The notes beneath the pieces were generated by a model that saw nothing but the letters and a program-made list of their open reading frames with translations, did no database searches and had not been told where the DNA came from. DNA of 64,000 bases from Pseudooceanicola sp. (GTDB taxonomy: Bacteria; Pseudomonadota; Alphaproteobacteria; Rhodobacterales; Rhodobacteraceae). Below are positions 1 to 64,000 of the stretch, one piece after another. The stretch lies in the NCBI GenBank assembly GCA_002709085.1, contig PAPR01000053.1, positions 1 through 64,000 on the forward strand. Reading direction: 5' to 3'. Position 1 is the stretch's first letter. Every line of letters begins with the position of its first letter. Both the position numbers and the translations under genes were made by a program.

Positions 1-352
1 CGTCCGGGCCTTCGCCGATCGTGGCGGAGACTTTCAGTCCCGCCGCGATCTCGTCATTCTCAATGCCGTCAACGCGCGACATCATGCGCACACCCTCGTC
101 GAGATCGACCAGCACCACATTGTAATCGCCGCCCTTCTCGGGCTTTCGGCGGATGATCGTGCGCGCGTAGACCGTGCCGCGCCCAGAGGGCGCGACCCAC
201 TTCAGATCAGCGCTGCCACAGGCCGTGCAGATCACGCGCGGATGAAACACATGGGTGCCGCAGGCGCCGCACTTCTGTATCTCGAAAACGCCGTCGGCCA
301 GCCGGGAGGCAAAGACGGCATCCGGCCCCGGACCTTGAACTATACCACTCAT
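1..352 (-). CDS. Zn-ribbon/OB-fold (DUF35-type) protein, C-terminus cut by window edge
   Basis: Manual reverse translation from ATG at 350-352: MSGIVQGPGPDAVFASRLADGVFEIQKCGACGTHVFHPRVICTACGSADLKW...; CxxC...CxxC ribbon; similar to the protein at 19644-20048. Confidence 0.85.
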   Translation of the reverse strand, partial: MSGIVQGPGPDAVFASRLADGVFEIQKCGACGTHVFHPRVICTACGSADLKWVAPSGRGTVYARTIIRRKPEKGGDYNVVLVDLDEGVRMMSRVDGIENDEIAAGLKVSATIGEGPD

Positions 353-354
353 CT

Positions 355-1131
355 TCAGAACCCGATGTGGTACCCGCCGTTCACGCTCACGTGCTGGCCG
401 GTCATGTAGGATGCCGCGTCGGACAAAAGGAAACAGACCGGCCGCGCGACCTCGCTGGGCGTGCTCATCCGTCCCATCGGAATCTGCGCCATGTACTTGC
501 CGACGAACTTGTCCGAGCGCACCGTCTCGGTCATCGGTGTTTCAACCATCCCAAAGCAAACCGAATTGACGTTGATGCCATAGCGACCCCATTCGCGCGC
601 TGCACACATCGTGAGGCCCAGCACGCCGGATTTTGCCGCACCATAGTTGATCTGACCGATGGTGCCGCGCCGCCCAGCGTCAGACGAGATGTTGACGATG
701 GCGCGCCGTGCGGGGGTATCGAGGTTCTTCTCGGCCTGCTCCTTGTAGTAGGTGCCGACCGCCTGAAGGCACCCGAAAACGCCAGTGAGGTTCACGTCGA
801 TCACCTGCTGCCAGGTTGCCCGGTCCATCTTGTGAATCATCGCGGCACGCACGATCCCGGCGTTATTGACCAACCCGTTGATGTCTCCGAACTCATCGCG
901 GGCGAACTTCACCAACTGATCGGGAAAATCGGGGTCAGCCACGTTTCCGACGATGGCGCGGGCATTGCTGCCGATCTGTTCGGCGGTTTCCTTCACACCT
1001 TCTTCATTGAGGTCGTTTACCACGACCTTCGCACCCAGTTCAGCGGCTAGTGAGGCCACACCACGCCCGATCCCCTGACCGGCGCCGGTGACAATTACCA
1101 CTTGGTCTTCCATAGACATCGGGTTGATCAT
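355..1131 (-). CDS. SDR family NAD(P)-dependent oxidoreductase
   Basis: TGAGQGIG cofactor motif, NNAG, YxxxK (YGAAK), C-terminal glycine-rich GGYH. Confidence 0.93.
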   Translation of the reverse strand: MINPMSMEDQVVIVTGAGQGIGRGVASLAAELGAKVVVNDLNEEGVKETAEQIGSNARAIVGNVADPDFPDQLVKFARDEFGDINGLVNNAGIVRAAMIHKMDRATWQQVIDVNLTGVFGCLQAVGTYYKEQAEKNLDTPARRAIVNISSDAGRRGTIGQINYGAAKSGVLGLTMCAAREWGRYGINVNSVCFGMVETPMTETVRSDKFVGKYMAQIPMGRMSTPSEVARPVCFLLSDAASYMTGQHVSVNGGYHIGF

Positions 1132-1165
1132 GTTCGTTTCTCCTTGGTTCGATTGATTTCATATT

Positions 1166-1597
1166 TCATGACGCAGGATCGCCGTTGGCCGGCACCGTAA
1201 GTCGTTTTATGATCGCGTCGCCATGCGCAAGGAGGCGACCGTTCTGATCGACGACCTCGCCCCGCATGAAAATCAGCTTGCGCCCGCCGCCAGCGATCCG
1301 CCCCCGCGCGGTCACCACGTCGCCTTCTGCCGCCGAGGCGACAAAGCTGGTGGTCAGCGATAGTGTCAGACAGCGATGACCCGGGAGTCCTTCACCCGCG
1401 AAGGACGCGCCGAACGTGACCGCGTTGTCCAGCATCGTGGCGTATATACCGCCATGCGCCTTGAAGCTGCCGTTCAGATGATCCTTGGTGATCGTCAGCT
1501 CTAGCTCTGACTTTTCCGCCGACCAGTGCACAAAGCGAACGCCGAGAAATGCGTTGAATGGGGCGGGTACGTAGGGTTTGCCGTCTTGCGCGCTCAT
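1166..1597 (-). CDS. PaaI-type hotdog thioesterase
   Basis: FNAFLGVRF...GSFKAHGGIYATMLDNAVTFGA; start moved to internal Met (MSAQDGKP) just before the upstream gene. Confidence 0.8.
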   Translation of the reverse strand: MSAQDGKPYVPAPFNAFLGVRFVHWSAEKSELELTITKDHLNGSFKAHGGIYATMLDNAVTFGASFAGEGLPGHRCLTLSLTTSFVASAAEGDVVTARGRIAGGGRKLIFMRGEVVDQNGRLLAHGDAIIKRLTVPANGDPAS

Positions 1598-1598
1598 C

Positions 1599-3566
1599 TT
1601 AAGCCGTCTTCCTGTCGCGTGAGAAGTATATGATGACTGCCGCCAGCGCTGCCAATCCGACACCGGCGCTGATTGTGCCGAGGATCGGGACGGACATCAT
1701 CGCGCTCGCGGGCCAAGCAATGGCCAGACCACCGAGCCCGAGAAGAACCCTGACAAAGGCACCCACAGTGTTGCTTTCGATCCGACCGACACCCAGCAGA
1801 TACCCCTGGAGCCCGGCACAAATCAGCAGGACGCCAAGTCCCGCCCGCAGAATGGTCAATAGACTGTCCAGCAGCCCTGCCTGCAACGTGTAGGCGGGGT
1901 CGAGCACAAAGAAGAAGGGGATCACATAGATGATCGTACCCAGCTTCATCGCCTGAAAGGCGGCGGCGAAGGGCCGCGCCTGCGCAATCGCAGCGGCAGC
2001 GAAGGCGGCCAGCGCCACGGGCGGCGTGATATAGCTGAGCATACTCCAGTAAAGGATGAACAGATGAACCCCGATCGGATCGAGGCCGCCCGCAATCAGC
2101 GCCGGTGCCAGTGACACGGCGAGGATCACGTAGGCGGCTGTCACCGTCATTCCCATGCCAAGGATGAAGCTGGTCAAAGCCCCCAGAAGCAGCAGCAGGA
2201 AGGTGTTGCCACCTGCGATGAACAGCAGGTCATTGGAGATCGTGCCGGACATGCCAGTCACCGCCAGCCCGCCGACGATCAGCCCCACGGCGGCAAGAAT
2301 CGCGACCAGCTCGACGAAAAGGCGCCCCGTCGCGACCATGAAATTCACCAGCTCCTGCCATCCCCACCGGGATTTCGGCGAAAACTGGTTGATGACGAGA
2401 AGCAGCGCGGTGGCATAAAACGGCGCGATGGCCTCGCGCTTCAAGAACAGCAGCATCCAGATCAGAAGCGCGAAGACAGCGATGAAATACCAACCCTCAG
2501 CCAGCACCCTGCCGAATTTCGGAAGGTCGGCACGCGGCACACCTTTTAGCCCGTTCCGCGCCGAGTAAGCGTCGATCTGGGCGAAGAGGCCGAAGAAGTA
2601 GAGGAGGGAGGGCAGCACAGCCGCCACGACGATATTCGTGTAGTCCGTCAACAGGAACGTCGCCATGACAAAGGCTGTCGCGCCCATGATCGGTGGCATC
2701 AGAACGGCACCGGTCGAGGCTGCCGCTTCGATTCCGGCGGCGTAGCTTGGCCGGAAGCCCACACGTTTCATCGCCGGGATCGTAATCGACCCCGTCGTGA
2801 GCACGTTGGTGATGACGCTACCGCTCATCGAGCCGGTCAGCCCGCTGGTCAGAACGCCGACCTTGGCGGGTCCGCCCCGAACATGGCCGAGTCCCGCAAA
2901 GGCGATATCGATAAAGAAGGGTCCGGCACCGGTGTGCTGCATCGCGACCCCGAAGATCATGAAGCCGACGACCAGGTTGACGAAACTGCGCATCGGTATG
3001 CCCAGCACGCTCTCGCCACTCATGGCGTGGAAAATCGCCGTCTCGATCGGCGGCCGCTGGAAGCCCTGAATCGGACCCGGCGCATAATTGGCGATCATCG
3101 GGTAGATGGAGAACATCAGGATGACACCGAACAGCATCCAGCCGCCGGTGCGGCGCGCGGCCACAAGCAACAAAAACCAGAAGGTAAAGCTGGCGATTAT
3201 GGCATGCGTGGGGGCTGAAAAGTCCCAACCCTTGTTCACCACGCTGCGCCCGTAATAGACGAAGAACGCGCAGGTGCTCACCGCTAGTATGGCCAGAAAG
3301 TAATCCCACCATCGCGTCGCACCCTGCGGGTTGGTCTTGGAGCAGGGAAACACCAGGTAGACCAGGGGCAAGGTCAGCAGGAGCATCACATACAGGTAGT
3401 GAATCTCGAGCAGACGGACGTCTATGAAAAACCCGAGATTGAAAAGGTGGTTGATCGACGTCGCTGACAGCAGCAGCGCCGATATCGCAAGCATCCAGCG
3501 AAGACGACCTGATATGTTGCCTGTACCGACCGGCTGCGCCGTCGTCTCCTGCGGATCCTGTGACAT
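1599..3566 (-). CDS. TRAP transporter fused permease (4TM/12TM), TAXI-associated
   Basis: Long polytopic ORF with GGPAKVGVLTSGLTGSMSGSVITNVLTTGSITIPAMKR and GMGMTVTAAYVI motifs; adjacent TAXI SBP. Confidence 0.9.
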   Translation of the reverse strand: MSQDPQETTAQPVGTGNISGRLRWMLAISALLLSATSINHLFNLGFFIDVRLLEIHYLYVMLLLTLPLVYLVFPCSKTNPQGATRWWDYFLAILAVSTCAFFVYYGRSVVNKGWDFSAPTHAIIASFTFWFLLLVAARRTGGWMLFGVILMFSIYPMIANYAPGPIQGFQRPPIETAIFHAMSGESVLGIPMRSFVNLVVGFMIFGVAMQHTGAGPFFIDIAFAGLGHVRGGPAKVGVLTSGLTGSMSGSVITNVLTTGSITIPAMKRVGFRPSYAAGIEAAASTGAVLMPPIMGATAFVMATFLLTDYTNIVVAAVLPSLLYFFGLFAQIDAYSARNGLKGVPRADLPKFGRVLAEGWYFIAVFALLIWMLLFLKREAIAPFYATALLLVINQFSPKSRWGWQELVNFMVATGRLFVELVAILAAVGLIVGGLAVTGMSGTISNDLLFIAGGNTFLLLLLGALTSFILGMGMTVTAAYVILAVSLAPALIAGGLDPIGVHLFILYWSMLSYITPPVALAAFAAAAIAQARPFAAAFQAMKLGTIIYVIPFFFVLDPAYTLQAGLLDSLLTILRAGLGVLLICAGLQGYLLGVGRIESNTVGAFVRVLLGLGGLAIAWPASAMMSVPILGTISAGVGLAALAAVIIYFSRDRKTA

Positions 3567-3641
3567 GCCTGCCTCCCCGAAATACGATGATTTTATGATT
3601 GCAACGCGGCGCCCCGGTTAAGGACGCCGCGTTGTGTCGTA

Positions 3642-4790
3642 TCAGCGGAAATAGACTTCTTGGTCTGCCGCCTCGAGCGCCTCGGCGCGCGCCTTCATCC
3701 AGGCCGCGGTGAACTCTTCTTCACCCTCCGGGGCACCGTCGATAAAGCCTTTCCAAGTTTCGACGAGCAGGTTTTGACGTTCGACCAGCCGATCTTGGTT
3801 TGCTTGTGCTTCAGGGGTCCAGAGTCCTTTTTCCTTGAAGTAGGCGACGCTTCCATCGCTCCACGGCATCACCCATTCCAGGATCTGACGGTCCACCCCG
3901 TAGGCATTCGCGCCAGGGGCCGCGTCCTTGAACTCGTCAAACCCCTCGTCCATCGCGGCGACGATGTTGCGCACCTCCGTGTGGTCCTGATCCGCTTCGG
4001 TGACGAGGATCGGATAGGGGTATAGCGCCATCGGCAGCGGCGAATCCGGGTCGATGCCAGGACCGACCGACACCATGTGTGGTGTCACGAACGGCGTCAC
4101 GCTGGTGTAACGGGCCCAGCCTTCCGTATCGCTGGCAGGCGTCTCGAGCCATTTGAGGCCGCGCGGGCTGGACTCGATCTGGTAGTTCACAGTGGTTGTG
4201 GTCAGCGCAAAGGCAGCATCAATGCGATCCTCCAGAATGCCTTTGAGCGTGTTCACATAGCCCGAGAATTCAATGCCTTCGACATCGTCCCAAGTCAGGT
4301 CCGCAAAGGCCAGCAAGCCCGCCATGTTGACACTGATGGCCGGCGAGCTGACGGCGTTACCCACCCGCTTGCCCTTGAGGTCGGCGACCGTCTCGATGCC
4401 GGAGTCCGCCGCTGCGACAACCCCCAGCCCGTAATCGCCAACGGCCTGCAACACGGCCCGAATCGGCTGCGGTCCCCATTCCGGGGTGGCAAAGAGGAAC
4501 ACGCCCTCAACGGCGAAATAGGATGCGATGCCGCAGAGGCAGTAATCCACCGTACCGTTCTTGAGCGGGGTCATCCGCGAGACATCGTTGCGCCCTGGAA
4601 GCACACGGACTGTCGTTCCGAAACGGTTGCGCATCATGTTGCCGATCGCAATCGAATGCGCATGTCCGGCCGAGCCGGTGTCGTAGGCCGACCACGCGAT
4701 CACATCCGGCAGTTCGATGTCTTGCGCGGTGGCGGGTGCAGCCATCGCCAGACAGGCGGCAGCAGTCATACTCGTCCATTTGATGTTCAT
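3642..4790 (-). CDS. TAXI family TRAP transporter solute-binding subunit
   Basis: Signal peptide; IAWSAYDTGSAGHAHSIAIGNMM...VADLKGKRVG; next to fused permease. Confidence 0.9.
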   Translation of the reverse strand: MNIKWTSMTAAACLAMAAPATAQDIELPDVIAWSAYDTGSAGHAHSIAIGNMMRNRFGTTVRVLPGRNDVSRMTPLKNGTVDYCLCGIASYFAVEGVFLFATPEWGPQPIRAVLQAVGDYGLGVVAAADSGIETVADLKGKRVGNAVSSPAISVNMAGLLAFADLTWDDVEGIEFSGYVNTLKGILEDRIDAAFALTTTTVNYQIESSPRGLKWLETPASDTEGWARYTSVTPFVTPHMVSVGPGIDPDSPLPMALYPYPILVTEADQDHTEVRNIVAAMDEGFDEFKDAAPGANAYGVDRQILEWVMPWSDGSVAYFKEKGLWTPEAQANQDRLVERQNLLVETWKGFIDGAPEGEEEFTAAWMKARAEALEAADQEVYFR

Positions 4791-4835
4791 GGTTCTCTCC
4801 TCCTTGTTGTTATTTTTTGCGAAAACGATCGCAGT

Positions 4836-6062
4836 TCATAGTTCCGAGAACGCCACATCCTTGTCCACACGTATTTCCGGCGGCAGTCCGAGAATGCGTT
4901 CTCCGATGATCGTGCGCTGAATTTCGTCCGACCCACCCGCGATCCGATTGCCGGGCGCTGTGAGGTACTCGTTGCGCCAGCGGGCGACATCGTCGCCGGT
5001 GGCTGCGGAAATGCCCGCGCCGGAGCCGGCCAATTCCATGCCAAAGGCGCCCATTTCCTGCCTCAGCTTGCCCAGAAGCAGCTTGCCAATCGAGCCCTCC
5101 TCGCCGGGTGCCTCGCCGCGCGAAAGCGACGTCATGACCCGGTAGGAGGTGAATTCAAGACCGCGTTGCCGGGCGATGAAATCGGCAAGCTGCGCACGCA
5201 CTTCGCCATCCTCGATGGCCGGGCGACCGTTGCGCTCGACGCGGGCCGCAAGGGCGATAAGTTCCTCTGCACGCGCGCCGCCACTGGCGCGCCCGACCGA
5301 AATGCTGAACCGTTCGTTCATCAGCGTCGTCAGCGCCACCTTCCAGCCGTCTGATTCGCCACCCAAACGGGCGCTGTCCGGGACGCGCAGGTCGTCGATA
5401 AACACTTCGTTAAAGCTGGCGCTGCCGGATATCTGGCGGATCGACCGGGTCTCTATGGCCGGATCGGACATGTCCACGAGGAACATGGTCATACCCTTGT
5501 GCTTAGGCACCTGTGTGTCGGTGCGCGCCAGAAGGATTCCGTGGCTGGAATAATGCGCACCCGAGGTCCAGACTTTTTGGCCGGAAATCACCCAGTCATC
5601 GCCATCGCGCCGCGCACGCGTCCGTATGCCGGCCAGATCGGACCCGGCGGCGGGCTCCGAGAATAATTGGCACCAGATGTCTTCGCCGGTCAGAGCGCGC
5701 GGCAGAACCGACGCTTTCTGATCATCCGTTCCGTGGATCATGACCGTCGGTCCGACCAGTCCGATCCCGATCAGGAAAGCGTTGGGCGGCACGGCGTAGC
5801 GGCCTTCTTCCTGATTCCAGATCACCTGCTCAATCGGCGTCGCATCCCGCCCGCCAAAGGCGCTCGGCCAAGTCAGACCGGCCCAGCCTGCATCGGCCTT
5901 GCGGGCTTGCCAGTCCCGCGCCCGCGCGACCTCGTCAGCGTCGCGGGCCATGAAATGATCCTGCGCCTTTTCGCTGCCGTCCCGCAGGGTGGCGTTGGCT
6001 TCCAACCATTCGCGCGCTTTTGCGCGAAAGGCGGCTTCATCGGGGCTGTCGCTAAAATCCAT
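4836..6062 (-). CDS. acyl-CoA dehydrogenase, putative catalytic subunit of a pair
   Basis: ACAD fold motifs: FSEPAAGSDLAG, WVISGQKVWTS, GNRIAGGSDEIQRTIIGERILGLP. Confidence 0.92.
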   Translation of the reverse strand: MDFSDSPDEAAFRAKAREWLEANATLRDGSEKAQDHFMARDADEVARARDWQARKADAGWAGLTWPSAFGGRDATPIEQVIWNQEEGRYAVPPNAFLIGIGLVGPTVMIHGTDDQKASVLPRALTGEDIWCQLFSEPAAGSDLAGIRTRARRDGDDWVISGQKVWTSGAHYSSHGILLARTDTQVPKHKGMTMFLVDMSDPAIETRSIRQISGSASFNEVFIDDLRVPDSARLGGESDGWKVALTTLMNERFSISVGRASGGARAEELIALAARVERNGRPAIEDGEVRAQLADFIARQRGLEFTSYRVMTSLSRGEAPGEEGSIGKLLLGKLRQEMGAFGMELAGSGAGISAATGDDVARWRNEYLTAPGNRIAGGSDEIQRTIIGERILGLPPEIRVDKDVAFSEL

Positions 6063-6077
6063 CTGTCAAACTCCCTG

Positions 6078-7190
6078 TCAGCTTGCGGCCCTTTGGGCGT
6101 CCGCCAGATTATCGAGAAGCCGCTCCCGCCACATGTCCGCGGGCCCGAGTTCAGCTTTCAACTGCCATCCGCGGCGCAGAAATAGATGCGGGTCGGCGGC
6201 CCAGGTGAACCCGATTCCGCCGTGCAGCTGGATTGATTCCTCGGTGGTGAATTGCACCGCGTCGAGAGCCGTGAGGCGCGCAACGGCAGCCGCTTCGGAC
6301 AGGCGGCTGTCCCCGCTCGCCAGCGCCCAAGCGCCGAAAAAGGCGTTGGACCGAGCCAATTCGATCTTGGCGAACATATCCGCGAGCCTGTGTTTGACCG
6401 CCTGAAAACTACCGATCTGACGCCCGAAGGCACGCCGCTCACCGGCATAGGCGGTGGTCAGGGCCAGCACACGCTCGGCCAGGCCGATCTGCTCAAAGGC
6501 CGCCAGAACGGCGGCACCGTTCAAGAGGCGCTGGATCGCTGCGGGGTCCGAGCCTGGCAGCAGCTCGACCGGAGTATTGTCAAAGGTGATCTCGGTTGCC
6601 GGACGTGTGCGATCGATCGGGTCCAGCGCACGTTTCGTCACGCCCGAGGCAGAGAGATCCGCGAGGTAGAGGCGTGGCGTGCCGTCTTCGTCCTTGGCGG
6701 CGACCAGTGCATGTGTCGCCTCGGCCCCGAAGGTCACCGGGCTCTTTTGCCCTGACAGGCGATCCTGCACCACTTTGGCCGCTACGGTGTGGGGCGCGAG
6801 CCCGCCGTCTTCGGCAAGCGCCGTGGCGATGATCGTGCGTCCTTCGGCTAAGCTGGGCAAGAGCGATTTACGCTGGTCTTCCGACCCCGCCGACTGAATG
6901 GCCGGAACGGCCAAGCCTAAGACAGACAGGAAGGGTACGGCGGCCAGGCTGCGGCCGATTTCTTCGGCTAGGACGGCCAGTTCCACTGCCCCCATCCCCG
7001 AGCCACCCTCGGCTTCTGACATGGCGAGGCCAAGCCAACCGCCCTTAGCCAACGCCGACCAAGTTGCCGTGTCGAATCCTTCGCCACTGTCCAACCGGTC
7101 ATGTGCAACCTCCAGTGTGGCGTGATCGCCCAGCATCCGGGCAAGAGTTTCGCGAATGGTATCCTGTTCGTCGGAAAAACCGAAATTCAT
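6078..7190 (-). CDS. acyl-CoA dehydrogenase, putative partner subunit
   Basis: MNFGFSDEQDTIRETLARML...; RRAFGRQIGSFQAVKHRLADM; LHGGIGFTW; lacks EGTxEIQ motif. Confidence 0.9.
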   Translation of the reverse strand: MNFGFSDEQDTIRETLARMLGDHATLEVAHDRLDSGEGFDTATWSALAKGGWLGLAMSEAEGGSGMGAVELAVLAEEIGRSLAAVPFLSVLGLAVPAIQSAGSEDQRKSLLPSLAEGRTIIATALAEDGGLAPHTVAAKVVQDRLSGQKSPVTFGAEATHALVAAKDEDGTPRLYLADLSASGVTKRALDPIDRTRPATEITFDNTPVELLPGSDPAAIQRLLNGAAVLAAFEQIGLAERVLALTTAYAGERRAFGRQIGSFQAVKHRLADMFAKIELARSNAFFGAWALASGDSRLSEAAAVARLTALDAVQFTTEESIQLHGGIGFTWAADPHLFLRRGWQLKAELGPADMWRERLLDNLADAQRAAS

Positions 7191-7282
7191 CTCGATCCGC
7201 CTCCTAAACGGTGGGTGTCGAACCCGCTGCCAGTCGAGGGTAGTCGTGTGGACTGGGCGCTCCAAACGCTATTGCGGCCGAG

Positions 7283-7306
7283 TTGCGTAAAATCATATAT
7301 GTGCAA
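7283..7306. promoter_or_regulatory. TTGCGTAAAATCATATATGTGCAA imperfect palindrome; candidate operator between divergent ACAD and MaoC genes
   Basis: Reverse complement TTGCACATATATG... matches the other two GCACATAT sites. Confidence 0.5.
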
Positions 7307-7504
7307 TGTCACCGAATTGGCGGATTTTTAAACCTCCGAGGCGATTCATCATAAATGTGCTCGATCTTGGTGAGAGGCCATGAAATGGACCCTGGCATTG
7401 TTTTCTTGCAGTCTTGGCACTTAATTTAATGGCACGCAGAATCGGGGTGTTCGTCAGACAGGCGAAAAGGTCCCCGCGCATTGATTTTAAAAAGGAAAAA
7501 CGGC

Positions 7505-7984
7505 ATGGAAACTGTTGGTCTGGGATTTTGCTATGAGGATCTGCCTTTAGGGCGCAAGTTTCGGACCATCGGTCGTACCGTGACCGAAGCCGATATCACG
7601 AATTTCATCAATGCCACCGGCATGCTCGAAGTGCTGTTCATTAACAGCGATTTCCGGGAAAAGGAATCCAACATTGCGGGCTTTGCTGCCCCCGGCGCAC
7701 TGGTATATTCTTTTATGGAAGGGCTGCTGACCCAATCCACGATGCAACACACAGGCTTTGCCTTTCTGGAAATGGAACTGAAGGTTCTGGGCCCGACATT
7801 CGCCGGCGATACGGTGCATTGCGAAGTCGAAGTGATTGAATCGCGACGCTCGAAAAGCCGATCGAATCGGGGACTGGTCCGGACGCGAAACAAGGTCTTC
7901 AAGCACACAGGCGAACAGGTGCTGGAATATACCCCCTTGCGGATGATCAAGGCACGCACGACGGACGAAGAACCGTCTATGTAA
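7505..7984 (+). CDS. MaoC-like hotdog dehydratase
   Basis: METVGLGFCYEDLPLGRKFRTIGRTVTEADITNFINATGM...; start moved to internal Met. Confidence 0.82.
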   Translation: METVGLGFCYEDLPLGRKFRTIGRTVTEADITNFINATGMLEVLFINSDFREKESNIAGFAAPGALVYSFMEGLLTQSTMQHTGFAFLEMELKVLGPTFAGDTVHCEVEVIESRRSKSRSNRGLVRTRNKVFKHTGEQVLEYTPLRMIKARTTDEEPSM

Positions 7985-8094
7985 TTAGCCGGTTGACCGC
8001 CCCCTGTAGGGGTGGCGCAGATGGAACCCTCAGCTTGGACTGCCCTGCGGGCCTTGCTCGTAGGCGGGCGCATCGCTGAACTGGAGAGAATGTC

Positions 8095-8913
8095 ATGAAA
8101 ACCGCGCAGTCTGACCAGATTGGATCGACCGGCCGGCCGTCGGAAGGTCCACGGTCACTGACGCGGATCCTGGCGCTGTTCGATTTGTTTGCGCAAAGCA
8201 ACCGGCGCATGACGCTCGCTGAACTCAGCACCACCCTGGCTTGTCCGAAAAGCAGCCTGCTGGTACTTCTTCGCCCGCTGACTGAAAAGGGTTATCTGGT
8301 GCGCGAGAATGATACCTATTCTCTCGGACCGAAAATAATTCAGTTTGCCCAGACCATCTTAACTCACCACCCGTTCGAAGCGGTCCTTCGCGGCATCATG
8401 ACCGAACTCGTGGAGCAGACCGGGGAGACGGTCCTATTCGCGATTCGCGACGGGGATCGGGTGGTCTATACATCGGTCATAGAAAGCCCGCAGGTCGTTC
8501 GCTACGTCGCACATATCGGGGTCAACCGTCCTCTGTTCTGCTCGGCCTCGGGCCTTGTCACGCTGGCCTATGATACGCCCGAAGAGCTTGACGAATACTT
8601 TCGCCGGACAGAACTAAAGCCGCTCACGCCCAATTCGGTGACGGACGAGCAAGTCCTGCGCCGCCAGATCGCCGAGATCCGCAAGGAAGGATACTGCGGC
8701 ACGATGGGCACGGCGCACATTGACGCCGCAGGTGTGAGCGTTCCGGTCTTGCGTGCCGATAACCAATTGGCCGGCGCGCTGGTGATCGGGGCGCCGGTCG
8801 CACGCGCGGCCAGGAACAAGACGCTGTATGTCACGGCTGCCAAGGCCAGCGCGGCGCAACTGTCGCGTGCCTTGGGTTATCGTGGTGACCCGAAACTGGA
8901 TGCCGTGCACTAG
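8095..8913 (+). CDS. IclR family transcriptional regulator
   Basis: N-terminal HTH (LTRILALFDLFAQSNRRMTLAELSTTLACPKSSLLVLLRPLTEKGYL) and IclR effector domain. Confidence 0.93.
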   Translation: MKTAQSDQIGSTGRPSEGPRSLTRILALFDLFAQSNRRMTLAELSTTLACPKSSLLVLLRPLTEKGYLVRENDTYSLGPKIIQFAQTILTHHPFEAVLRGIMTELVEQTGETVLFAIRDGDRVVYTSVIESPQVVRYVAHIGVNRPLFCSASGLVTLAYDTPEELDEYFRRTELKPLTPNSVTDEQVLRRQIAEIRKEGYCGTMGTAHIDAAGVSVPVLRADNQLAGALVIGAPVARAARNKTLYVTAAKASAAQLSRALGYRGDPKLDAVH

Positions 8914-8994
8914 CTGCGCAGCTCGCCTCACAGGCTGAGACGCGCAGGCGGCATTGACCGTCCCGCGCGACTGTCAGGTTTCAATCCGCTTTGT

Positions 8995-10143
8995 TTATCG
9001 CAGACCAAGACCGCGCGCGATGATACCGCGAAGGACCTCGCGCGTCCCGCCCCTGAGCGAGAAAGAGGGAACCGCAAGTTCCGTATAGGCAAGCACTGCG
9101 GCATAGCTGCTGACGCCCCCCGGCACGGCCGGTCGGGCCAGCAAGCTCCGGGCGAGTCGCGGCATGTCCTGTTCGAAAAGCGCGCCCAAATCCTTGACGA
9201 TGGCCGCTTGCAGCGCGGGGTTCTGCCCCTCGTTGAGCATCCCGGCGACCGACCGAGACATCCGTCGCAGCACCATCAGATGCGCTGAAAGGCGGCCGAT
9301 TTCGGCTTGCTGCGCCTCGGTGGCGTCGTCGTGGAGCAGGCGGATCAACTCTTCGATCAGTGCGAAGGAGGACAGGAACCGCTCGGGTCCGCTGCGTTCA
9401 AAGGCCAGTTCGCTCATGACCTGGGACCAGCCTCCACCTTTCTCGCCCAGAAGCGCATCGGAGGGTAGGAAAGTGTCGTCAAAGATGACCTGGTTGAAGT
9501 GATGCTCACCCCCGATGTCGATGATCGGGCTGATCTGAATGTTTTCGGTGGTCTTGAGATCGACGAGGAACTGGCTCATCCCGCCATGGCGGTCCTCGCT
9601 CTTGCCGGTGCGGCAGAACAGGATCATGTAGTCTGCGACGTGGGCGTAGGTCGTCCAGACCTTGGTGCCATTAACCCGAAAACCGCCCTCGACCTCTGTG
9701 GCCACGGTGCGCGTGGCGGCAAGGTCAGAGCCGGAATCAGGTTCGCTCATCCCGATGCAGAAACAAAGCTCGCCGGCGGCGATGCGCGGCACGATTCGGC
9801 GTTTTTGCTCGTCGGTGCCCTTGGCCAGGATCAGAGGGGCGCTCTGGCGGTCGGCGATCCAGTGCGAGATCACCGGCGCACCGGCGGCCAGCAGTTCTTC
9901 GGAGACAACATAGCGTTCCAGCGCGCTGCGAGCGTGCCCGCCGTATTCCTTGGGAAAGGTCATGCCGACCCAACCGCGTTGTGCCAGCTTGCGAGAAAAG
10001 TCACGGCTGAACCCGTTCCATGATTTTGCGCGCATCTCGGGCGGGAAATCGGAAAGCTCTTCGGCCAGAAAGGCGCGAACCTCTTGTCTGAGGTCTTCGT
10101 GATCGGCGCCGGGCGGGGGTGGGGGAAATGCGGTGAGGGTCAT
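8995..10143 (-). CDS. acyl-CoA dehydrogenase, putative catalytic subunit of a pair
   Basis: GMSEPDSGSDLAATRTVA, FRVNGTKVWTTYAHVADYM, RGGTREVLRGIIARGLGLR. Confidence 0.92.
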   Translation of the reverse strand: MTLTAFPPPPPGADHEDLRQEVRAFLAEELSDFPPEMRAKSWNGFSRDFSRKLAQRGWVGMTFPKEYGGHARSALERYVVSEELLAAGAPVISHWIADRQSAPLILAKGTDEQKRRIVPRIAAGELCFCIGMSEPDSGSDLAATRTVATEVEGGFRVNGTKVWTTYAHVADYMILFCRTGKSEDRHGGMSQFLVDLKTTENIQISPIIDIGGEHHFNQVIFDDTFLPSDALLGEKGGGWSQVMSELAFERSGPERFLSSFALIEELIRLLHDDATEAQQAEIGRLSAHLMVLRRMSRSVAGMLNEGQNPALQAAIVKDLGALFEQDMPRLARSLLARPAVPGGVSSYAAVLAYTELAVPSFSLRGGTREVLRGIIARGLGLR

Positions 10144-11216
10144 GCCGGGGCGCCTTGTGCAGTGCTGTCAGTGATGAAATGCCAGAATGTATCGTGCGGA
10201 CTGGTCAGGGCGGCCCGCCCCAGGTCCCTCGTCCAGTCCAGCTCGCTGCCGAATTCGTCCCGCCAGCTCCAGATCCGCTTGGTGAAATGGTGCAGGGCAT
10301 GTTCCTGGGTATAGCCGATCGCACCATGGACCTGATGGGCCAGCGCGCCGATGGTCTCTGCGGCTTCGCCGGTGCGGCTCTTGGCGGCGGCGACGGCCAG
10401 CGCGAAGGTCGGTGTGTCATAGCTGTCAGCTGCCATTTCAGCAGCAACGCGGGAGGCGGACGCTTCTCCGGCCATGGTCGCAAGGTATTGCTGAATCGCC
10501 TGGAACTTGCCGATCGGCCGTCCGAACTGGACCCGGTCGTTGGCATATTCAACGCTCATCGTGAGGATCGATTCCATGGCGCCCGCCATGGCGAGGCTGC
10601 GCGAAAGCGCGCCCAGCCCGCGCATCACGTCCGACGATTGGGAACCGCCGAACGACCGGGACAGCGGGGCGGCGTCGGCCTCGGTCAGGGCGAGATCGAC
10701 CTCGACATCGTCGCGCGGCATCCCCGCGAGATCCTGTCCGGGGGCGATGCTCAGGTCTTTCACGGGCAGCGAGAGAACATGATCGGTGCCGTCGATCGCG
10801 GCGATCGTCACAATACGGTCGGCCCATCGCGCAAAGGGCACGATAGGAAGGTGTCCCTTCGCGTGCAGGGCCTTGCCACTGCGCGTCAATTCAAGGCTGC
10901 CGCCCTCGGCGATGGTCAGCCTGCCACCCGGCAGGGTCAGGCCCGCGCGAGCCAGCACAGCATTCGCGACCAACGTTTCAGCCAGCGGAAGGGGAAGGCC
11001 GTGCGCCCCTGCAATCCGGATCAGCCCAAGGGCCTCGGAGGCCGGCACGCCAAAGCCGCCATCGGCCTCGGGTACCAAGGACATATGCAGCCCCGCCTCT
11101 TCGATCTGGGTCCAGAGCGCCTCGGGGCATTGTCCGCCCGCAGCGGCCTCGCGAAGCCCGTGGTTGACATGGTCGCGGAAAAGCCGCTCGGCCATGTCGA
11201 AAATCATCGACTCCAT
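10140..11216 (-). CDS. acyl-CoA dehydrogenase, putative partner subunit
   Basis: ACAD C-terminal helices (YANDRVQFGRPIGKFQAIQQYLATM; HQVHGAIGYTQEHALHHFTKR); overlaps the neighbouring ACAD start by 4 bp. Confidence 0.88.
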   Translation of the reverse strand: MESMIFDMAERLFRDHVNHGLREAAAGGQCPEALWTQIEEAGLHMSLVPEADGGFGVPASEALGLIRIAGAHGLPLPLAETLVANAVLARAGLTLPGGRLTIAEGGSLELTRSGKALHAKGHLPIVPFARWADRIVTIAAIDGTDHVLSLPVKDLSIAPGQDLAGMPRDDVEVDLALTEADAAPLSRSFGGSQSSDVMRGLGALSRSLAMAGAMESILTMSVEYANDRVQFGRPIGKFQAIQQYLATMAGEASASRVAAEMAADSYDTPTFALAVAAAKSRTGEAAETIGALAHQVHGAIGYTQEHALHHFTKRIWSWRDEFGSELDWTRDLGRAALTSPHDTFWHFITDSTAQGAPA

Positions 11217-12598
11217 CAGTTGATCCTTTCAGGCGATGCTTGGGGGGCGGTGGACGCAGTTTTTCCGGACGGCAGCGCCGGCAAATGCAGACGACTCCGC
11301 AGGTCCCGACGGAAGGCGTCGGCGGTCGGCGGCACGCCTCCCTCCCTGCGGTACTTTCCAAGGCAATCAGCGATCTTGTCCCCGATTTCCGCGGGTGTCG
11401 CCGGGTCCGAAGGTGAGCCTGGGTGCGCCGCGACCGAGGTTTCGTTCAGGGTCTCGTTCCCTTTGCGCAGGACGACATGGACCGCGCCGTGTTCCACGCC
11501 GACGTTGTCTGTTCCTGTCTCCGGTTCGGTTTCGATGGTCACCATATCCATCAGGCGGCGGACCTCCGGGCGATGGGGGCTGTCCCCCTCAAAATCGGCC
11601 AGGCCAACCTGACCCTGATGCAGGGCGGCAGACAGGGTGTAAGCGGCGCAGAACTTGGCTTCCATGCCGTCCTTGGGATCCGTGACATGCAGCGGCAGCA
11701 TCACCCCCTCGGGTACGGTCATCTGGATCACAGAGCCGTCGGGCACGGATTTGCCCTTGCGAGCGGTGTGAAGATGACGCCCCGCGGAGATCATTCTGTG
11801 TGTGAGATAACAGCAGGGGTAAAGCTTGCGGGACACGCTGCCCATGTCGATCCGTGGCTCGATGTCCGCAGGATTGGCCGCAAGCCCGTCGGTCCCCGCA
11901 TAAAGATCAAAGAAACCGCGGGGCGCGAAAATATCGGGAGCCCCGGTGATACCGACCTCGGCCATGCGTGCGGCGCGCAACCCGACGAGGGCCGCGTTGC
12001 CGGCCTGGATCGGCTTGGCCATCGCGCCGAAATTGATCTGCAATCCACCGGCCAGCGACGCGGAAAGCGAAAGGGCGTTGCCTATGGCCTCCTCGTCCAA
12101 TTCGAGCAGATGGGAAACCGCCGCTGCCGCTGCCAGCACCCCGATTGTGGATGTGGCATGCCAGCCCTTGTTATAGTGACCAAAGCCCAAGACCTCGCCC
12201 AGGGCGACGTTGACGGCCATGCCGACCGCAAGCGCGGGGGCGACGCGATTGGCCGTCTCCGGCCGCGCATCCGCCATGGCCAGCAGCGCGGGCCCGATCA
12301 CCACACTGGGATGGGTGACGCTGGTTGTGTGCACATCGTCAAAGTCGAGGACATGCCCGGCGACTGCGTTCAGAAACGCTGTTTGTTCGACGTCGCCATG
12401 TTCCGCAGCCTTCAGCGGCTCGGTCTGTCCGCCGCCGTTCAACGCGACAAGGCGCTGAACTACCGGCTCATGCCATCCGCCGTAAATAGCCGCCACCGTA
12501 TCTTCCATGCAGAGCGCGGCCTGCTCGGCATCAATTTCGCCCAGCCGTTGCGGCGTGGCGACGAACCGCGTCAGGCGGGAAGTGAATTCACTGGTCAT
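11216..12598 (-). CDS. MmgE/PrpD family protein
   Basis: HVLDFDDVHTTSVTHPSVVIGPALLAMAD, NKGWHATSTIGVLAAAAA, FGAMAKPIQAGNAALVGLRAARMA; start reset to MTSEFTSRL. Confidence 0.92.
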   Translation of the reverse strand: MTSEFTSRLTRFVATPQRLGEIDAEQAALCMEDTVAAIYGGWHEPVVQRLVALNGGGQTEPLKAAEHGDVEQTAFLNAVAGHVLDFDDVHTTSVTHPSVVIGPALLAMADARPETANRVAPALAVGMAVNVALGEVLGFGHYNKGWHATSTIGVLAAAAAVSHLLELDEEAIGNALSLSASLAGGLQINFGAMAKPIQAGNAALVGLRAARMAEVGITGAPDIFAPRGFFDLYAGTDGLAANPADIEPRIDMGSVSRKLYPCCYLTHRMISAGRHLHTARKGKSVPDGSVIQMTVPEGVMLPLHVTDPKDGMEAKFCAAYTLSAALHQGQVGLADFEGDSPHRPEVRRLMDMVTIETEPETGTDNVGVEHGAVHVVLRKGNETLNETSVAAHPGSPSDPATPAEIGDKIADCLGKYRREGGVPPTADAFRRDLRSRLHLPALPSGKTASTAPQASPERIN

Positions 12599-12671
12599 GT
12601 TATGGTCCTCGCTGTTCGCGCACACTGCATCATCTTGGGTGCTGCTATCAATTCGTAACACCACCCTTTTG

Positions 12672-12681
12672 CACATATGTG
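12672..12681. promoter_or_regulatory. CACATATGTG palindrome in TTTTGCACATATGTGTTGG; candidate operator of the MmgE/PrpD-ACAD operon
   Basis: Perfect 10-bp palindrome upstream of 12598; related sites at about 7283-7306 and 14666-14676. Confidence 0.5.
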
Positions 12682-13202
12682 TTGGAGTGGAATAATCGCG
12701 TTGTGGTCCTTGCGGCGGTGAGGCAATCTGCAAAACAGCGCCTGAACCGCTATCGTGCCGGGTCGGGTGTCAGCTATGCCCAAAGGTTGCTGAACGCCCG
12801 AAAGTTGCTGAAAGAAGGTCGAACGTGACTGTAAGTGTCGGCGTGAAAAGTCGAAAAGACAAGGGTTGGCAAGCCAGCGGTCGAGAAGCCAAGAGCAGGC
12901 ACATCAATAGACCTATTCCGTCGTCGTTTCGCAAATACCCGTCAGCACAGATTCCAGATCGCGGATTTCTTTTGCACGACGACCCGCAAAATCTGCGGAT
13001 GAGTTCGGCTAGCGGCGAGTCACGGCTGTTTTGCGCGGTGGATTTCGACGCGTTGACACTGTCTGTGGGCCAAGTGACGGCGGAGCAGGCCGGAGCGATC
13101 GGTCGCCGCTTTGCGAGCCCCCGTCGAGCGAGGCCATATCGATTTTTCCACCGCAGATCGTCGCGCCGCAAACAGGCCGGATGCATGGGGAATGTGGCCT
13201 AG

Positions 13203-14630
13203 ATGTCGTCGGATGACCCTCTGAACCCCTCCGGCTGGCGGAACGTGATCGCCGCCGCCTGCCTGGTGATTTGCCTCGGGGGCGCGATTGTGCAGGGCGC
13301 CATAGGGGCCGATGCCGGTGCTGTCGTGGCGGTGCTGTTCTTTGGCATCTATCTAGCACTCTCATTTCGCTTCATTGCCCGCGTGGGGTGGGTCCTGCTT
13401 GGCTTTTCCTTCGTGGTGGCGCTTCTGGCGCTGGTGAACGGCGTCGGGGGCGACATTTACGTCGAAGCCGCGGGGCGCGTCGTCTTTCTGTCCGCCCTGC
13501 TGACGGCGGTCGCCTTCCTGCGCATTGCGGCCACCAGCGACCGGGTTGTCGAAGTGGCCGGAGAATTCCTCACGCAGCAGCCTCCTACGCGCCGCTATGC
13601 CTCACTGGGCGTCGGCGGGCATTTGTTCGGCGTGCTGCTGAACCTGGGCGGGCTCGGTGTGATGCTGGAGGTCATCATGAAAGGCCTGAGGGCGCATCGT
13701 CACGAGATGGACGACTTTGTCTATGCCGCACGCAAGCGGCGCATGGTCAGCGCCTGCATGCGCGGGTTCTCCACGGTCGCCTTCTGGACGCCGTTCGGCG
13801 TCGCGCTGAACCTGTTGATCCTCACGATACCGGGGCTGGAATGGTGGCACCTGGCCCCCTACGGGTTGTCGCTGGCCGGGTTCCTCTTTCTGCTCGGCTG
13901 GCTGTTTGACACGGTAAAGTGGCGCCGCCCGCCGTCGGCGCGTGGCCGGGCGGCTGATCTGACCGGCGATCTGCCGGGGTGGAGCCGTTGGGCCGTTCTG
14001 ATCGTCGCGGGCCATATCTTTCTTCTCGGCGCATCGGTGATGACGCTGGACAAGGCGACCCCGTTTAGTTTCCAGACTGTACTGATCTTCATCGTTCCCA
14101 TTTATGCGACGCTCTGGGCCGTGCTGCGCGGCGGGATCGGTGGCGTGGCTTCGATGTCGCGTCGGTTTATCGCTCAATCGCCCGGCTACGCGACCGAGAT
14201 GAGCGTCATCGCCTCCGCAGGCTTTGTCGGTCTTGTCGCTCTGGAGGTTGTCCCGGTCGAATGGATCGCTGACCACCTCGGCTGGATCGCCGCGCGGCCG
14301 GTCCTGACCGTTCTCATGCTGGTGGTCACCGTCTTCCTGACGGGATTGGCGGGGGTCCACCCGATGATCTCTGTGGTGCTGCTGGCAGACGTGGTCAGCC
14401 GTGTCGGGGTGGAGGGCCTGTCGCCCCTGGCGCTGGGTCTCGCTTTGGCAGGCGGGTGGAGCGGTATCATCTGCATAGGCCCCGCGATCACCGCGGTCGT
14501 CTATGCCTCGGCCATCGTGAAGGAATCGCCAGTGACGATAGGATTTCACTGGAATGGTGCCTACGGCCTTGCGAGCATTTTTGTTGTCGCCCTGGTTGTC
14601 GGCGGCGGCGTGGCCCTTGGACTGCTCTAA
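13203..14630 (+). CDS. polytopic membrane protein, putative transporter/permease of unassigned family
   Basis: About a dozen hydrophobic segments; LAGVHPMISVVLLADVVSRVG and GGWSGIICIGPAITAVVYASAIV. Confidence 0.75.
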   Translation: MSSDDPLNPSGWRNVIAAACLVICLGGAIVQGAIGADAGAVVAVLFFGIYLALSFRFIARVGWVLLGFSFVVALLALVNGVGGDIYVEAAGRVVFLSALLTAVAFLRIAATSDRVVEVAGEFLTQQPPTRRYASLGVGGHLFGVLLNLGGLGVMLEVIMKGLRAHRHEMDDFVYAARKRRMVSACMRGFSTVAFWTPFGVALNLLILTIPGLEWWHLAPYGLSLAGFLFLLGWLFDTVKWRRPPSARGRAADLTGDLPGWSRWAVLIVAGHIFLLGASVMTLDKATPFSFQTVLIFIVPIYATLWAVLRGGIGGVASMSRRFIAQSPGYATEMSVIASAGFVGLVALEVVPVEWIADHLGWIAARPVLTVLMLVVTVFLTGLAGVHPMISVVLLADVVSRVGVEGLSPLALGLALAGGWSGIICIGPAITAVVYASAIVKESPVTIGFHWNGAYGLASIFVVALVVGGGVALGLL

Positions 14631-14662
14631 GACCCGCTGAGTGACACAAAATAACGGCACCA

Positions 14663-14681
14663 TTCGCACATATATGCTCGA
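14663..14681. promoter_or_regulatory. TTCGCACATATATGCTCGA; candidate operator upstream of the CoA-transferase-fold pair
   Basis: Same GCACATAT core as the sites at 7.3 and 12.67 kb. Confidence 0.5.
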
Positions 14682-14774
14682 TTATGCTTGTTAAACTCTG
14701 AAGGGGGAAATTCTTGGGAATTGCGGTAGCCTCCACGCGCTCAGACATCCCGAGAGGTCTGGGCGACAAGGAAA

Positions 14775-15737
14775 GTGTCGGACCGACAAATGATGACGAT
14801 AGACCATAAAATGAATCCCACACGCCAAAGCAAGGTCATGGGCCTGGACGACGCGGCCATCCTTGCCAGGGATGCCCTGCGCGAGCGGCCTGACCTGTGC
14901 CTGGGCGGGCTGTTCAAACAGGGACGCCCGGTCGCATTGGTCCGCGCGTTGCTGGCCGCGGGCGCGCAAGGGCTGCACCTCTATTCTTCGCCTGGCGCTG
15001 GGTATGATGTCGACCTGATGATCGCGGCCGGTGCCGTCGAAGAGATGTTCCTCCCCGGTGTGACGCTGGAAAACCGACTCTGCCCCAATTTCCGCAGCGC
15101 GGTCGAAGGAGGGCAGGTGACTGCCCATGCCTTGGACGCCCTGACGGTGGTGGGCGGGCTGATGGCATCGGCCAACGGCGTGCCGTTCCAGCCGATCGAC
15201 GCGCTGCGCGGCTCGGACGTCCTGAAGCACAATCCCCTTATCCGCGAGATCGACTGTCCCTTCACCGGGCGACGCATTCATGCTGTCGGACCTATCCGGC
15301 CGCGCGTCACATTCCTGCATGCGCAAGAGGCTGATCGCTGGGGCAACCTGCGTCACCTCAGCACCATGGTCTATGCCGATCAACTGATGGCGCGCGCCTC
15401 GGACATGGTCATTGCAAGCGTGGACCGGATCGTGCCGGACGAGGTGATCCTGGACGATCCAACGCGTGTCACGGTCCCGTCCCACTATGTCAAAGCGGTC
15501 GTGGAGGTGCCATTTGGCGCGCATCCGACGGCGAGCTATCCGAACTATGCGATGGATGAGGAGCATATCGATGCCTACGCCGATTTGGGCGATGCGGCAC
15601 GCGTCGGCGACCGCGCTGGATTGGAGGCCTATATCGCACGCCATGTGACCGAGCCGAAAAGCCAGGACGATTACATCAAGGCGGTTGGGGGTCCCGAATA
15701 CCTCGCCCGTCTGGAAGCGGAGGCTCGGGACAGATGA
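14775..15737 (+). CDS. CoA-transferase-fold subunit A (GctA/IpdA-like)
   Basis: LCLGGLFKQGRPVALVRALLAAGAQGLHLYSSPGAGYDVDLMIAAGAVEEMF...; start may be one of the internal Mets. Confidence 0.85.
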   Translation: MSDRQMMTIDHKMNPTRQSKVMGLDDAAILARDALRERPDLCLGGLFKQGRPVALVRALLAAGAQGLHLYSSPGAGYDVDLMIAAGAVEEMFLPGVTLENRLCPNFRSAVEGGQVTAHALDALTVVGGLMASANGVPFQPIDALRGSDVLKHNPLIREIDCPFTGRRIHAVGPIRPRVTFLHAQEADRWGNLRHLSTMVYADQLMARASDMVIASVDRIVPDEVILDDPTRVTVPSHYVKAVVEVPFGAHPTASYPNYAMDEEHIDAYADLGDAARVGDRAGLEAYIARHVTEPKSQDDYIKAVGGPEYLARLEAEARDR

Positions 15738-16501
15738 GCGTGGCGGTTTCACCCCTTGAACAGATGGTCGTCGTCTTGGCACGCGACCTCGCCGACGCCG
15801 AATTGGGCGCGGCCGGAGCAGCGGCCCTGGTCCCGATGGCGGCGATCGCATTGGCGCGCGAAATGCACGCGCCCAATCTGACCGTCGGCGGGGAGATGTT
15901 CTTTAACCCGCAGCCGGGTCGCCTTTACCCGTCGATGCTGGATGACCGCGCCCTTGGTCACTGCGAAGCAGCCGAGACCTTTATCGAGCTGTTCGGCCAC
16001 AGCCATCATGGCCTCGACTTCTTTTTTCACAGCGGGTTGCAGCATGACGCCTATGGCAACATCAACCTGCATCATGTCGGCGGAACGCTGCACGCCCCCA
16101 AGATGCGGGGGCCGGGGGCTGCCAACCTCTCCTATTCGCACACCTCGACACGGTTCTACATCTGCCCCACGGTTCATAACGCGCGCAATTTCGTGGAAAA
16201 GGTCGACTTCCTCACGATCCCCGGACACCTTTCGGGTCCGGAATCGAAACGCGAGGCCGGTTTGACCAATGAGGGGCCGCGTTTCGTGGTGACACCGCGT
16301 GCGGTTATGGATTTTGACGAGAAGACCCTGCGGATGCGGCTGAAGTCGGTACACGCCGGGAATACGCCCGAAGAGGTTCAGCGCCAGACCGGATTCGACC
16401 TGGCGATCACGGGTGAGGTGCCACAGACGCCCCCACCTACTGACGAAGAGCTAGCTGTCCTAAGACAGCGGATTGACACAACGGGCGCTCTGCGCGTCTG
16501 A
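15734..16501 (+). CDS. CoA-transferase-fold subunit B (GctB/IpdB-like)
   Basis: HDAYGNINLHHVGGTL..., NARNFVEKVDFLTIPGH, HAGNTPEEVQRQTGFDLA...PPTDEELAVLRQRID; 4-bp overlap with subunit A. Confidence 0.85.
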   Translation: MSVAVSPLEQMVVVLARDLADAELGAAGAAALVPMAAIALAREMHAPNLTVGGEMFFNPQPGRLYPSMLDDRALGHCEAAETFIELFGHSHHGLDFFFHSGLQHDAYGNINLHHVGGTLHAPKMRGPGAANLSYSHTSTRFYICPTVHNARNFVEKVDFLTIPGHLSGPESKREAGLTNEGPRFVVTPRAVMDFDEKTLRMRLKSVHAGNTPEEVQRQTGFDLAITGEVPQTPPPTDEELAVLRQRIDTTGALRV

Positions 16502-16548
16502 TCGGGTCGAACGCTCACTAAAGTTCAAAAATAACTGGGAGGAAAAGA

Positions 16549-17520
16549 ATGTTCAGATTCAAGTTGACCGAACACCGGGCGGCTATTGGCACAGTCGCGG
16601 CTCTGACTGCGATGCTGGCCGGGGGGGCGGTTGCCGCCAAGGACCTTACCATGGGCACGACGAGCCCGACGTCCAGCCACTTCACGATTTCGGTCGCGAT
16701 GAGCAAGGCGCTTGAGAGCGGCATGGAGGATGTCACCGTCAACGTGATCGAGACCGGCGCCAGCGTGGACAATGTCCTGCGCCTCGCACGGGATGAAATC
16801 GACATGGGGCTGGCGACGACCGATATCCTGATCTCTGCCCGGAACGGGACCGGCAAGTTCGAAGGCAATGCCATTTCGGACACGGTTGCGCTTTATCCCT
16901 ACAGCTCTTCGGTTCTGCTGATCGCCGTAACGGAAGATTCCGGCGTGACATCGCTCGCCGAACTGGATGGCGAGAAGTTCAATCCCGGCATCCGGGGGTC
17001 CGCTGCCGAAACCCTGACGACCAACGTGCTGTCGATGTTCGATATCAACGCCGACCTCGTGCACGGTGCCGTCGGTGACGCGGTCGAAGGCATCAAGAAC
17101 CGCCAGATCGTCGGCTACAGCAAATACGGCGCTGCAAGCTCGGTCGATTCGACGCTGCAGGAACTGATGACCAGCACAAAGATGCGGTTACTCGGTTTCA
17201 CCGAAGAGCAGGAAAAGGCCGCCGCAGAATCCATGGAAGGCGTGGGCTTCACCACCATGCCCGCCGGTCTGATCCCGGATTCCGAGGAAATTCGGGTACC
17301 GAAACTCAATGTCTTTTTCCTGACCCGCACGGGCGTCATGGATGATCAGACCGCTTATGATGTAGCCCGCAGCATCGACGAGAACATGGACCTTCTGATC
17401 GAAGCATGGCCGCAGCTGAAGGATTACGACATTGCCGCCGATGCCGTCGCGACGATGGAGGCCGGTGTTGCCTATCACCCTGGCGCTGAACGCTACTGGA
17501 AAGAAGCCGTAAGCAACTGA
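16549..17520 (+). CDS. TAXI family TRAP transporter solute-binding subunit
   Basis: Signal peptide, TMGTTSPTSSHFTISVAMSKALE..., followed by fused permease. Confidence 0.87.
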   Translation: MFRFKLTEHRAAIGTVAALTAMLAGGAVAAKDLTMGTTSPTSSHFTISVAMSKALESGMEDVTVNVIETGASVDNVLRLARDEIDMGLATTDILISARNGTGKFEGNAISDTVALYPYSSSVLLIAVTEDSGVTSLAELDGEKFNPGIRGSAAETLTTNVLSMFDINADLVHGAVGDAVEGIKNRQIVGYSKYGAASSVDSTLQELMTSTKMRLLGFTEEQEKAAAESMEGVGFTTMPAGLIPDSEEIRVPKLNVFFLTRTGVMDDQTAYDVARSIDENMDLLIEAWPQLKDYDIAADAVATMEAGVAYHPGAERYWKEAVSN

Positions 17521-17600
17521 ACGACACCGCGGTCAGTCAGCAGGATGCTGTGACCGCACGGGCGGGGCGCTAGGCGCGCCCCGTCGCCACGGGAGGAATC

Positions 17601-19544
17601 ATGACACCGACATCGATCGTAGCGTCGCAATGGGAACGGCGCGGAGAGCAGGCGCTATACGCTCTGTTCGCAGCGTTTGTCGCCCTGCATTTTTATAACG
17701 CCCTCTTCGGACAGTTCGAGCCCTTGGTTCAACGCCCGATTTTCGTGGGATTCGGGCTGGGCGGGGCTTTTTTCCTCTATGCCGCGCGGACGTCCCGAAC
17801 CGGTCGCCGCAACGGGATTGAACGCACGATCGACATCACGCTCGGGCTGTTGGCCTTTGGCGTCTGTCTCTATGTGATCGTCAACCGAGATCGCTATTCC
17901 GACATCATGGTGCAATACGGTTGGCTCGACAAAACAGTCGGGCTGATGGCCGTTCTGTTGACGATGGAGGCCGCGCGACGGGTCATCGGCTGGTTCCTGC
18001 CCTTGCTGGCGCTGATCACGGTTCTCTATTTCTACTTCGGTTACGATTATATCGACGGGGGCTGGCGCCCGCCGCGGGTATCGGCCCGGACGGCGGTTGA
18101 GACATTCTACAGCTCGACCACCGGGATCTTTGGCTATCTCGCGGATGTGGGCGCGCGAGTCATCACGATCTATGTGCTTTTGGGGGCCTTGCTGCTGTCC
18201 ACTGGCGCGACGGACGTGTTCATGAAAATGGCAACATGGATCGCTGGGCGCACCTTCGGCGGTCCGGCAAAGGTCTGCGCTCTGTCCTCGGCGATGTTCG
18301 GGACGGTGACCGGGTCGGCGGTGGCCAACGTCATGGCCACAGGGTCCATAACCATTCCTACCATGAAGCGTCTGCGCTACCCGCCTGCCTTTGCCGGCGC
18401 GGTCGAGGCGGTCGCCTCATCCGCCGGTCAGTTGACTCCGCCGGTGATGGGGGCCGGGGCATTCATCATGGCGGAGTTCCTGAACATTCCCTATACCCAG
18501 ATCGCCGTGGCCGCGATTGGTCCGGCGTTTCTCTATTACCTTGCGATATGGCTGGGTGTGGACCTCTATGCACGTCGCACGGGTCTTCAGCCGACCCCCA
18601 GAAGCGAAATGCCTCAGCCGTCGGACTTCCTGGCGCCCGACAAGGCGATTCCGCTATTTCTTCCCATCGCGACAGTGATCTACTTCCTGTTTCAGGGGTA
18701 TACGCCCAGTTTCGCCGGGGCCGCGTCGATCATCGTTCTGATCCTCTCCTGTGCGGTCGTGCGCCCCTTTGCCCAGGCGGGTCGGGGACAAGGCCTGCGG
18801 GCTTGCTGGATCGGGCTGGCACGGGACGTCTATGAGGGCATGGTCGAAGCAGGCCGCGCATTGGTGATGATCGCCGCGCTGTTGGCCTGCGCCGCGATCG
18901 TGGTCAAGGTGCTGACGGCGACGGGGGCTGGGGTGAAAATCTCGAACCTGCTGTTCTCCGTCTCCGATCAGGGTCTGATCGTCGCCTTGCTGCTGGCTGC
19001 CGTTCTGTCGATCGTTCTGGGCATGGATGTTCCGACCACAGCATCTTACGTGCTGGCAGCGGCGGTCGCGGCGCCCAGTCTTGTGCGGCTTGGCCTGCCG
19101 GAACTGACAGCGCATCTGTTCGTCTTCTACTACGCGATACTGTCGGCGATCACACCACCGGTCTGTGCGAGTGTCTATGCGGCGGCCGCCCTTGCCGGAG
19201 CGAACTTCTGGAAGGTAGCGGGCCGTGCACTGGTGCTGGCCGGCGCGGTCTATGTCGTGCCTTTCCTGTTCGTCTTCCGGCCGGGTATCCTGGCACAGGG
19301 GGGAACAGGCCAGGTCATCCTCGATCTGGGCGTCGCGAGTGCTGCGGTCTTTGCCGTCAGCGTCGGGTTAAGCGGATACCTTCGAGGGACACTGCCCCTT
19401 GGCACGCGGGCGTTGTTCCTGGCGACCGCGGCCCTGCTGTTCTATGCCGCGCCGGCGGCGGATATCGTGGGCGGACTGGCGCTGGTCGGCCTGGTGGTAT
19501 GGCGGTACCTGCGAGGAGAGCGGAAAGTCCTCAGCGACGGATAA
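17601..19544 (+). CDS. TRAP transporter fused permease (TAXI-associated)
   Basis: FGGPAKVCALSSAMFGTVTGSAVANVMATGSITIPTMKRLRYPPAFAGAVEAVASSAGQLTPPVMGAGAFIMAEF. Confidence 0.93.
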   Translation: MTPTSIVASQWERRGEQALYALFAAFVALHFYNALFGQFEPLVQRPIFVGFGLGGAFFLYAARTSRTGRRNGIERTIDITLGLLAFGVCLYVIVNRDRYSDIMVQYGWLDKTVGLMAVLLTMEAARRVIGWFLPLLALITVLYFYFGYDYIDGGWRPPRVSARTAVETFYSSTTGIFGYLADVGARVITIYVLLGALLLSTGATDVFMKMATWIAGRTFGGPAKVCALSSAMFGTVTGSAVANVMATGSITIPTMKRLRYPPAFAGAVEAVASSAGQLTPPVMGAGAFIMAEFLNIPYTQIAVAAIGPAFLYYLAIWLGVDLYARRTGLQPTPRSEMPQPSDFLAPDKAIPLFLPIATVIYFLFQGYTPSFAGAASIIVLILSCAVVRPFAQAGRGQGLRACWIGLARDVYEGMVEAGRALVMIAALLACAAIVVKVLTATGAGVKISNLLFSVSDQGLIVALLLAAVLSIVLGMDVPTTASYVLAAAVAAPSLVRLGLPELTAHLFVFYYAILSAITPPVCASVYAAAALAGANFWKVAGRALVLAGAVYVVPFLFVFRPGILAQGGTGQVILDLGVASAAVFAVSVGLSGYLRGTLPLGTRALFLATAALLFYAAPAADIVGGLALVGLVVWRYLRGERKVLSDG

Positions 19545-19572
19545 CTTGCCAACGCCTCACCGCCGTAAAACG

Positions 19573-19611
19573 AAAAGGGCCGCCGCAGATCATCTGCGGC
19601 GGCCCCTTTTT
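19573..19611. terminator. bidirectional rho-independent terminator between convergent genes
   Basis: aaaagggccgccgcagat-c-atctgcggcggcccctttttt-type hairpin with A-tract 5' and T-tract 3'. Confidence 0.9.
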
Positions 19612-19643
19612 GTTGAGGTTCGAGACCCTCTGATGTCGTTGTC

Positions 19644-20048
19644 TCAGGTCATTCTGAAATAGGGGAAGGTGACCTCATCCGAGGCTTTCACGAATGTCAC
19701 CTCGACCTTGGCACCGATGCGCACGGACTCGGGATCGTCGGTCTGAACCCGGCTCATCATCCGTGGGCCTTCTTCCAGCTCGATCAAGGCAACGACGTAG
19801 GGCACGTCATCGGCAAAGGCCGGGCCCGCCGGGCGTCGCGCGATGGTGAAGGTATGCACCTCACCACGCCCGCTGACCGTGTCGAACTTCAGATTGTCGG
19901 AATGACAGTGCGGGCAGATCGCACGCGGATAGAAGTGATGCTTGCCACAATCGCCGCAAAGCGGAATGTCGAGGCGGCCCTCACGCGCGGCCTCCCAATA
20001 GGGCGCGCTGTCGTGGTCGATCACCGGAAGCGGTTTTTCAGTGCTCAT
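19644..20048 (-). CDS. Zn-ribbon/OB-fold (DUF35-type) protein
   Basis: IPLCGDCGKHHFYPRAICPHCHSDNLKFDTVSGRGEVHTFTIARR; immediately downstream of thiolase-fold gene. Confidence 0.92.
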   Translation of the reverse strand: MSTEKPLPVIDHDSAPYWEAAREGRLDIPLCGDCGKHHFYPRAICPHCHSDNLKFDTVSGRGEVHTFTIARRPAGPAFADDVPYVVALIELEEGPRMMSRVQTDDPESVRIGAKVEVTFVKASDEVTFPYFRMT

Positions 20049-20052
20049 CGGC

Positions 20053-21225
20053 TCAGTCCTTCTGCAAAATCACGGTCGCGCCAGAGGACAGCGTGCCCCC
20101 CGTGCCATGCACCAGCGCGGTTTCGGCACCCGCGACCTGCCGGTCGCCACAGTCCCCACGAAGCTGTCGACTGGCCTCGATCAGCAGGAACATCCCGTAC
20201 ATGCCAGGATGCAGCGCGGACAGGCCACCGCCATTGGTATTCATCGGGAAGGCGCCGCCGGGCGCCGTTCGTTGGCCCGAGACAAAGTCGCCTCCCTCGC
20301 CGATCTTGCAAAAGCCCAGCGCTTCGAGCGTCAGCAGGACGGTGATGGTGAAACTGTCGTAGACCTCGACCACGTCAATGTCGGAATGGGTCACTCCGGC
20401 CATTTTCATAGCGTTTTCGCCGGCCTTCTGCGCAGGAAGCAGACGGGCGAGGTCCGGCATTTCTCCGACGGCCCAATGGGTATGCGCTTCGCCGTAGCCC
20501 TTGACCGCGATAGGTTTGGTCTTGAGGTCCTTGGCGCGCTCGGCGGTGGTCATCACGATGGCACCTGCGCCGTCCGTGACAAGGCAGCAATCGAGCAGGT
20601 GCAGAGGTTCGGAAATCATCATGCTGGACATGACATCATCGACGGTGAGCGGATCGCGCCGCGTTGCGGCAGGATTCAGTTGCGCCCATTTCCGCGTCGC
20701 GACGGCGATTTCGGCCAAGTTCTCCGAGGTGCTGCCGTATTCGTGCATGTGACGCTGTGCGGCCATCGCGTAGCCGCCTACCGGCGTCGGCATCCCGTAG
20801 GGTGTCTCGTGCTGCATCGACAGGACCGAAGGGCGACCGCCCAGGTTCCGACTGCGCAGCGATTTCTGGTCCGAGCTGTAGACAATCAGTGCGACCTCGC
20901 AATACCCCTCGCGCAGCGCCATGGCCGCATGGGCGACATGCGCCTCAAAGGCCGAGCCGCCGATATTGGTGCCATCGACAAACGTCGGCATGATGTTAAG
21001 ATATTCGCCCAACGTCACCGTGGGCAGCTGGCCGGGACCCGGCACGCCCCACATGCCTGCGGTCAAAAGACCATCCACATCGCTCAGCTTGAGGCCCGCC
21101 TCTTCGACGGCGGCCTTTGCCACTAGGGCGGCGTGGCCCAGTACCGAAGCCTTCGTGACGAATTTACCGTCCTCGATGGGCGCATCGGCAAGGCCGACAA
21201 TCACCGGATCGCGTCCGTTCTTCAT
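20053..21225 (-). CDS. thiolase-fold protein / lipid-transfer-type (putative aldolase), apparent loss of nucleophilic Cys
   Basis: Thiolase fold landmarks with TNIGGSAFEAHVAHA where thiolases have the Cys loop; VVEVYDSFTITVLL; HGTGGTLSSGATVIL C-terminus. Confidence 0.88.
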   Translation of the reverse strand: MKNGRDPVIVGLADAPIEDGKFVTKASVLGHAALVAKAAVEEAGLKLSDVDGLLTAGMWGVPGPGQLPTVTLGEYLNIMPTFVDGTNIGGSAFEAHVAHAAMALREGYCEVALIVYSSDQKSLRSRNLGGRPSVLSMQHETPYGMPTPVGGYAMAAQRHMHEYGSTSENLAEIAVATRKWAQLNPAATRRDPLTVDDVMSSMMISEPLHLLDCCLVTDGAGAIVMTTAERAKDLKTKPIAVKGYGEAHTHWAVGEMPDLARLLPAQKAGENAMKMAGVTHSDIDVVEVYDSFTITVLLTLEALGFCKIGEGGDFVSGQRTAPGGAFPMNTNGGGLSALHPGMYGMFLLIEASRQLRGDCGDRQVAGAETALVHGTGGTLSSGATVILQKD

Positions 21226-21271
21226 ATGCTCATTCTCCTTGGCATCCAGTCATACCCTTGCAAACCCGAGG

Positions 21272-22420
21272 TTAATTCGGGCGCATGGTCTTGGCGATTA
21301 GGGTGCGTTGTATCTGCGATGTCCCGCCACCAATAGTGCTTTGCATCCCCTCGCGGAAATAACGTTCCATGTCGGCCTCTGGCAACATCGAATGTCCGCC
21401 GAGGATCTGCATGCCGTTGCGCGTGACGGTTTGCAGCGTCTCGGAGGCGAATAGCTTTGCCATCGCCACTTCCCGCGTGCAGGGCGTCTTGGCCGCCGCC
21501 AGATTGGCCGCGCGATAGACCAGCAGACGCGCCGCGTCGACCTGGGTCTGCATATCGGCGAGCATATGGCGGATCACCTGAAAGTCGAAGATCGGCTTGT
21601 CGAACTGGATCCGTTCGTGCGCGTAACGCAGCGCATCATCCACGGCGGTCTGGGCATTGCCGACATATGCGGCGGCGACCGCGACACGCTCCAGCTCCAG
21701 GTGGTCGGTGATGATCTTCCAGCCGCCGTTTTCAGGCCCCAGAAGGGCATCGGCGGGCAGTTTCACGTCATCGACAAAGATCTCGGTGGTGCCCGTTGCG
21801 CGCCGTGCCAGAGTCGGCAGCTTGCGGATGTCGAGACCCTCGGTGTCGTTGGGGATCAGGAATACCGACAGGCCCTTGTGCTTGGGGGCATCGGGGTCGG
21901 TGCGGGTCAGCATGGCCAGAATCGCATTGTCCGCCGCAGCGCCGGAACACCAGAGCTTTTGCCCCTTGACCACCCAGCCGTTGCCGTCGCGCCGTGCGCG
22001 GGTCGTGGTGGAGGCCGCGTCGGACCCTGCACCCGGCTCGGAAATCGAGATCGAGAACCGGATATCGCCATCGAGGAACGGCTTGATATAGCGCTCTTTC
22101 TGCTCCGGCGTGCCGAACTTCTCGACGTTCATCGCGGTGAATGTAGCCACCATCAGCCCGGTGGAGAAGTCAAAGCCGTATTTCGCCAGCCCCTCGCACA
22201 TCAGCGCGTAATCCACGATGTCACCGCCGAGGCCGCCGCTTTCCTCGGAAAAGAGGATGCCGAGCCAGCCTTCCTTGGCGACCTTTTCATAGGCCTCGTA
22301 GGGATATTCGCGGTTCTGGTCGCATTTCCGGATGTAGTCGCGACCGATCTCTTCGTCGATGAAACGGTTGACGGTCGTGCGCCACATCTCTTGTTCGGGT
22401 GTGAGAAAGTTCATGCTCAT
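21272..22420 (-). CDS. acyl-CoA dehydrogenase
   Basis: MSMNFLTPEQEMWRTTVNRFIDEEI...; ISEPGAGSDAASTTTRA; GGGTSQIQRTLIAKTM; start reset to internal Met. Confidence 0.93.
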   Translation of the reverse strand: MSMNFLTPEQEMWRTTVNRFIDEEIGRDYIRKCDQNREYPYEAYEKVAKEGWLGILFSEESGGLGGDIVDYALMCEGLAKYGFDFSTGLMVATFTAMNVEKFGTPEQKERYIKPFLDGDIRFSISISEPGAGSDAASTTTRARRDGNGWVVKGQKLWCSGAAADNAILAMLTRTDPDAPKHKGLSVFLIPNDTEGLDIRKLPTLARRATGTTEIFVDDVKLPADALLGPENGGWKIITDHLELERVAVAAAYVGNAQTAVDDALRYAHERIQFDKPIFDFQVIRHMLADMQTQVDAARLLVYRAANLAAAKTPCTREVAMAKLFASETLQTVTRNGMQILGGHSMLPEADMERYFREGMQSTIGGGTSQIQRTLIAKTMRPN

Positions 22421-22422
22421 GA

Positions 22423-22917
22423 TTATGCTCCTTCGCTCTCTGCGTGCGCCGCGCGGACCTTGGGCGGCTCGCCCGGTCGGTCGAGCCGAGATTTGCGGAT
22501 CAGCAGGCTGAATTCGCACCGCATCGATGTCTCGTCACGCTGATTGACGGCTTCCAGTTTGCTCGTCACCACGCCGTGATTATCGTCGTGATCCTTCAGA
22601 TCGACGATCTCTGCGCGCGCCCAGAGTGTGTCGCCAATGAAGGTGGGCCGCAGGAACCGCAGCTTGTCGCAGCCGTAAAAAGCGGCGAGGACCGAGCTAT
22701 CGAAAGGGATCATCGCGTTGACGATCGAAAAGACGAGGCTGCCCTGCACAAGGCGCTGCCCGTACAGGGACTCCTTGGCGTGTTCGACGTTGGAGTGCAG
22801 CTCGAGCCAGTTCCCCGTCAGCATGCAGAAGTTGACCACATCGGTCTCAGTCATCGTGCGCCCGATCGAGACGCCGGTCTGACCCAATGCCAGTTCTCCG
22901 AAAGGTTGACGTATCAT
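22423..22917 (-). CDS. MaoC family hotdog dehydratase
   Basis: SIGRTMTETDVVNFCMLTGNWLELHSNVEHAKESLYGQRLVQGSLVFSI. Confidence 0.88.
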   Translation of the reverse strand: MIRQPFGELALGQTGVSIGRTMTETDVVNFCMLTGNWLELHSNVEHAKESLYGQRLVQGSLVFSIVNAMIPFDSSVLAAFYGCDKLRFLRPTFIGDTLWARAEIVDLKDHDDNHGVVTSKLEAVNQRDETSMRCEFSLLIRKSRLDRPGEPPKVRAAHAESEGA

Positions 22918-23585
22918 GCTAAACTCCCCTGTTCTTCTGCGACGGGCGCCAAAACGATCAAGGCATCGGCGGCCACCAATCCTTTGCCATCCGCGCGAAC
23001 CATCACAGGATTGATTTCGATTTCCGAGATCAGATCGGCGTTTTCGGCGAAGAAAACAGATATGCGTGAAATGAGGTCTGCCAGCGCGCCGCTATCGGCC
23101 GGATCCGCGCCGCGCAATCCACTCAGCAACCTGGCCCCTGGCCCCGACTTGACCATTGCCTCTGTCGTCTGTGGATCTGCCGGAGCCAGCCGGATTTCTG
23201 CGGCGTCGATCAGTTCCACCAGGATCCCGCCGGGACCGGCCAGGACGATCGGACCAAAGGTGTCGTCGCGTTTGCAGCCGACGATCCATTCTGCCACGGA
23301 GTTTTCCTCCATGGTCTCGATCAATGCCGTGCCTCCCGGATAGCGTTGCGCCATCTCGTCCGTCGCGACTTTGGCCGCTTCGGGTGAAAGGCCCAGGCGG
23401 ACGAGGCCATGATCGGATTTGTGCGGATAGTCGTCATGGCACAGCTTGGCCACACAGCGCCCCTTGGCGGGATCGCGATCCGGCACGGGGATCCCGATCT
23501 GCTGGATGAGGTCCTTGGCGTCGGCTTCGTGGACGACCTTGCGCCCGTTTTTCTGCCAGTGCTCCAGTGTCTCTCTTGGGGTCAT
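22914..23585 (-). CDS. ADP-forming acyl-CoA synthetase beta subunit (ATP-grasp)
   Basis: EADAKDLIQQIGIPVPD..., GGILVELIDAAEIRLAP, ISEIEINPVMVRADGKGLVAADALI. Confidence 0.9.
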   Translation of the reverse strand: MTPRETLEHWQKNGRKVVHEADAKDLIQQIGIPVPDRDPAKGRCVAKLCHDDYPHKSDHGLVRLGLSPEAAKVATDEMAQRYPGGTALIETMEENSVAEWIVGCKRDDTFGPIVLAGPGGILVELIDAAEIRLAPADPQTTEAMVKSGPGARLLSGLRGADPADSGALADLISRISVFFAENADLISEIEINPVMVRADGKGLVAADALIVLAPVAEEQGSLA

Positions 23586-24997
23586 GCCACTTCTCCCTGC
23601 ATGGCCATCAGTGCAGCAAGGCCCGAGGCAGCCCGTGCTGGCGAATCGTAGACGGGGACAGCGCGCTCCCGGAACGCTTCGTCCGAAGCATCGCTGCGCG
23701 CCGAACCCGTCCAGATGATCAGGACCGGCTTGTCGGTTTTCTCATAGGCTTCTGCGAGCGCCTCGATGAACAGTTGATCCGGCACAAATGTGACGATTGC
23801 GATTGCGATATCCACACCGGGATCGGCGGCGACAGCCTCAAGGCAGCGGCCCACGTAGGTCGGATTCGCCAGAACTACGCCGGTCAGATCGACCGGATTC
23901 GTCACTGAACCGTAAAACGGAACATATTGCGACAGCGCCGTCTGCGTCGTCTCTGCCAGCACCGGGACCTCAAAGCCCGCGCTCTCGGCAAGGTCGGTCA
24001 TCTCGACGCCAAGCCCGCCGGTAACCGAAATGATGCCGACCCTTTTACCCGCAGGCTTTCGCCCCGCGGCAAGGGCCGTCACCGCATCGACCGCGGCCAC
24101 GGATTCCCGTGCACGTATGACGCCGGTTTCGCGGAAGATCGCGCTGATCACCCGGTCATCCCCGGCCATCGCGCCAGTGTGCGACTGGACCGCGCGCGAC
24201 CCGGCGCGGCTGCGCCCGCCCTTGACGGCGACGACATGCTTCCCGGCGTCGGTCAGACGGCGCGCGGCTTCGACGAAACGGCGGCCTTCGCGCAGTTCTT
24301 CGACATAGCAGAGAACGACGCGGGTCTCAGGGTCATTGCCGAGATAGTCCAGCAGGTCGGCGGCCGTCAGATCGGTTTCGTTGCCGCTGGAGACGATGGC
24401 GTTGATGCCCACGCCACGTTCGCCGAGACGCAGGGCCATAAGGCCCGCGAGCGCCCCGGACTGGGAAATCATGGCAACCGGGCCCGGACGAAGACCGTCG
24501 AACATCGGGCTGAAGGTCAACTGAAGATCAGCCGAAGGCTTCACGACCCCTTCGCAGTTCGGCCCGATCAGATAAAAGGGTGCGTCATGCATGATCCGAC
24601 GCAGGCGCGCCTCGTTCTCGTGTCCGTCGTCACCGGCTTCTGAAAAACCGGAGGTCACGCCAACCACCATTTTCACGTCCAGCGCCTTGCAAGCCTCCAG
24701 AGCGTCAAGGGCAATACCGACGGGGGTTGCAAGAACCACCACGTCGACCGCGCCCTCGATCTCGTCGAGACTGCGCACGGCCTGTAGCCCTTCGATTTCG
24801 CCGCCCGAGGGGTTCACCGGAATGATCTTGCCGCCGTAGCCGTTCTTCTTGAGCAGGGCGAGCACCGCTTGCCCAAGCTTGCCCTTGGTCCGGGAGGCCC
24901 CGACCACCGCGATTGAACGTGGGTTGAATAGGACATCCAAGGCTTCGGCCCGTGACGGTCGCCCATCACCAGGTTGATTCGCGTTTGAATTCGCCAT
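23582..24997 (-). CDS. ADP-forming acyl-CoA synthetase alpha subunit (CoA-binding)
   Basis: LDVLFNPRSIAVVGASRTKGKLG, LIGPNCEGVV, VQSHTGAMAG (phospho-His motif). Confidence 0.93.
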   Translation of the reverse strand: MANSNANQPGDGRPSRAEALDVLFNPRSIAVVGASRTKGKLGQAVLALLKKNGYGGKIIPVNPSGGEIEGLQAVRSLDEIEGAVDVVVLATPVGIALDALEACKALDVKMVVGVTSGFSEAGDDGHENEARLRRIMHDAPFYLIGPNCEGVVKPSADLQLTFSPMFDGLRPGPVAMISQSGALAGLMALRLGERGVGINAIVSSGNETDLTAADLLDYLGNDPETRVVLCYVEELREGRRFVEAARRLTDAGKHVVAVKGGRSRAGSRAVQSHTGAMAGDDRVISAIFRETGVIRARESVAAVDAVTALAAGRKPAGKRVGIISVTGGLGVEMTDLAESAGFEVPVLAETTQTALSQYVPFYGSVTNPVDLTGVVLANPTYVGRCLEAVAADPGVDIAIAIVTFVPDQLFIEALAEAYEKTDKPVLIIWTGSARSDASDEAFRERAVPVYDSPARAASGLAALMAMQGEVA

Positions 24998-25042
24998 CTC
25001 TTTTCTCCGTCAAATGAAATTTTCAACGCTTGCCCCGGCGTT

Positions 25043-25056
25043 CTAACGATCATTAG
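25043..25056. promoter_or_regulatory. CTAACGATCATTAG near-palindrome in divergent promoter
   Basis: 12 of 14 positions self-complementary; between divergent 24997(-) and 25157(+). Confidence 0.45.
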
Positions 25057-25060
25057 ATTA

Positions 25061-25088
25061 TGCTCGCAATGCAATTCGCTTGCGAGCA
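25061..25088. promoter_or_regulatory. TGCTCGCA-N12-TGCGAGCA perfect inverted repeat
   Basis: Read directly: tgctcgcaatgcaattcgcttgcgagca. Confidence 0.5.
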
Positions 25089-25156
25089 GGTTAGGGGCAC
25101 GGAGTCCGGAAAATCGGACTTGACGTGCGAAAAATGGCAACCGAGGAGACTACTGC

Positions 25157-26371
25157 GTGATCACGAATGACGGGCCGCTAAGCGATATCAGGGTTATTGA
25201 AATGGGGCATGTGATCGCCGCACCGATGTGCGGCGCACTGCTTTCGGATTTCGGCGCCGATGTGATCAAGATCGAACGACCGGGGCAGGGCGACATGCTG
25301 CGGGTTCTCAGCGGGCGCGCCAAGGACGGTGTGGGCGTCTGGTGGAAAACACTGGCGCGCAACAAGCGGCTGGTCGCGCTGGACTGGAAATCCGAGGAAG
25401 GGCGCAAAGTTCTGCGCCGCTTGGTCGAGGACGCGCAGATCCTGATCGAGAATTTTCGCCCCGGCGTGCTAGAGCGGGCAGGTCTGGGCCCGGAGATCCT
25501 GCACGAATGGAACCCTGATCTGGTGATTGTGCGGATCTCGGGCTACGGGCAGACCGGGCCGCGTTCGTCCTGGCCGGGGTTTGGCCGCGCAGGCGAGGCC
25601 ATGAGCGGCCTGGCCCATATCACCGGGTTTGCCGACAACGCGCCGATGCATCCCGGCTTTCCCGCAGCGGATTCCACGACCGGTCTGATGGGCGCTTACG
25701 GTGCGATGATGGCGCTGCACGCGGTACGCAGCGGCAGTTCGCGTGGGCAAGTGGTGGATCTGGCGATATTCGAACCACTTCTGCGGTTGATCGACTATCA
25801 CGTGCCGACCCGAACCGGCGCAGGTATGCCGGTCGACCGTAACGGGCTTCAGGCCCCCAATTCCTACGCTCCGGCAGGGGTCTTCCGCGCCAAGGATGGA
25901 AAATGGATCACCATCACGGCGGGAAGCGCGGCCACCGGGCGGCGGCTTCTCGAAGCGGCAGGCGGCGCGGACTGGGCGGCCGAACCACAGTTCCAGACCT
26001 TGGAAGGGTTCGCCGAGCACATGGACGATATCGTGAAACGGGTCGAGGCGTTCGTCGCGCAGCATGACGCGCAGGAGGCCCTCGACATCTTTCACGCCCA
26101 CGATGCCGTCGCGGCGATGATCTATGACGTCGATGATATCCTCGCCGATCCGCATATCGCGGCTCGGGGCAACATCGTAGGGGTCGAAGGCGATGACACC
26201 AAGGTCGTCGGTCCGGTTCCAAAGCTCGACAAGACGCCCGGACGCCTGCGCTGGCTCGGTCGTGGCGAATTGGGTGCGGACAGCCGCACTGTGTTGACTG
26301 AGCTTGGCTTCAACGATGAGCAGGTCGACGACATGGTCAAGAATGGAACAATCGGCGAGCCGGGCCGCTGA
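25157..26371 (+). CDS. CaiB/BaiF (class III) CoA-transferase
   Basis: IRVIEMGHVIAAPMCGALLSDFGADVIKIERPGQGD; SGYGQTGP. Confidence 0.94.
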   Translation: MITNDGPLSDIRVIEMGHVIAAPMCGALLSDFGADVIKIERPGQGDMLRVLSGRAKDGVGVWWKTLARNKRLVALDWKSEEGRKVLRRLVEDAQILIENFRPGVLERAGLGPEILHEWNPDLVIVRISGYGQTGPRSSWPGFGRAGEAMSGLAHITGFADNAPMHPGFPAADSTTGLMGAYGAMMALHAVRSGSSRGQVVDLAIFEPLLRLIDYHVPTRTGAGMPVDRNGLQAPNSYAPAGVFRAKDGKWITITAGSAATGRRLLEAAGGADWAAEPQFQTLEGFAEHMDDIVKRVEAFVAQHDAQEALDIFHAHDAVAAMIYDVDDILADPHIAARGNIVGVEGDDTKVVGPVPKLDKTPGRLRWLGRGELGADSRTVLTELGFNDEQVDDMVKNGTIGEPGR

Positions 26372-26405
26372 GCGGGCTTGCGAGACTAGGTACTGGGAGA
26401 AATAT

Positions 26406-27572
26406 ATGACTTATCAGATGACATCCGATCAGCAGGAAATCCGGGATTCGATCCTGCGCATTTGCGAAGAGTTCGACGACGAATTCTGGCATAATCGCGA
26501 CCGCGAAGGCGGTTTCCCGCATGAGCTGCACCAAAAACTGGCCAAAAACGGTTGGCTGGGTATCGCCATTCCCGAGGAATACGGCGGCGCCGGTCTGGGG
26601 ATCGTCGAGGCGGCGATCATGATGCAGGCCATCGCGGAATCAGGCGGTGGCAACAGCGCGGCCTCGGCGGTGCACATGAACATCTTCGGGCTGAATCCGG
26701 TGGTCAAATTCGGCACCCCGGAGCAGAAGAAAAAGTACCTCCCGCCCCTGGTGGCCGGCGAACAGCGCGCCTGTTTCGGCGTGACCGAACCGACCACGGG
26801 CCTCGACACGACCAAGCTGAAGACCCGTGCGGTGCGCCAGGGCGACCGCTATGTCGTACATGGCCAAAAGGTCTGGATCTCGACCGCTCAGGTGGCCGAC
26901 AAGATCCTGCTGTTGGCACGCACGACGCCCATCGAGGACGTCAAGAAGCCGACTGAAGGGCTGAGCCTGTTCTATACCTACCTCGACCGCACGTTCGTCA
27001 CCGTGCGGGAGATCGAAAAGATGGGTCGCAAATGCGTCGACTCAAACGAACTTTTCATCGACGGCTTGCCGATCCCCGCGGAGGATCTGATCGGCGAGGA
27101 AGGGCAAGGGTTTCGTCAAATCCTGCATGGTCTGAACCCGGAAAGAGTGCTCGTCGCCGCCGAGGCGGTGGGCATCGGGCGCAACGCGCTGCGACGTGCT
27201 GCGGATTACGCCAACGAACGGGTCGTCTTTGGACGAAAAATCGGTCAGAATCAGGGCGTTCAGCATCCTCTTGCCGCCTGCTGGGCCGAACTGGAGGCCG
27301 CGAACTTGATGGCAATGAACGCCGGCTCGCTCTACGACGCCGGCAAGCCCTGCGGAAACGAAGCCAACGCCGGCAAATATCTCGCGGGCGAAGCGGCGGT
27401 CAAGGCGACGCAGACCGCGCAGTTGACCTTCGGCGGCTTTGGATATGCCAAGGAATATCACGTCGAGCGGCTCGTGCGGGAAGCAATCCTGTTCCGCATC
27501 GCCCCGGTAACGCCGCAGCTGGTTCTGTCGTTTATCGCGGAGCATGCGCTCGGCCTTCCGAAATCTTACTGA
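26406..27572 (+). CDS. acyl-CoA dehydrogenase
   Basis: MTYQMTSDQQEIRDSILRICEEFDDEFW...; C-terminus LFRIAPVTPQLVLSFIAEHALGLPKSY; start reset to Met 35 of the ORF. Confidence 0.93.
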   Translation: MTYQMTSDQQEIRDSILRICEEFDDEFWHNRDREGGFPHELHQKLAKNGWLGIAIPEEYGGAGLGIVEAAIMMQAIAESGGGNSAASAVHMNIFGLNPVVKFGTPEQKKKYLPPLVAGEQRACFGVTEPTTGLDTTKLKTRAVRQGDRYVVHGQKVWISTAQVADKILLLARTTPIEDVKKPTEGLSLFYTYLDRTFVTVREIEKMGRKCVDSNELFIDGLPIPAEDLIGEEGQGFRQILHGLNPERVLVAAEAVGIGRNALRRAADYANERVVFGRKIGQNQGVQHPLAACWAELEAANLMAMNAGSLYDAGKPCGNEANAGKYLAGEAAVKATQTAQLTFGGFGYAKEYHVERLVREAILFRIAPVTPQLVLSFIAEHALGLPKSY

Positions 27573-27595
27573 GTGAAAGTTTAAGGGGAATACCA

Positions 27596-29710
27596 ATGCG
27601 AATTGACGGAATGGATGCCATTTTCGCGCCGCGATCGGTTGCTGTGATCGGTGCTTCAAGCGATCCCAAACGTATCGGCGGGCGACCAGTTGATTTTCTC
27701 AAGCGTCATGGCTTTGCAGGCTCGATCCTGCCCATCAACCCGAAGTCGGCGGAGGTTCAGGGGCTGACGGCTTATCCTTCGATTTCCGATGTCCCGGAAG
27801 CCCCCGACATGGCGGTGATCGCCCTGCCAGCACCCATGGCCGTCAAGGCCGTGGAGGACTGCGCGGCGCGCGGCGTGCGGGGTGCGGTGATCTTCAGTTC
27901 GGGCTTCTCGGAGGTGAATGACGAAGGCGCGGCGCTACAAGCCCGGATGGTGGATATCGCGCGCGAAGGCGGCATGCGGCTGGTTGGGCCGAACTGCCTG
28001 GGCATCGCCAACGTCCGTCACAACCTCTACGCCACATTTACACCCGGCGTTGAGAAACATCTGCCGCGGTCGGGCGATGTGTCGATCGTCAGTCAAAGCG
28101 GGGCGTTCGGCTCGTACTGCATGAGTCTGGTGCGAATGCGGGGCATGGGCGTCAACATCTGGGCGACGACGGGCAATTCCTGCGATGTCGATTTCGCCGA
28201 TGCGGTGGCCTATTGCGCGCAGGACGAACATACCCGTGTGATCATGGGCTATCTCGAAGGTGCAACAGACCGCGACCGCCTGGTCGAAGCGCTGGAGCTC
28301 GCCCGTGCGAATTCCAAGCCGGTGGTGATGATGAAGGTCGGACGCAGCGCAGTCGGCGCCGAGGCCGCCCAATCGCACACGGCCTCCCTTGCCGGGTCCG
28401 ACGCCGTTTATGACGCCGCGTTTCGTCAATACGGCGTTTATCGCGCCCGTTCGGTCGACGAGATGTTCGATGTCACCTACGCTTGCTCCGGTAGCAGCAC
28501 GTTGATGCAGGGCGATCGGCTGGGCCTCGTTACAGTATCGGGCGGCGTCGGGGTTCTGATGGCCGATGAGGCCGAGGATTGGGGGCTGGAGGTGCCTGCG
28601 CTGCCAGATCATGCGCAGAAAAAGCTAAAGGAAGTGTTGCCCTTCGCCGGGGTTCGCAACCCTGTGGACGTGACCGCGCAGCTCGTGAACCAGATTGATC
28701 TGCTGGAAACCAACATGGATGTGTTGTTTGGCGACGGCGATATCGACGGGGCGATCATCTTTATGTCGACGGTCGGGCTGGTCGCTGACCTGAACGAGGC
28801 GATCCGCACCGGGTTGGAGCGCATTCGCGACAAATATCCAGGGCGCCCGATGCTGTTCTGTTCGCTGACGGAACCGGAAGGGCGGGCAGCCTATGAGCGT
28901 TCGGGCTTTATCGTGTTCGAGGAAGCGACACGGGCCGTGCGCGCAATGGCTGCGCTGCGATACTTCGCAAGCTCCTTCGAGCGCCTGCGCGAATCCGATC
29001 CCATACCGGAGCTGCCTTCGCTGTCGCCCTTGCCAGACGGCATGGTGAACGAGATCGAAGCAAAGGCTCTGCTGGCCGAGGCCGGAATCGGGATCGTTCG
29101 GGAAACCCTGGCCAAGACCCCCGAGGATGCGGCCACCGCTGCCGAGGACATGGGCTATCCGGTCGTTCTGAAGATCGCCTCGCCAGACATCCTGCACAAA
29201 TCCGATATCGGCGGCGTCGCGCTGAACCTGCGGTCCGCGGAGGAGGTGCGCTCCGCCGGCGCGCGGATTCTGCAGCTAGCCTCCGAAAAGATGCCTGACG
29301 CGCGGATCGAAGGCCTCGTCGTGGCCGAGCAGGCTGCGCCCGGATTGGAGGCTATCCTGGGTGTCGCACAGGATCCGGCCTTTGGCCCGGTGGTGATGTT
29401 CGGCCTGGGCGGGGTTCTGGTCGAGGCGCTTGGGGACGTGTCCTTTCGGGTCGCGCCGTTCGGACCTGCCGAGGCGCGCCGCATGATCGACGAGATTCGC
29501 GGCCGGAAGCTGTTGGATGAATTCCGCGGAACGCCAAAGCGCGACATCGACGCCTTGGCGAACGCCTTGGCGCGTCTGTCCGCCTACGCAGCGCATCATG
29601 GTGCGGCACTCGAATCTATCGACGTGAACCCGCTGATCGTCGGGGCCGAGGGCGAATCCGCAGTGGCCGCCGACGCTGTCATCATCCCTGCCGGGCCAAA
29701 TCCCGACTAG
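27596..29710 (+). CDS. fused ADP-forming acyl-CoA synthetase (alpha-beta)
   Basis: MRIDGMDAIFAPRSVAVIGASSDPKRIGGRPVDFLK...SHTASLAG...ATP-grasp domain ending DVNPLIVGAEGESAVAADAVII; start reset from the longer ORF. Confidence 0.93.
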   Translation: MRIDGMDAIFAPRSVAVIGASSDPKRIGGRPVDFLKRHGFAGSILPINPKSAEVQGLTAYPSISDVPEAPDMAVIALPAPMAVKAVEDCAARGVRGAVIFSSGFSEVNDEGAALQARMVDIAREGGMRLVGPNCLGIANVRHNLYATFTPGVEKHLPRSGDVSIVSQSGAFGSYCMSLVRMRGMGVNIWATTGNSCDVDFADAVAYCAQDEHTRVIMGYLEGATDRDRLVEALELARANSKPVVMMKVGRSAVGAEAAQSHTASLAGSDAVYDAAFRQYGVYRARSVDEMFDVTYACSGSSTLMQGDRLGLVTVSGGVGVLMADEAEDWGLEVPALPDHAQKKLKEVLPFAGVRNPVDVTAQLVNQIDLLETNMDVLFGDGDIDGAIIFMSTVGLVADLNEAIRTGLERIRDKYPGRPMLFCSLTEPEGRAAYERSGFIVFEEATRAVRAMAALRYFASSFERLRESDPIPELPSLSPLPDGMVNEIEAKALLAEAGIGIVRETLAKTPEDAATAAEDMGYPVVLKIASPDILHKSDIGGVALNLRSAEEVRSAGARILQLASEKMPDARIEGLVVAEQAAPGLEAILGVAQDPAFGPVVMFGLGGVLVEALGDVSFRVAPFGPAEARRMIDEIRGRKLLDEFRGTPKRDIDALANALARLSAYAAHHGAALESIDVNPLIVGAEGESAVAADAVIIPAGPNPD

Positions 29711-29850
29711 AAGTAAGGAGAACTCCCCCAGAATCCCGGAATCCTCCCGGTGTCTGTGCTTGGCTTCCTCTAGGTCATTGACAGACGTTGCGTGCCTCGT
29801 CATTATTTTTCGAATGGCGTTCATATAATCGCACGGGAGGAGCGGGGACT

Positions 29851-30666
29851 ATGGGGGAGTTGCGTCAGTCAATGAGGTGCGCGGACGACGATAAGATCGT
29901 GAAGTCGGTCGCGCGCACCTGTGAGACTTTGGTTTTCTTCGATGAGATGCGTAGGCCACTGACTGTGGTCGAAATATCAAAACAGCTGGGCTATCCGCAG
30001 TCGAGCACTTCGGCGCTGTTGAAGAGCCTGGTGAAACTGGGATTCCTGGCTCATGATGCCAAGCGCAAGAGCTATTTTCCGACCGAACAGGTGCCCCTGC
30101 TCGGCTCGTGGATGAATCCGGACCTTTTCGGCGAGGGCTCGATCCAAAAGTTGCTCAAGGCCATTTCAGTCCGCACCAAGAACGTGGTGGTTCTCGCCAC
30201 GAAGAATGGCGATGAGGCACAGTATATTCAGGTCATCCGGCCCAAGCGATCACCGATCCAACACATATCGCTTGGCACCCGTCGTCCGCTGTTCAATTCT
30301 GGCGTCGGGCGGGTTTTGATGAGTCGTTTCAGCGACGATGAGATTTGTCGATTGCTCCACAAAATTAACGCCTACCGGGAGCCGGGTACGCCTGCTGCGG
30401 ATATCAAGGCGTTCCTCGCCTCCATGGCAGAGACCCGTGCCAAAGGGTACTACCGCTCGACCGACCAGTTCGTCAAAGGCACGGGGCTGATATCGATGCC
30501 CTTCCCCAACCATTTGGACTCGCGCCTGTTTGCAGTTGGCGTTGGGGCACCCTCAGATGTGATTCTGAGGTGTGAAGCGGAGATCGTCAAAATCATGCGC
30601 GAAGAGATCGTCGCGCAACTGGGCAAAAGCCGCACCGGTCCTGTCAGTGTTGCGTCCTTCGGCTAA
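29851..30666 (+). CDS. IclR family transcriptional regulator
   Basis: VKSVARTCETLVFFDEMRRPLTVVEISKQLGYPQSSTSALLKSLVKLGFL. Confidence 0.92.
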   Translation: MGELRQSMRCADDDKIVKSVARTCETLVFFDEMRRPLTVVEISKQLGYPQSSTSALLKSLVKLGFLAHDAKRKSYFPTEQVPLLGSWMNPDLFGEGSIQKLLKAISVRTKNVVVLATKNGDEAQYIQVIRPKRSPIQHISLGTRRPLFNSGVGRVLMSRFSDDEICRLLHKINAYREPGTPAADIKAFLASMAETRAKGYYRSTDQFVKGTGLISMPFPNHLDSRLFAVGVGAPSDVILRCEAEIVKIMREEIVAQLGKSRTGPVSVASFG

Positions 30667-30888
30667 CCTCTAGCCCATTAGACATGCCGTGCCCCGTTGG
30701 CGACCATGTCACGACGGGTTTGCGCGGCCCCAACCTGTCGAACTTTCACAGCGGAGCGCTGGCTGAGGGTGGGCTTTGCCCAGCCCCGAACGAACCGGTC
30801 CCGCACGCCTATCAGCCAACAATACGACGAAACGAAAAACGCGCCCGACTGGACGACGTTAGCCATCCTGTCGAGCGCGTTCGCTTAG

Positions 30889-30921
30889 GTGAGGGGGGGG
30901 GCGTCGCGGCGTCCCCCTCAC
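30889..30921. terminator. hairpin between convergent genes (GTGAGGGGG...CCCCCTCAC) with a 9-G run
   Basis: 9-bp complementary arms; lies between 30666(+) and 30931(-); no clear T-tract. Confidence 0.5.
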
Positions 30922-30930
30922 CGCTGTCCG

Positions 30931-31977
30931 TTATTTTTCGAGTGCGGCCCGGAAAGCTTCCAGAATATCGGTGCCGCTTTTACCTTGTGCGTCAAGCTGC
31001 TCCGCCCATTCGGCCCCAACGGTGCCGAGGATTTCGGCCAGCGTCTCGGTATCCTCTGCGGGCAGGTCCACATAGGTCACACCGGCGTCCGCGATCTGCT
31101 GCTTTACCTCGATGTTCTGGGCATCCGCGGTTTCGCAGCCTTCCTGGGTCAGGGTTTCGCCAATTTCGGTCATCGCCTGTTGGACGTCCTCGGGCAGTTT
31201 GTCCCAAGCCTCTGTGCTAATCACATAGGTTGCAACGAAAGAGCCGAAGTTTACATCCTGCGTCCCCCAGTCGAGATAGGCTTCCATGCCGTAGGGCGTG
31301 ACGCTGGGATAGGGAAAGAGCCCGGCGTCGATCGTTCCGCGCGAGAGGGCTTCGCGCACTTCGGGTGCGGGCATTTGAACTGGCACGCCTCCGAGCTTCT
31401 GCACGGTCAGGTCAAGCGCACCGCCGGTGCTGCGGATTTTCAGACCCTTCATGCTTTCCAGACCCGTAATCTCGCGGCTTGAGGTCATCAGGTTGTAGGG
31501 TGGCAACACCATGACCATGAGCATGCGAACGCCGTTCGGGGCGAACTCCGCCTCGTCGAGCGCACCGCCCGGCTTGGCGATCTCCCAATAGGCCATCGTT
31601 CCTTCGCAGGAGGTCGTAAAGCTTTCCGGCAGCTGTCCGACAGCCGACAGGGGCATCTTGTCACTGACGTAGGAGGGCCCGACATAGCCGATATCGGTGA
31701 CGCCCGTCTGCGTGAGCGAGAGCAGATCCTTGGCTTTGCCAAGCTGCTGGGCGGGGAAATATGCGAACTCCGTCTTTCCGGTTCGCTCGCTCACACGCTC
31801 CATGAACGGTTCGATGAGGGCCTTCGCGATGTAGTGGCCGGTGGGCAGACTGTCTGCGGCCCGCAGTTCGATCTCTTGTGCGGCGACGGGTTGCACGGCC
31901 AGCGGCAAAGCGGCAAGGGCCAGAGCCCGACCAGCAACCCGAAGGGGTGCACGCGTTTTTACGGATGTCTCTTTCAT
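30931..31977 (-). CDS. TRAP transporter solute-binding subunit (DctP-type)
   Basis: MKETSVKTRAPLRVAGRALALAALPLAVQPVAAQEIELRAADSLPTGHYIAKALIEPFMERV; start reset from 32514. Confidence 0.88.
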   Translation of the reverse strand: MKETSVKTRAPLRVAGRALALAALPLAVQPVAAQEIELRAADSLPTGHYIAKALIEPFMERVSERTGKTEFAYFPAQQLGKAKDLLSLTQTGVTDIGYVGPSYVSDKMPLSAVGQLPESFTTSCEGTMAYWEIAKPGGALDEAEFAPNGVRMLMVMVLPPYNLMTSSREITGLESMKGLKIRSTGGALDLTVQKLGGVPVQMPAPEVREALSRGTIDAGLFPYPSVTPYGMEAYLDWGTQDVNFGSFVATYVISTEAWDKLPEDVQQAMTEIGETLTQEGCETADAQNIEVKQQIADAGVTYVDLPAEDTETLAEILGTVGAEWAEQLDAQGKSGTDILEAFRAALEK

Positions 31978-32033
31978 GTCTGAATTCTCCTCCTGGTTTC
32001 TTGTGTTAAGGCCCCGCGCAAGGTCGGGACGGA

Positions 32034-33320
32034 TTAATTCATCGTCGAAGGCAGCCAAAGCACCAACGCGGGAAAAATGGTCAGCAGCGCAATCACAACG
32101 AGGTGGGCCAATACGTGGGGGAAGGTGCCGCGGAAGATTTCGCCCAACGGTCGTCGGGTATATCGGGCCACAACAAAGACGTTCATCCCCAGCGGCGGTG
32201 TCACCATGCCGACCTCGGCTGTCACCACCACGATCACCCCGAACCAAACCGGATCGAACCCCAGTGTCAGCACCAGTGGCAGGATTACCGGTACGGTCAG
32301 AATGAGGATGGCGATCTGGTCCATGAAGGCGCCCAGAAAGATGTAGATCAACAGAATCACCGCCATCACCGCCATGGGCGACATGCCGAGCCCGCCGATC
32401 CATTGGGTCAGGTCGTTGGTGACGCGCGTCAACGTAAAGAAATAGCCAAAGATATGAGCACCCAGGATCACGAAAAGGATCATGCAGGTGGTCTGCGCCG
32501 CGCGTCTCAGGCATCCCCAGGCCGCACCTAGGTTCAACTTGCGCTCGCGCAGAGCCAAAAGCATCGCGCCAAAGGCTCCGATGCCCGAGGCTTCGGTGGG
32601 CGTGGCGATTCCGGTATAAATGGTCCCCGTGACGGCCATGAAGAGAACCAGCATAGGACCGACGCGCGAAAGCGACGCGACCTTCTCCCGAAAAGTGTAG
32701 GATGTGCCGGTCGGGGCTGCGGAGGGATCGATGCGAACCAACACGGCGACCGTGGCCATGATGGTGACTGTCACCAGCAACCCCGGAATCACCCCCGCCA
32801 CCAGCAGCTGTCCGACCGAAACATCGGCGATGATACCATAGAGGATAAGTGCCACGGAGGGTGGAATCAGCATCGCAAGCGTGCCCGAGATCGCGACAAC
32901 CCCGCTCGCCAGTTTGGGGTCATAGCCTTCGTCGATCATTGCTGGAATGGAGGTCGAGGCGAGCGTCGCCGCCGCTGCCGTGCTCGATCCGGAAATCGCC
33001 CCAAAGCCGGCCCCGGCGACAGCCGTCGCCATCGCCAGGCCGCCGCGCAACCGGCCGACCCAGATGGAGGCCGCGCGAAACAGATCCTGGGCGACACCTG
33101 AAATGATCACGAACTCGGCCATCAGGATGAACATCGGGATGGTTACGATTTCATAGGAATTCGCTGTGCTCAGCGGGGTGGTCTTGAGGATACCGGCCAG
33201 CACCGTCATCCCGCCGAACATATACAGCCCCAGCGAACCCGAGATTGCCATCGAAAGCGCGACGGGCAGGCCGATCACGAGCAGCGCAAGCAGAAGCGCG
33301 ATAACCAGAACCACGGTCAC
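32034..33320 (-). CDS. TRAP transporter large permease (DctM-type)
   Basis: FGAISGSSTAAAATLASTSIPAMIDEGYDPKLASGVVAISGTLAMLIPPSVALILYGI. Confidence 0.93.
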   Translation of the reverse strand: MTVVLVIALLLALLVIGLPVALSMAISGSLGLYMFGGMTVLAGILKTTPLSTANSYEIVTIPMFILMAEFVIISGVAQDLFRAASIWVGRLRGGLAMATAVAGAGFGAISGSSTAAAATLASTSIPAMIDEGYDPKLASGVVAISGTLAMLIPPSVALILYGIIADVSVGQLLVAGVIPGLLVTVTIMATVAVLVRIDPSAAPTGTSYTFREKVASLSRVGPMLVLFMAVTGTIYTGIATPTEASGIGAFGAMLLALRERKLNLGAAWGCLRRAAQTTCMILFVILGAHIFGYFFTLTRVTNDLTQWIGGLGMSPMAVMAVILLIYIFLGAFMDQIAILILTVPVILPLVLTLGFDPVWFGVIVVVTAEVGMVTPPLGMNVFVVARYTRRPLGEIFRGTFPHVLAHLVVIALLTIFPALVLWLPSTMN

Positions 33321-33922
33321 AGGGCGGCCCCCTTTGCGGGTTTCGAAGTTTCGGGAAGTGGCGGCATTTCGACCAGATCATGTTGCGAAAAGATCGAAAG
33401 CCCGTGCCCGACCGCGCGATATATCAGCCGCAGTGTCAGCACCGCAGTGCCAATCGTTACAATCAGATAGGCGGGCCAGGTCAGCCATGGGACGAGCGCT
33501 GCAATCCGGTCCTGGGCCGCAAAAGCGCTGTGGAAACGACCCCAGGCCTCGATTCCGATCAGCGCCATCACCAGGGTACCGGCCGCATAGCCGATGGTGA
33601 GCCCCAGATGCCTTACCCGCCGCGGCAGCGCGCTGCGGAACAGGTCGATGGCTACGTGACCGTGGTGGTGCAACGTGTCGGGCAGGATCAGAAAGAACAT
33701 GGCCACCATGAGGTAGAGACCGATCAGGTCATAGGACCAGCCCAGCGGGCTCGACAAGATGTAGCGCATCGCGACGTCCACCACGATGATCATCATGATC
33801 GCTGCCATGGATATGCTAGCCAATGCTGCCAGCACCGTTTCCAATCTGGCCAGACTGCGTGAAATCGCCATCATTGTCCGGCTAGCAGGCGCGGCCTCAT
33901 CCCGAGGCTTCGTTCGCATCAT
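33317..33922 (-). CDS. TRAP transporter small permease (DctQ-type)
   Basis: Four predicted TM segments; MMIIVVDVAMRYILSSPLGWSYDLIGLYLMVAMFFL; 4-bp overlap with DctM. Confidence 0.88.
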   Translation of the reverse strand: MMRTKPRDEAAPASRTMMAISRSLARLETVLAALASISMAAIMMIIVVDVAMRYILSSPLGWSYDLIGLYLMVAMFFLILPDTLHHHGHVAIDLFRSALPRRVRHLGLTIGYAAGTLVMALIGIEAWGRFHSAFAAQDRIAALVPWLTWPAYLIVTIGTAVLTLRLIYRAVGHGLSIFSQHDLVEMPPLPETSKPAKGAAL

Positions 33923-34062
33923 AAATCCCCCCTGGCGGCGGTCCAAGCTCATGACACGCGCTCTGATTCTTCGACCGAACGCACGTCAGGACCATCTCGC
34001 CTCGTCGCCAAGCCTAGCGAGACCCTCTTGCGTGTCAACGGTTTATGTGTGTAAAATCTGGT

Positions 34063-34080
34063 AAACTATACTATTAGTTT
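34063..34080. promoter_or_regulatory. AAACTA-tactat-TAGTTT inverted repeat, candidate operator
   Basis: Upstream of CaiB gene; AAACTATACTA core recurs on the minus strand at 43929-43939. Confidence 0.55.
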
Positions 34081-34120
34081 TTGTTGCGCCGATGGCGGCA
34101 AATATGTTGGGGGAGATATC

Positions 34121-35392
34121 ATGTTCAATATGCTCGACGGCGTGCGTGTCGTGGAACTGGGCCATATTCTTCTCGCGCCCTATGCGGCCCAATTCCTGGG
34201 TGACTTCGGTGCGGATGTCATCAAGGTAGAGGCCCCGGATGGCGACTACTACCGGCGGCTCGGGGTCTCGCGCAAACCGGGCATGACCTCCCAGTGGATG
34301 GCGGTGAACCGCAACAAACGCAGCATCGCCCTCGACCTCAAGTCCAGCGAAGGGCGTGCGGTCCTGCTGGAAATGTTGAGTAAGGCGGACCTTGTTGTCC
34401 ACAACATGCGGGTCCCCGCGATTGAGCGGCTGGGTCTTGGTTATGACGCCGTACGCGAAGTCAATCCGCGCATCGTCTATTGTGCGGCGATCGGGTTCGG
34501 GCAGGCCGGACCCTATGCCGACCTGCCGGCTTTTGACGACCTGATCCAGGCTCGCTCGGGACTGGCAGAGGCCAATGGGCGCAACGCCGGTGCCCCGGCC
34601 TTTGTGCCGATGGTGGCTGCGGACAAGATCACCGGGCTGGCCCTGGGTCAGGCGATGCTGGCCGGCCTCTATCGTCAGCGCGCCACCGGCGAGGGCTGCT
34701 ATATCGAGACGCCGATGTTCGAAACCATGGCCTCCGTGATGTTGAGCCAGCATTTCGGCGGCGCGGCCTATCGCCCGCCGGAGGGCGACTTTGGCTATGC
34801 CCGTGTGATGAGTCCCTTCCGCAAGCCTGCGCCGACCAGCGATGGCTTTATCGCCCACGGGATTTACAAATTTGACCAATGGCAGCGTTTCTTGCGGGCA
34901 GTCGGTTTCGATGAGGTCGTGGACGGTCCGATGATGACGGACGCTATTACCGCGCAGCGACACTTCCCCGAGCTTTATGAAATCACGGTCACGCAGATCC
35001 TGCCCCAGCGGACCACGGCGGAATGGCAGACCCTGTTTGATTCCCTCGACATTCCCAATGCTCCGGTGGTGGCGATGGAGGATCTGCCCGATGACCCGCA
35101 TATCAGCGCGGTCGGGTTGATCGAGGATTATGACCATCCCCAGCAAGGGCCGATGCGCCGTGTCCGCAGCCCTTATACGATGCGCGGCGTCGAAACCGGC
35201 CCCGACAAGGCAGCACCGGCGCTCGGCGCGCAGGGCGCCCAGATTCTGGAAGAGTTCGGCTTTGGGACTGATAAGGTGGCGCAATTGATCAAAGCTGGTG
35301 TTCTTGCGCAACCGGACAACGCAGGAACGCCGTCCGCCGAGGACCAGCAGGCGGAAACAGGGCGCGGCTCTGGGGACAGGGACCGGTCTTGA
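34121..35392 (+). CDS. CaiB/BaiF (class III) CoA-transferase
   Basis: VRVVELGHILLAPYAAQFLGDFGADVIKVEAPDGDYYR...IGFGQAGPY. Confidence 0.94.
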   Translation: MFNMLDGVRVVELGHILLAPYAAQFLGDFGADVIKVEAPDGDYYRRLGVSRKPGMTSQWMAVNRNKRSIALDLKSSEGRAVLLEMLSKADLVVHNMRVPAIERLGLGYDAVREVNPRIVYCAAIGFGQAGPYADLPAFDDLIQARSGLAEANGRNAGAPAFVPMVAADKITGLALGQAMLAGLYRQRATGEGCYIETPMFETMASVMLSQHFGGAAYRPPEGDFGYARVMSPFRKPAPTSDGFIAHGIYKFDQWQRFLRAVGFDEVVDGPMMTDAITAQRHFPELYEITVTQILPQRTTAEWQTLFDSLDIPNAPVVAMEDLPDDPHISAVGLIEDYDHPQQGPMRRVRSPYTMRGVETGPDKAAPALGAQGAQILEEFGFGTDKVAQLIKAGVLAQPDNAGTPSAEDQQAETGRGSGDRDRS

Positions 35393-36261
35393 CCGCCGCG
35401 CGGTCCAAGAGCGCCACCGGCGCGAAGGACAATCCGGACGCCGATCCGCTGCGGCAGCGCGACGGCATGCCCCTGTATCTAAAGCTCGTGAGTCTTTTTC
35501 GGGAAAAGATCCGCCGCGGCCAATGGCCCGCCCATAGTCAGGTGCCCATCCTGCCCGACCTGCAGGACGAATACGGCATGGCGCGCGATACGGTGCGCAA
35601 AGCGCTGGGCGTGCTGCGGGACGAGGGGCTGATCGACAGCGCGCGCGGGCGGGGCACCTTTGTCACCGCCGCTGCCGAACGAATGGTTCATCGGGCGTCG
35701 GTCTATGACCCGCTGACACTTGGCCGTGAGGTGCGGATCGAAATTCTGTCGCGCGCGCCCTGTGCAGAGCTTCCGGACCTTGGTTGCGACTTGAGCGGGA
35801 TGGATACGCCCCTGGTCCACGTGCGCAAGCGCCACCATGCCAACGCCCAGCCCTATTCCCTGATCGATCTATGGCTGCCTCAACGCCATTTCGACATGCT
35901 ACCCGAAGGGGCAGATGAGGTGCGGCTCTATTCCCAGTTGTTGCGCGACCATACAGGATTGTCGGGCCTGTCAGGCGATCAGAGGATCACCATAATCCGC
36001 GCGGACATCACGGCGGCACGGCTTCTCAAGATTTCGCTCAACGAACCGGTCGCGCATGTGGCCTCGCGCTTGCTCGATACCAAGGGGTGTCCGGTCATGG
36101 CGCATCGCGTCCTGATCCGCAGCGACGTATTCGCCGCCGAGCGCCAGTTCGGGGATCTCGCCACCGGCGATCCCGACACCTGGCGCCCGCACTTGGCAAC
36201 AAGCCCGCCGCCGGTCGGCGAGGGCATGGACGAACGGCAATCACGACAGGAGGAGACGTAG
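35389..36261 (+). CDS. GntR family regulator (HutC/UTRA type)
   Basis: MPLYLKLVSLFREKIRRGQWPAHSQVPILPDLQDEYGMARDTVRKALGVLRDEGLIDSARGRGTFVT. Confidence 0.93.
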   Translation: MTAARSKSATGAKDNPDADPLRQRDGMPLYLKLVSLFREKIRRGQWPAHSQVPILPDLQDEYGMARDTVRKALGVLRDEGLIDSARGRGTFVTAAAERMVHRASVYDPLTLGREVRIEILSRAPCAELPDLGCDLSGMDTPLVHVRKRHHANAQPYSLIDLWLPQRHFDMLPEGADEVRLYSQLLRDHTGLSGLSGDQRITIIRADITAARLLKISLNEPVAHVASRLLDTKGCPVMAHRVLIRSDVFAAERQFGDLATGDPDTWRPHLATSPPPVGEGMDERQSRQEET

Positions 36262-36264
36262 ACC

Positions 36265-37428
36265 ATGGACTATGATTTGACTGAAGAGCAACGGGCCATC
36301 CGCGACGCGGTGGCCAAGGTTTGCTCGCGTTTTGACGATAGCTATTGGCTGGAGCGTGAACGCACCGGCACCTTCCCGGACGACTTCGCAGCCGAGATCG
36401 CTCGGGGCGGTTTCTACGGCGTCACGATGGACGAGAAATATGGCGGCTCGGGTCTCGGCATCACCGAGGCTTCGCTGGTCATGCAGGAGATCGGCCGCTA
36501 CGGCGCGGCGGCCAGTTCGTCCGTGCATATCAATATCTTTGGGCTGCAACCGGTCGTCGGGTTCGGTACGGAGGAACAAAAGGCGCGGATGTTGCCGCCT
36601 CTCATCCGGGGGGAGCATCGCTCCTGCTTTGGCGTGACCGAACCGGACGCCGGCCTTGATACCACGCATATCTCGACCTTTGCGCGGCGTCGTGAAGGTG
36701 GAGGATATGTGGTCAACGGGCGCAAGGTCTGGACCTCCACGGCACAGCGTGCGGATCACATCCTGCTGGTCACACGCACTACGCCGATCGAGGAGTGCAA
36801 GCGCCCGACCGACGGTATGTCGGTGTTCTACACCGACTTCGACCGCAGCAAGATCGACGTCCATGAGATCGCCAAGATGGGCCGCAAGGCTGTTGATTCC
36901 AACGCCATTTTTATCGACGGTTTGGAAGTATCGGAAGAAGACCGCATCGGTGCCGAGGGCGAAGGGTTCAAGGTCCTGCTGCACGGGCTGAACGCCGAAC
37001 GGATCATCGTCGCCGCGGCTGCGGTCGGCTTTGGCATGCATGTTCTGGAAAAGGCGGCGGCCTATGCGCGCGAACGTGTCGTCTTTGGCCGTCCGATCGG
37101 TCAGAACCAGTCGATCCAGCATCCGCTGGCCTCTGTTTGGATGCGTCTTCAGGCGGCTGAATTGATGACCTACAAGGCGGCCACACTCTACGATCAAGGC
37201 CGCCCATGCGGGCTGGAGGCGAATACCGCGCGCAACCTCGCTGGATCGGCAGCCTACGAGGCTGCATTCCGGGCCGTGCGTACGCATGGTGGGTTTGGCT
37301 TTGCTCAGGAATACCACGTGGAAAGGTATTTTCGCGAAAGCGTTCTGAACTTCATCGCGCCGGTCAGCGAAGAGCTGATCTTGTCCTATGTGGCCGAGAA
37401 GGCGCTTGGAATGCCCAAGTCCTACTGA
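36265..37428 (+). CDS. acyl-CoA dehydrogenase
   Basis: MDYDLTEEQRAIRDAVAKVCSRFDDSYW...; C-terminus VLNFIAPVSEELILSYVAEKALGMPKSY. Confidence 0.94.
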   Translation: MDYDLTEEQRAIRDAVAKVCSRFDDSYWLERERTGTFPDDFAAEIARGGFYGVTMDEKYGGSGLGITEASLVMQEIGRYGAAASSSVHINIFGLQPVVGFGTEEQKARMLPPLIRGEHRSCFGVTEPDAGLDTTHISTFARRREGGGYVVNGRKVWTSTAQRADHILLVTRTTPIEECKRPTDGMSVFYTDFDRSKIDVHEIAKMGRKAVDSNAIFIDGLEVSEEDRIGAEGEGFKVLLHGLNAERIIVAAAAVGFGMHVLEKAAAYARERVVFGRPIGQNQSIQHPLASVWMRLQAAELMTYKAATLYDQGRPCGLEANTARNLAGSAAYEAAFRAVRTHGGFGFAQEYHVERYFRESVLNFIAPVSEELILSYVAEKALGMPKSY

Positions 37429-37496
37429 CGGGCAAAGTTGAGCACTGCCGCGAAACGGCTCGGCGCGTTACAGCGGTAATCAAGATAGAATGAGCG

Positions 37497-37521
37497 GTGC
37501 GGGCAACGGCGTTGCCCGCAC
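37497..37521. terminator. GTGCGGGCAAC-GGC-GTTGCCCGCAC hairpin between convergent genes
   Basis: Perfect 11-bp arms in the 37428(+)/37528(-) gap; no strong T-tract. Confidence 0.65.
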
Positions 37522-37527
37522 TAAACG

Positions 37528-38529
37528 TCACTCGGTAAAGGACGTGGTTTCGAAACCCATCTCACCGAGGGCTGCTTCAGCTGCGGGATGCCACGGCACT
37601 GGCGGGGTCGCACCCGCTACGAAATCCTTTGTCGTGCCATCGACCACCGGATGAACCTCACGTGCGCGATCCATGTTCGACAGGAACCGCGTCACGATTT
37701 CGGACACAGCCGCCTCGGGCAGGTCGGCGCGGGCCATGATCCAGATCGGCACACCAAAGGTATTCACGGCGTCGGTCTGCTTGGGGTAGGTGTTCGCAGG
37801 GATCGTCACGGGCACCACTGCGCCGCTCGGGTTCATTTCGATTACCGCTTTCAACGTGTCCGGAACGACGGAAAGCCAGCGCACATCGCGGCTGGTCGCC
37901 AGATCCTGAAGCGCAGGAGCGCCAACGCCCATCACGGTCGTCAGCGCGTCGAGATTGCCGTCTCTCAATCCGGCAACCTGTTCGGTCAGGCTGTTGGGAC
38001 GACCCTCATAGTCGCCATCATTGATGTTCTCGGCTGTAAGAACCTGGCGCACGTAGGTATTCGCCGATGAGCCCGGCTCGCCCAGACCGACGCGCTTGCC
38101 GGTCAGGTCGCCAGGGTCCTGCGTGTCACTGTCGCCCATCACGATCATCTGGACCAGCGATGCGTAGATCGGCATGATGGCGCGCAGATCCTTGAAAGGT
38201 TCCGGGTACTTGCCTTCGCCGCGGTACGAGCTGTAGGCCTGACCGCCGGTGTGCAGGATCAACTGAGCCTCGTCGTTGCGCAGCAGGCGGTCGTTCTCGA
38301 TCACGCCGGCGCTGGGGAACGGGGTGATCTTTATGGTCTCGCTGCCTTCGTTGGCCACCGTGGCCACGGCGACGGCGTACATGTAGCCAGTGCCACCGCT
38401 CGACGAGGTCGCGAAGCCCAATTCCTGCAGGTCAGCTGCCAGTGCGGCGGCGCTGGTCATGGTCGCGGCGGCCAGGCCCAGAAGCCCCCCCCGCAAGGTC
38501 GTCTTGATGCTTAAAGAAACCATTTTCAT
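37528..38529 (-). CDS. TAXI family TRAP transporter solute-binding subunit
   Basis: ELGFATSSSGGTGYMYAVAVATVANEG...; DLTGKRVGLGEPGSSANTYV. Confidence 0.9.
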   Translation of the reverse strand: MKMVSLSIKTTLRGGLLGLAAATMTSAAALAADLQELGFATSSSGGTGYMYAVAVATVANEGSETIKITPFPSAGVIENDRLLRNDEAQLILHTGGQAYSSYRGEGKYPEPFKDLRAIMPIYASLVQMIVMGDSDTQDPGDLTGKRVGLGEPGSSANTYVRQVLTAENINDGDYEGRPNSLTEQVAGLRDGNLDALTTVMGVGAPALQDLATSRDVRWLSVVPDTLKAVIEMNPSGAVVPVTIPANTYPKQTDAVNTFGVPIWIMARADLPEAAVSEIVTRFLSNMDRAREVHPVVDGTTKDFVAGATPPVPWHPAAEAALGEMGFETTSFTE

Positions 38530-38558
38530 CTCCTCTTGGTCTCACTTCGGGATCGTTT

Positions 38559-40475
38559 CTATTGGCGCGCAGAGCCGCGCGCCGTGACTGTTTCGCCCTT
38601 GCTGCGGGACAATTCGCCGATGGCTATGGCTGCTGCGATCAGCAACGCCCCGGCGATGTCGGTGAGGTGATCCGGCGCAAAGGCCATCAAGGCACCAATC
38701 AGGAACATCGCCCGACGCAGCAGCCCGATTCTCCCGCGGAAATATCCGACCGTGGCGGCAGACAGGCCCAGGACGGCCAGACCCGAATTGACCAGCGGGA
38801 CCAACAAGGCAGTGACGTCCCCCTGGAACAGAAGGCCGGGCTGGAAGACAAAGAGGTAGGGCATCAGGAAGGCGGGTAGGGCGATGCGCAGCGATGTGAA
38901 CGATGTTTGCAGCGGCGCGGACCCGGCAATCCCGGCGGCGGTGAACGAGCCGAGCGCGACCGGCGGCGTAATTGCCGACAGCGTGCCGAAATAGAACACG
39001 AACATATGCGCCGCGATCGGAGGCACGCCCAGACGCACCATCACCGGCGCAATGATCAGGGCGAGGATGATGTAGCAGGCGACGGTGGGCAATCCCATGC
39101 CGAGGATGATTGAGCTGACCATGGTCAGGATCAACAGTAGAAGCAGGGAGTTTTCGGCCGCGGCGGTCATGATCGTGGTCAGGTTCAGACCCAGCCCGGT
39201 GACTTCGACGACACCGACGATGATGCCCGCCACCGCGACGGCGACAGTGATGGGCGCGACGCTTCGCATCCCGTCAACCATGGCGTTCATCAGGGCACGC
39301 GGGCCCAGCCGGTGCCTTGGGTTCACCATGTTCATCAACAGCAGCACGGCGAGGCTGACAATGGCCGCATAGCGTGGCGAATACTGCATGAGCACCATGC
39401 CGAACAGGATACCGAGCGGCACGAGCAAAAAGATCGAGTCCTTTAGCAACTGGACCGTCTGGCCCTTTTCGAAATCGTCGAGGCCACGCAGTTCGAGCTT
39501 GGCAGCTTCCAGATCGACGACGAAAAAGAGGTTGGTGTAATAGATCAGCGCCGGGAAAAACGCGGCCATGATTATGGTGCTGTAGCCGACCTGCAACATG
39601 TCAGCCATGATGAAGACCGCCGCGCCCATGACTGGCGGCATGATCTGACTGCCTGAGGATGCGACGGCCTCAACCGCGCCGGAAAAATGTGGCGAATAGC
39701 CCACGCGTTTCATCATTGGGATGGTGAAGGTACCGCTTGCGGCGACGTTGGCGACGGCTGAACCCGAAACACTGCCGAGCAGCCCGCTGCCGACCACGGC
39801 GATCTTGGCCGGGCCGCCGCGCATGCGCCCGACCAGCAACTGCGACAGCCGCACAAAGGTATCTGACGCGCCGGTTGCAGCCAGAAAGGATGAGAAGACC
39901 AGAAAGTAAAGAACCACATCTGCCACCGCACCCAGCGGAACGCCTAGCACGCCCTTGGTGGTCAGGTAGTTGCCCGCCATCAGAGAGCTCCAGCTAAGCC
40001 CGCGATGGGACAGGATGTCGGGCATGGAGCGTCCGAACAAGGCATAGAGGATGAACGCGATTGCGATAAGCGGCAGGGCAGCCCCAAAGGCGAACCAGGT
40101 CGCAATCAGCAAAGCGATCACCATGATCGACGCAAGAATGACCTCTGTCTGGCCATAAAACCCGGCGCTTTCGGCAATGTTCTGGAAATCCACCACGATA
40201 AAGCCAGCCGTGAGCGCGCTGGCGGCCACACCCACCGCGACGAGGGTGATCAAGAGCGTGCGTTTCGCACCTGTCGCAGGGCTACGCTCGGCCAAACCGA
40301 GGAAGACAAGGCAGATCGCCGAGCCGAGCAGCACGGACCGCTGGATCAACGCCGGATATGTCCCATACCAGGCCGTGTAGAAATAGAATGCCGCCGTGGA
40401 CAGCGCGATTGCGGCGATCAAGGCGCGCAAGACGCGGCGCAATGGGTCGGACGGGGATGCGGTGTCGATCGTCAA
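38559..40475 (-). CDS. TRAP transporter fused permease (TAXI-associated)
   Basis: RGGPAKIAVVGSGLLGSVSGSAVANVAASGTFTIPMMKRVGYSPHFSGAVEAVASSGSQIMPPVMGAAVF. Confidence 0.93.
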   Translation of the reverse strand: MTIDTASPSDPLRRVLRALIAAIALSTAAFYFYTAWYGTYPALIQRSVLLGSAICLVFLGLAERSPATGAKRTLLITLVAVGVAASALTAGFIVVDFQNIAESAGFYGQTEVILASIMVIALLIATWFAFGAALPLIAIAFILYALFGRSMPDILSHRGLSWSSLMAGNYLTTKGVLGVPLGAVADVVLYFLVFSSFLAATGASDTFVRLSQLLVGRMRGGPAKIAVVGSGLLGSVSGSAVANVAASGTFTIPMMKRVGYSPHFSGAVEAVASSGSQIMPPVMGAAVFIMADMLQVGYSTIIMAAFFPALIYYTNLFFVVDLEAAKLELRGLDDFEKGQTVQLLKDSIFLLVPLGILFGMVLMQYSPRYAAIVSLAVLLLMNMVNPRHRLGPRALMNAMVDGMRSVAPITVAVAVAGIIVGVVEVTGLGLNLTTIMTAAAENSLLLLLILTMVSSIILGMGLPTVACYIILALIIAPVMVRLGVPPIAAHMFVFYFGTLSAITPPVALGSFTAAGIAGSAPLQTSFTSLRIALPAFLMPYLFVFQPGLLFQGDVTALLVPLVNSGLAVLGLSAATVGYFRGRIGLLRRAMFLIGALMAFAPDHLTDIAGALLIAAAIAIGELSRSKGETVTARGSARQ

Positions 40476-40549
40476 AGCTTGTTCCTCCCTTCGGCCTGCA
40501 GGCGATACCCGGTGGCCGCAATTCTCAATCGAGCATTATGGTCTCAGCG

Positions 40550-42703
40550 TCATTCTGCGGAGGCCTTGCTTCTACCCGCCGTGCTCTGGACGTCGGCCCG
40601 TCCCGATTGCGCGACAGGGCGATGCAATGACAGCGCGTCCAAAGCGACAAAGCTGCCGTCCCGTGACAGGGCAAGCGGATTGATTTCGATCTCCTCGATG
40701 CTTTCATCGGCGGCAAAGGCGTCGCCGAGGCGTGACAGCTCTTGCGCCAGCGTCGCGATGTCGCCGGTCGGGCCACCCCGGTAGCCGGTGAAGAGCGGCG
40801 CACTGTCGAGGTTGTGGATCATTGCGCTGATTGCCTGCGCCGGCATCGGCAGATAGGCCATGGCGCGATCCGGCCGCAGTTCGACCTCGACCCCGCCGCG
40901 TCCGATCAGCAGCAGCGGGCCAAAGACTGGATCCCGTCGAAAGCCGACGATCAGCTCCTGGGCCACGGGTGTCATCTCTTGCAACAGGATTCCGTCCAGT
41001 CGCAGCGAACCGGCTTTGGCGATATCCATCATCTCGCGCACCGCATCGGCGATCTCGTCGGCAGAGGTCAGACCCAGCCTGACACCGCCGTGCTCGCTCT
41101 TGTGCAGCATGTCCGCGCTTTGCAGCTTTACCGCGAGCGGTGCTTTCAGCGTGTCCAGCGCGGCGCGGGCGTCTTCCGGCGATTGCACGAGCTTTTGGGC
41201 CGGGAACCTGAGATGACAATGGGCGCGTATGAAGTCCTGCGCATGAACCTCAGAACGTGCATCGCAGGCCTCCGGACCGGGCAGGGGTGTCGGCCATTCA
41301 ATTCCGGCAAGCGCGTCAGCGTGACCCTGTCCTTCGGCCAGGGCGCGCGCCTGTGTCATGGCGGCGACGGCTTGGGGAATGTCGGGATAGACCGGCAGCC
41401 CGTTGCGTTCCAACTCCGCCACCACATCGGGTCGGGCACCGATCCAGACCACAACGACCTGCTTGCCGGCCTTGGCAAATGCACGCACCAGGCTTTGCGA
41501 CAGATCGCCCGAGATGGAGCCCATCAGACCGATGAACAGCACAAAGGAGTCGTGATGCGGCGCAGCGCCGAGCGCGTCGAGAACGCGCCCAAAGATCGAA
41601 CTGTCGCCCGCCACGCCGCCTGTCACATCCAGCGGATTGTTGGCCGATACGTAGTCAGGCAGCGCCGCGTCGACCCGTTCGCAGGTCTCTGCGTCAAAGG
41701 GCGGCACGGTGAACCCGGCGTCCTCCAGTTCGTCCGCCAGCAACACACCGGCACCGCCGGACACGCTGATGACGCCGACGTTGCGCCCGGTCGGTGCGGG
41801 TTGCATCAGGACCAGCCGCGCAACGTCACCCATTTCGAGCAGAGAGTTCACCCGAAGGATACCGATCTGGTCGAACAACGCCTGATAGCGCGCGTCCTCA
41901 CCCGCCAGTGCGCCGGTGTGGGAGGCCGCTGCCGCCGCGCCGGTCTCTGATCGCCCGGCCTTGATCAGCAGGATTGGCTTGCCGGCGGCGATTGCCGTTC
42001 GTGCGGCTTCGCGGAAGGCGGGGCCATCCTTGATATCCTCAATGTAGCATCCGATCACGCGGGTATCGGGATCGCGGGCCAGATGATAGATGGCGTCCGC
42101 AACCGTCACCCCGGCCTCATTGCCGGTCGCGACCCAGGATGAAACACCGATGCCGCGCTGAAACATCATGTCGAGCCAGTAGGCACCCAGCGCACCGCTC
42201 TGCGAGACAAAGGCAAATCCGCCTTCAATCAGATCGTGGTCCTCCATCGCGGTCGTGAAGGAGGCGATGACACGATTGCGAACGTTTATGGCGCCGAGGC
42301 AATTGGGGCCCAGCAGCAGGACCCCGGCGGCGTCGCAGAGCGCGCGCAGACGTGTCTGAATCTCACCGCCCTCCGCCGACAATTCCGCAAAGCCGGACGA
42401 GAATACGACAAAGGCGCGCACGCCTGCGGTGATCCCCTCGCGGATGGCGTCCTCGACCATCGCAGCGGGTGTGGCAACGATGGCCAGGTCAATGGGCTGG
42501 CCGATGGACGAAAGGCTGGGATATGCGGGCAGGCCCTGCACGTCGCGCGACTTTGGGTTCACCGGATAAATCGTGCCGCGATAGCCCATCTTCTTCATGT
42601 AGGCGATCGGGCGTCCGCCCAGTTTCATCTCATTCGAAGAGGCACCGACCACTGCGATTGAGGCCGGATTAAACAGAACGTCGAGTGATTTGAAGGCGGT
42701 CAT
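40550..42703 (-). CDS. fused ADP-forming acyl-CoA synthetase (alpha-beta)
   Basis: FKSLDVLFNPASIAVVGASSNEMKLGGRPIAYMKKMGY; AAASHTGALAG; ATP-grasp ending IEEIEINPLALSRDGSFVALDAL. Confidence 0.93.
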   Translation of the reverse strand: MTAFKSLDVLFNPASIAVVGASSNEMKLGGRPIAYMKKMGYRGTIYPVNPKSRDVQGLPAYPSLSSIGQPIDLAIVATPAAMVEDAIREGITAGVRAFVVFSSGFAELSAEGGEIQTRLRALCDAAGVLLLGPNCLGAINVRNRVIASFTTAMEDHDLIEGGFAFVSQSGALGAYWLDMMFQRGIGVSSWVATGNEAGVTVADAIYHLARDPDTRVIGCYIEDIKDGPAFREAARTAIAAGKPILLIKAGRSETGAAAAASHTGALAGEDARYQALFDQIGILRVNSLLEMGDVARLVLMQPAPTGRNVGVISVSGGAGVLLADELEDAGFTVPPFDAETCERVDAALPDYVSANNPLDVTGGVAGDSSIFGRVLDALGAAPHHDSFVLFIGLMGSISGDLSQSLVRAFAKAGKQVVVVWIGARPDVVAELERNGLPVYPDIPQAVAAMTQARALAEGQGHADALAGIEWPTPLPGPEACDARSEVHAQDFIRAHCHLRFPAQKLVQSPEDARAALDTLKAPLAVKLQSADMLHKSEHGGVRLGLTSADEIADAVREMMDIAKAGSLRLDGILLQEMTPVAQELIVGFRRDPVFGPLLLIGRGGVEVELRPDRAMAYLPMPAQAISAMIHNLDSAPLFTGYRGGPTGDIATLAQELSRLGDAFAADESIEEIEINPLALSRDGSFVALDALSLHRPVAQSGRADVQSTAGRSKASAE

Positions 42704-42705
42704 GA

Positions 42706-43067
42706 TTAGGCGCTTCCCTTGCTTGCGTCGTCGTCTTGCGCGGTCGCGACCTGGATTGGGTCGCCGTGATGGACCATACGTACGCGTATGTTGTCGTCAT
42801 AGCGCAGGTGCCCCAACTCAGGCCGAAACCGGCCCAATCGCGTGATAGGACCCGAACTGGGTAGATCAGCATGCGTGAGGGTGTCGGAGGGCGACATCCG
42901 CCGGCCCCGAGGGCCATTCCGAAATGCCCGAAAACGACGGGGTTGAGCATTCGTTAGCGCGACATCCGCATCCCCGACCTGGTGGAAATGAGCGGGAGCT
43001 TCACGCACCCCGCCCATCGGAGTCTGGTCTCTTACGGTGACGCGCGCGCTGACGTGGGGGCGTGTCA
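42706..43067 (-). CDS. small conserved-context protein of unknown function (GTG start)
   Basis: GTG start overlapping the enoyl-CoA hydratase TGA, AAAGGA upstream, stop 2 bp before the synthetase ATG; VTRPHVSARVTVRDQTPMGGVREAPAHFHQVGDADVALTN...DDDASKGSA. Confidence 0.5.
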
Positions 43068-43883
43068 CGCGGGTTTGTCCTTTGCTGTCATGCGGTCCCA
43101 GTCGAACGCCAGGGGTTGCTTGTCGATGAAGCGCTGTACCGCCTCCTTGTGGTAGTCCGAGGCGAGGCAAAGTGTTTGCGCCATCGCCTCCTGATCGGCC
43201 AGTGCCCGTTGGTCGGTGTGCAGCGATTGGTTGAGAATTGCCTTGGACATTCCGGCGGCCAGACGCGAGGCATCATCGAACCGGCGCGCGAAGGCAAAGG
43301 CGGCCTCCATCAGAGCTTCGGGCTCGTGGACCTCCAGCACGATACCGAGGTCGCGGGCCTCTTCTGCACCAAGTGATCTGGCTGTCATCACCAGCTCTTT
43401 TGCGCGGGACAGGCCGACGATGCGCGGCAGCAGGAAGAACCCACCGAGGTCCGGCACCAGCCCGATGCGCCCGAATACAGCGCAGAACCGGGCGCGGGTG
43501 GAGGCCAGCACAAAGTCCGACGCCAGCGCCAGGTTGAACCCCGCCCCGAATGCGGGCCCGTCTACCGCTGCGATGACCGGCAACTCAAGATTGCTGAGTT
43601 CGGTGAACCAGGTGTGCAGCAGGGCGATACGCTCGCGGTTCATATCGACCGGGCGTTCTTCTTCGGACAGGGCCTTGAGATCGCCACCGGCGCAGAACGC
43701 CCCGCCGCTACCGGTTATGATCAGCGATCGCAAATCGCGGTTCGCCCGGATCCGCGGCAGAATTGCGGCGATCTCTTCGCGCATGGCGATGTCCAGCGCA
43801 TGACGAACGTCGGGACGGGTGAAAGTGATGACGCCTGTGCGTCCATGAATCTCGTAGGTAAGTGTCTGGAAGGTCTCGGCCAT
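43065..43883 (-). CDS. enoyl-CoA hydratase/isomerase family protein
   Basis: GGAFCAGGDLKAL, AAVDGPAFGAGFNLALASDFVLAS. Confidence 0.93.
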   Translation of the reverse strand: MAETFQTLTYEIHGRTGVITFTRPDVRHALDIAMREEIAAILPRIRANRDLRSLIITGSGGAFCAGGDLKALSEEERPVDMNRERIALLHTWFTELSNLELPVIAAVDGPAFGAGFNLALASDFVLASTRARFCAVFGRIGLVPDLGGFFLLPRIVGLSRAKELVMTARSLGAEEARDLGIVLEVHEPEALMEAAFAFARRFDDASRLAAGMSKAILNQSLHTDQRALADQEAMAQTLCLASDYHKEAVQRFIDKQPLAFDWDRMTAKDKPA

Positions 43884-43918
43884 GGCTCCCCCAATCTGGC
43901 GTGTCGTTCCCAAAGGAA

Positions 43919-43939
43919 AAACTGTTTCTAGTATAGTTT
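43919..43939. promoter_or_regulatory. candidate operator, minus strand AAACTATACTAGAAACAGTTT
   Basis: Plus strand aaactgtttctagtatagttt; shares AAACTATACTA with 34063-34073. Confidence 0.55.
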
Positions 43940-44045
43940 CACCGGCAGTTTGCGTCTCAAATGCTTTAAGCCTCTACTGTATGCCCGACCTCCCGACCGG
44001 CCCGAAGGCCACCCCGGCTATTCGGCCACGGAGGCGATTGCGCGG

Positions 44046-45182
44046 TCATAGGTCCAGTGAGCGTGCGATAAGGTTCCTCTGAACCTCCGACGTGCCCTCG
44101 CCGATGACGTAGACCAGCGCGTCGCGGTGGATACGCCCGACCGGGTAGTCGCGCATGATGCCCGCGCCGCCAAAGATGCGGATCGCCTGTTCGGAGCAGC
44201 GCACAGCGGTTTCCGAGGCGACCAGCTTGACCTTGGCGGCCATTGCCGCGGTCAGCTTGCCCTGATCCACCAGCCAGGCGCCGTGGTAGACCAGCCAGCG
44301 CGCGGCCTCTATCTCGGCCTCCATATCGGCGATCTTGTGCGCGATAGCCTGGTAGGTTCCCAACGGCTTGCCGGCGATCTCACGATCACGAGCATAGGCA
44401 ATCGAGGCGTCCCGTGCCGCACGCGCCATGCCCAGCGCGTTGGCCGCCACCCCGACCCGGTTTTCGGAGAGGGAATCGAGAATGATCGGATAGGTGCCGG
44501 TCTGATGACCGAGCAAGGCATCATCCGGAACTTCCAGTCCGTCGATATGAATAAGCCCGGTTTCCGAGGCACGAATACCTTCCTTGTCGAGCTTGTTGAT
44601 AACCACCGCCGAGTTCGGCAGGTCGACGATGAACAAGCTGATCGCATGCGGCTTGAGCTCGGGAGAGGTGCGCGCGGCCAGAAGCATGAAATCCGAATAG
44701 GGCGAGTTCGTGATATAGGTCTTGGCCCCGGAAATCCGCCAGCCGCCGTCGATCTTCTCGGCCTTGGTGCTGAGCGACCGAATGTTGGACCCGCCGCGCG
44801 GCTCCGACAAACCAAAGGCCCCAACCTTGGTGCCGTCAAAGGCACCGGGCAGATATTTCGCCTTTTGCTCGGGCGTGCCCGCCTTCCAAATCGGCCAGAT
44901 TCCTAGGTGTGTATGTGCCGACCAGGTGGAGGCAAAACCCTGACTGGCATAGCTCAGTTCCTCACGCACGATGCAGTCGGAAATCTTGTCCATCCCCGAC
45001 CCGCCGTCCTGCGTCGGATAGCGTACGCCCAGCAGACCGAGATCCCCCCATTTGCGGAACATATCGCGGGGAAACGTCTCGTCATCATCATGCTTGCGGG
45101 CAATCGGCATGATCTCTTCGGCGGCAAAGCGTCTGACGGTGTCGCGGACCTGCTCATGTTCTTGAGTGAAGCTGAAATCCAT
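44046..45182 (-). CDS. acyl-CoA dehydrogenase
   Basis: Canonical YVIGEGTSEVQRNLIARSL and FGLSEPRGGSNIRSLST. Confidence 0.94.
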   Translation of the reverse strand: MDFSFTQEHEQVRDTVRRFAAEEIMPIARKHDDDETFPRDMFRKWGDLGLLGVRYPTQDGGSGMDKISDCIVREELSYASQGFASTWSAHTHLGIWPIWKAGTPEQKAKYLPGAFDGTKVGAFGLSEPRGGSNIRSLSTKAEKIDGGWRISGAKTYITNSPYSDFMLLAARTSPELKPHAISLFIVDLPNSAVVINKLDKEGIRASETGLIHIDGLEVPDDALLGHQTGTYPIILDSLSENRVGVAANALGMARAARDASIAYARDREIAGKPLGTYQAIAHKIADMEAEIEAARWLVYHGAWLVDQGKLTAAMAAKVKLVASETAVRCSEQAIRIFGGAGIMRDYPVGRIHRDALVYVIGEGTSEVQRNLIARSLDL

Positions 45183-45278
45183 TCTTTATACTGTCCCCTG
45201 TAGGAAATTTTTGCTGACAACCGTACCGACATGCGGGGCCCCGAGAACGTTCAACGGGGCGCGCATGTCCTCGGGCGC

Positions 45279-46433
45279 TCAATCTTTCGGAAAGATACCC
45301 ATCTTCTTTGCAATCACCTGCAACATCACCTCGTTGGCACCACCGCCAACGGCTGTCTGGCGGGCCTCGCGGTAGACGCGCGTGATGAAGTTGTCGTTCA
45401 CGATGCCCTGGCCGCCCCAGAACTGGGTCAGCTCGACCGGTATCTCCATCGACAACCTGCCGATCATGTACTTGGCCATCGACGCCAGCTTGGTCACGTC
45501 CTCTCCGGCCAGATGCGCTTCGAGCGCGCGGTAGAGCAGGGAGCGGACCGCCTCGACCTGGGTCTGCATCTCGGCCAGCTTGAAGTAGATATACTGATTG
45601 TCGAGAAGCGGCTTGCCAAAGGCCTTGCGCTGGCGAAGGTACTCGATGGTCTCATTGATGGCGATGTCCAGGAACCGCCAGGACCGGGCCACGACGAACA
45701 GGCGTTCCTCCTGGAACTGCTGCATTTGGTAGAGAAACCCGCGGCCTTCTTCGCCGATCAGGTTGGCCTGGGGAATGCGCACATCGTCAAAGAACAAAAG
45801 CGCAGTGTCCGATGACTTGTACCCCACCTTGTCGAGCTTCTTGCCCACGGTGATGCCGGGGGTATCCAGCGGCAGAACGATCAGCGACTTGTTCTTGTGC
45901 GGCGCGTTTTCGGTGCCGGTATTGACCAGAAGGCAGATCCAGTCACCCTGAACGCCGTTGGTGATCCACATCTTGGATCCGTTGATGATGTAGTCGCCGC
46001 CGTCCTTGCGTGCGGTGGTTTTCAGGCTTGCCACGTCAGAGCCTGCGCCGGCTTCGCTGACCCCGATACAGCCGACCAGATCGCCGGCAATCGTGGGGGC
46101 CAGGAACTCTTCCTTCAGGCGGTCGCTGCCGTAATTGGCCAGCGCCGGGGTGCACATATTGGTCTGCACGCCGATGGCCGAACAGATGCCCATGGTGCGG
46201 ATGCCGCCCAGTTCCTCGGCAAAGACGATCTCGTAGGACAGGTCCAACGCCATGCCGCCGTAAGCCTCGGGCTTGCCGATGCCGAGCAGGCCAGCGTTGC
46301 CAAAGGCTTTCATCACCTGACGAGCCGGAAAAATCCCCTCTTCTTCCCATTGATCGACAAAGGGATTCACATGGGTATCGACCACTGCGCGAGTGGTTCG
46401 GCGCAGGGCTTCGTGGTCTTCGTTCCAGATCAT
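45279..46433 (-). CDS. acyl-CoA dehydrogenase
   Basis: GVSEAGAGSDVASLKTTARKDGGDYIINGSKMWITNG; TAVGGGANEVMLQVIAKKMG. Confidence 0.94.
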   Translation of the reverse strand: MIWNEDHEALRRTTRAVVDTHVNPFVDQWEEEGIFPARQVMKAFGNAGLLGIGKPEAYGGMALDLSYEIVFAEELGGIRTMGICSAIGVQTNMCTPALANYGSDRLKEEFLAPTIAGDLVGCIGVSEAGAGSDVASLKTTARKDGGDYIINGSKMWITNGVQGDWICLLVNTGTENAPHKNKSLIVLPLDTPGITVGKKLDKVGYKSSDTALLFFDDVRIPQANLIGEEGRGFLYQMQQFQEERLFVVARSWRFLDIAINETIEYLRQRKAFGKPLLDNQYIYFKLAEMQTQVEAVRSLLYRALEAHLAGEDVTKLASMAKYMIGRLSMEIPVELTQFWGGQGIVNDNFITRVYREARQTAVGGGANEVMLQVIAKKMGIFPKD

Positions 46434-46882
46434 GCTGCGCCCTCCTGACGAGGACGGCGACGCACGATCAGATGCGCTTCGCCGATCTGGGAGACCTGGT
46501 TGTCGGGCGCGATAACGCGAACCTCAAAGATGATCTGACCTTGCAACTTACCCCCGCCGCTACGCCCGATCACCGTTGCGTCGGCGGTGAGAACATCGCC
46601 GACAAAGGCCGGCGAGAGGAAACGCCAGGGACCAAGCTGACCCATCGCGACCAGGCTATCACTCAGGAGGTTGCCGACCGAGGCCATCGCCTGCGCCACT
46701 GGATGCGGGCCATGCGCGATTGCGCGGCCAAAGCGGTTGTCCGAGCTGGTGTTGATCGGGTGAAAGGCGCCGAATAACTCCGAATGTCGGCCAATCCGCT
46801 CGGCGCTGCAATCGATGTCGGGCAAGGTCAGCAGCATCCCTGGCAGCAGGTCTTCATACCAGTAGTTAGTCGTCGATGTCAT
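46430..46882 (-). CDS. MaoC family hotdog dehydratase
   Basis: YWYEDLLPGMLLTLPDIDCSAERIGRHSELFGAFHPINTSSDNRFGRAIAHGPHPVAQAMASV. Confidence 0.85.
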   Translation of the reverse strand: MTSTTNYWYEDLLPGMLLTLPDIDCSAERIGRHSELFGAFHPINTSSDNRFGRAIAHGPHPVAQAMASVGNLLSDSLVAMGQLGPWRFLSPAFVGDVLTADATVIGRSGGGKLQGQIIFEVRVIAPDNQVSQIGEAHLIVRRRPRQEGAA

Positions 46883-47412
46883 TTGCGTCCTCCTCTGCAG
46901 GCAGAAGTATCATCCAATGACAGATGAATCACAAGTCATAATTCGCCCTGCGGTCTGTCGGAACGTTCCAGATCCAGCAGATCGCAACAGAGCGATGCCG
47001 CACAGTGCCTCGCCATTCTGAGGTGATGTCGTGATAGGGCCGATCGCGAGAGGGGGAAGGTTACTGGCGGTCTGTAATCTCACCGCAACGGAGGCGATCC
47101 GTAAAGCACAAGTGCCCCGGTCCAGCGTCCCCTGTTCCGCCCACACAATGCCTATCAACGCGGAATAGATATTGGTGGCCTGATCGAAATTGATCAGGGC
47201 TTCGTACATCCGTGCCGTGAGCAGGTTAATCAGGAGGGCGGGTTCAGCGTCAGGTCGCGCGCGACCCGACCCTACCGCGCGGCTTTTGCAGATACCGCGC
47301 CGTGGCCGGGTTATTGATCCGAACGCCCATAAGATTTCCTGACGCTATACCGAACTACCGAAGGACTGTAGGGGTCGATCACTCCCCGGCCAAACAGTCC
47401 CCGGCGAGATCC

Positions 47413-48078
47413 TCAGCGAAACAGACCTGACTGCATCAGGCGGCCATAGGCCTGAATGGCGCTCTCGGGGATGGTGCCCTGCTCTTTGTATAGCATCGCG
47501 ACATAGCCGCGCGCTCCCAGCATGATGGCCACCGTCGCTTCGAGTTCGGCATCCGGCATCTCGCGGATGTCGTTGGACGCCATGGCGCGTTTCAGGGCGC
47601 GGATATAGCCGTCGCTCAAGCGCCGGATATGTTCGTCGTGGGCCTTGGGGGCGAACACCTCGGCCTCGTACAGCACCCGGTAAAATCCGGGGGTTTCGCG
47701 AAGATAGTCGCAATAGGCGCGAAAGCGGGCGATATCCCGGTCGATCCCGGTGCCCGCTTCGACCAGATCGGCGGTGATCTGATCGGTCATCTGCAAGCCG
47801 ACAAAGGGCAGCAGGACATCGAACAGTCCCTGCCGGTCCTTGAAGTAATTGTAGAACGTTCCGTGCGCGACGCCGGCGGCCTCGGTTATCTTGGCGATGG
47901 TCGTCGCCGCATATCCATATTCACCGACAATATCCGCAGCCGCGTGCATCAGGTTGAGATAGGTCTGCTGCGCCTTTTCTTCACGGCTCGGCTTGGCTTT
48001 CCGCACGGGGCGGTCAAATGACAGTGGCGTCGCAATCTTGGTGTTTTTTTCGTTGCGGCTTGGCAATAACTTGTCCAC
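47413..48078 (-). CDS. TetR/AcrR family transcriptional regulator
   Basis: TYLNLMHAAADIVGEYGYAATTIAKITEAAGVAHGTFYNYFKDRQGLFDVLL. Confidence 0.94.
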   Translation of the reverse strand: MDKLLPSRNEKNTKIATPLSFDRPVRKAKPSREEKAQQTYLNLMHAAADIVGEYGYAATTIAKITEAAGVAHGTFYNYFKDRQGLFDVLLPFVGLQMTDQITADLVEAGTGIDRDIARFRAYCDYLRETPGFYRVLYEAEVFAPKAHDEHIRRLSDGYIRALKRAMASNDIREMPDAELEATVAIMLGARGYVAMLYKEQGTIPESAIQAYGRLMQSGLFR

Positions 48079-48084
48079 GGCTTT

Positions 48085-49587
48085 TTAGGTGTCGGAAAGA
48101 ACCTGGTCTCGTAGCACGCGTTTCAGGATCTTTCCAGACGGATTGCGCGGCAATTCGTCCACCACGCGCAGGCCCTTGGGGCACTTGAAACCGGCCAGAT
48201 GCTCGCGGCAAAAACCGGCCAGTTGATCGAAATCCAGACTCGTGTCGGGTTCCAGCACGACCACGGCCAGCGGGACCTCTCCCCATTTCGGATCCGGGCT
48301 GGCGATGACGGCCACGTCCGCGACTTCGGGAATCATGTGGATGACCCTCTCCAACTCCGAGGAGGCAATGTTCTCACCGCCCGAGATGATCATATCCTTC
48401 TTGCGGTCGGTGAGGAACAAGAAGCCGTCCTCATCCAGATATCCCACGTCGCCCGAGCGCAGAAAGCCGTCGGGATGCATCGCCGCGATACTTCGCTGGG
48501 GGTCGTTCCAGTATCCACGCGTCACCTTGGGGCCCCGCATGCAGATTTCGCCGGAAACGTCCGGAGGCAGGGCGACGCCGGCGTCGTCGCGGATTTCCAG
48601 TTCCACCATGCTGACCGGGCGACCGACCGAACCGATTTTCTCGATCTCGCGCCCCGGCTCCATCATCGTGTCGCCCGAGACGGTCTCGGTCATGCCGTAA
48701 GCGTCGATGTAGCGGGCCGAGGAGAACACCTTGCCAAAGTCACGTATCCGGCTTTGCGGTGTACGATCCCCGCCCGCGATGCACCATTTCAGCGAAGAGA
48801 GGTCAGGCAGCGTGCCGCGGTCCAGCGCCAGGATGCCGCTGGTCATGACCGGGGCCAGCCAGATACCGGTGATCTTTTCGTCAGCGATGGTCGTGACCAC
48901 ATCTTTCGGGTCAAAGTCACGCAAAACCACAAGCGTGCCGCCCATCCCATGAACGGCGAGTCCCGGCAGATCGCAGGCACCGACATGGTACAGCGGCCCC
49001 ACCATGCACAGCCGGTCACAGGCGCGCAGTTGCAGGGCTGTGACCATGTCCATGTTCTTGTAATGCAGGTTGTCGTAGCTGTGTGTCACACCCTTGGGCC
49101 GGTCCGTGGTGCCCGAGGTATACATCACCCGAAACAGATCTTCGCCCGCGCGTGGGTGGACCCGCCGGACCGGGTCGCCGCGCAGTGCGCCACGCGCATC
49201 GGCCTGCGCGGCCTCATCCAGCAGGACAGTCGGCTGCTGGAGGCTCGCGAGCGCCGGAGCAAATTCGGTATCGCCGATCACCAAGTCTGCCCCGGCGTGA
49301 TCGACGATATAGGCGACCTCTTCACCCGAAAGGCGATAGTTCACGGGCAATGACACCGCGCCCAGATGCGATATCGCGTAGAGCAGTTCGATGAACGCCG
49401 AGGAGTTCTTCATCATCAGCGCTACGATGCTGCCGGGGCCGATGCCCTCGGCGCGCAACCCGCCGGCGATCTCCTGAACCCTTTCGTTCAGAGCCTGCCA
49501 GCTCAGGCGCGTCCCGTCGTAGATTAGCGCCTCGGACCCCGGAGTGACACGGGCGTGATACATCAGCTGTGTGGTCAGGTTATGCAT
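48085..49587 (-). CDS. AMP-dependent acyl-CoA synthetase/ligase
   Basis: VMYTSGTTDRPKGVTHSY, AYGMTETVSGD, FLRSGDVGYLDEDGFLFLTDRKKDMIISGGENIASSELE, PRNPSGKILKR. Confidence 0.95.
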   Translation of the reverse strand: MHNLTTQLMYHARVTPGSEALIYDGTRLSWQALNERVQEIAGGLRAEGIGPGSIVALMMKNSSAFIELLYAISHLGAVSLPVNYRLSGEEVAYIVDHAGADLVIGDTEFAPALASLQQPTVLLDEAAQADARGALRGDPVRRVHPRAGEDLFRVMYTSGTTDRPKGVTHSYDNLHYKNMDMVTALQLRACDRLCMVGPLYHVGACDLPGLAVHGMGGTLVVLRDFDPKDVVTTIADEKITGIWLAPVMTSGILALDRGTLPDLSSLKWCIAGGDRTPQSRIRDFGKVFSSARYIDAYGMTETVSGDTMMEPGREIEKIGSVGRPVSMVELEIRDDAGVALPPDVSGEICMRGPKVTRGYWNDPQRSIAAMHPDGFLRSGDVGYLDEDGFLFLTDRKKDMIISGGENIASSELERVIHMIPEVADVAVIASPDPKWGEVPLAVVVLEPDTSLDFDQLAGFCREHLAGFKCPKGLRVVDELPRNPSGKILKRVLRDQVLSDT

Positions 49588-49612
49588 GGTGGCTGCCTTT
49601 CGGCGGGGGGCC

Positions 49613-50785
49613 TCAATATGAACGGGGCAGGCCGAGATTGGCCATGGCGATATAGTTCAGGATCATCTCTTCCGAGACCGGGGCGAAACGGAACAACCTT
49701 GCATCGCGCCAAAGCCGCTCCACGTGCATCTCCTTGGAGAACCCCATGCCGCCCATAACCTGCATCGATTGTTCGGCGACCGCCGAGGTGGCCTGAGAGG
49801 CGATCAGCTTGGCCGCGTTGCTCTCGGATCCGAAAGGCAAGCCGTTGTCAAAGAAAGACGCGGCCTTGAGGTTGAGCAGCTTGGCCGCCTCAAGTTCGGC
49901 CCAGTGCTGCGCCAGGGGAAATTGCAGCGACTGGTATGAGCCGATGGGCCTGTCGCCAAAGACCCGCCGTTCTTTGGCGTAGTCCACGCCGAGCCGAATG
50001 GCGAGCCGACCGGCACCGATCAGGCCCGCAGTCGTCACGATCCGCTCGGTATTGAGTACGTCGAGCAACTGATGCCAGCCTTTGTCCAGGTCCCCGATCA
50101 GTTCGTCGGCCTCGATACGGACATTGTCAAAGAACACCTGACTGGAGGGCAACGTGTTGGTGCCCAGCTTGTCGATAGCCGCGTGGCTGACCCCTTCCCG
50201 ATCGGTGTCGATCATGAAGAGCGAGATGCCATGGGTCTTTTTCGGGGCCTGGTCGATGGGCGTGCTGCGGGTCACCACCAGCATCTTGTGCGACTGCGGG
50301 ACGCCGGTGATCCAAATCTTCTGTCCGTTCAGCTGCCAGCCGTCACCGTCGGGCACCACGGTGGTGCGCAGCTCCAGTGAATTGGTGCCGGCATCCGGCT
50401 CTGTCAACGCCATGCAGAATTGCATCTCGCCGGTGCACAGTTTTGGCAGCCAGTCGGCCTTCATCTGGTCGGTGCCATATTTCGCCACCGACACGCCGCC
50501 AAAGATCGGGTTCAGCATGAAGACCTGCGCCAGCGTCGCGCCGGCCCCCGCGGCGCAGAGCTCTTCGATGATCAGCGCCACCTCGACCATGCCAAGGCCG
50601 GCACCGCCGAGGTCCTCGGGCAGCATCGCGCCAGCCAGCCCGGAATCGCAGACAGCCTGCCAGCACTCGACCGGGAACGCCTTGTCAGCGTCTTTCGCGC
50701 GCCAGTAATCGGGACCGAAAGCCTCGCCCACCTTGCGGGCGGTCTCGATCATCATCTGTTGTTCTTCGCTCAGGGCAAAATCCAT
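49613..50785 (-). CDS. acyl-CoA dehydrogenase
   Basis: MDFALSEEQQMMIETARKVGEAFG...; C-terminus LFRFAPVSEEMILNYIAMANLGLPRSY. Confidence 0.94.
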   Translation of the reverse strand: MDFALSEEQQMMIETARKVGEAFGPDYWRAKDADKAFPVECWQAVCDSGLAGAMLPEDLGGAGLGMVEVALIIEELCAAGAGATLAQVFMLNPIFGGVSVAKYGTDQMKADWLPKLCTGEMQFCMALTEPDAGTNSLELRTTVVPDGDGWQLNGQKIWITGVPQSHKMLVVTRSTPIDQAPKKTHGISLFMIDTDREGVSHAAIDKLGTNTLPSSQVFFDNVRIEADELIGDLDKGWHQLLDVLNTERIVTTAGLIGAGRLAIRLGVDYAKERRVFGDRPIGSYQSLQFPLAQHWAELEAAKLLNLKAASFFDNGLPFGSESNAAKLIASQATSAVAEQSMQVMGGMGFSKEMHVERLWRDARLFRFAPVSEEMILNYIAMANLGLPRSY

Positions 50786-50802
50786 GAAGGGCTCCGGTTA
50801 TT

Positions 50803-52131
50803 TCAGGCCGGTTTGCGCGCCGGGCGCAGCAGGCGGAGGGGGTTTTCGAGAAGGGCCACGACCGCCGACAGGAAACGTGCCGCATCAGCGCCATCGATGA
50901 TGCGGTGGTCGCAGGCCAGTGTCAGGGTCAGCTCCCGCCGAAGGGCGGGCGCGTTGTTGGCATCGGGACGGAACACCGCACGTTCGGCGCCCACGCCCAG
51001 GATCATGGCGTTTGGCGGGTTGATGATCGGGGTCAGCGACGAGGCGCCGAACATACCGACATTCGAGATCGAGATCACGCCGTCACCCACGTCCGAAGAT
51101 GCCAGGCTGCCCGTCCGCGCGCGTTCGATCAGCCCGTTCGCCTGATTGGCCACATCATCCAGCGAGGTGCCGCCGGAATTCCGCACGACCGGGATACGCA
51201 GCCCATCGGGCGTTTCGACGACCATGCCGATATCGGCGCGCCCGAAGGCAATGATGCGATCGCCAGCCCAGATGCGGTTCATCTGGGGCATCTCCTCCAG
51301 CGCCAGACCCAGCGCCCGGATCAGCATATGCGTGACCGAGACTTTCTGCGTGGCGCCGTCGGCGTTGATGTCGGAACGCAGCGCTGACAGCGCCACCATA
51401 TCAGCCTCATGAGTGAGATAGAAATGCGGGATGTCGCGCTTTGCGGCACTGACCCGCTGGGCCGTGGCGCGTCTGGTTGCGTCGGGCGTGATTTCGGTGA
51501 CTTGCGCCGCAGCGTCGCCTGTCGCAGGTTGACCCGGTGGCCTTGCTTGCGCTGCGGTTTCGATGTCGCGCGCCTTGATCCGTCCCTTGGGGCCGGTGCC
51601 TTCGACCTTGTTGAGATCGACACCTTCGATTCCGGCCAGGCGGCGCGCCAGCGGCGTCGCGATGACGCGCAGTACATCCTCTTTCATGACCCGCCCGTCG
51701 CGGCCCGTCGGCTCGACCGTCGTGCGGTCCAATCTGTGCTCGGCCATCAGCTTGCGGGCGGATGGGCTGTCGAGCGTATCTTTGCCCTGACCATGACCCT
51801 GGCCCTGAATTTTGGCGGGCGGCTGGGCCGCTGCCGGGTCGGAGGTGGGCGTGGAGGGGCGCGCGGCGGGGGCCGCGCTGTCGTCTGCCGGTGCGCCGTC
51901 GTTCTCTACCCGTGCGATCGGGGTGCCGACCGGCACCGTCTCGCCGGCCTGAACGAGAACTTCCGCGAGCTTTCCATCGGTTTCGGCCTCGATCTCGTTG
52001 GCGACCTTTTCGGTCTCGACCGTGAACAGCAGGTCGCCGGCGCGGAACTCCGCCCCCGGTGCGACATGCCATTCGGAAAGCAGCCCCTCGGTCATCGTCA
52101 GACCGAACTTGGGCATCACCAGATCGGACAT
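50803..52131 (-). CDS. 2-oxoacid dehydrogenase E2 (dihydrolipoamide acyltransferase)
   Basis: Lipoyl domain MSDLVMPKFGLTMTEGLLSEWHV...VETEKVANEIEAE; E3-binding-like segments; LACDHRIIDGADAARFL. Confidence 0.93.
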   Translation of the reverse strand: MSDLVMPKFGLTMTEGLLSEWHVAPGAEFRAGDLLFTVETEKVANEIEAETDGKLAEVLVQAGETVPVGTPIARVENDGAPADDSAAPAARPSTPTSDPAAAQPPAKIQGQGHGQGKDTLDSPSARKLMAEHRLDRTTVEPTGRDGRVMKEDVLRVIATPLARRLAGIEGVDLNKVEGTGPKGRIKARDIETAAQARPPGQPATGDAAAQVTEITPDATRRATAQRVSAAKRDIPHFYLTHEADMVALSALRSDINADGATQKVSVTHMLIRALGLALEEMPQMNRIWAGDRIIAFGRADIGMVVETPDGLRIPVVRNSGGTSLDDVANQANGLIERARTGSLASSDVGDGVISISNVGMFGASSLTPIINPPNAMILGVGAERAVFRPDANNAPALRRELTLTLACDHRIIDGADAARFLSAVVALLENPLRLLRPARKPA

Positions 52132-52133
52132 TT

Positions 52134-52916
52134 TCAGGAACCCTTGAAAGTCGCGGCGCGTTTTTCCAGGAAGGCCGAGCACCCTTCGTGCGAGTCCTCA
52201 CTGTCCAGCACCAGCCCGATCATCGCCTGTTCGTGACGCAGGGCCGCCGAGAGGGGCATATCCGCGCCATCGGTCACTGTCCGCTTGAGCAGCTTCAGAA
52301 CCAGCGGCGATTTCGCGGCGATCTTGTCCGCCGTCTCGCGGGCGCTCGCCATCAGCTCATCATGCGGGACCACGCGGTTGGCGAGGCCGATGCTGACCGC
52401 CTCTTCCGGGGTCAACATATCGCCGGTGTACATGATCTCCTTGGCGCGGCAGAGGGGCAGTTGACGGATGATCCGCTGGGTGCCGCCGGCGCCGGGAAAC
52501 AGACCCAGAGTGATTTCGGGAAGGCCCAGCCGGGACTTGTCGGACAGAATGCGGATATCGAGCGCCAGCAACAATTCGGTGCCACCGCCCAGCGCGAACC
52601 CGTTCACCGCGCCAATCGTCGGCTTGTCGAGCGTCTCGATCCGGCGGAACAGGTTATGGATAGCCTCGGCGAATTCCTCGTAGTGCGGCAGGCCCTGGCG
52701 CGAATTCAGATCGGCGATGTCGCCGCCCGCGACAAAGGAACGCCCAGTCCCCGTAAAGATCACCACGCGGATCTCGGGGTCTGTCGCGACCTTGTCGAGG
52801 GCGTCGTTCAGCGCGCGGACGGCCGGTAAGTCAATCGCATTCAGCGTGTCGGGGCGGTTGATCGTCAATGTGGCGATCGGGCCATCGACGTCTATCAGGA
52901 TCGTGTCGGTTGTCAT
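52134..52916 (-). CDS. enoyl-CoA hydratase/isomerase family protein
   Basis: TGTGRSFVAGGDIADLNSRQG, GAVNGFALGGGTELLLALDIRILSD. Confidence 0.94.
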   Translation of the reverse strand: MTTDTILIDVDGPIATLTINRPDTLNAIDLPAVRALNDALDKVATDPEIRVVIFTGTGRSFVAGGDIADLNSRQGLPHYEEFAEAIHNLFRRIETLDKPTIGAVNGFALGGGTELLLALDIRILSDKSRLGLPEITLGLFPGAGGTQRIIRQLPLCRAKEIMYTGDMLTPEEAVSIGLANRVVPHDELMASARETADKIAAKSPLVLKLLKRTVTDGADMPLSAALRHEQAMIGLVLDSEDSHEGCSAFLEKRAATFKGS

Positions 52917-52933
52917 ATGAAACTCCTCAGTGT

Positions 52934-53908
52934 TCAGGCCAGCGTTCGGCGGAGTGCCGTGACAATCCGGTCCGCGTTGGGCCGGTATGCCTCTTCCAGC
53001 GTCTTTCCGAAAGGCGAGGGGGCAAAGGGTGCGCCCACCCGTATGATCGGGCCGTCAAGCTCATCGAAACCGATATCCACCATCCGAGCGGCAATTTCCG
53101 CGCCGACCCCAAAGGCTTCGACCGCCTCGTGCACGACGACGAGGTTATGGGTGCGCGACAGGCTCTCCAGCACGCAGGCTTCGTCCCAGGGCTGAATGGA
53201 GCGTAGGTCGATCACCTCGACCTCGACGCCCTCCGCGGCCATCACATCGGCTGCGGCTTCGGCCAGGCCGACCGCTGCGCCATAGGCCACCACGGTGGCA
53301 TCCTCGCCTGGCCGCGCGATCCGGGCCTTGCCGATTTCGACCCGTTCGGGGGTCTCGGGTACCTCGCCCTTCATGGCGTAAAGTGCTTTGTTTTCGACGA
53401 CGATCACCGGGTCGGGATCGTCGATCGCCGCACGCAGCAGGCTGTAGGCTTCAGCCGGATTTGACGGGCAGACGACCTTGAGGCCCGGCACATGGGCCAG
53501 CCAGGCTTCTAGGCACTGCGAATGCTGTGGTCCCGCGTTGAGCCCGCCGCCATGGGGCGTTCGCAGAACCATCGGCACCGAGCCCTGACCGCCGAACATA
53601 GAGCGCGCCTTGGCAGCCTGGTTCACCAACATATCCATCGAAAGGGTGATGAAATCCATGAACATGATCTCGGCCACCGGCCGCATGTTGGTCAGCGCCG
53701 CGCCCACTGCGATGCCGGTGATCGCGGCCTCGGCGATAGGAGCGTCATAGACCCGCTCGGGCCCGTAGATGTCGAGAAGATCGCGCGTTGCCTTGAATGA
53801 CCCGCCCGCCGCGCCGATGTCCTCGCCGATCAGGAACACGGTGGAATCGTCGCGCATCGCGTCTTTCAGGGCCTGATTGACGGCCTTCAGATATCGCATC
53901 TCACCCAT
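52934..53908 (-). CDS. 2-oxoacid dehydrogenase E1 beta subunit
   Basis: MGEMRYLKAVNQALKDAMRDDSTVFLIGEDIGAAGGSFKATRDLLDIYGPERVYDAPIAEAAI; start reset to MGEMRYL. Confidence 0.94.
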   Translation of the reverse strand: MGEMRYLKAVNQALKDAMRDDSTVFLIGEDIGAAGGSFKATRDLLDIYGPERVYDAPIAEAAITGIAVGAALTNMRPVAEIMFMDFITLSMDMLVNQAAKARSMFGGQGSVPMVLRTPHGGGLNAGPQHSQCLEAWLAHVPGLKVVCPSNPAEAYSLLRAAIDDPDPVIVVENKALYAMKGEVPETPERVEIGKARIARPGEDATVVAYGAAVGLAEAAADVMAAEGVEVEVIDLRSIQPWDEACVLESLSRTHNLVVVHEAVEAFGVGAEIAARMVDIGFDELDGPIIRVGAPFAPSPFGKTLEEAYRPNADRIVTALRRTLA

Positions 53909-53912
53909 CGGT

Positions 53913-54878
53913 TCAGACCTCGGCTCGTGTGTATACATCGGCAAGAATGTCGCCGGCTTCGGGAAGGGGGGCAGCCACTGCCGCCTCGGTCGCGGCCTCG
54001 ATCTGCGCCTCGACGTCGGCGGCGATCTCGGCCAGCGCCTCATCCGTCAGGCCGGCCTCGCGCAGCGTCTCGCCGGCCAGCCGTATCGGGTCGCGCGCAT
54101 CGAGCCCGGCCAGCTCGTCACTATCGCGATAGTCTTGCCGATCCCCTTCGAAATGCCCACGGACACGGGTGGTCCGGCATTCGAGGATCGCAGGAGAGGC
54201 CGCCTTGCGCATCCCGGTGATCAGTTTACCGGCGGCCCCGGCGACTTCATCGACGATATTGCCGTCCACTTCCTTGTAGGTAATGCCGAATGCCTTGCCG
54301 AGCTTGTCGAGGCTTGTGGCCAGTTGCCGTTCCGTCGGGCTGAATTCCGACCAGCCGTTGTTCTCGCAGACAAACAGGATCGGAAGGCTCCACAGCTTGG
54401 CGATATTCAGACATTCATGCAGGACGCCTTCGGCCAGGGCGCCGTCGCCGAAATAAACCACGGCGATGTTCCCCTTGGCCTGCATCTTGTGTGCCAGCGC
54501 GCTGCCCGTGGTGATCGGCAGGCCAGCAGCGACAATACCGTTCGCACCGAGCATGCCCTTGGCCAGATCCGCGACGTGCATCGAGCCGCCGCGCCCCTTG
54601 CACAACCCGGTCGCCTTACCCAGAATTTCGGCGAAGAAGCCGTTCAAATCCACACCCTTAGCCAGGGTATGGCCGTGCCCGCGATGGTTCGAAGACACAG
54701 TATCGTCTTCGGTCAGCGCGCTCGAAACCCCTGCGGGGACGGCCTCCTGGCCGATGGACAAGTGGAGAAAGCCCGGAATCATTCCGTCGGCGAACAGCTT
54801 CTGCAGCCGTTCTTCTGACCGGCGGATCAACAGCATCATGCGGTAGAGGTCCGCGCGTTCTTTCAGCTTCATCGCCAT
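53913..54878 (-). CDS. 2-oxoacid dehydrogenase E1 alpha subunit (TPP)
   Basis: LHLSIGQEAVPAGVSSALTEDDTVSSNHRGHGHTLAKG, GDGALAEGVLHECLNIAKLWSLPILFVCENN. Confidence 0.94.
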   Translation of the reverse strand: MAMKLKERADLYRMMLLIRRSEERLQKLFADGMIPGFLHLSIGQEAVPAGVSSALTEDDTVSSNHRGHGHTLAKGVDLNGFFAEILGKATGLCKGRGGSMHVADLAKGMLGANGIVAAGLPITTGSALAHKMQAKGNIAVVYFGDGALAEGVLHECLNIAKLWSLPILFVCENNGWSEFSPTERQLATSLDKLGKAFGITYKEVDGNIVDEVAGAAGKLITGMRKAASPAILECRTTRVRGHFEGDRQDYRDSDELAGLDARDPIRLAGETLREAGLTDEALAEIAADVEAQIEAATEAAVAAPLPEAGDILADVYTRAEV

Positions 54879-54929
54879 CTCCCTTATGCCTCACGGCAAA
54901 TTGCCAAGCCGGCTTCCAGGCGTCAAGGG

Positions 54930-54956
54930 AAATGATTTCTGATTCGACAATCATTT
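54930..54956. promoter_or_regulatory. AAATGATT-N11-AATCATTT inverted repeat in divergent promoter
   Basis: Perfect 8-bp arms; overlaps a second IR GATTCG (54941-54946)/CGAATC (54963-54968). Confidence 0.5.
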
Positions 54957-54996
54957 ATGTTGCGAATCCACTTTACCCCGATAACATGAACTCAAT

Positions 54997-55011
54997 ACGT
55001 CTCAGAGACGT
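54997..55011. promoter_or_regulatory. ACGTCTC-A-GAGACGT perfect palindrome upstream of ACAD gene
   Basis: Read directly; 15 bp, ends 27 bp before ATG at 55038. Confidence 0.55.
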
Positions 55012-55037
55012 CCGATCGAGAATGGGGAGGTTCATCG

Positions 55038-56222
55038 ATGCAATTTCAGCCTACGGAAGACCAGAAAGCCTATCGTGATACCGCCAAGCGGTTCGCATCC
55101 GAAAAGCTCGCGCCGAGCTATCTGGAACGGTCAAAGGGGCAAGTCCTCGACCGTGCGAAGTTGAAGGAAATGGGCTCGCTCGGGCTGATCGCGCCCGATC
55201 TGCCGGAACGGTTTGGCGGGCTTGGCGAAAGTTCGGTGACAGCCGGGCTCATCACCGAGGAAATCGCATATGCCGATTTCAACGTCAGCTACGTGCAGCT
55301 TGTGGGGTCCCTCATGGGGGGAATGGTCGCAAAACACGCCTCCGAAGATATCTCGGCGGAATGGCTGCCCAAATTGATTGCCGGTGACGCGGTGATCGGT
55401 ATCGGCCTGACGGAGCCGCGAGGTGGGTCGGATGTGGCAAACCTTGTCCTCAGGGCCGAAAAGTCCGGCAACGGCTGGCGGCTGAACGGAGAAAAGACCT
55501 CCATCAGTTTTGCCACCCAGGCGGATGCGGTGGTGGTCTTTGCGCGCACCGGCGATCCGGATAGCGGCTCCAAGGGGGTCAGCGCCTTTTTCGTCGATCT
55601 GAATGAAAAGGGTATCAAGCGCACGCATTTCGACGACATTGGCACGCGGCCTGTCGGGCGCGGATCGTTGTTCTTTGACGATGTTTATGTGCCGGCTGAA
55701 AACATGATGGCGGAAGAGGGCCGCGCCTTTGGCAAGATCATGGTTGGCTTTGACTACTCCCGTGCGCTGATCGGGTTGGAATGCCTGGGCGCGGCACAGG
55801 CGTCGGTCGATGAAACCTGGGCTTATGTGCAGGAGCGCGAAGCCTTTGGCGCGCCCATCGTGCAATACCAGGGGGTCAGCTTCCCGCTGGCCGAAGCCGA
55901 GACCAAGCTCACCATGATGCGCCAGCTTTGCTATTATACGCTGGACCTGCGCGATCGTGGCCTGCCCCACACCGCAGAGGCCGCCATGTGCAAGTGGTAC
56001 CTGCCCAAGACCGCCTGCGAGATTATTCACCAATGTCTGATCCTGCATGGCCATTACGGCTATACCACCGACTTGCCGCACCATCAGCGTTACAACGATG
56101 TTCTCGGTCTGCAACTCGGCGATGGCACCGCGCAGGTTCAGAAATTGGTGATCGCTCGCGAAAAAGCTGGACGGATGGCGCTTCAGTATGACCCCATGGC
56201 AAGGGCGGCCCACAAAAAGTGA
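55038..56222 (+). CDS. acyl-CoA dehydrogenase (possibly cyclic acyl-CoA type)
   Basis: GIGLTEPRGGSDVANLVLRAEKSG, LGDGTAQVQKLVIAREKAG. Confidence 0.93.
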   Translation: MQFQPTEDQKAYRDTAKRFASEKLAPSYLERSKGQVLDRAKLKEMGSLGLIAPDLPERFGGLGESSVTAGLITEEIAYADFNVSYVQLVGSLMGGMVAKHASEDISAEWLPKLIAGDAVIGIGLTEPRGGSDVANLVLRAEKSGNGWRLNGEKTSISFATQADAVVVFARTGDPDSGSKGVSAFFVDLNEKGIKRTHFDDIGTRPVGRGSLFFDDVYVPAENMMAEEGRAFGKIMVGFDYSRALIGLECLGAAQASVDETWAYVQEREAFGAPIVQYQGVSFPLAEAETKLTMMRQLCYYTLDLRDRGLPHTAEAAMCKWYLPKTACEIIHQCLILHGHYGYTTDLPHHQRYNDVLGLQLGDGTAQVQKLVIAREKAGRMALQYDPMARAAHKK

Positions 56223-56409
56223 GCAAGGCCGCATCTGTCGGCAAAATGGGTTTTGGTGATCTTGGTTTAGTCTGAATATTCGATTGTCCATCAGCAGGCA
56301 TCCAGAAGCCTGCTTTGGGGGTGTCCGATGACATTCAGTTCAAATGCCTGGCGCCGCAAAAATCCGGACGAACCGGATGTCAGCCTGCGATTTGTGAAAG
56401 CGATAAAAT

Positions 56410-56545
56410 TCCGGACGCGGCGTGCCGCGTCCGTCGATGTGGCATTTGCGGCGTGGCCTGTTTTGGGAGGCCCCGCCCCGCTTGACCGCAAACAGTTCAG
56501 GAATAGGCGTGGCAAGGCGCGACCGGCCCATACAAGGGCCGGAAC
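56410..56545 (+). ncRNA. candidate structured leader/intergenic RNA (three stem-loops)
   Basis: CGGACGCGGC-GT-GCCGCGTCCG (56412-56433); TTTGCGG...CCGCAAA (56445-56492) enclosing GGCCT...AGGCC; CCGGCCC-ATACAA-GGGCCGG (56523-56542). Confidence 0.4.
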
Positions 56546-56602
56546 CATGCTGAATGACCACTTCAAACGCGCCAAATAATATCACAATCAGGGAGAAGTA
56601 AT

Positions 56603-57853
56603 GTGAAATTCCTTTCAATATTCACTGCGGCCGCCTTGGCCACGGCGACGGTCCTGGGCGGCACCGCCGCCTCGGCGCAGGATAAAGAGCCGATACGTTT
56701 CGGACTTTGTTTCGATCTCAGCAAATCCTACACGTTCGTCTCGCCCCAGGTGGCTCAGGCAGCTCAGGATCTGGCCAAATTCACCAATAAGAATGGCGGC
56801 ATCGACGGTCATCCCGTCGAGATGATCGTGCGTGACCACGGGAACGAGCCCCAGCGAGGGGTGGAGTGCTACGAACAGCTGAAACGCGAAGGCGTGTTCA
56901 TCTTCTATATGCTGTCGACCCCGGTGACGAATGCCATCGTCCCGCGGGCGATGAAAGACGAGAATATCCTGATGCAGTCCTTCTCCGGCAGGGGCGACGC
57001 TGTCGATGGTGAGGTGTTCGAATGGGTTTTCCCGGTCGGGCCGACGTACTGGCAGCAGGCCGCCAACGATATTGCCTTCATCAAGAACCAACTTGGCGGC
57101 GATCTCAGTGAAGCCAAGATCGGCTTCATGTATTTCGACTTCCCCTTCGGCCAGGAGCCGATCGAGATCCTCAAGACGTTGGAAGAGAAAGAAGGCTTCC
57201 AGCTTGAGCTTTATCCGGTCCCACTGCCCGGATCGGACCAGTCAGGTCCATGGAGCAAAGTCCGCCGCGACAAGCCCGACTATGTGATTTCCTGGATGCT
57301 GGGCGGCGGCCATGTCGTTGCTTCCAAGGAGATGCGGCGCAACGGGTTCCCGATTGATCGGTATCTCTCTGTCGACTGGATCAACGAAGTGGATATCGCC
57401 AACATCGGGACAGAGGAGGCCACGGGCATCCTGCGCGGAACCAATGTGGCGGGCGGTCAGGATCACGAACTCATCCAGGGCATCCTCGATACGCTCTATG
57501 CCAATGGTGAGGGTAGCGGGCCGGAAAAACTCTTGCGCGACGTGCACTATAACAAGGGTATCGCGATCTATGCGGTGGCAATCGAAGCCGCCCGTCTGGC
57601 GATCGAGCAGAATGGCTGGCCGCTGACCGCAGAGAGCATGAAGGCCGGTTACGAGTCGGTAAAGAACTACGATGCCGGAGGTATCATGTCACCTGTCACC
57701 GTGACGCCGCAGGACCACGGCGGGGGCGGACGCACCCGTGTGGAGCAATGGACCGGCGAAACCTGGGAGCCGCTGACCGAGTGGAGCTCCGACTATGGCG
57801 AGGTGGTTTGGGACGTGATCAAGGAAAGCTCCTCCACGTTCTCCACCGACTGA
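56603..57853 (+). CDS. ABC transporter substrate-binding protein (branched-chain amino acid/aromatic type)
   Basis: GTG start; signal peptide; IRFGLCFDLSKSYTFVSPQVAQAAQDLAKFTNKNGGIDGHPVEMIVRDHGNEPQRGVECYEQL. Confidence 0.88.
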   Translation: MKFLSIFTAAALATATVLGGTAASAQDKEPIRFGLCFDLSKSYTFVSPQVAQAAQDLAKFTNKNGGIDGHPVEMIVRDHGNEPQRGVECYEQLKREGVFIFYMLSTPVTNAIVPRAMKDENILMQSFSGRGDAVDGEVFEWVFPVGPTYWQQAANDIAFIKNQLGGDLSEAKIGFMYFDFPFGQEPIEILKTLEEKEGFQLELYPVPLPGSDQSGPWSKVRRDKPDYVISWMLGGGHVVASKEMRRNGFPIDRYLSVDWINEVDIANIGTEEATGILRGTNVAGGQDHELIQGILDTLYANGEGSGPEKLLRDVHYNKGIAIYAVAIEAARLAIEQNGWPLTAESMKAGYESVKNYDAGGIMSPVTVTPQDHGGGGRTRVEQWTGETWEPLTEWSSDYGEVVWDVIKESSSTFSTD

Positions 57854-58197
57854 GGACAGCGGGTCTACGGGGCTTAGGGCCTGTAGATCCGTTCCCCTGG
57901 CGGGCCATTCGGACGACATTTTAGCAGGTCGCCGATATGGTCCGAGGGGACTACAACCTTCTGAATGAACTCCGTTGGGGTTCGGTGCAGGCCTCCATTT
58001 CTTGACTGAAATGGAGGTCTGTATCCGTTTGTACAGCGGATATTTTTCCAGCGTTACCGCATATCCAACCCGGTCTGCGCGCACCCCTGTGGCGCGGTGC
58101 ATGCCGCGTCGCGGGCATAGCCCGTCAGCTATCCGAAAAGCGTTGATGCCCCCGCTGCCCGCGACCTGCTCCAAAATATATCTTTACACAAAAAATA

Positions 58198-58228
58198 TTC
58201 AAACATACGTTTCAATCATGCGTTTGAA
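58198..58228. promoter_or_regulatory. TTCAAAC-N17-GTTTGAA inverted repeat spanning the TetR start codon
   Basis: ttcaaacatacgtttcaatcatgcgtttgaa; ATG at 58218 lies inside. Confidence 0.5.
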
Positions 58229-58913
58229 CGAATCTGGAAAAACAAGTTCAGTGACACGGGGCACGATCCGCGCCGTGGCCGAAGAGCTTTTCGCCGAGAA
58301 CGGAATACACGGTGTGACGACGCGGGCGTTGGCCGAAAAGGCTGGCGTGAACATGGCTGCGGTGAACTATCACTTCGGAAACAAGGACAACCTGACGATG
58401 GCGGTCTTTCGCGATGTCGCGCGCCGTTCCGTGCAGCGACGTCTGGATAACCTGGCCCGGATCGAAGCAGAGGCCGAAGCCAGAGGTGTCTCGCCAAGTC
58501 TGAAAGACACCGTTGAGGCCTTTGTCGATGCCTACGTCAATGAAGACACCCCGCGAACCGGGGTTCTGCTGGCCCATCTTGTCTTGCAGCATCGCGTGCG
58601 CCCGACGGAATGGACTCGCGCTATTGTTCAGGAGGAGCTGGACGATTTCGCGCTTAGCTACATGGAAGCGCTGCGCCGTGCCGCGCCGCATCTGGCGGAG
58701 AACGTGTTGCACTGGCGCTATCACTTCATGGTGGGCGCCGTGATGATGAGTTTGAGCGACCAGACGTCAGACGGGCGCATGCGGCGTTTGTCGGGCGGAT
58801 TGTGCGACCCGGAAAATCGGGTCGAGTTCAAGGCGCAGATGGTCTCTTTCCTCGTCGACTCATTCGGCCAGCCAGAGACCGCTGAAATTAGAATGGCACA
58901 TGCTGACCCATGA
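58218..58913 (+). CDS. TetR/AcrR family transcriptional regulator
   Basis: TRGTIRAVAEELFAENGIHGVTTRALAEKAGVNMAAVNYHFGNKDNLTMAVF; start reset to MRLNESG. Confidence 0.93.
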   Translation: MRLNESGKTSSVTRGTIRAVAEELFAENGIHGVTTRALAEKAGVNMAAVNYHFGNKDNLTMAVFRDVARRSVQRRLDNLARIEAEAEARGVSPSLKDTVEAFVDAYVNEDTPRTGVLLAHLVLQHRVRPTEWTRAIVQEELDDFALSYMEALRRAAPHLAENVLHWRYHFMVGAVMMSLSDQTSDGRMRRLSGGLCDPENRVEFKAQMVSFLVDSFGQPETAEIRMAHADP

Positions 58914-58974
58914 CGACGGGTCAGCTGCCGGACAGCCGGAATAGCCGGCGATAAGACCTCAGGGAGGAGGAAAG

Positions 58975-60033
58975 ATGACAAGATTGATGAAAACCACGCT
59001 CACCGGCGTATTGCTCTCGGGCGTAGCCTTGCCGGTGGTGGCCGAAACCTGGAACTTCACGGTGATCGCGGGACATCCGCCGTTGACCCGTGGCGTATCC
59101 GCGATTTCCGACCATTTCGTGCCGGAAGTGTCCAAGCGTGTCGCCGAGCTGGGCCACACGATCAACTGGACCGAAGCCTACGCTGGCGCCGTCGCGCCGC
59201 CGACCGGGGTTCTGGAGGCCGTCGAAAGCGGTGTGGCCGAATTTGGCTACGTGCCGCAGTTGTTTGAAGGCGACAAACTTCCGCTGGACCAGATCACCTA
59301 TATCACCCCTTTCGGCACCTCCGACCTGCTCAAGGTGATGGGCGTGATCGATAAGCTCTACGCCGAAATCCCGGCGATGACCGAAGCCTGGGCAGACAAT
59401 AATCAGAAGGTGCTCGCGCCGGTCGGTATCGACACGTACCATTTCGTCACGAAGTTCCCGATCGAAGATGTCTCGGACCTCGACGGGCACAAGATCGGCA
59501 CCGCCGGTCTGGCGCTCAACTGGCTCAAGGGCGTGGATGCGACGCCGGTGGCCGGGTCCCTGCCGGATTTCTACAACTCCATGTCGACCGGGCTGTACGA
59601 CGGGGTCATGACCTTTGAATCCGTGGTCGCGCCCTACAAGTTCTACGAGGTCGCGCCCTATATCACCAAGATCAACTTTGGTGCGCAATATGCCTCGGCC
59701 CTGACAGTGAACCTCGACACCTGGGACTCACTGCCGGAAGATGTCCAGCAGGTGATCCAGGAGGTCGCGAACGAATATCGCGACATCGCGGCTGAATCCT
59801 ACAACGAGGGCGGCAAGGCCTCGCTCGCCAAAGCCGTGGAGGGTGGCGCTACGATCACCGACCTGTCGGACGAACAGCGCGCGGCCTATGCGGAGAAACT
59901 GCCCAATATCGCGCGTGAATGGGCTGAAAAGCTCGATGCACAGGGCAAGCCCGGCACTGAGGTTCTGGAAACCTACATGCGCCTGTCCAAAGAGGCGGGA
60001 ATCCAGCACGTCCGAGACTGGGCAGCAAAGTGA
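58975..60033 (+). CDS. TRAP transporter solute-binding subunit (DctP-type)
   Basis: Signal peptide; AETWNFTVIAGHPPLTRGVSAISDHFVPEVSKRV... Confidence 0.92.
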   Translation: MTRLMKTTLTGVLLSGVALPVVAETWNFTVIAGHPPLTRGVSAISDHFVPEVSKRVAELGHTINWTEAYAGAVAPPTGVLEAVESGVAEFGYVPQLFEGDKLPLDQITYITPFGTSDLLKVMGVIDKLYAEIPAMTEAWADNNQKVLAPVGIDTYHFVTKFPIEDVSDLDGHKIGTAGLALNWLKGVDATPVAGSLPDFYNSMSTGLYDGVMTFESVVAPYKFYEVAPYITKINFGAQYASALTVNLDTWDSLPEDVQQVIQEVANEYRDIAAESYNEGGKASLAKAVEGGATITDLSDEQRAAYAEKLPNIAREWAEKLDAQGKPGTEVLETYMRLSKEAGIQHVRDWAAK

Positions 60034-60590
60034 GCGAGAGTGTTGACATCCAAGTGCCGCCCGGACAACCGGGCGGCCCTGTCGCGCTATGGCTCAACCG
60101 CCTGACACTGGCCCTGGCGGTCATCGGCGGGTTGGGCACCCTGGGGATCATGGCGATCATCAACGCGGATGTTGTCGGCCGGGGGGTTTTTGGCACCCCG
60201 GTTCCGGCCACAGCCGAAATTGTCAGCGCCGCGATCGTTGCCATCGTGTTTCTTCAATTGCCGCAGGCGACGGCGGCGGGGCGGAATGTGCGCTCTGATA
60301 TGTTGCTGACGCGGCTCAGCCGCGGCGACGGGCGCGCCGGGCATCTTATGAATACGCTGCATCACGCGGCAGGGACGCTGATGCTGGGCGTCCTGTTGTA
60401 CTACATCGCGCCGGGGATCCTGGATTCCATCGAGGGCAATGAGACGGTCGGTCTTTATGGGATTTTCACGATGCCGCGGTGGCCCTTTGTGGTCTGCGTG
60501 CTGGCGGGCTGTGCCCTGACCCTGGCGCAATACGCGATGCTGACGATCGGTTTTGCCATGCAGACCTTTGGACGGAGGGCCGACGCATGA
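60030..60590 (+). CDS. TRAP transporter small permease (DctQ-type)
   Basis: GTG start with 4-bp overlap; four TM segments; INADVVGRGVFGTPVPATAEIVSAAIV. Confidence 0.92.
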   Translation: MSESVDIQVPPGQPGGPVALWLNRLTLALAVIGGLGTLGIMAIINADVVGRGVFGTPVPATAEIVSAAIVAIVFLQLPQATAAGRNVRSDMLLTRLSRGDGRAGHLMNTLHHAAGTLMLGVLLYYIAPGILDSIEGNETVGLYGIFTMPRWPFVVCVLAGCALTLAQYAMLTIGFAMQTFGRRADA

Positions 60591-61891
60591 CCGGTGTCGA
60601 GATTGGTATCTATTCGATCATCGCGATCCTCGTGCTGATCCAGCTGGGAATGCACGTGGCGATTGCGCTGATGGCCGTTTCCTTTTTCGGGGTCTACCTC
60701 GTCAAGGGCAAGATGGTCGTCGCCGGCGCCCTGCTGAGCCAGGCGGCGCTGGACGGGGTTGAGAGGTATTCCTTCGGAGTGATCCCGCTATTCGTGTTGA
60801 TGGGCGTGCTGGTCGGGGCCTGCGGGTTGGGGCGCGACGTCTTTGATGTCGCGGGGCAATTGTTCCGCCGGTTTCGCGGCGGGCTGGGCATCGCGACAGT
60901 CTTTGCCAATGCTGTCTTCGCGGCAGTGAACGGAACGTCAATCGCGTCGGCCTCAGTCTTTACCAAGGTCGCGGTGCCGGAACTGGTTCGCCAGGGCTAT
61001 ACTCCGCGCTTCTCGGTTGGCGTGGTCGCGGGATCATCGGTGCTGGGCATGCTGATCCCGCCATCGCTGTTGCTGATCCTTTTCGGGATCATCGCAGAGG
61101 TCTCAATCGGGGACCTGTTCACTGCCGGGATCGTGCCGGGCCTGTTGCTGGCGCTGATGTTCTGCGTGGCGATCCTGTTGCTGGCGCGATATTTCCCGCG
61201 ATTCACCGGCAATCCGGGCGCCTCTGATCTGCCCGAGATGAGCCGCGTCACCATGGTCCTGAAATCCGCACCGATCATACTGCTGATGGTGCTGGTTCTG
61301 GGCGGCATTTACGGCGGGTTCTTTACCCCCACCGAAGCGGGCGGGGTCGGGGCCCTTGGCGCCCTCATCATTGCGATGATCAAGGGCCGCCTGACGGGTC
61401 GCGAGATCTGGCGCATCATGCTTGAGGTGGGGCAGGTCACGGCCTCCATCACCTTTCTCATCATCGCGGCGCATATGTATTCGCGACTGCTGGCCCTGAC
61501 CGGCCTGCCGAACGCGATGACTGGGCTTTTGGCCAGCTGGGAACTGGGGCTTTACGGAATTCTGGTGCTTTACCTGATTGCGATTGTTCTGCTGGGCACG
61601 ATCCTCGACAGCTCATCAATCCTGCTGATCCTGTTGCCGCTGATCCTGCCGGTGATCCAGCCGTTCGGCGTTGATCTCGTCTGGTTCGGGATCCTGACCA
61701 TCATCGCGGTCGAGGTTGGGCTACTGACGCCCCCGTTGGGCGTGGCCTGCTTCGTCATCAAGGCGAACCTGGACGATGACCGCATTTCGCTGAACGACAT
61801 TTTTGCCGGAGCGGCGCCCTTCGCGCTGATCATGGTCGTGCTTGTGGCGCTGGTGATCCTGATGCCCTGGCTCGCCGTCGGCCTATTGTAG
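60587..61891 (+). CDS. TRAP transporter large permease (DctM-type)
   Basis: MTGVEIGIYSIIAILVLIQLGMHVAIALM...; VNGTSIASASVFTKVAVPELVRQGYTPRFSVGVVAGSSVLGMLIPPSLLLILFGI. Confidence 0.94.
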   Translation: MTGVEIGIYSIIAILVLIQLGMHVAIALMAVSFFGVYLVKGKMVVAGALLSQAALDGVERYSFGVIPLFVLMGVLVGACGLGRDVFDVAGQLFRRFRGGLGIATVFANAVFAAVNGTSIASASVFTKVAVPELVRQGYTPRFSVGVVAGSSVLGMLIPPSLLLILFGIIAEVSIGDLFTAGIVPGLLLALMFCVAILLLARYFPRFTGNPGASDLPEMSRVTMVLKSAPIILLMVLVLGGIYGGFFTPTEAGGVGALGALIIAMIKGRLTGREIWRIMLEVGQVTASITFLIIAAHMYSRLLALTGLPNAMTGLLASWELGLYGILVLYLIAIVLLGTILDSSSILLILLPLILPVIQPFGVDLVWFGILTIIAVEVGLLTPPLGVACFVIKANLDDDRISLNDIFAGAAPFALIMVVLVALVILMPWLAVGLL

Positions 61892-61902
61892 AGGAGAGAC
61901 AT

Positions 61903-62898
61903 ATGAAAACGGATGTCAAACGCGACCTTCAGAATCTGGGTAACGGATTATACGCTTGGGTGCAGGGAGACGGCAGCTGGGGATGGAGCAATTCGGGCCT
62001 GATCGTGGGCGAAGACGATCAAACGCTGGTGGTCGACACCCTGTTCACCGGCAAGTTGACCGAGGACATGCTGCGCGCCTACGTGGCGGCGGAGCCGGCG
62101 GCGGCCAATATCGACATTCTGGTCAATTCCCATTCCAACGGCGATCACACCTTCGGCAACCATCTGGTGGGCGACGCGCGTATCATCGCCTCGGAGGCGG
62201 CCCGCGAAGAGATGGAAGAGCGCCCGGCGGAGTTCTTCAAGGCCGCCGCCGCCGATCCCGAAGCGCATGGTGTCTTTGGGGATTTCCTCCAGCATTTCAT
62301 GGGGCGGACGTTTGATTTTTCCGATATCGAGCATGTGCCGCCGACCGAAGTGTTCAAGGGCACCAAAACACTGACCGTCGGCGGTCGCACCGTCGAACTG
62401 ACCGAACTGGGCCCGGCCCATACGCGGGGCGACATCATCATCCACGTCCCCGACAGCAAGGTCTGCTACACCGGCGACCTGGTTTTTCACGGTGGGCATC
62501 CGATCATCTGGGCCGGCCCGGTCAGCAATTGGGTCGCGGCCTGCGATCACATCCTCGGTCTGGACGTTGACGTGATCGTGCCGGGGCATGGGGCGGTCTC
62601 GGACAAATCCGCTGTGCAGGGGCTGCGCGACTACTTCACTCATATCCAGGCCGAGACCGAGAAGTGTTACGCCGCCGGTCTCAACTGGGAAGAGGCCGCC
62701 TTTGAGGTCGGTTATGCGAACTTTGACAGCTGGCTGGATCGCGAGCGGGTGGTGGCCAATGTCGCTACGATCTACCGTGACTTGTCCGGTGGCAAAGTGG
62801 ACCCGGACCAACCCGAGGTCTTGACGCAGATGCTGCGGTATTCGCGCGGCGCAAGCTGCCCGCATGACGAGCCGTGCTCCTGCGGGGCCAAGCACTGA
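61903..62898 (+). CDS. MBL-fold metallo-hydrolase
   Basis: LVNSHSNGDHTFGNHLVG, GPAHTRGDIIIHVPDSKVCYTGDLVFH, VIVPGHGAV; Cys-rich C-terminus CPHDEPCSCGAKH. Confidence 0.92.
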   Translation: MKTDVKRDLQNLGNGLYAWVQGDGSWGWSNSGLIVGEDDQTLVVDTLFTGKLTEDMLRAYVAAEPAAANIDILVNSHSNGDHTFGNHLVGDARIIASEAAREEMEERPAEFFKAAAADPEAHGVFGDFLQHFMGRTFDFSDIEHVPPTEVFKGTKTLTVGGRTVELTELGPAHTRGDIIIHVPDSKVCYTGDLVFHGGHPIIWAGPVSNWVAACDHILGLDVDVIVPGHGAVSDKSAVQGLRDYFTHIQAETEKCYAAGLNWEEAAFEVGYANFDSWLDRERVVANVATIYRDLSGGKVDPDQPEVLTQMLRYSRGASCPHDEPCSCGAKH

Positions 62899-63641
62899 TG
62901 CTTGAACTCTTGAACAATCCGATTTCGACCTGTTCGCAAAAGGTACGCCTGACCCTGCATGAAAAGGGTATCGCCTTTACCGACCGGCCAGTCGATTTTC
63001 GCACCAAGGAGCATCTGACGCCGAAATATCTGGCGATCAATCCCGATGGCGTTGTGCCTTCGCTGCTGCACGATGACCGGATCATCCTCGATAGCTCTGT
63101 CATCATGGAATATCTCGACGAGGTCTTTCCCGATGTGCCACTGACGCCGCCGGATGCCTATGGTCGGGCCAAGATGCGGAAATGGCTCCGCTTTATCGAA
63201 GAGGTGCCGACCGTCGCGATCCGTATCCCCTCGTTCAACCAGGTGTTCCTGCGTCATCGCAAAGGGCTGAGCGATGATGAGCTGAGCGCCGATACAAACG
63301 CCCGGACCCTGCGCCGGACATTCTATCGCGAGATGGGGCGCGATGGTTTTTCCGAGCCTCGGTTGCAGGAAAGCTACGACCGCCTGCGTGAAACCGTGAC
63401 CCGGATGGACGAGGCGCTGGCCGATCGCGAATGGCTCTGCGGTGATCTCAGTCTTGCCGATTTCTGCGTCGTGCCGACCATCGACCGGATGCGCGATCTG
63501 GGCCTCGATGTCATCTGGGAAGAAAAGCCGCACATGAAACGGTGGTGGGCAGCGATGCAAGAGCGCCCCGCCTATGGCGCGACCTACTACGAGGGCACGC
63601 GCGTCACGGATATCTACGACGAGATTGGAGAACCTGCATGA
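62898..63641 (+). CDS. glutathione S-transferase family protein
   Basis: MLELLNNPISTCSQKVRLTLHEKGIAFTDRPVDF...INPDGVVPSLLHDDRIILDSSVIMEYLDEVFP. Confidence 0.92.
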   Translation: MLELLNNPISTCSQKVRLTLHEKGIAFTDRPVDFRTKEHLTPKYLAINPDGVVPSLLHDDRIILDSSVIMEYLDEVFPDVPLTPPDAYGRAKMRKWLRFIEEVPTVAIRIPSFNQVFLRHRKGLSDDELSADTNARTLRRTFYREMGRDGFSEPRLQESYDRLRETVTRMDEALADREWLCGDLSLADFCVVPTIDRMRDLGLDVIWEEKPHMKRWWAAMQERPAYGATYYEGTRVTDIYDEIGEPA

Positions 63642-64000
63642 AACTGGTGACATTTGAAAACAGCGTGGGCGCTGAGGCCATCGGCATCCTTGATGGCGAA
63701 AAGATCGCCGTTCTGGACCGCGACGCGCATCGGGCCTTTGGCTCCATGCTGGCGCTGATCGATGGCGGAGACGAGGCGCTGGAGGCCGCCGCCAAGGCGC
63801 GTGCGGGGTCCAGCATGATCGACCTCTCCTCAGTCCGACTGCGCGCGCCGCTGCCCGTTCCGGTACAGATGCGCGATTGCCTGACGTTCGAAAAGCACCT
63901 GCGGCAGTGCCGTTCCACGATGTCCAAGATCGACCCGAACGCTCAGGATCTGGAACCCGAGGACGTGCAGCTGGCACAGGTCTGGTACGACCAGCCGGTC
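63638..64000 (+). CDS. fumarylacetoacetate hydrolase family protein, truncated at window end
   Basis: Manual translation: MKLVTFENSVGAEAIGILDGEKIAVLDRDAHRAFGSMLALIDGGDEALEAAAKA...VRLRAPLPVPVQMRDCLTFEKHLRQC. Confidence 0.8.
   Translation, partial: MKLVTFENSVGAEAIGILDGEKIAVLDRDAHRAFGSMLALIDGGDEALEAAAKARAGSSMIDLSSVRLRAPLPVPVQMRDCLTFEKHLRQCRSTMSKIDPNAQDLEPEDVQLAQVWYDQPV

Follow-up and report, generated by a model that had tools for sequence, protein, structure and literature searches.

A thiolase-fold protein lacking the nucleophilic cysteine and its DUF35 partner in Pseudooceanicola sp.: a predicted retro-aldolase with a Tyr/His pair

Results

A Cys-less thiolase-fold protein is encoded with a DUF35 partner

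We analyzed a window of 64,000 nucleotides from Pseudooceanicola sp. (contig PAPR01000053.1, positions 1 to 64,000) and propose that the protein encoded at 20053–21225 acts, together with its DUF35 partner, probably as a carbon-carbon lyase (retro-aldolase) and not as a thiolase. It belongs to a clade of thiolase-fold proteins without the Cys that is well conserved and widely distributed, and whose members are most likely retro-aldolases with a Tyr/His pair distinct from the catalytic residues of Ltp2 and Sal. This reading is the best one because the protein has no nucleophile, keeps a conserved Tyr, the counterpart of the base in Ltp2, Sal, and IpfD, is encoded next to a DUF35 gene, and lies nearer to Sal and Ltp2 than to thiolases by sequence profile, fold, and tree. 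The retro-aldolase originally predicted is thus the best explanation of these features, with the reservation that the active site resembles neither that of Ltp2 nor that of Sal.

Operon organization and flanking genes

The operon runs on the minus strand from 24997 to 19644 and encodes, in this order, a two-subunit acyl-CoA ligase, a MaoC protein, an acyl-CoA dehydrogenase (ACAD), the candidate aldolase, and the DUF35 protein. Its first gene (23582–24997; Pfam PF13607/PF13380) specifies the alpha-type subunit of an ADP-forming acyl-CoA ligase, with CoA-binding and Succ_CoA_lig regions; its Roseovarius indicus counterpart is annotated as "CoA-binding protein". It overlaps by 4 bases with the gene of the ATP-grasp subunit (22914–23585; Pfam PF13549), itself overlapping by 4 bases with that of the MaoC-type enoyl-CoA hydratase (22423–22917), recognized by Pfam MaoC_dehydratas PF01575 and motif alignment. 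The ACAD gene follows after a gap of 2 bases, with its true start at about 22420 and its end at 21272, as assigned by Pfam (Acyl-CoA_dh), PDB search, and ACAD alignment. The candidate retro-aldolase (20053–21225; Pfam Thiolase_C_1, 1.3e-62) comes 46 bases downstream and is separated by 4 bases from the ChsH2-type zinc-ribbon OB-fold partner, DUF35 (19644–20048; Pfam zf-ChsH2 PF12172 and OB_ChsH2_C PF01796). Pfam and NCBIfam are consistent with these gene names. The original prediction had described a four-gene module at 19644–22917 in which DUF35, ACAD, and MaoC genes accompany the thiolase-like gene: all four ORFs have the expected coordinates, strand, and Pfam matches, while the extent was underestimated, the two upstream ligase genes (22914–24997) having been overlooked.

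On the plus strand, a divergent operon begins with a CaiB/BaiF class III CoA-transferase gene (25157–26371; Pfam PF02515 and roseobacter synteny) and continues with a second ACAD (26406–27572; Pfam and ACAD alignment), a fused ADP-forming acyl-CoA ligase (27032–29710; Pfam), whose true start is further in, the R. indicus homologue measuring 2100 bp, and an IclR-type regulator (29788–30666; Pfam). On the other side, convergent with the main operon, a TAXI-type TRAP transporter composed of a solute-binding protein and a fused permease is encoded at 16549–19544 (plus strand; Pfam NMT1_3 and DctM, synteny). The region 14775–16501 (plus strand; PDB searches) encodes a glutaconate-type class I CoA-transferase of two subunits, in which the GctB active-site glutamate is kept.

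Active-site residues of the thiolase-fold protein

The three motifs first noticed in the 20053–21225 protein, GTNIGGSAF, YDSFTI, and HGTGG, are all present. When the protein is aligned with two authentic thiolases encoded in the same genome (NQVCGSGL and NRLCGSGA), Gly90 takes the place of the nucleophilic Cys; the suggested alignment that also includes Ltp2 and Sal places Gly90 in the same column and the Tyr base in a position shared with these two aldolases. The NEAF motif of the same-genome thiolases becomes YDSF, headed by Tyr289, and the second Cys, that of the C-terminal CxG motif (HGTGG here), is replaced by His373. The histidine of the thiolase GHP motif is retained as His339.

Six positions, Gly90, Tyr289, Asp290, Phe292, His339, and Gly376, are invariant in an alignment of 108 homologues (108/108), which represent many phyla and were drawn from 80 named loci and from related genomes. 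Position 291 of YDxF varies between Ser (76/108) and Ala (32/108) and is never Cys or His, and HGTGG is less conserved than the other motifs, with position 373 occupied by His (84/108), Asn (18/108), or other residues (6/108). Compared with three orthologues, the gene has a dN/dS of about 0.05 (0.045 to 0.057); together with the retention of Gly90, Tyr289, and His339 in every homologue, this value indicates that the loss of the Cys is not due to chance. In addition, Thr330 and Arg158 are common to the clade, Sal, Ltp2, and IpfD and are absent from authentic thiolases.

Residue roles are read here from the alignment and not from model geometry. Tyr289 aligns with the base of the two aldolases, and the equivalent Tyr is essential in both CtSal and TcLtp2, as testified by mutagenesis (PMC12329534). 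His339 aligns with Tyr344 of TcLtp2, the catalytic acid, and with Gln352 of CtSal. A Tyr base and a His acid would therefore be the likeliest catalytic arrangement on sequence grounds; His339 is nevertheless the ordinary GHP histidine of thiolases, so that its conservation alone is no marker of an aldolase. The protein matches NCBIfam NF004811 (PRK06158, "acetyl-CoA acetyltransferase") with 484.5 bits for a curated cut-off of 421. The thiolase activity implied by this name is contradicted by the residues, and the family is probably misnamed.

Family placement

A profile built from 44 homologues and compared with PDB chains scored highest with 4u4e (600 bits), followed by CtSal (328 bits) and TcLtp2 (267 bits), and then by the Cys thiolases 7yvy (235 bits) and BbsB (201 bits). 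The AlphaFold model of the protein (pLDDT 88.3, pTM 0.91) retrieved, in this order, 4u4e, Sal, Ltp2, and then thiolases. In a careful tree of 40 sequences, the Cys-bearing thiolases fall outside (99/97), Sal, Ltp2, and IpfD group together (91/88), and the query clade is separate (92/94); a quick tree of 67 sequences is concordant. The exact sister relation of the query clade is only moderate because of the long branches to Sal and IpfD, and the position of the protein apart from TcLtp2 is given moderate weight in view of these branches. All three approaches thus put the protein nearer to Sal and Ltp2 than to the Cys-bearing thiolases, and the sister clade that it forms has moderate support. 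In about 240 genomes of the host's class, Sal has no strong match and Ltp2 has two. The query clade has members in Pseudomonadota, Bacillota, Chloroflexota, Actinomycetota, and other phyla, where they are annotated as acetyl-CoA acetyltransferase.

The DUF35 partner and the genomic context of relatives

The sequence of the DUF35 protein (19644–20048) contains the zinc-ribbon pattern C31-x2-C34-x10-C45-x2-C48, as in Ltp2-type partners (PMC12329534), and its closest PDB chains are 9myr_B and 6ok1_B. An adjacent DUF35 or zinc-ribbon ORF is found at 68 of the 82 clade loci, versus 2 of the 20 control loci of authentic thiolases. A hydratase is near in 32/82 clade loci and an ACAD in 30/82. The operon (24997–19644) contains no hydroxyacyl-CoA dehydrogenase gene. 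The absence of this enzyme was discarded as a proof of retro-aldol chemistry since the controls are alike, with such a gene near 8/82 clade loci and 2/20 control loci. SDR genes, whose products are possible substitutes for 3-hydroxyacyl-CoA dehydrogenase, adjoin many relatives.

The whole arrangement is kept in roseobacters (loci L038-L046), often on plasmids of 220–450 kb, which are carried by Pseudosulfitobacter, Sulfitobacter, Roseovarius, Marinovum, Sagittula, and Paracoccus. On pRIdsm_01 of R. indicus, it lies in an island of ~100 kb together with two further thiolase-DUF35 pairs, many ACADs, CaiB enzymes, and transporters; no ring oxygenase is annotated in the part of this island that the analysis covered.

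Substrate clues and proposed mechanism

The MaoC protein (22423–22917) carries the motif N-x4-H-x-N, in which Asn replaces the Asp of the (R)-hydratase Asp/His dyad and the His is kept; the same motif is present in the second domain of 4e3e. This replacement and the persistence of the invariant Cys214 in the thiolase-fold protein were both counted against the retro-aldolase reading. In the ACAD alignment, the operon enzyme has Gly at the position of the SCAD catalytic Glu and a Glu in its LELERV motif, which we take to be the isovaleryl-/long-chain-type arrangement; as a weak clue, it suits branched substrates.

Plasmid 2 of Polaromonas JS666 encodes an orthologue of 73% identity with a MaoC protein and a ligase, the latter scoring 689 bits, for a cut-off of 792, with cyclohexanecarboxylate-CoA ligase. 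This orthologue belongs to a gene run containing biotin carboxylases and an HMG-CoA lyase, and genes for an alcohol dehydrogenase, a Baeyer-Villiger-like flavin monooxygenase, and a hydrolase are located ~9–10 kb off, across the record start and with insertion sequences between. The neighborhood is a faint hint of a ketone derived from an alicyclic or terpenoid acid. We rejected the Baeyer-Villiger monooxygenase as an indicator of a ketone product for the clade in general, since such an enzyme is encoded near just one other clade locus (L195). Arthrobacter CA1 reportedly converts (1-hydroxycyclohexyl)acetyl-CoA to cyclohexanone and acetyl-CoA; the corresponding lyase is EC 4.1.3.35, for which we know of no gene. 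A literature search on cyclohexylacetate degradation gave nothing usable.

Our best guess for the substrate is a β-branched or alicyclic acyl-CoA, which is probable because a tertiary β-alcohol is not oxidizable to the 3-ketoacyl-CoA required by a thiolase; the tertiary 3-hydroxyacyl-CoA first suggested is plausible. The acid would be imported via the TAXI-TRAP transporter and converted to its CoA thioester by the two-subunit ligase. The ACAD would then dehydrogenate the acyl-CoA and the MaoC protein would hydrate the product, yielding the 3-hydroxyacyl-CoA. In the thiolase-fold protein, the proton of the 3-hydroxyl group would pass to Tyr289 with breakage of the C2–C3 bond, and His339 would protonate the acetyl- or propionyl-CoA enolate from the position where Tyr344 acts in TcLtp2. 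The predicted products are a ketone or aldehyde and acetyl- or propionyl-CoA.

Discussion

Alternative readings

An unusual thiolase or acyltransferase, with another nucleophile such as Cys214 or with direct attack by CoA in the absence of an acyl-enzyme, is unlikely. Cys214 is invariant in the homologues (108/108), His339 retains the GHP histidine, some relatives are near SDR or HCDH genes able to make 3-ketoacyl-CoA, and the NCBI family is named acetyl-CoA acetyltransferase. However, substitutions affect NEAF/HDCF as well as both the nucleophilic and the second Cys, the name of the family is provisional, and Cys214 is an improbable nucleophile since its column contains a non-catalytic Ser in authentic thiolases and a Cys in two proteins that are not thiolases, TcLtp2 and IpfD. 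The same loss of the thiolase catalytic residues, with the changed Asp of the MaoC partner, could also be expected of a catalytically dead scaffold or a regulatory paralogue. We consider this very improbable, given the constancy of Tyr289, Asp290, Phe292, His339, and Gly90 across phyla, the low dN/dS, and the correspondence of Tyr289 with the Tyr that is essential in Sal and Ltp2.

Thiolase-fold enzymes work in both directions, and the related TbSLP decarboxylates malonyl-CoA, although very slowly (PMC12329534), so that an aldolase working in the synthetic direction or an enolate-forming decarboxylase may be envisaged instead of a catabolic enzyme. It is a very improbable function for a gene with catabolic neighbors (acyl-CoA ligases, ACADs, a hydratase, uptake transporters, and IclR) on catabolic plasmids, and CtSal has no malonyl-CoA decarboxylase activity (PMC12329534). 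A true orthologue of Ltp2 or Sal, devoted to steroid or bile-acid side chains, would share the fold and the DUF35, ACAD, and MaoC neighbors, and the CoA-transferase at 14775–16501 gives an IpdAB-like match. Yet the tree places the protein apart from the Sal/Ltp2 group, its acid residues differ, and neither the window nor the 100 kb covered of the R. indicus island contains a sterol ring oxygenase. KshA has no match in the 77%-complete genome, in agreement with the earlier remark that recognizable sterol ring genes are lacking. The IpdAB-like genes were dismissed as a sign of steroid rings, since the CoA-transferase keeps the glutamate of Gct and has a beta subunit nearer to GctB than to IpdB. 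Such an orthologue is thus extremely improbable.

Possible significance of a Tyr/His retro-aldolase

If the Tyr/His pair works as predicted, it would add a third solution to those by which this fold achieves retro-aldol cleavage, Tyr/Tyr in Ltp2 and Tyr/Cys in Sal, and would explain the degradation of branched and cyclic acids in many bacteria by a route that does not involve a carboxylase. More tentatively, this widespread, mislabelled family could be a general Tyr/His retro-aldolase for β-branched or alicyclic 3-hydroxyacyl-CoAs, a possibility that we regard as doubtful. Were it true, it would provide a carboxylation-free bypass of the block that a β-branch imposes on β-oxidation, and the family might contain the gene for an enzyme such as (1-hydroxycyclohexyl)acetyl-CoA lyase.

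Comparison with known systems

The closest structure, 4U4E, is a putative thiolase from Sphaerobacter thermophilus DSM 20745, deposited by structural genomics in 2014; it belongs to the same clade (54% identity) and shares the Gly and the YDSF, HPGMYG, and HGTGG motifs. It is uncharacterized, and a literature search found no paper on it. BbsAB, the benzoylsuccinyl-CoA thiolase, and the archaeal DUF35 thiolases (7PXP, 7YVY, and 6ESQ) have the same thiolase plus DUF35 architecture but keep the nucleophilic Cys and score below Sal and Ltp2 with the query-clade profile.

The CtSal-Shy(DUF35) bile-acid aldolase (9MYR; about 35% identity) has the same fold, the Gly at the nucleophile site, the Tyr base, a DUF35 partner, and the MaoC/ACAD pathway logic. 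CtSal uses Tyr302 of YDCY as the base and Cys304 as the acid, its Gln352 corresponding to Tyr344 of TcLtp2, and the C304S variant is inactive (PMC12329534). Cys304 is replaced by Ser291 in the query, and Gln347/Gln352 by Gly334/His339, so YDSF cannot operate by the mechanism of Sal and the case then depends on His339. Moreover, the DUF35 of Sal is fused to MaoC with a C3H1 zinc site, whereas the query DUF35 is a separate gene product with a C4 ribbon. The TcLtp2-ChsH2(DUF35) steroid aldolase (6OK1; about 32% identity) shares the fold, a C4-type DUF35, and the DCC motif; its base, Tyr294 of YDHF, is equivalent to Tyr289, whereas His296 and the acid Tyr344 (PMC12329534) are replaced by Ser291 and His339, and the steroid context is absent.

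Use of the Ltp2-ChsH2 logic outside sterols, as originally predicted, would not be the first case. IpfD and IpfE of plasmid pIBU218 are a non-steroid pair of Cys-less thiolase-fold and DUF35 proteins, proposed to be a retro-aldolase giving propionyl-CoA; mutants and metabolites implicate IpfD in the cleavage of the ibuprofen-CoA dihydrodiol (PMC9195938). IpfD has YDAF, so the third residue of YDxF may be inert and neither Cys nor His needed there, if the reported role of IpfD is right. It differs from the query by a Tyr at the position of His339, by an operon with a ring-hydroxylating dioxygenase instead of ACAD and MaoC, the query operon having no dioxygenase gene, and by an IpfE devoid of the C4 zinc ribbon present in the query DUF35. 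The acid position may thus hold Tyr, as in Ltp2 and IpfD, or His, as in the query clade. Judged from the aligned residues, the active site is neither that of Ltp2 (Tyr/Tyr, YDHF) nor that of Sal (Tyr/Cys, YDCY), and combines Tyr289 and His339 with a Ser or Ala in YDxF.

Module-bearing contigs and neighboring genes

The contigs that carry the module in three related genomes (G010:C5, G015:C4, and G021:C3) are nearly equal in size, at 106.9, 107.7, and 107.8 kb, and perhaps represent one replicon or element. The module's own plasmid island in Roseovarius indicus (L135) harbors two more thiolase-DUF35 pairs (L135:386-1923 and L135:18164-19696), and the thiolases of both have YDAF, the Ala variant of YDSF, and the conserved HPGMYG histidine, counterpart of the proposed acid His339. 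The R. indicus homologue of a predicted 475-residue membrane protein (13203-14630) adjoins the module and is annotated "hypothetical protein"; searches of Pfam and NCBIfam with the 13203-14630 protein gave no match. Within the catabolic island of the window, the genes at 50803-54878 look, as judged by eye, like those for the E1 alpha, E1 beta, and E2 components of an acetoin or 2-oxo acid dehydrogenase.

Active-site motifs and comparison with known enzymes

Alignment of the acyl-CoA dehydrogenases (ACADs) shows that several of those in the window (21272, from the module operon, 26406, from the divergent operon, 36265, 45279, and 49613) carry a helix motif with Glu-Arg and lack Glu at the SCAD catalytic position, in contrast to ACAD 44046-45182. 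The two-subunit CoA-transferase (14775-16501) resembles IpdAB by the score of one subunit, and it retains the glutamate of glutaconate CoA-transferase. In the MaoC protein (22423-22917), motif alignment reveals N-x4-H-x-N in place of the (R)-hydratase D-x4-H-x-D, unchanged across the roseobacter orthologues read; the same N-x4-H-x-N is found in the second domain of 4e3e.
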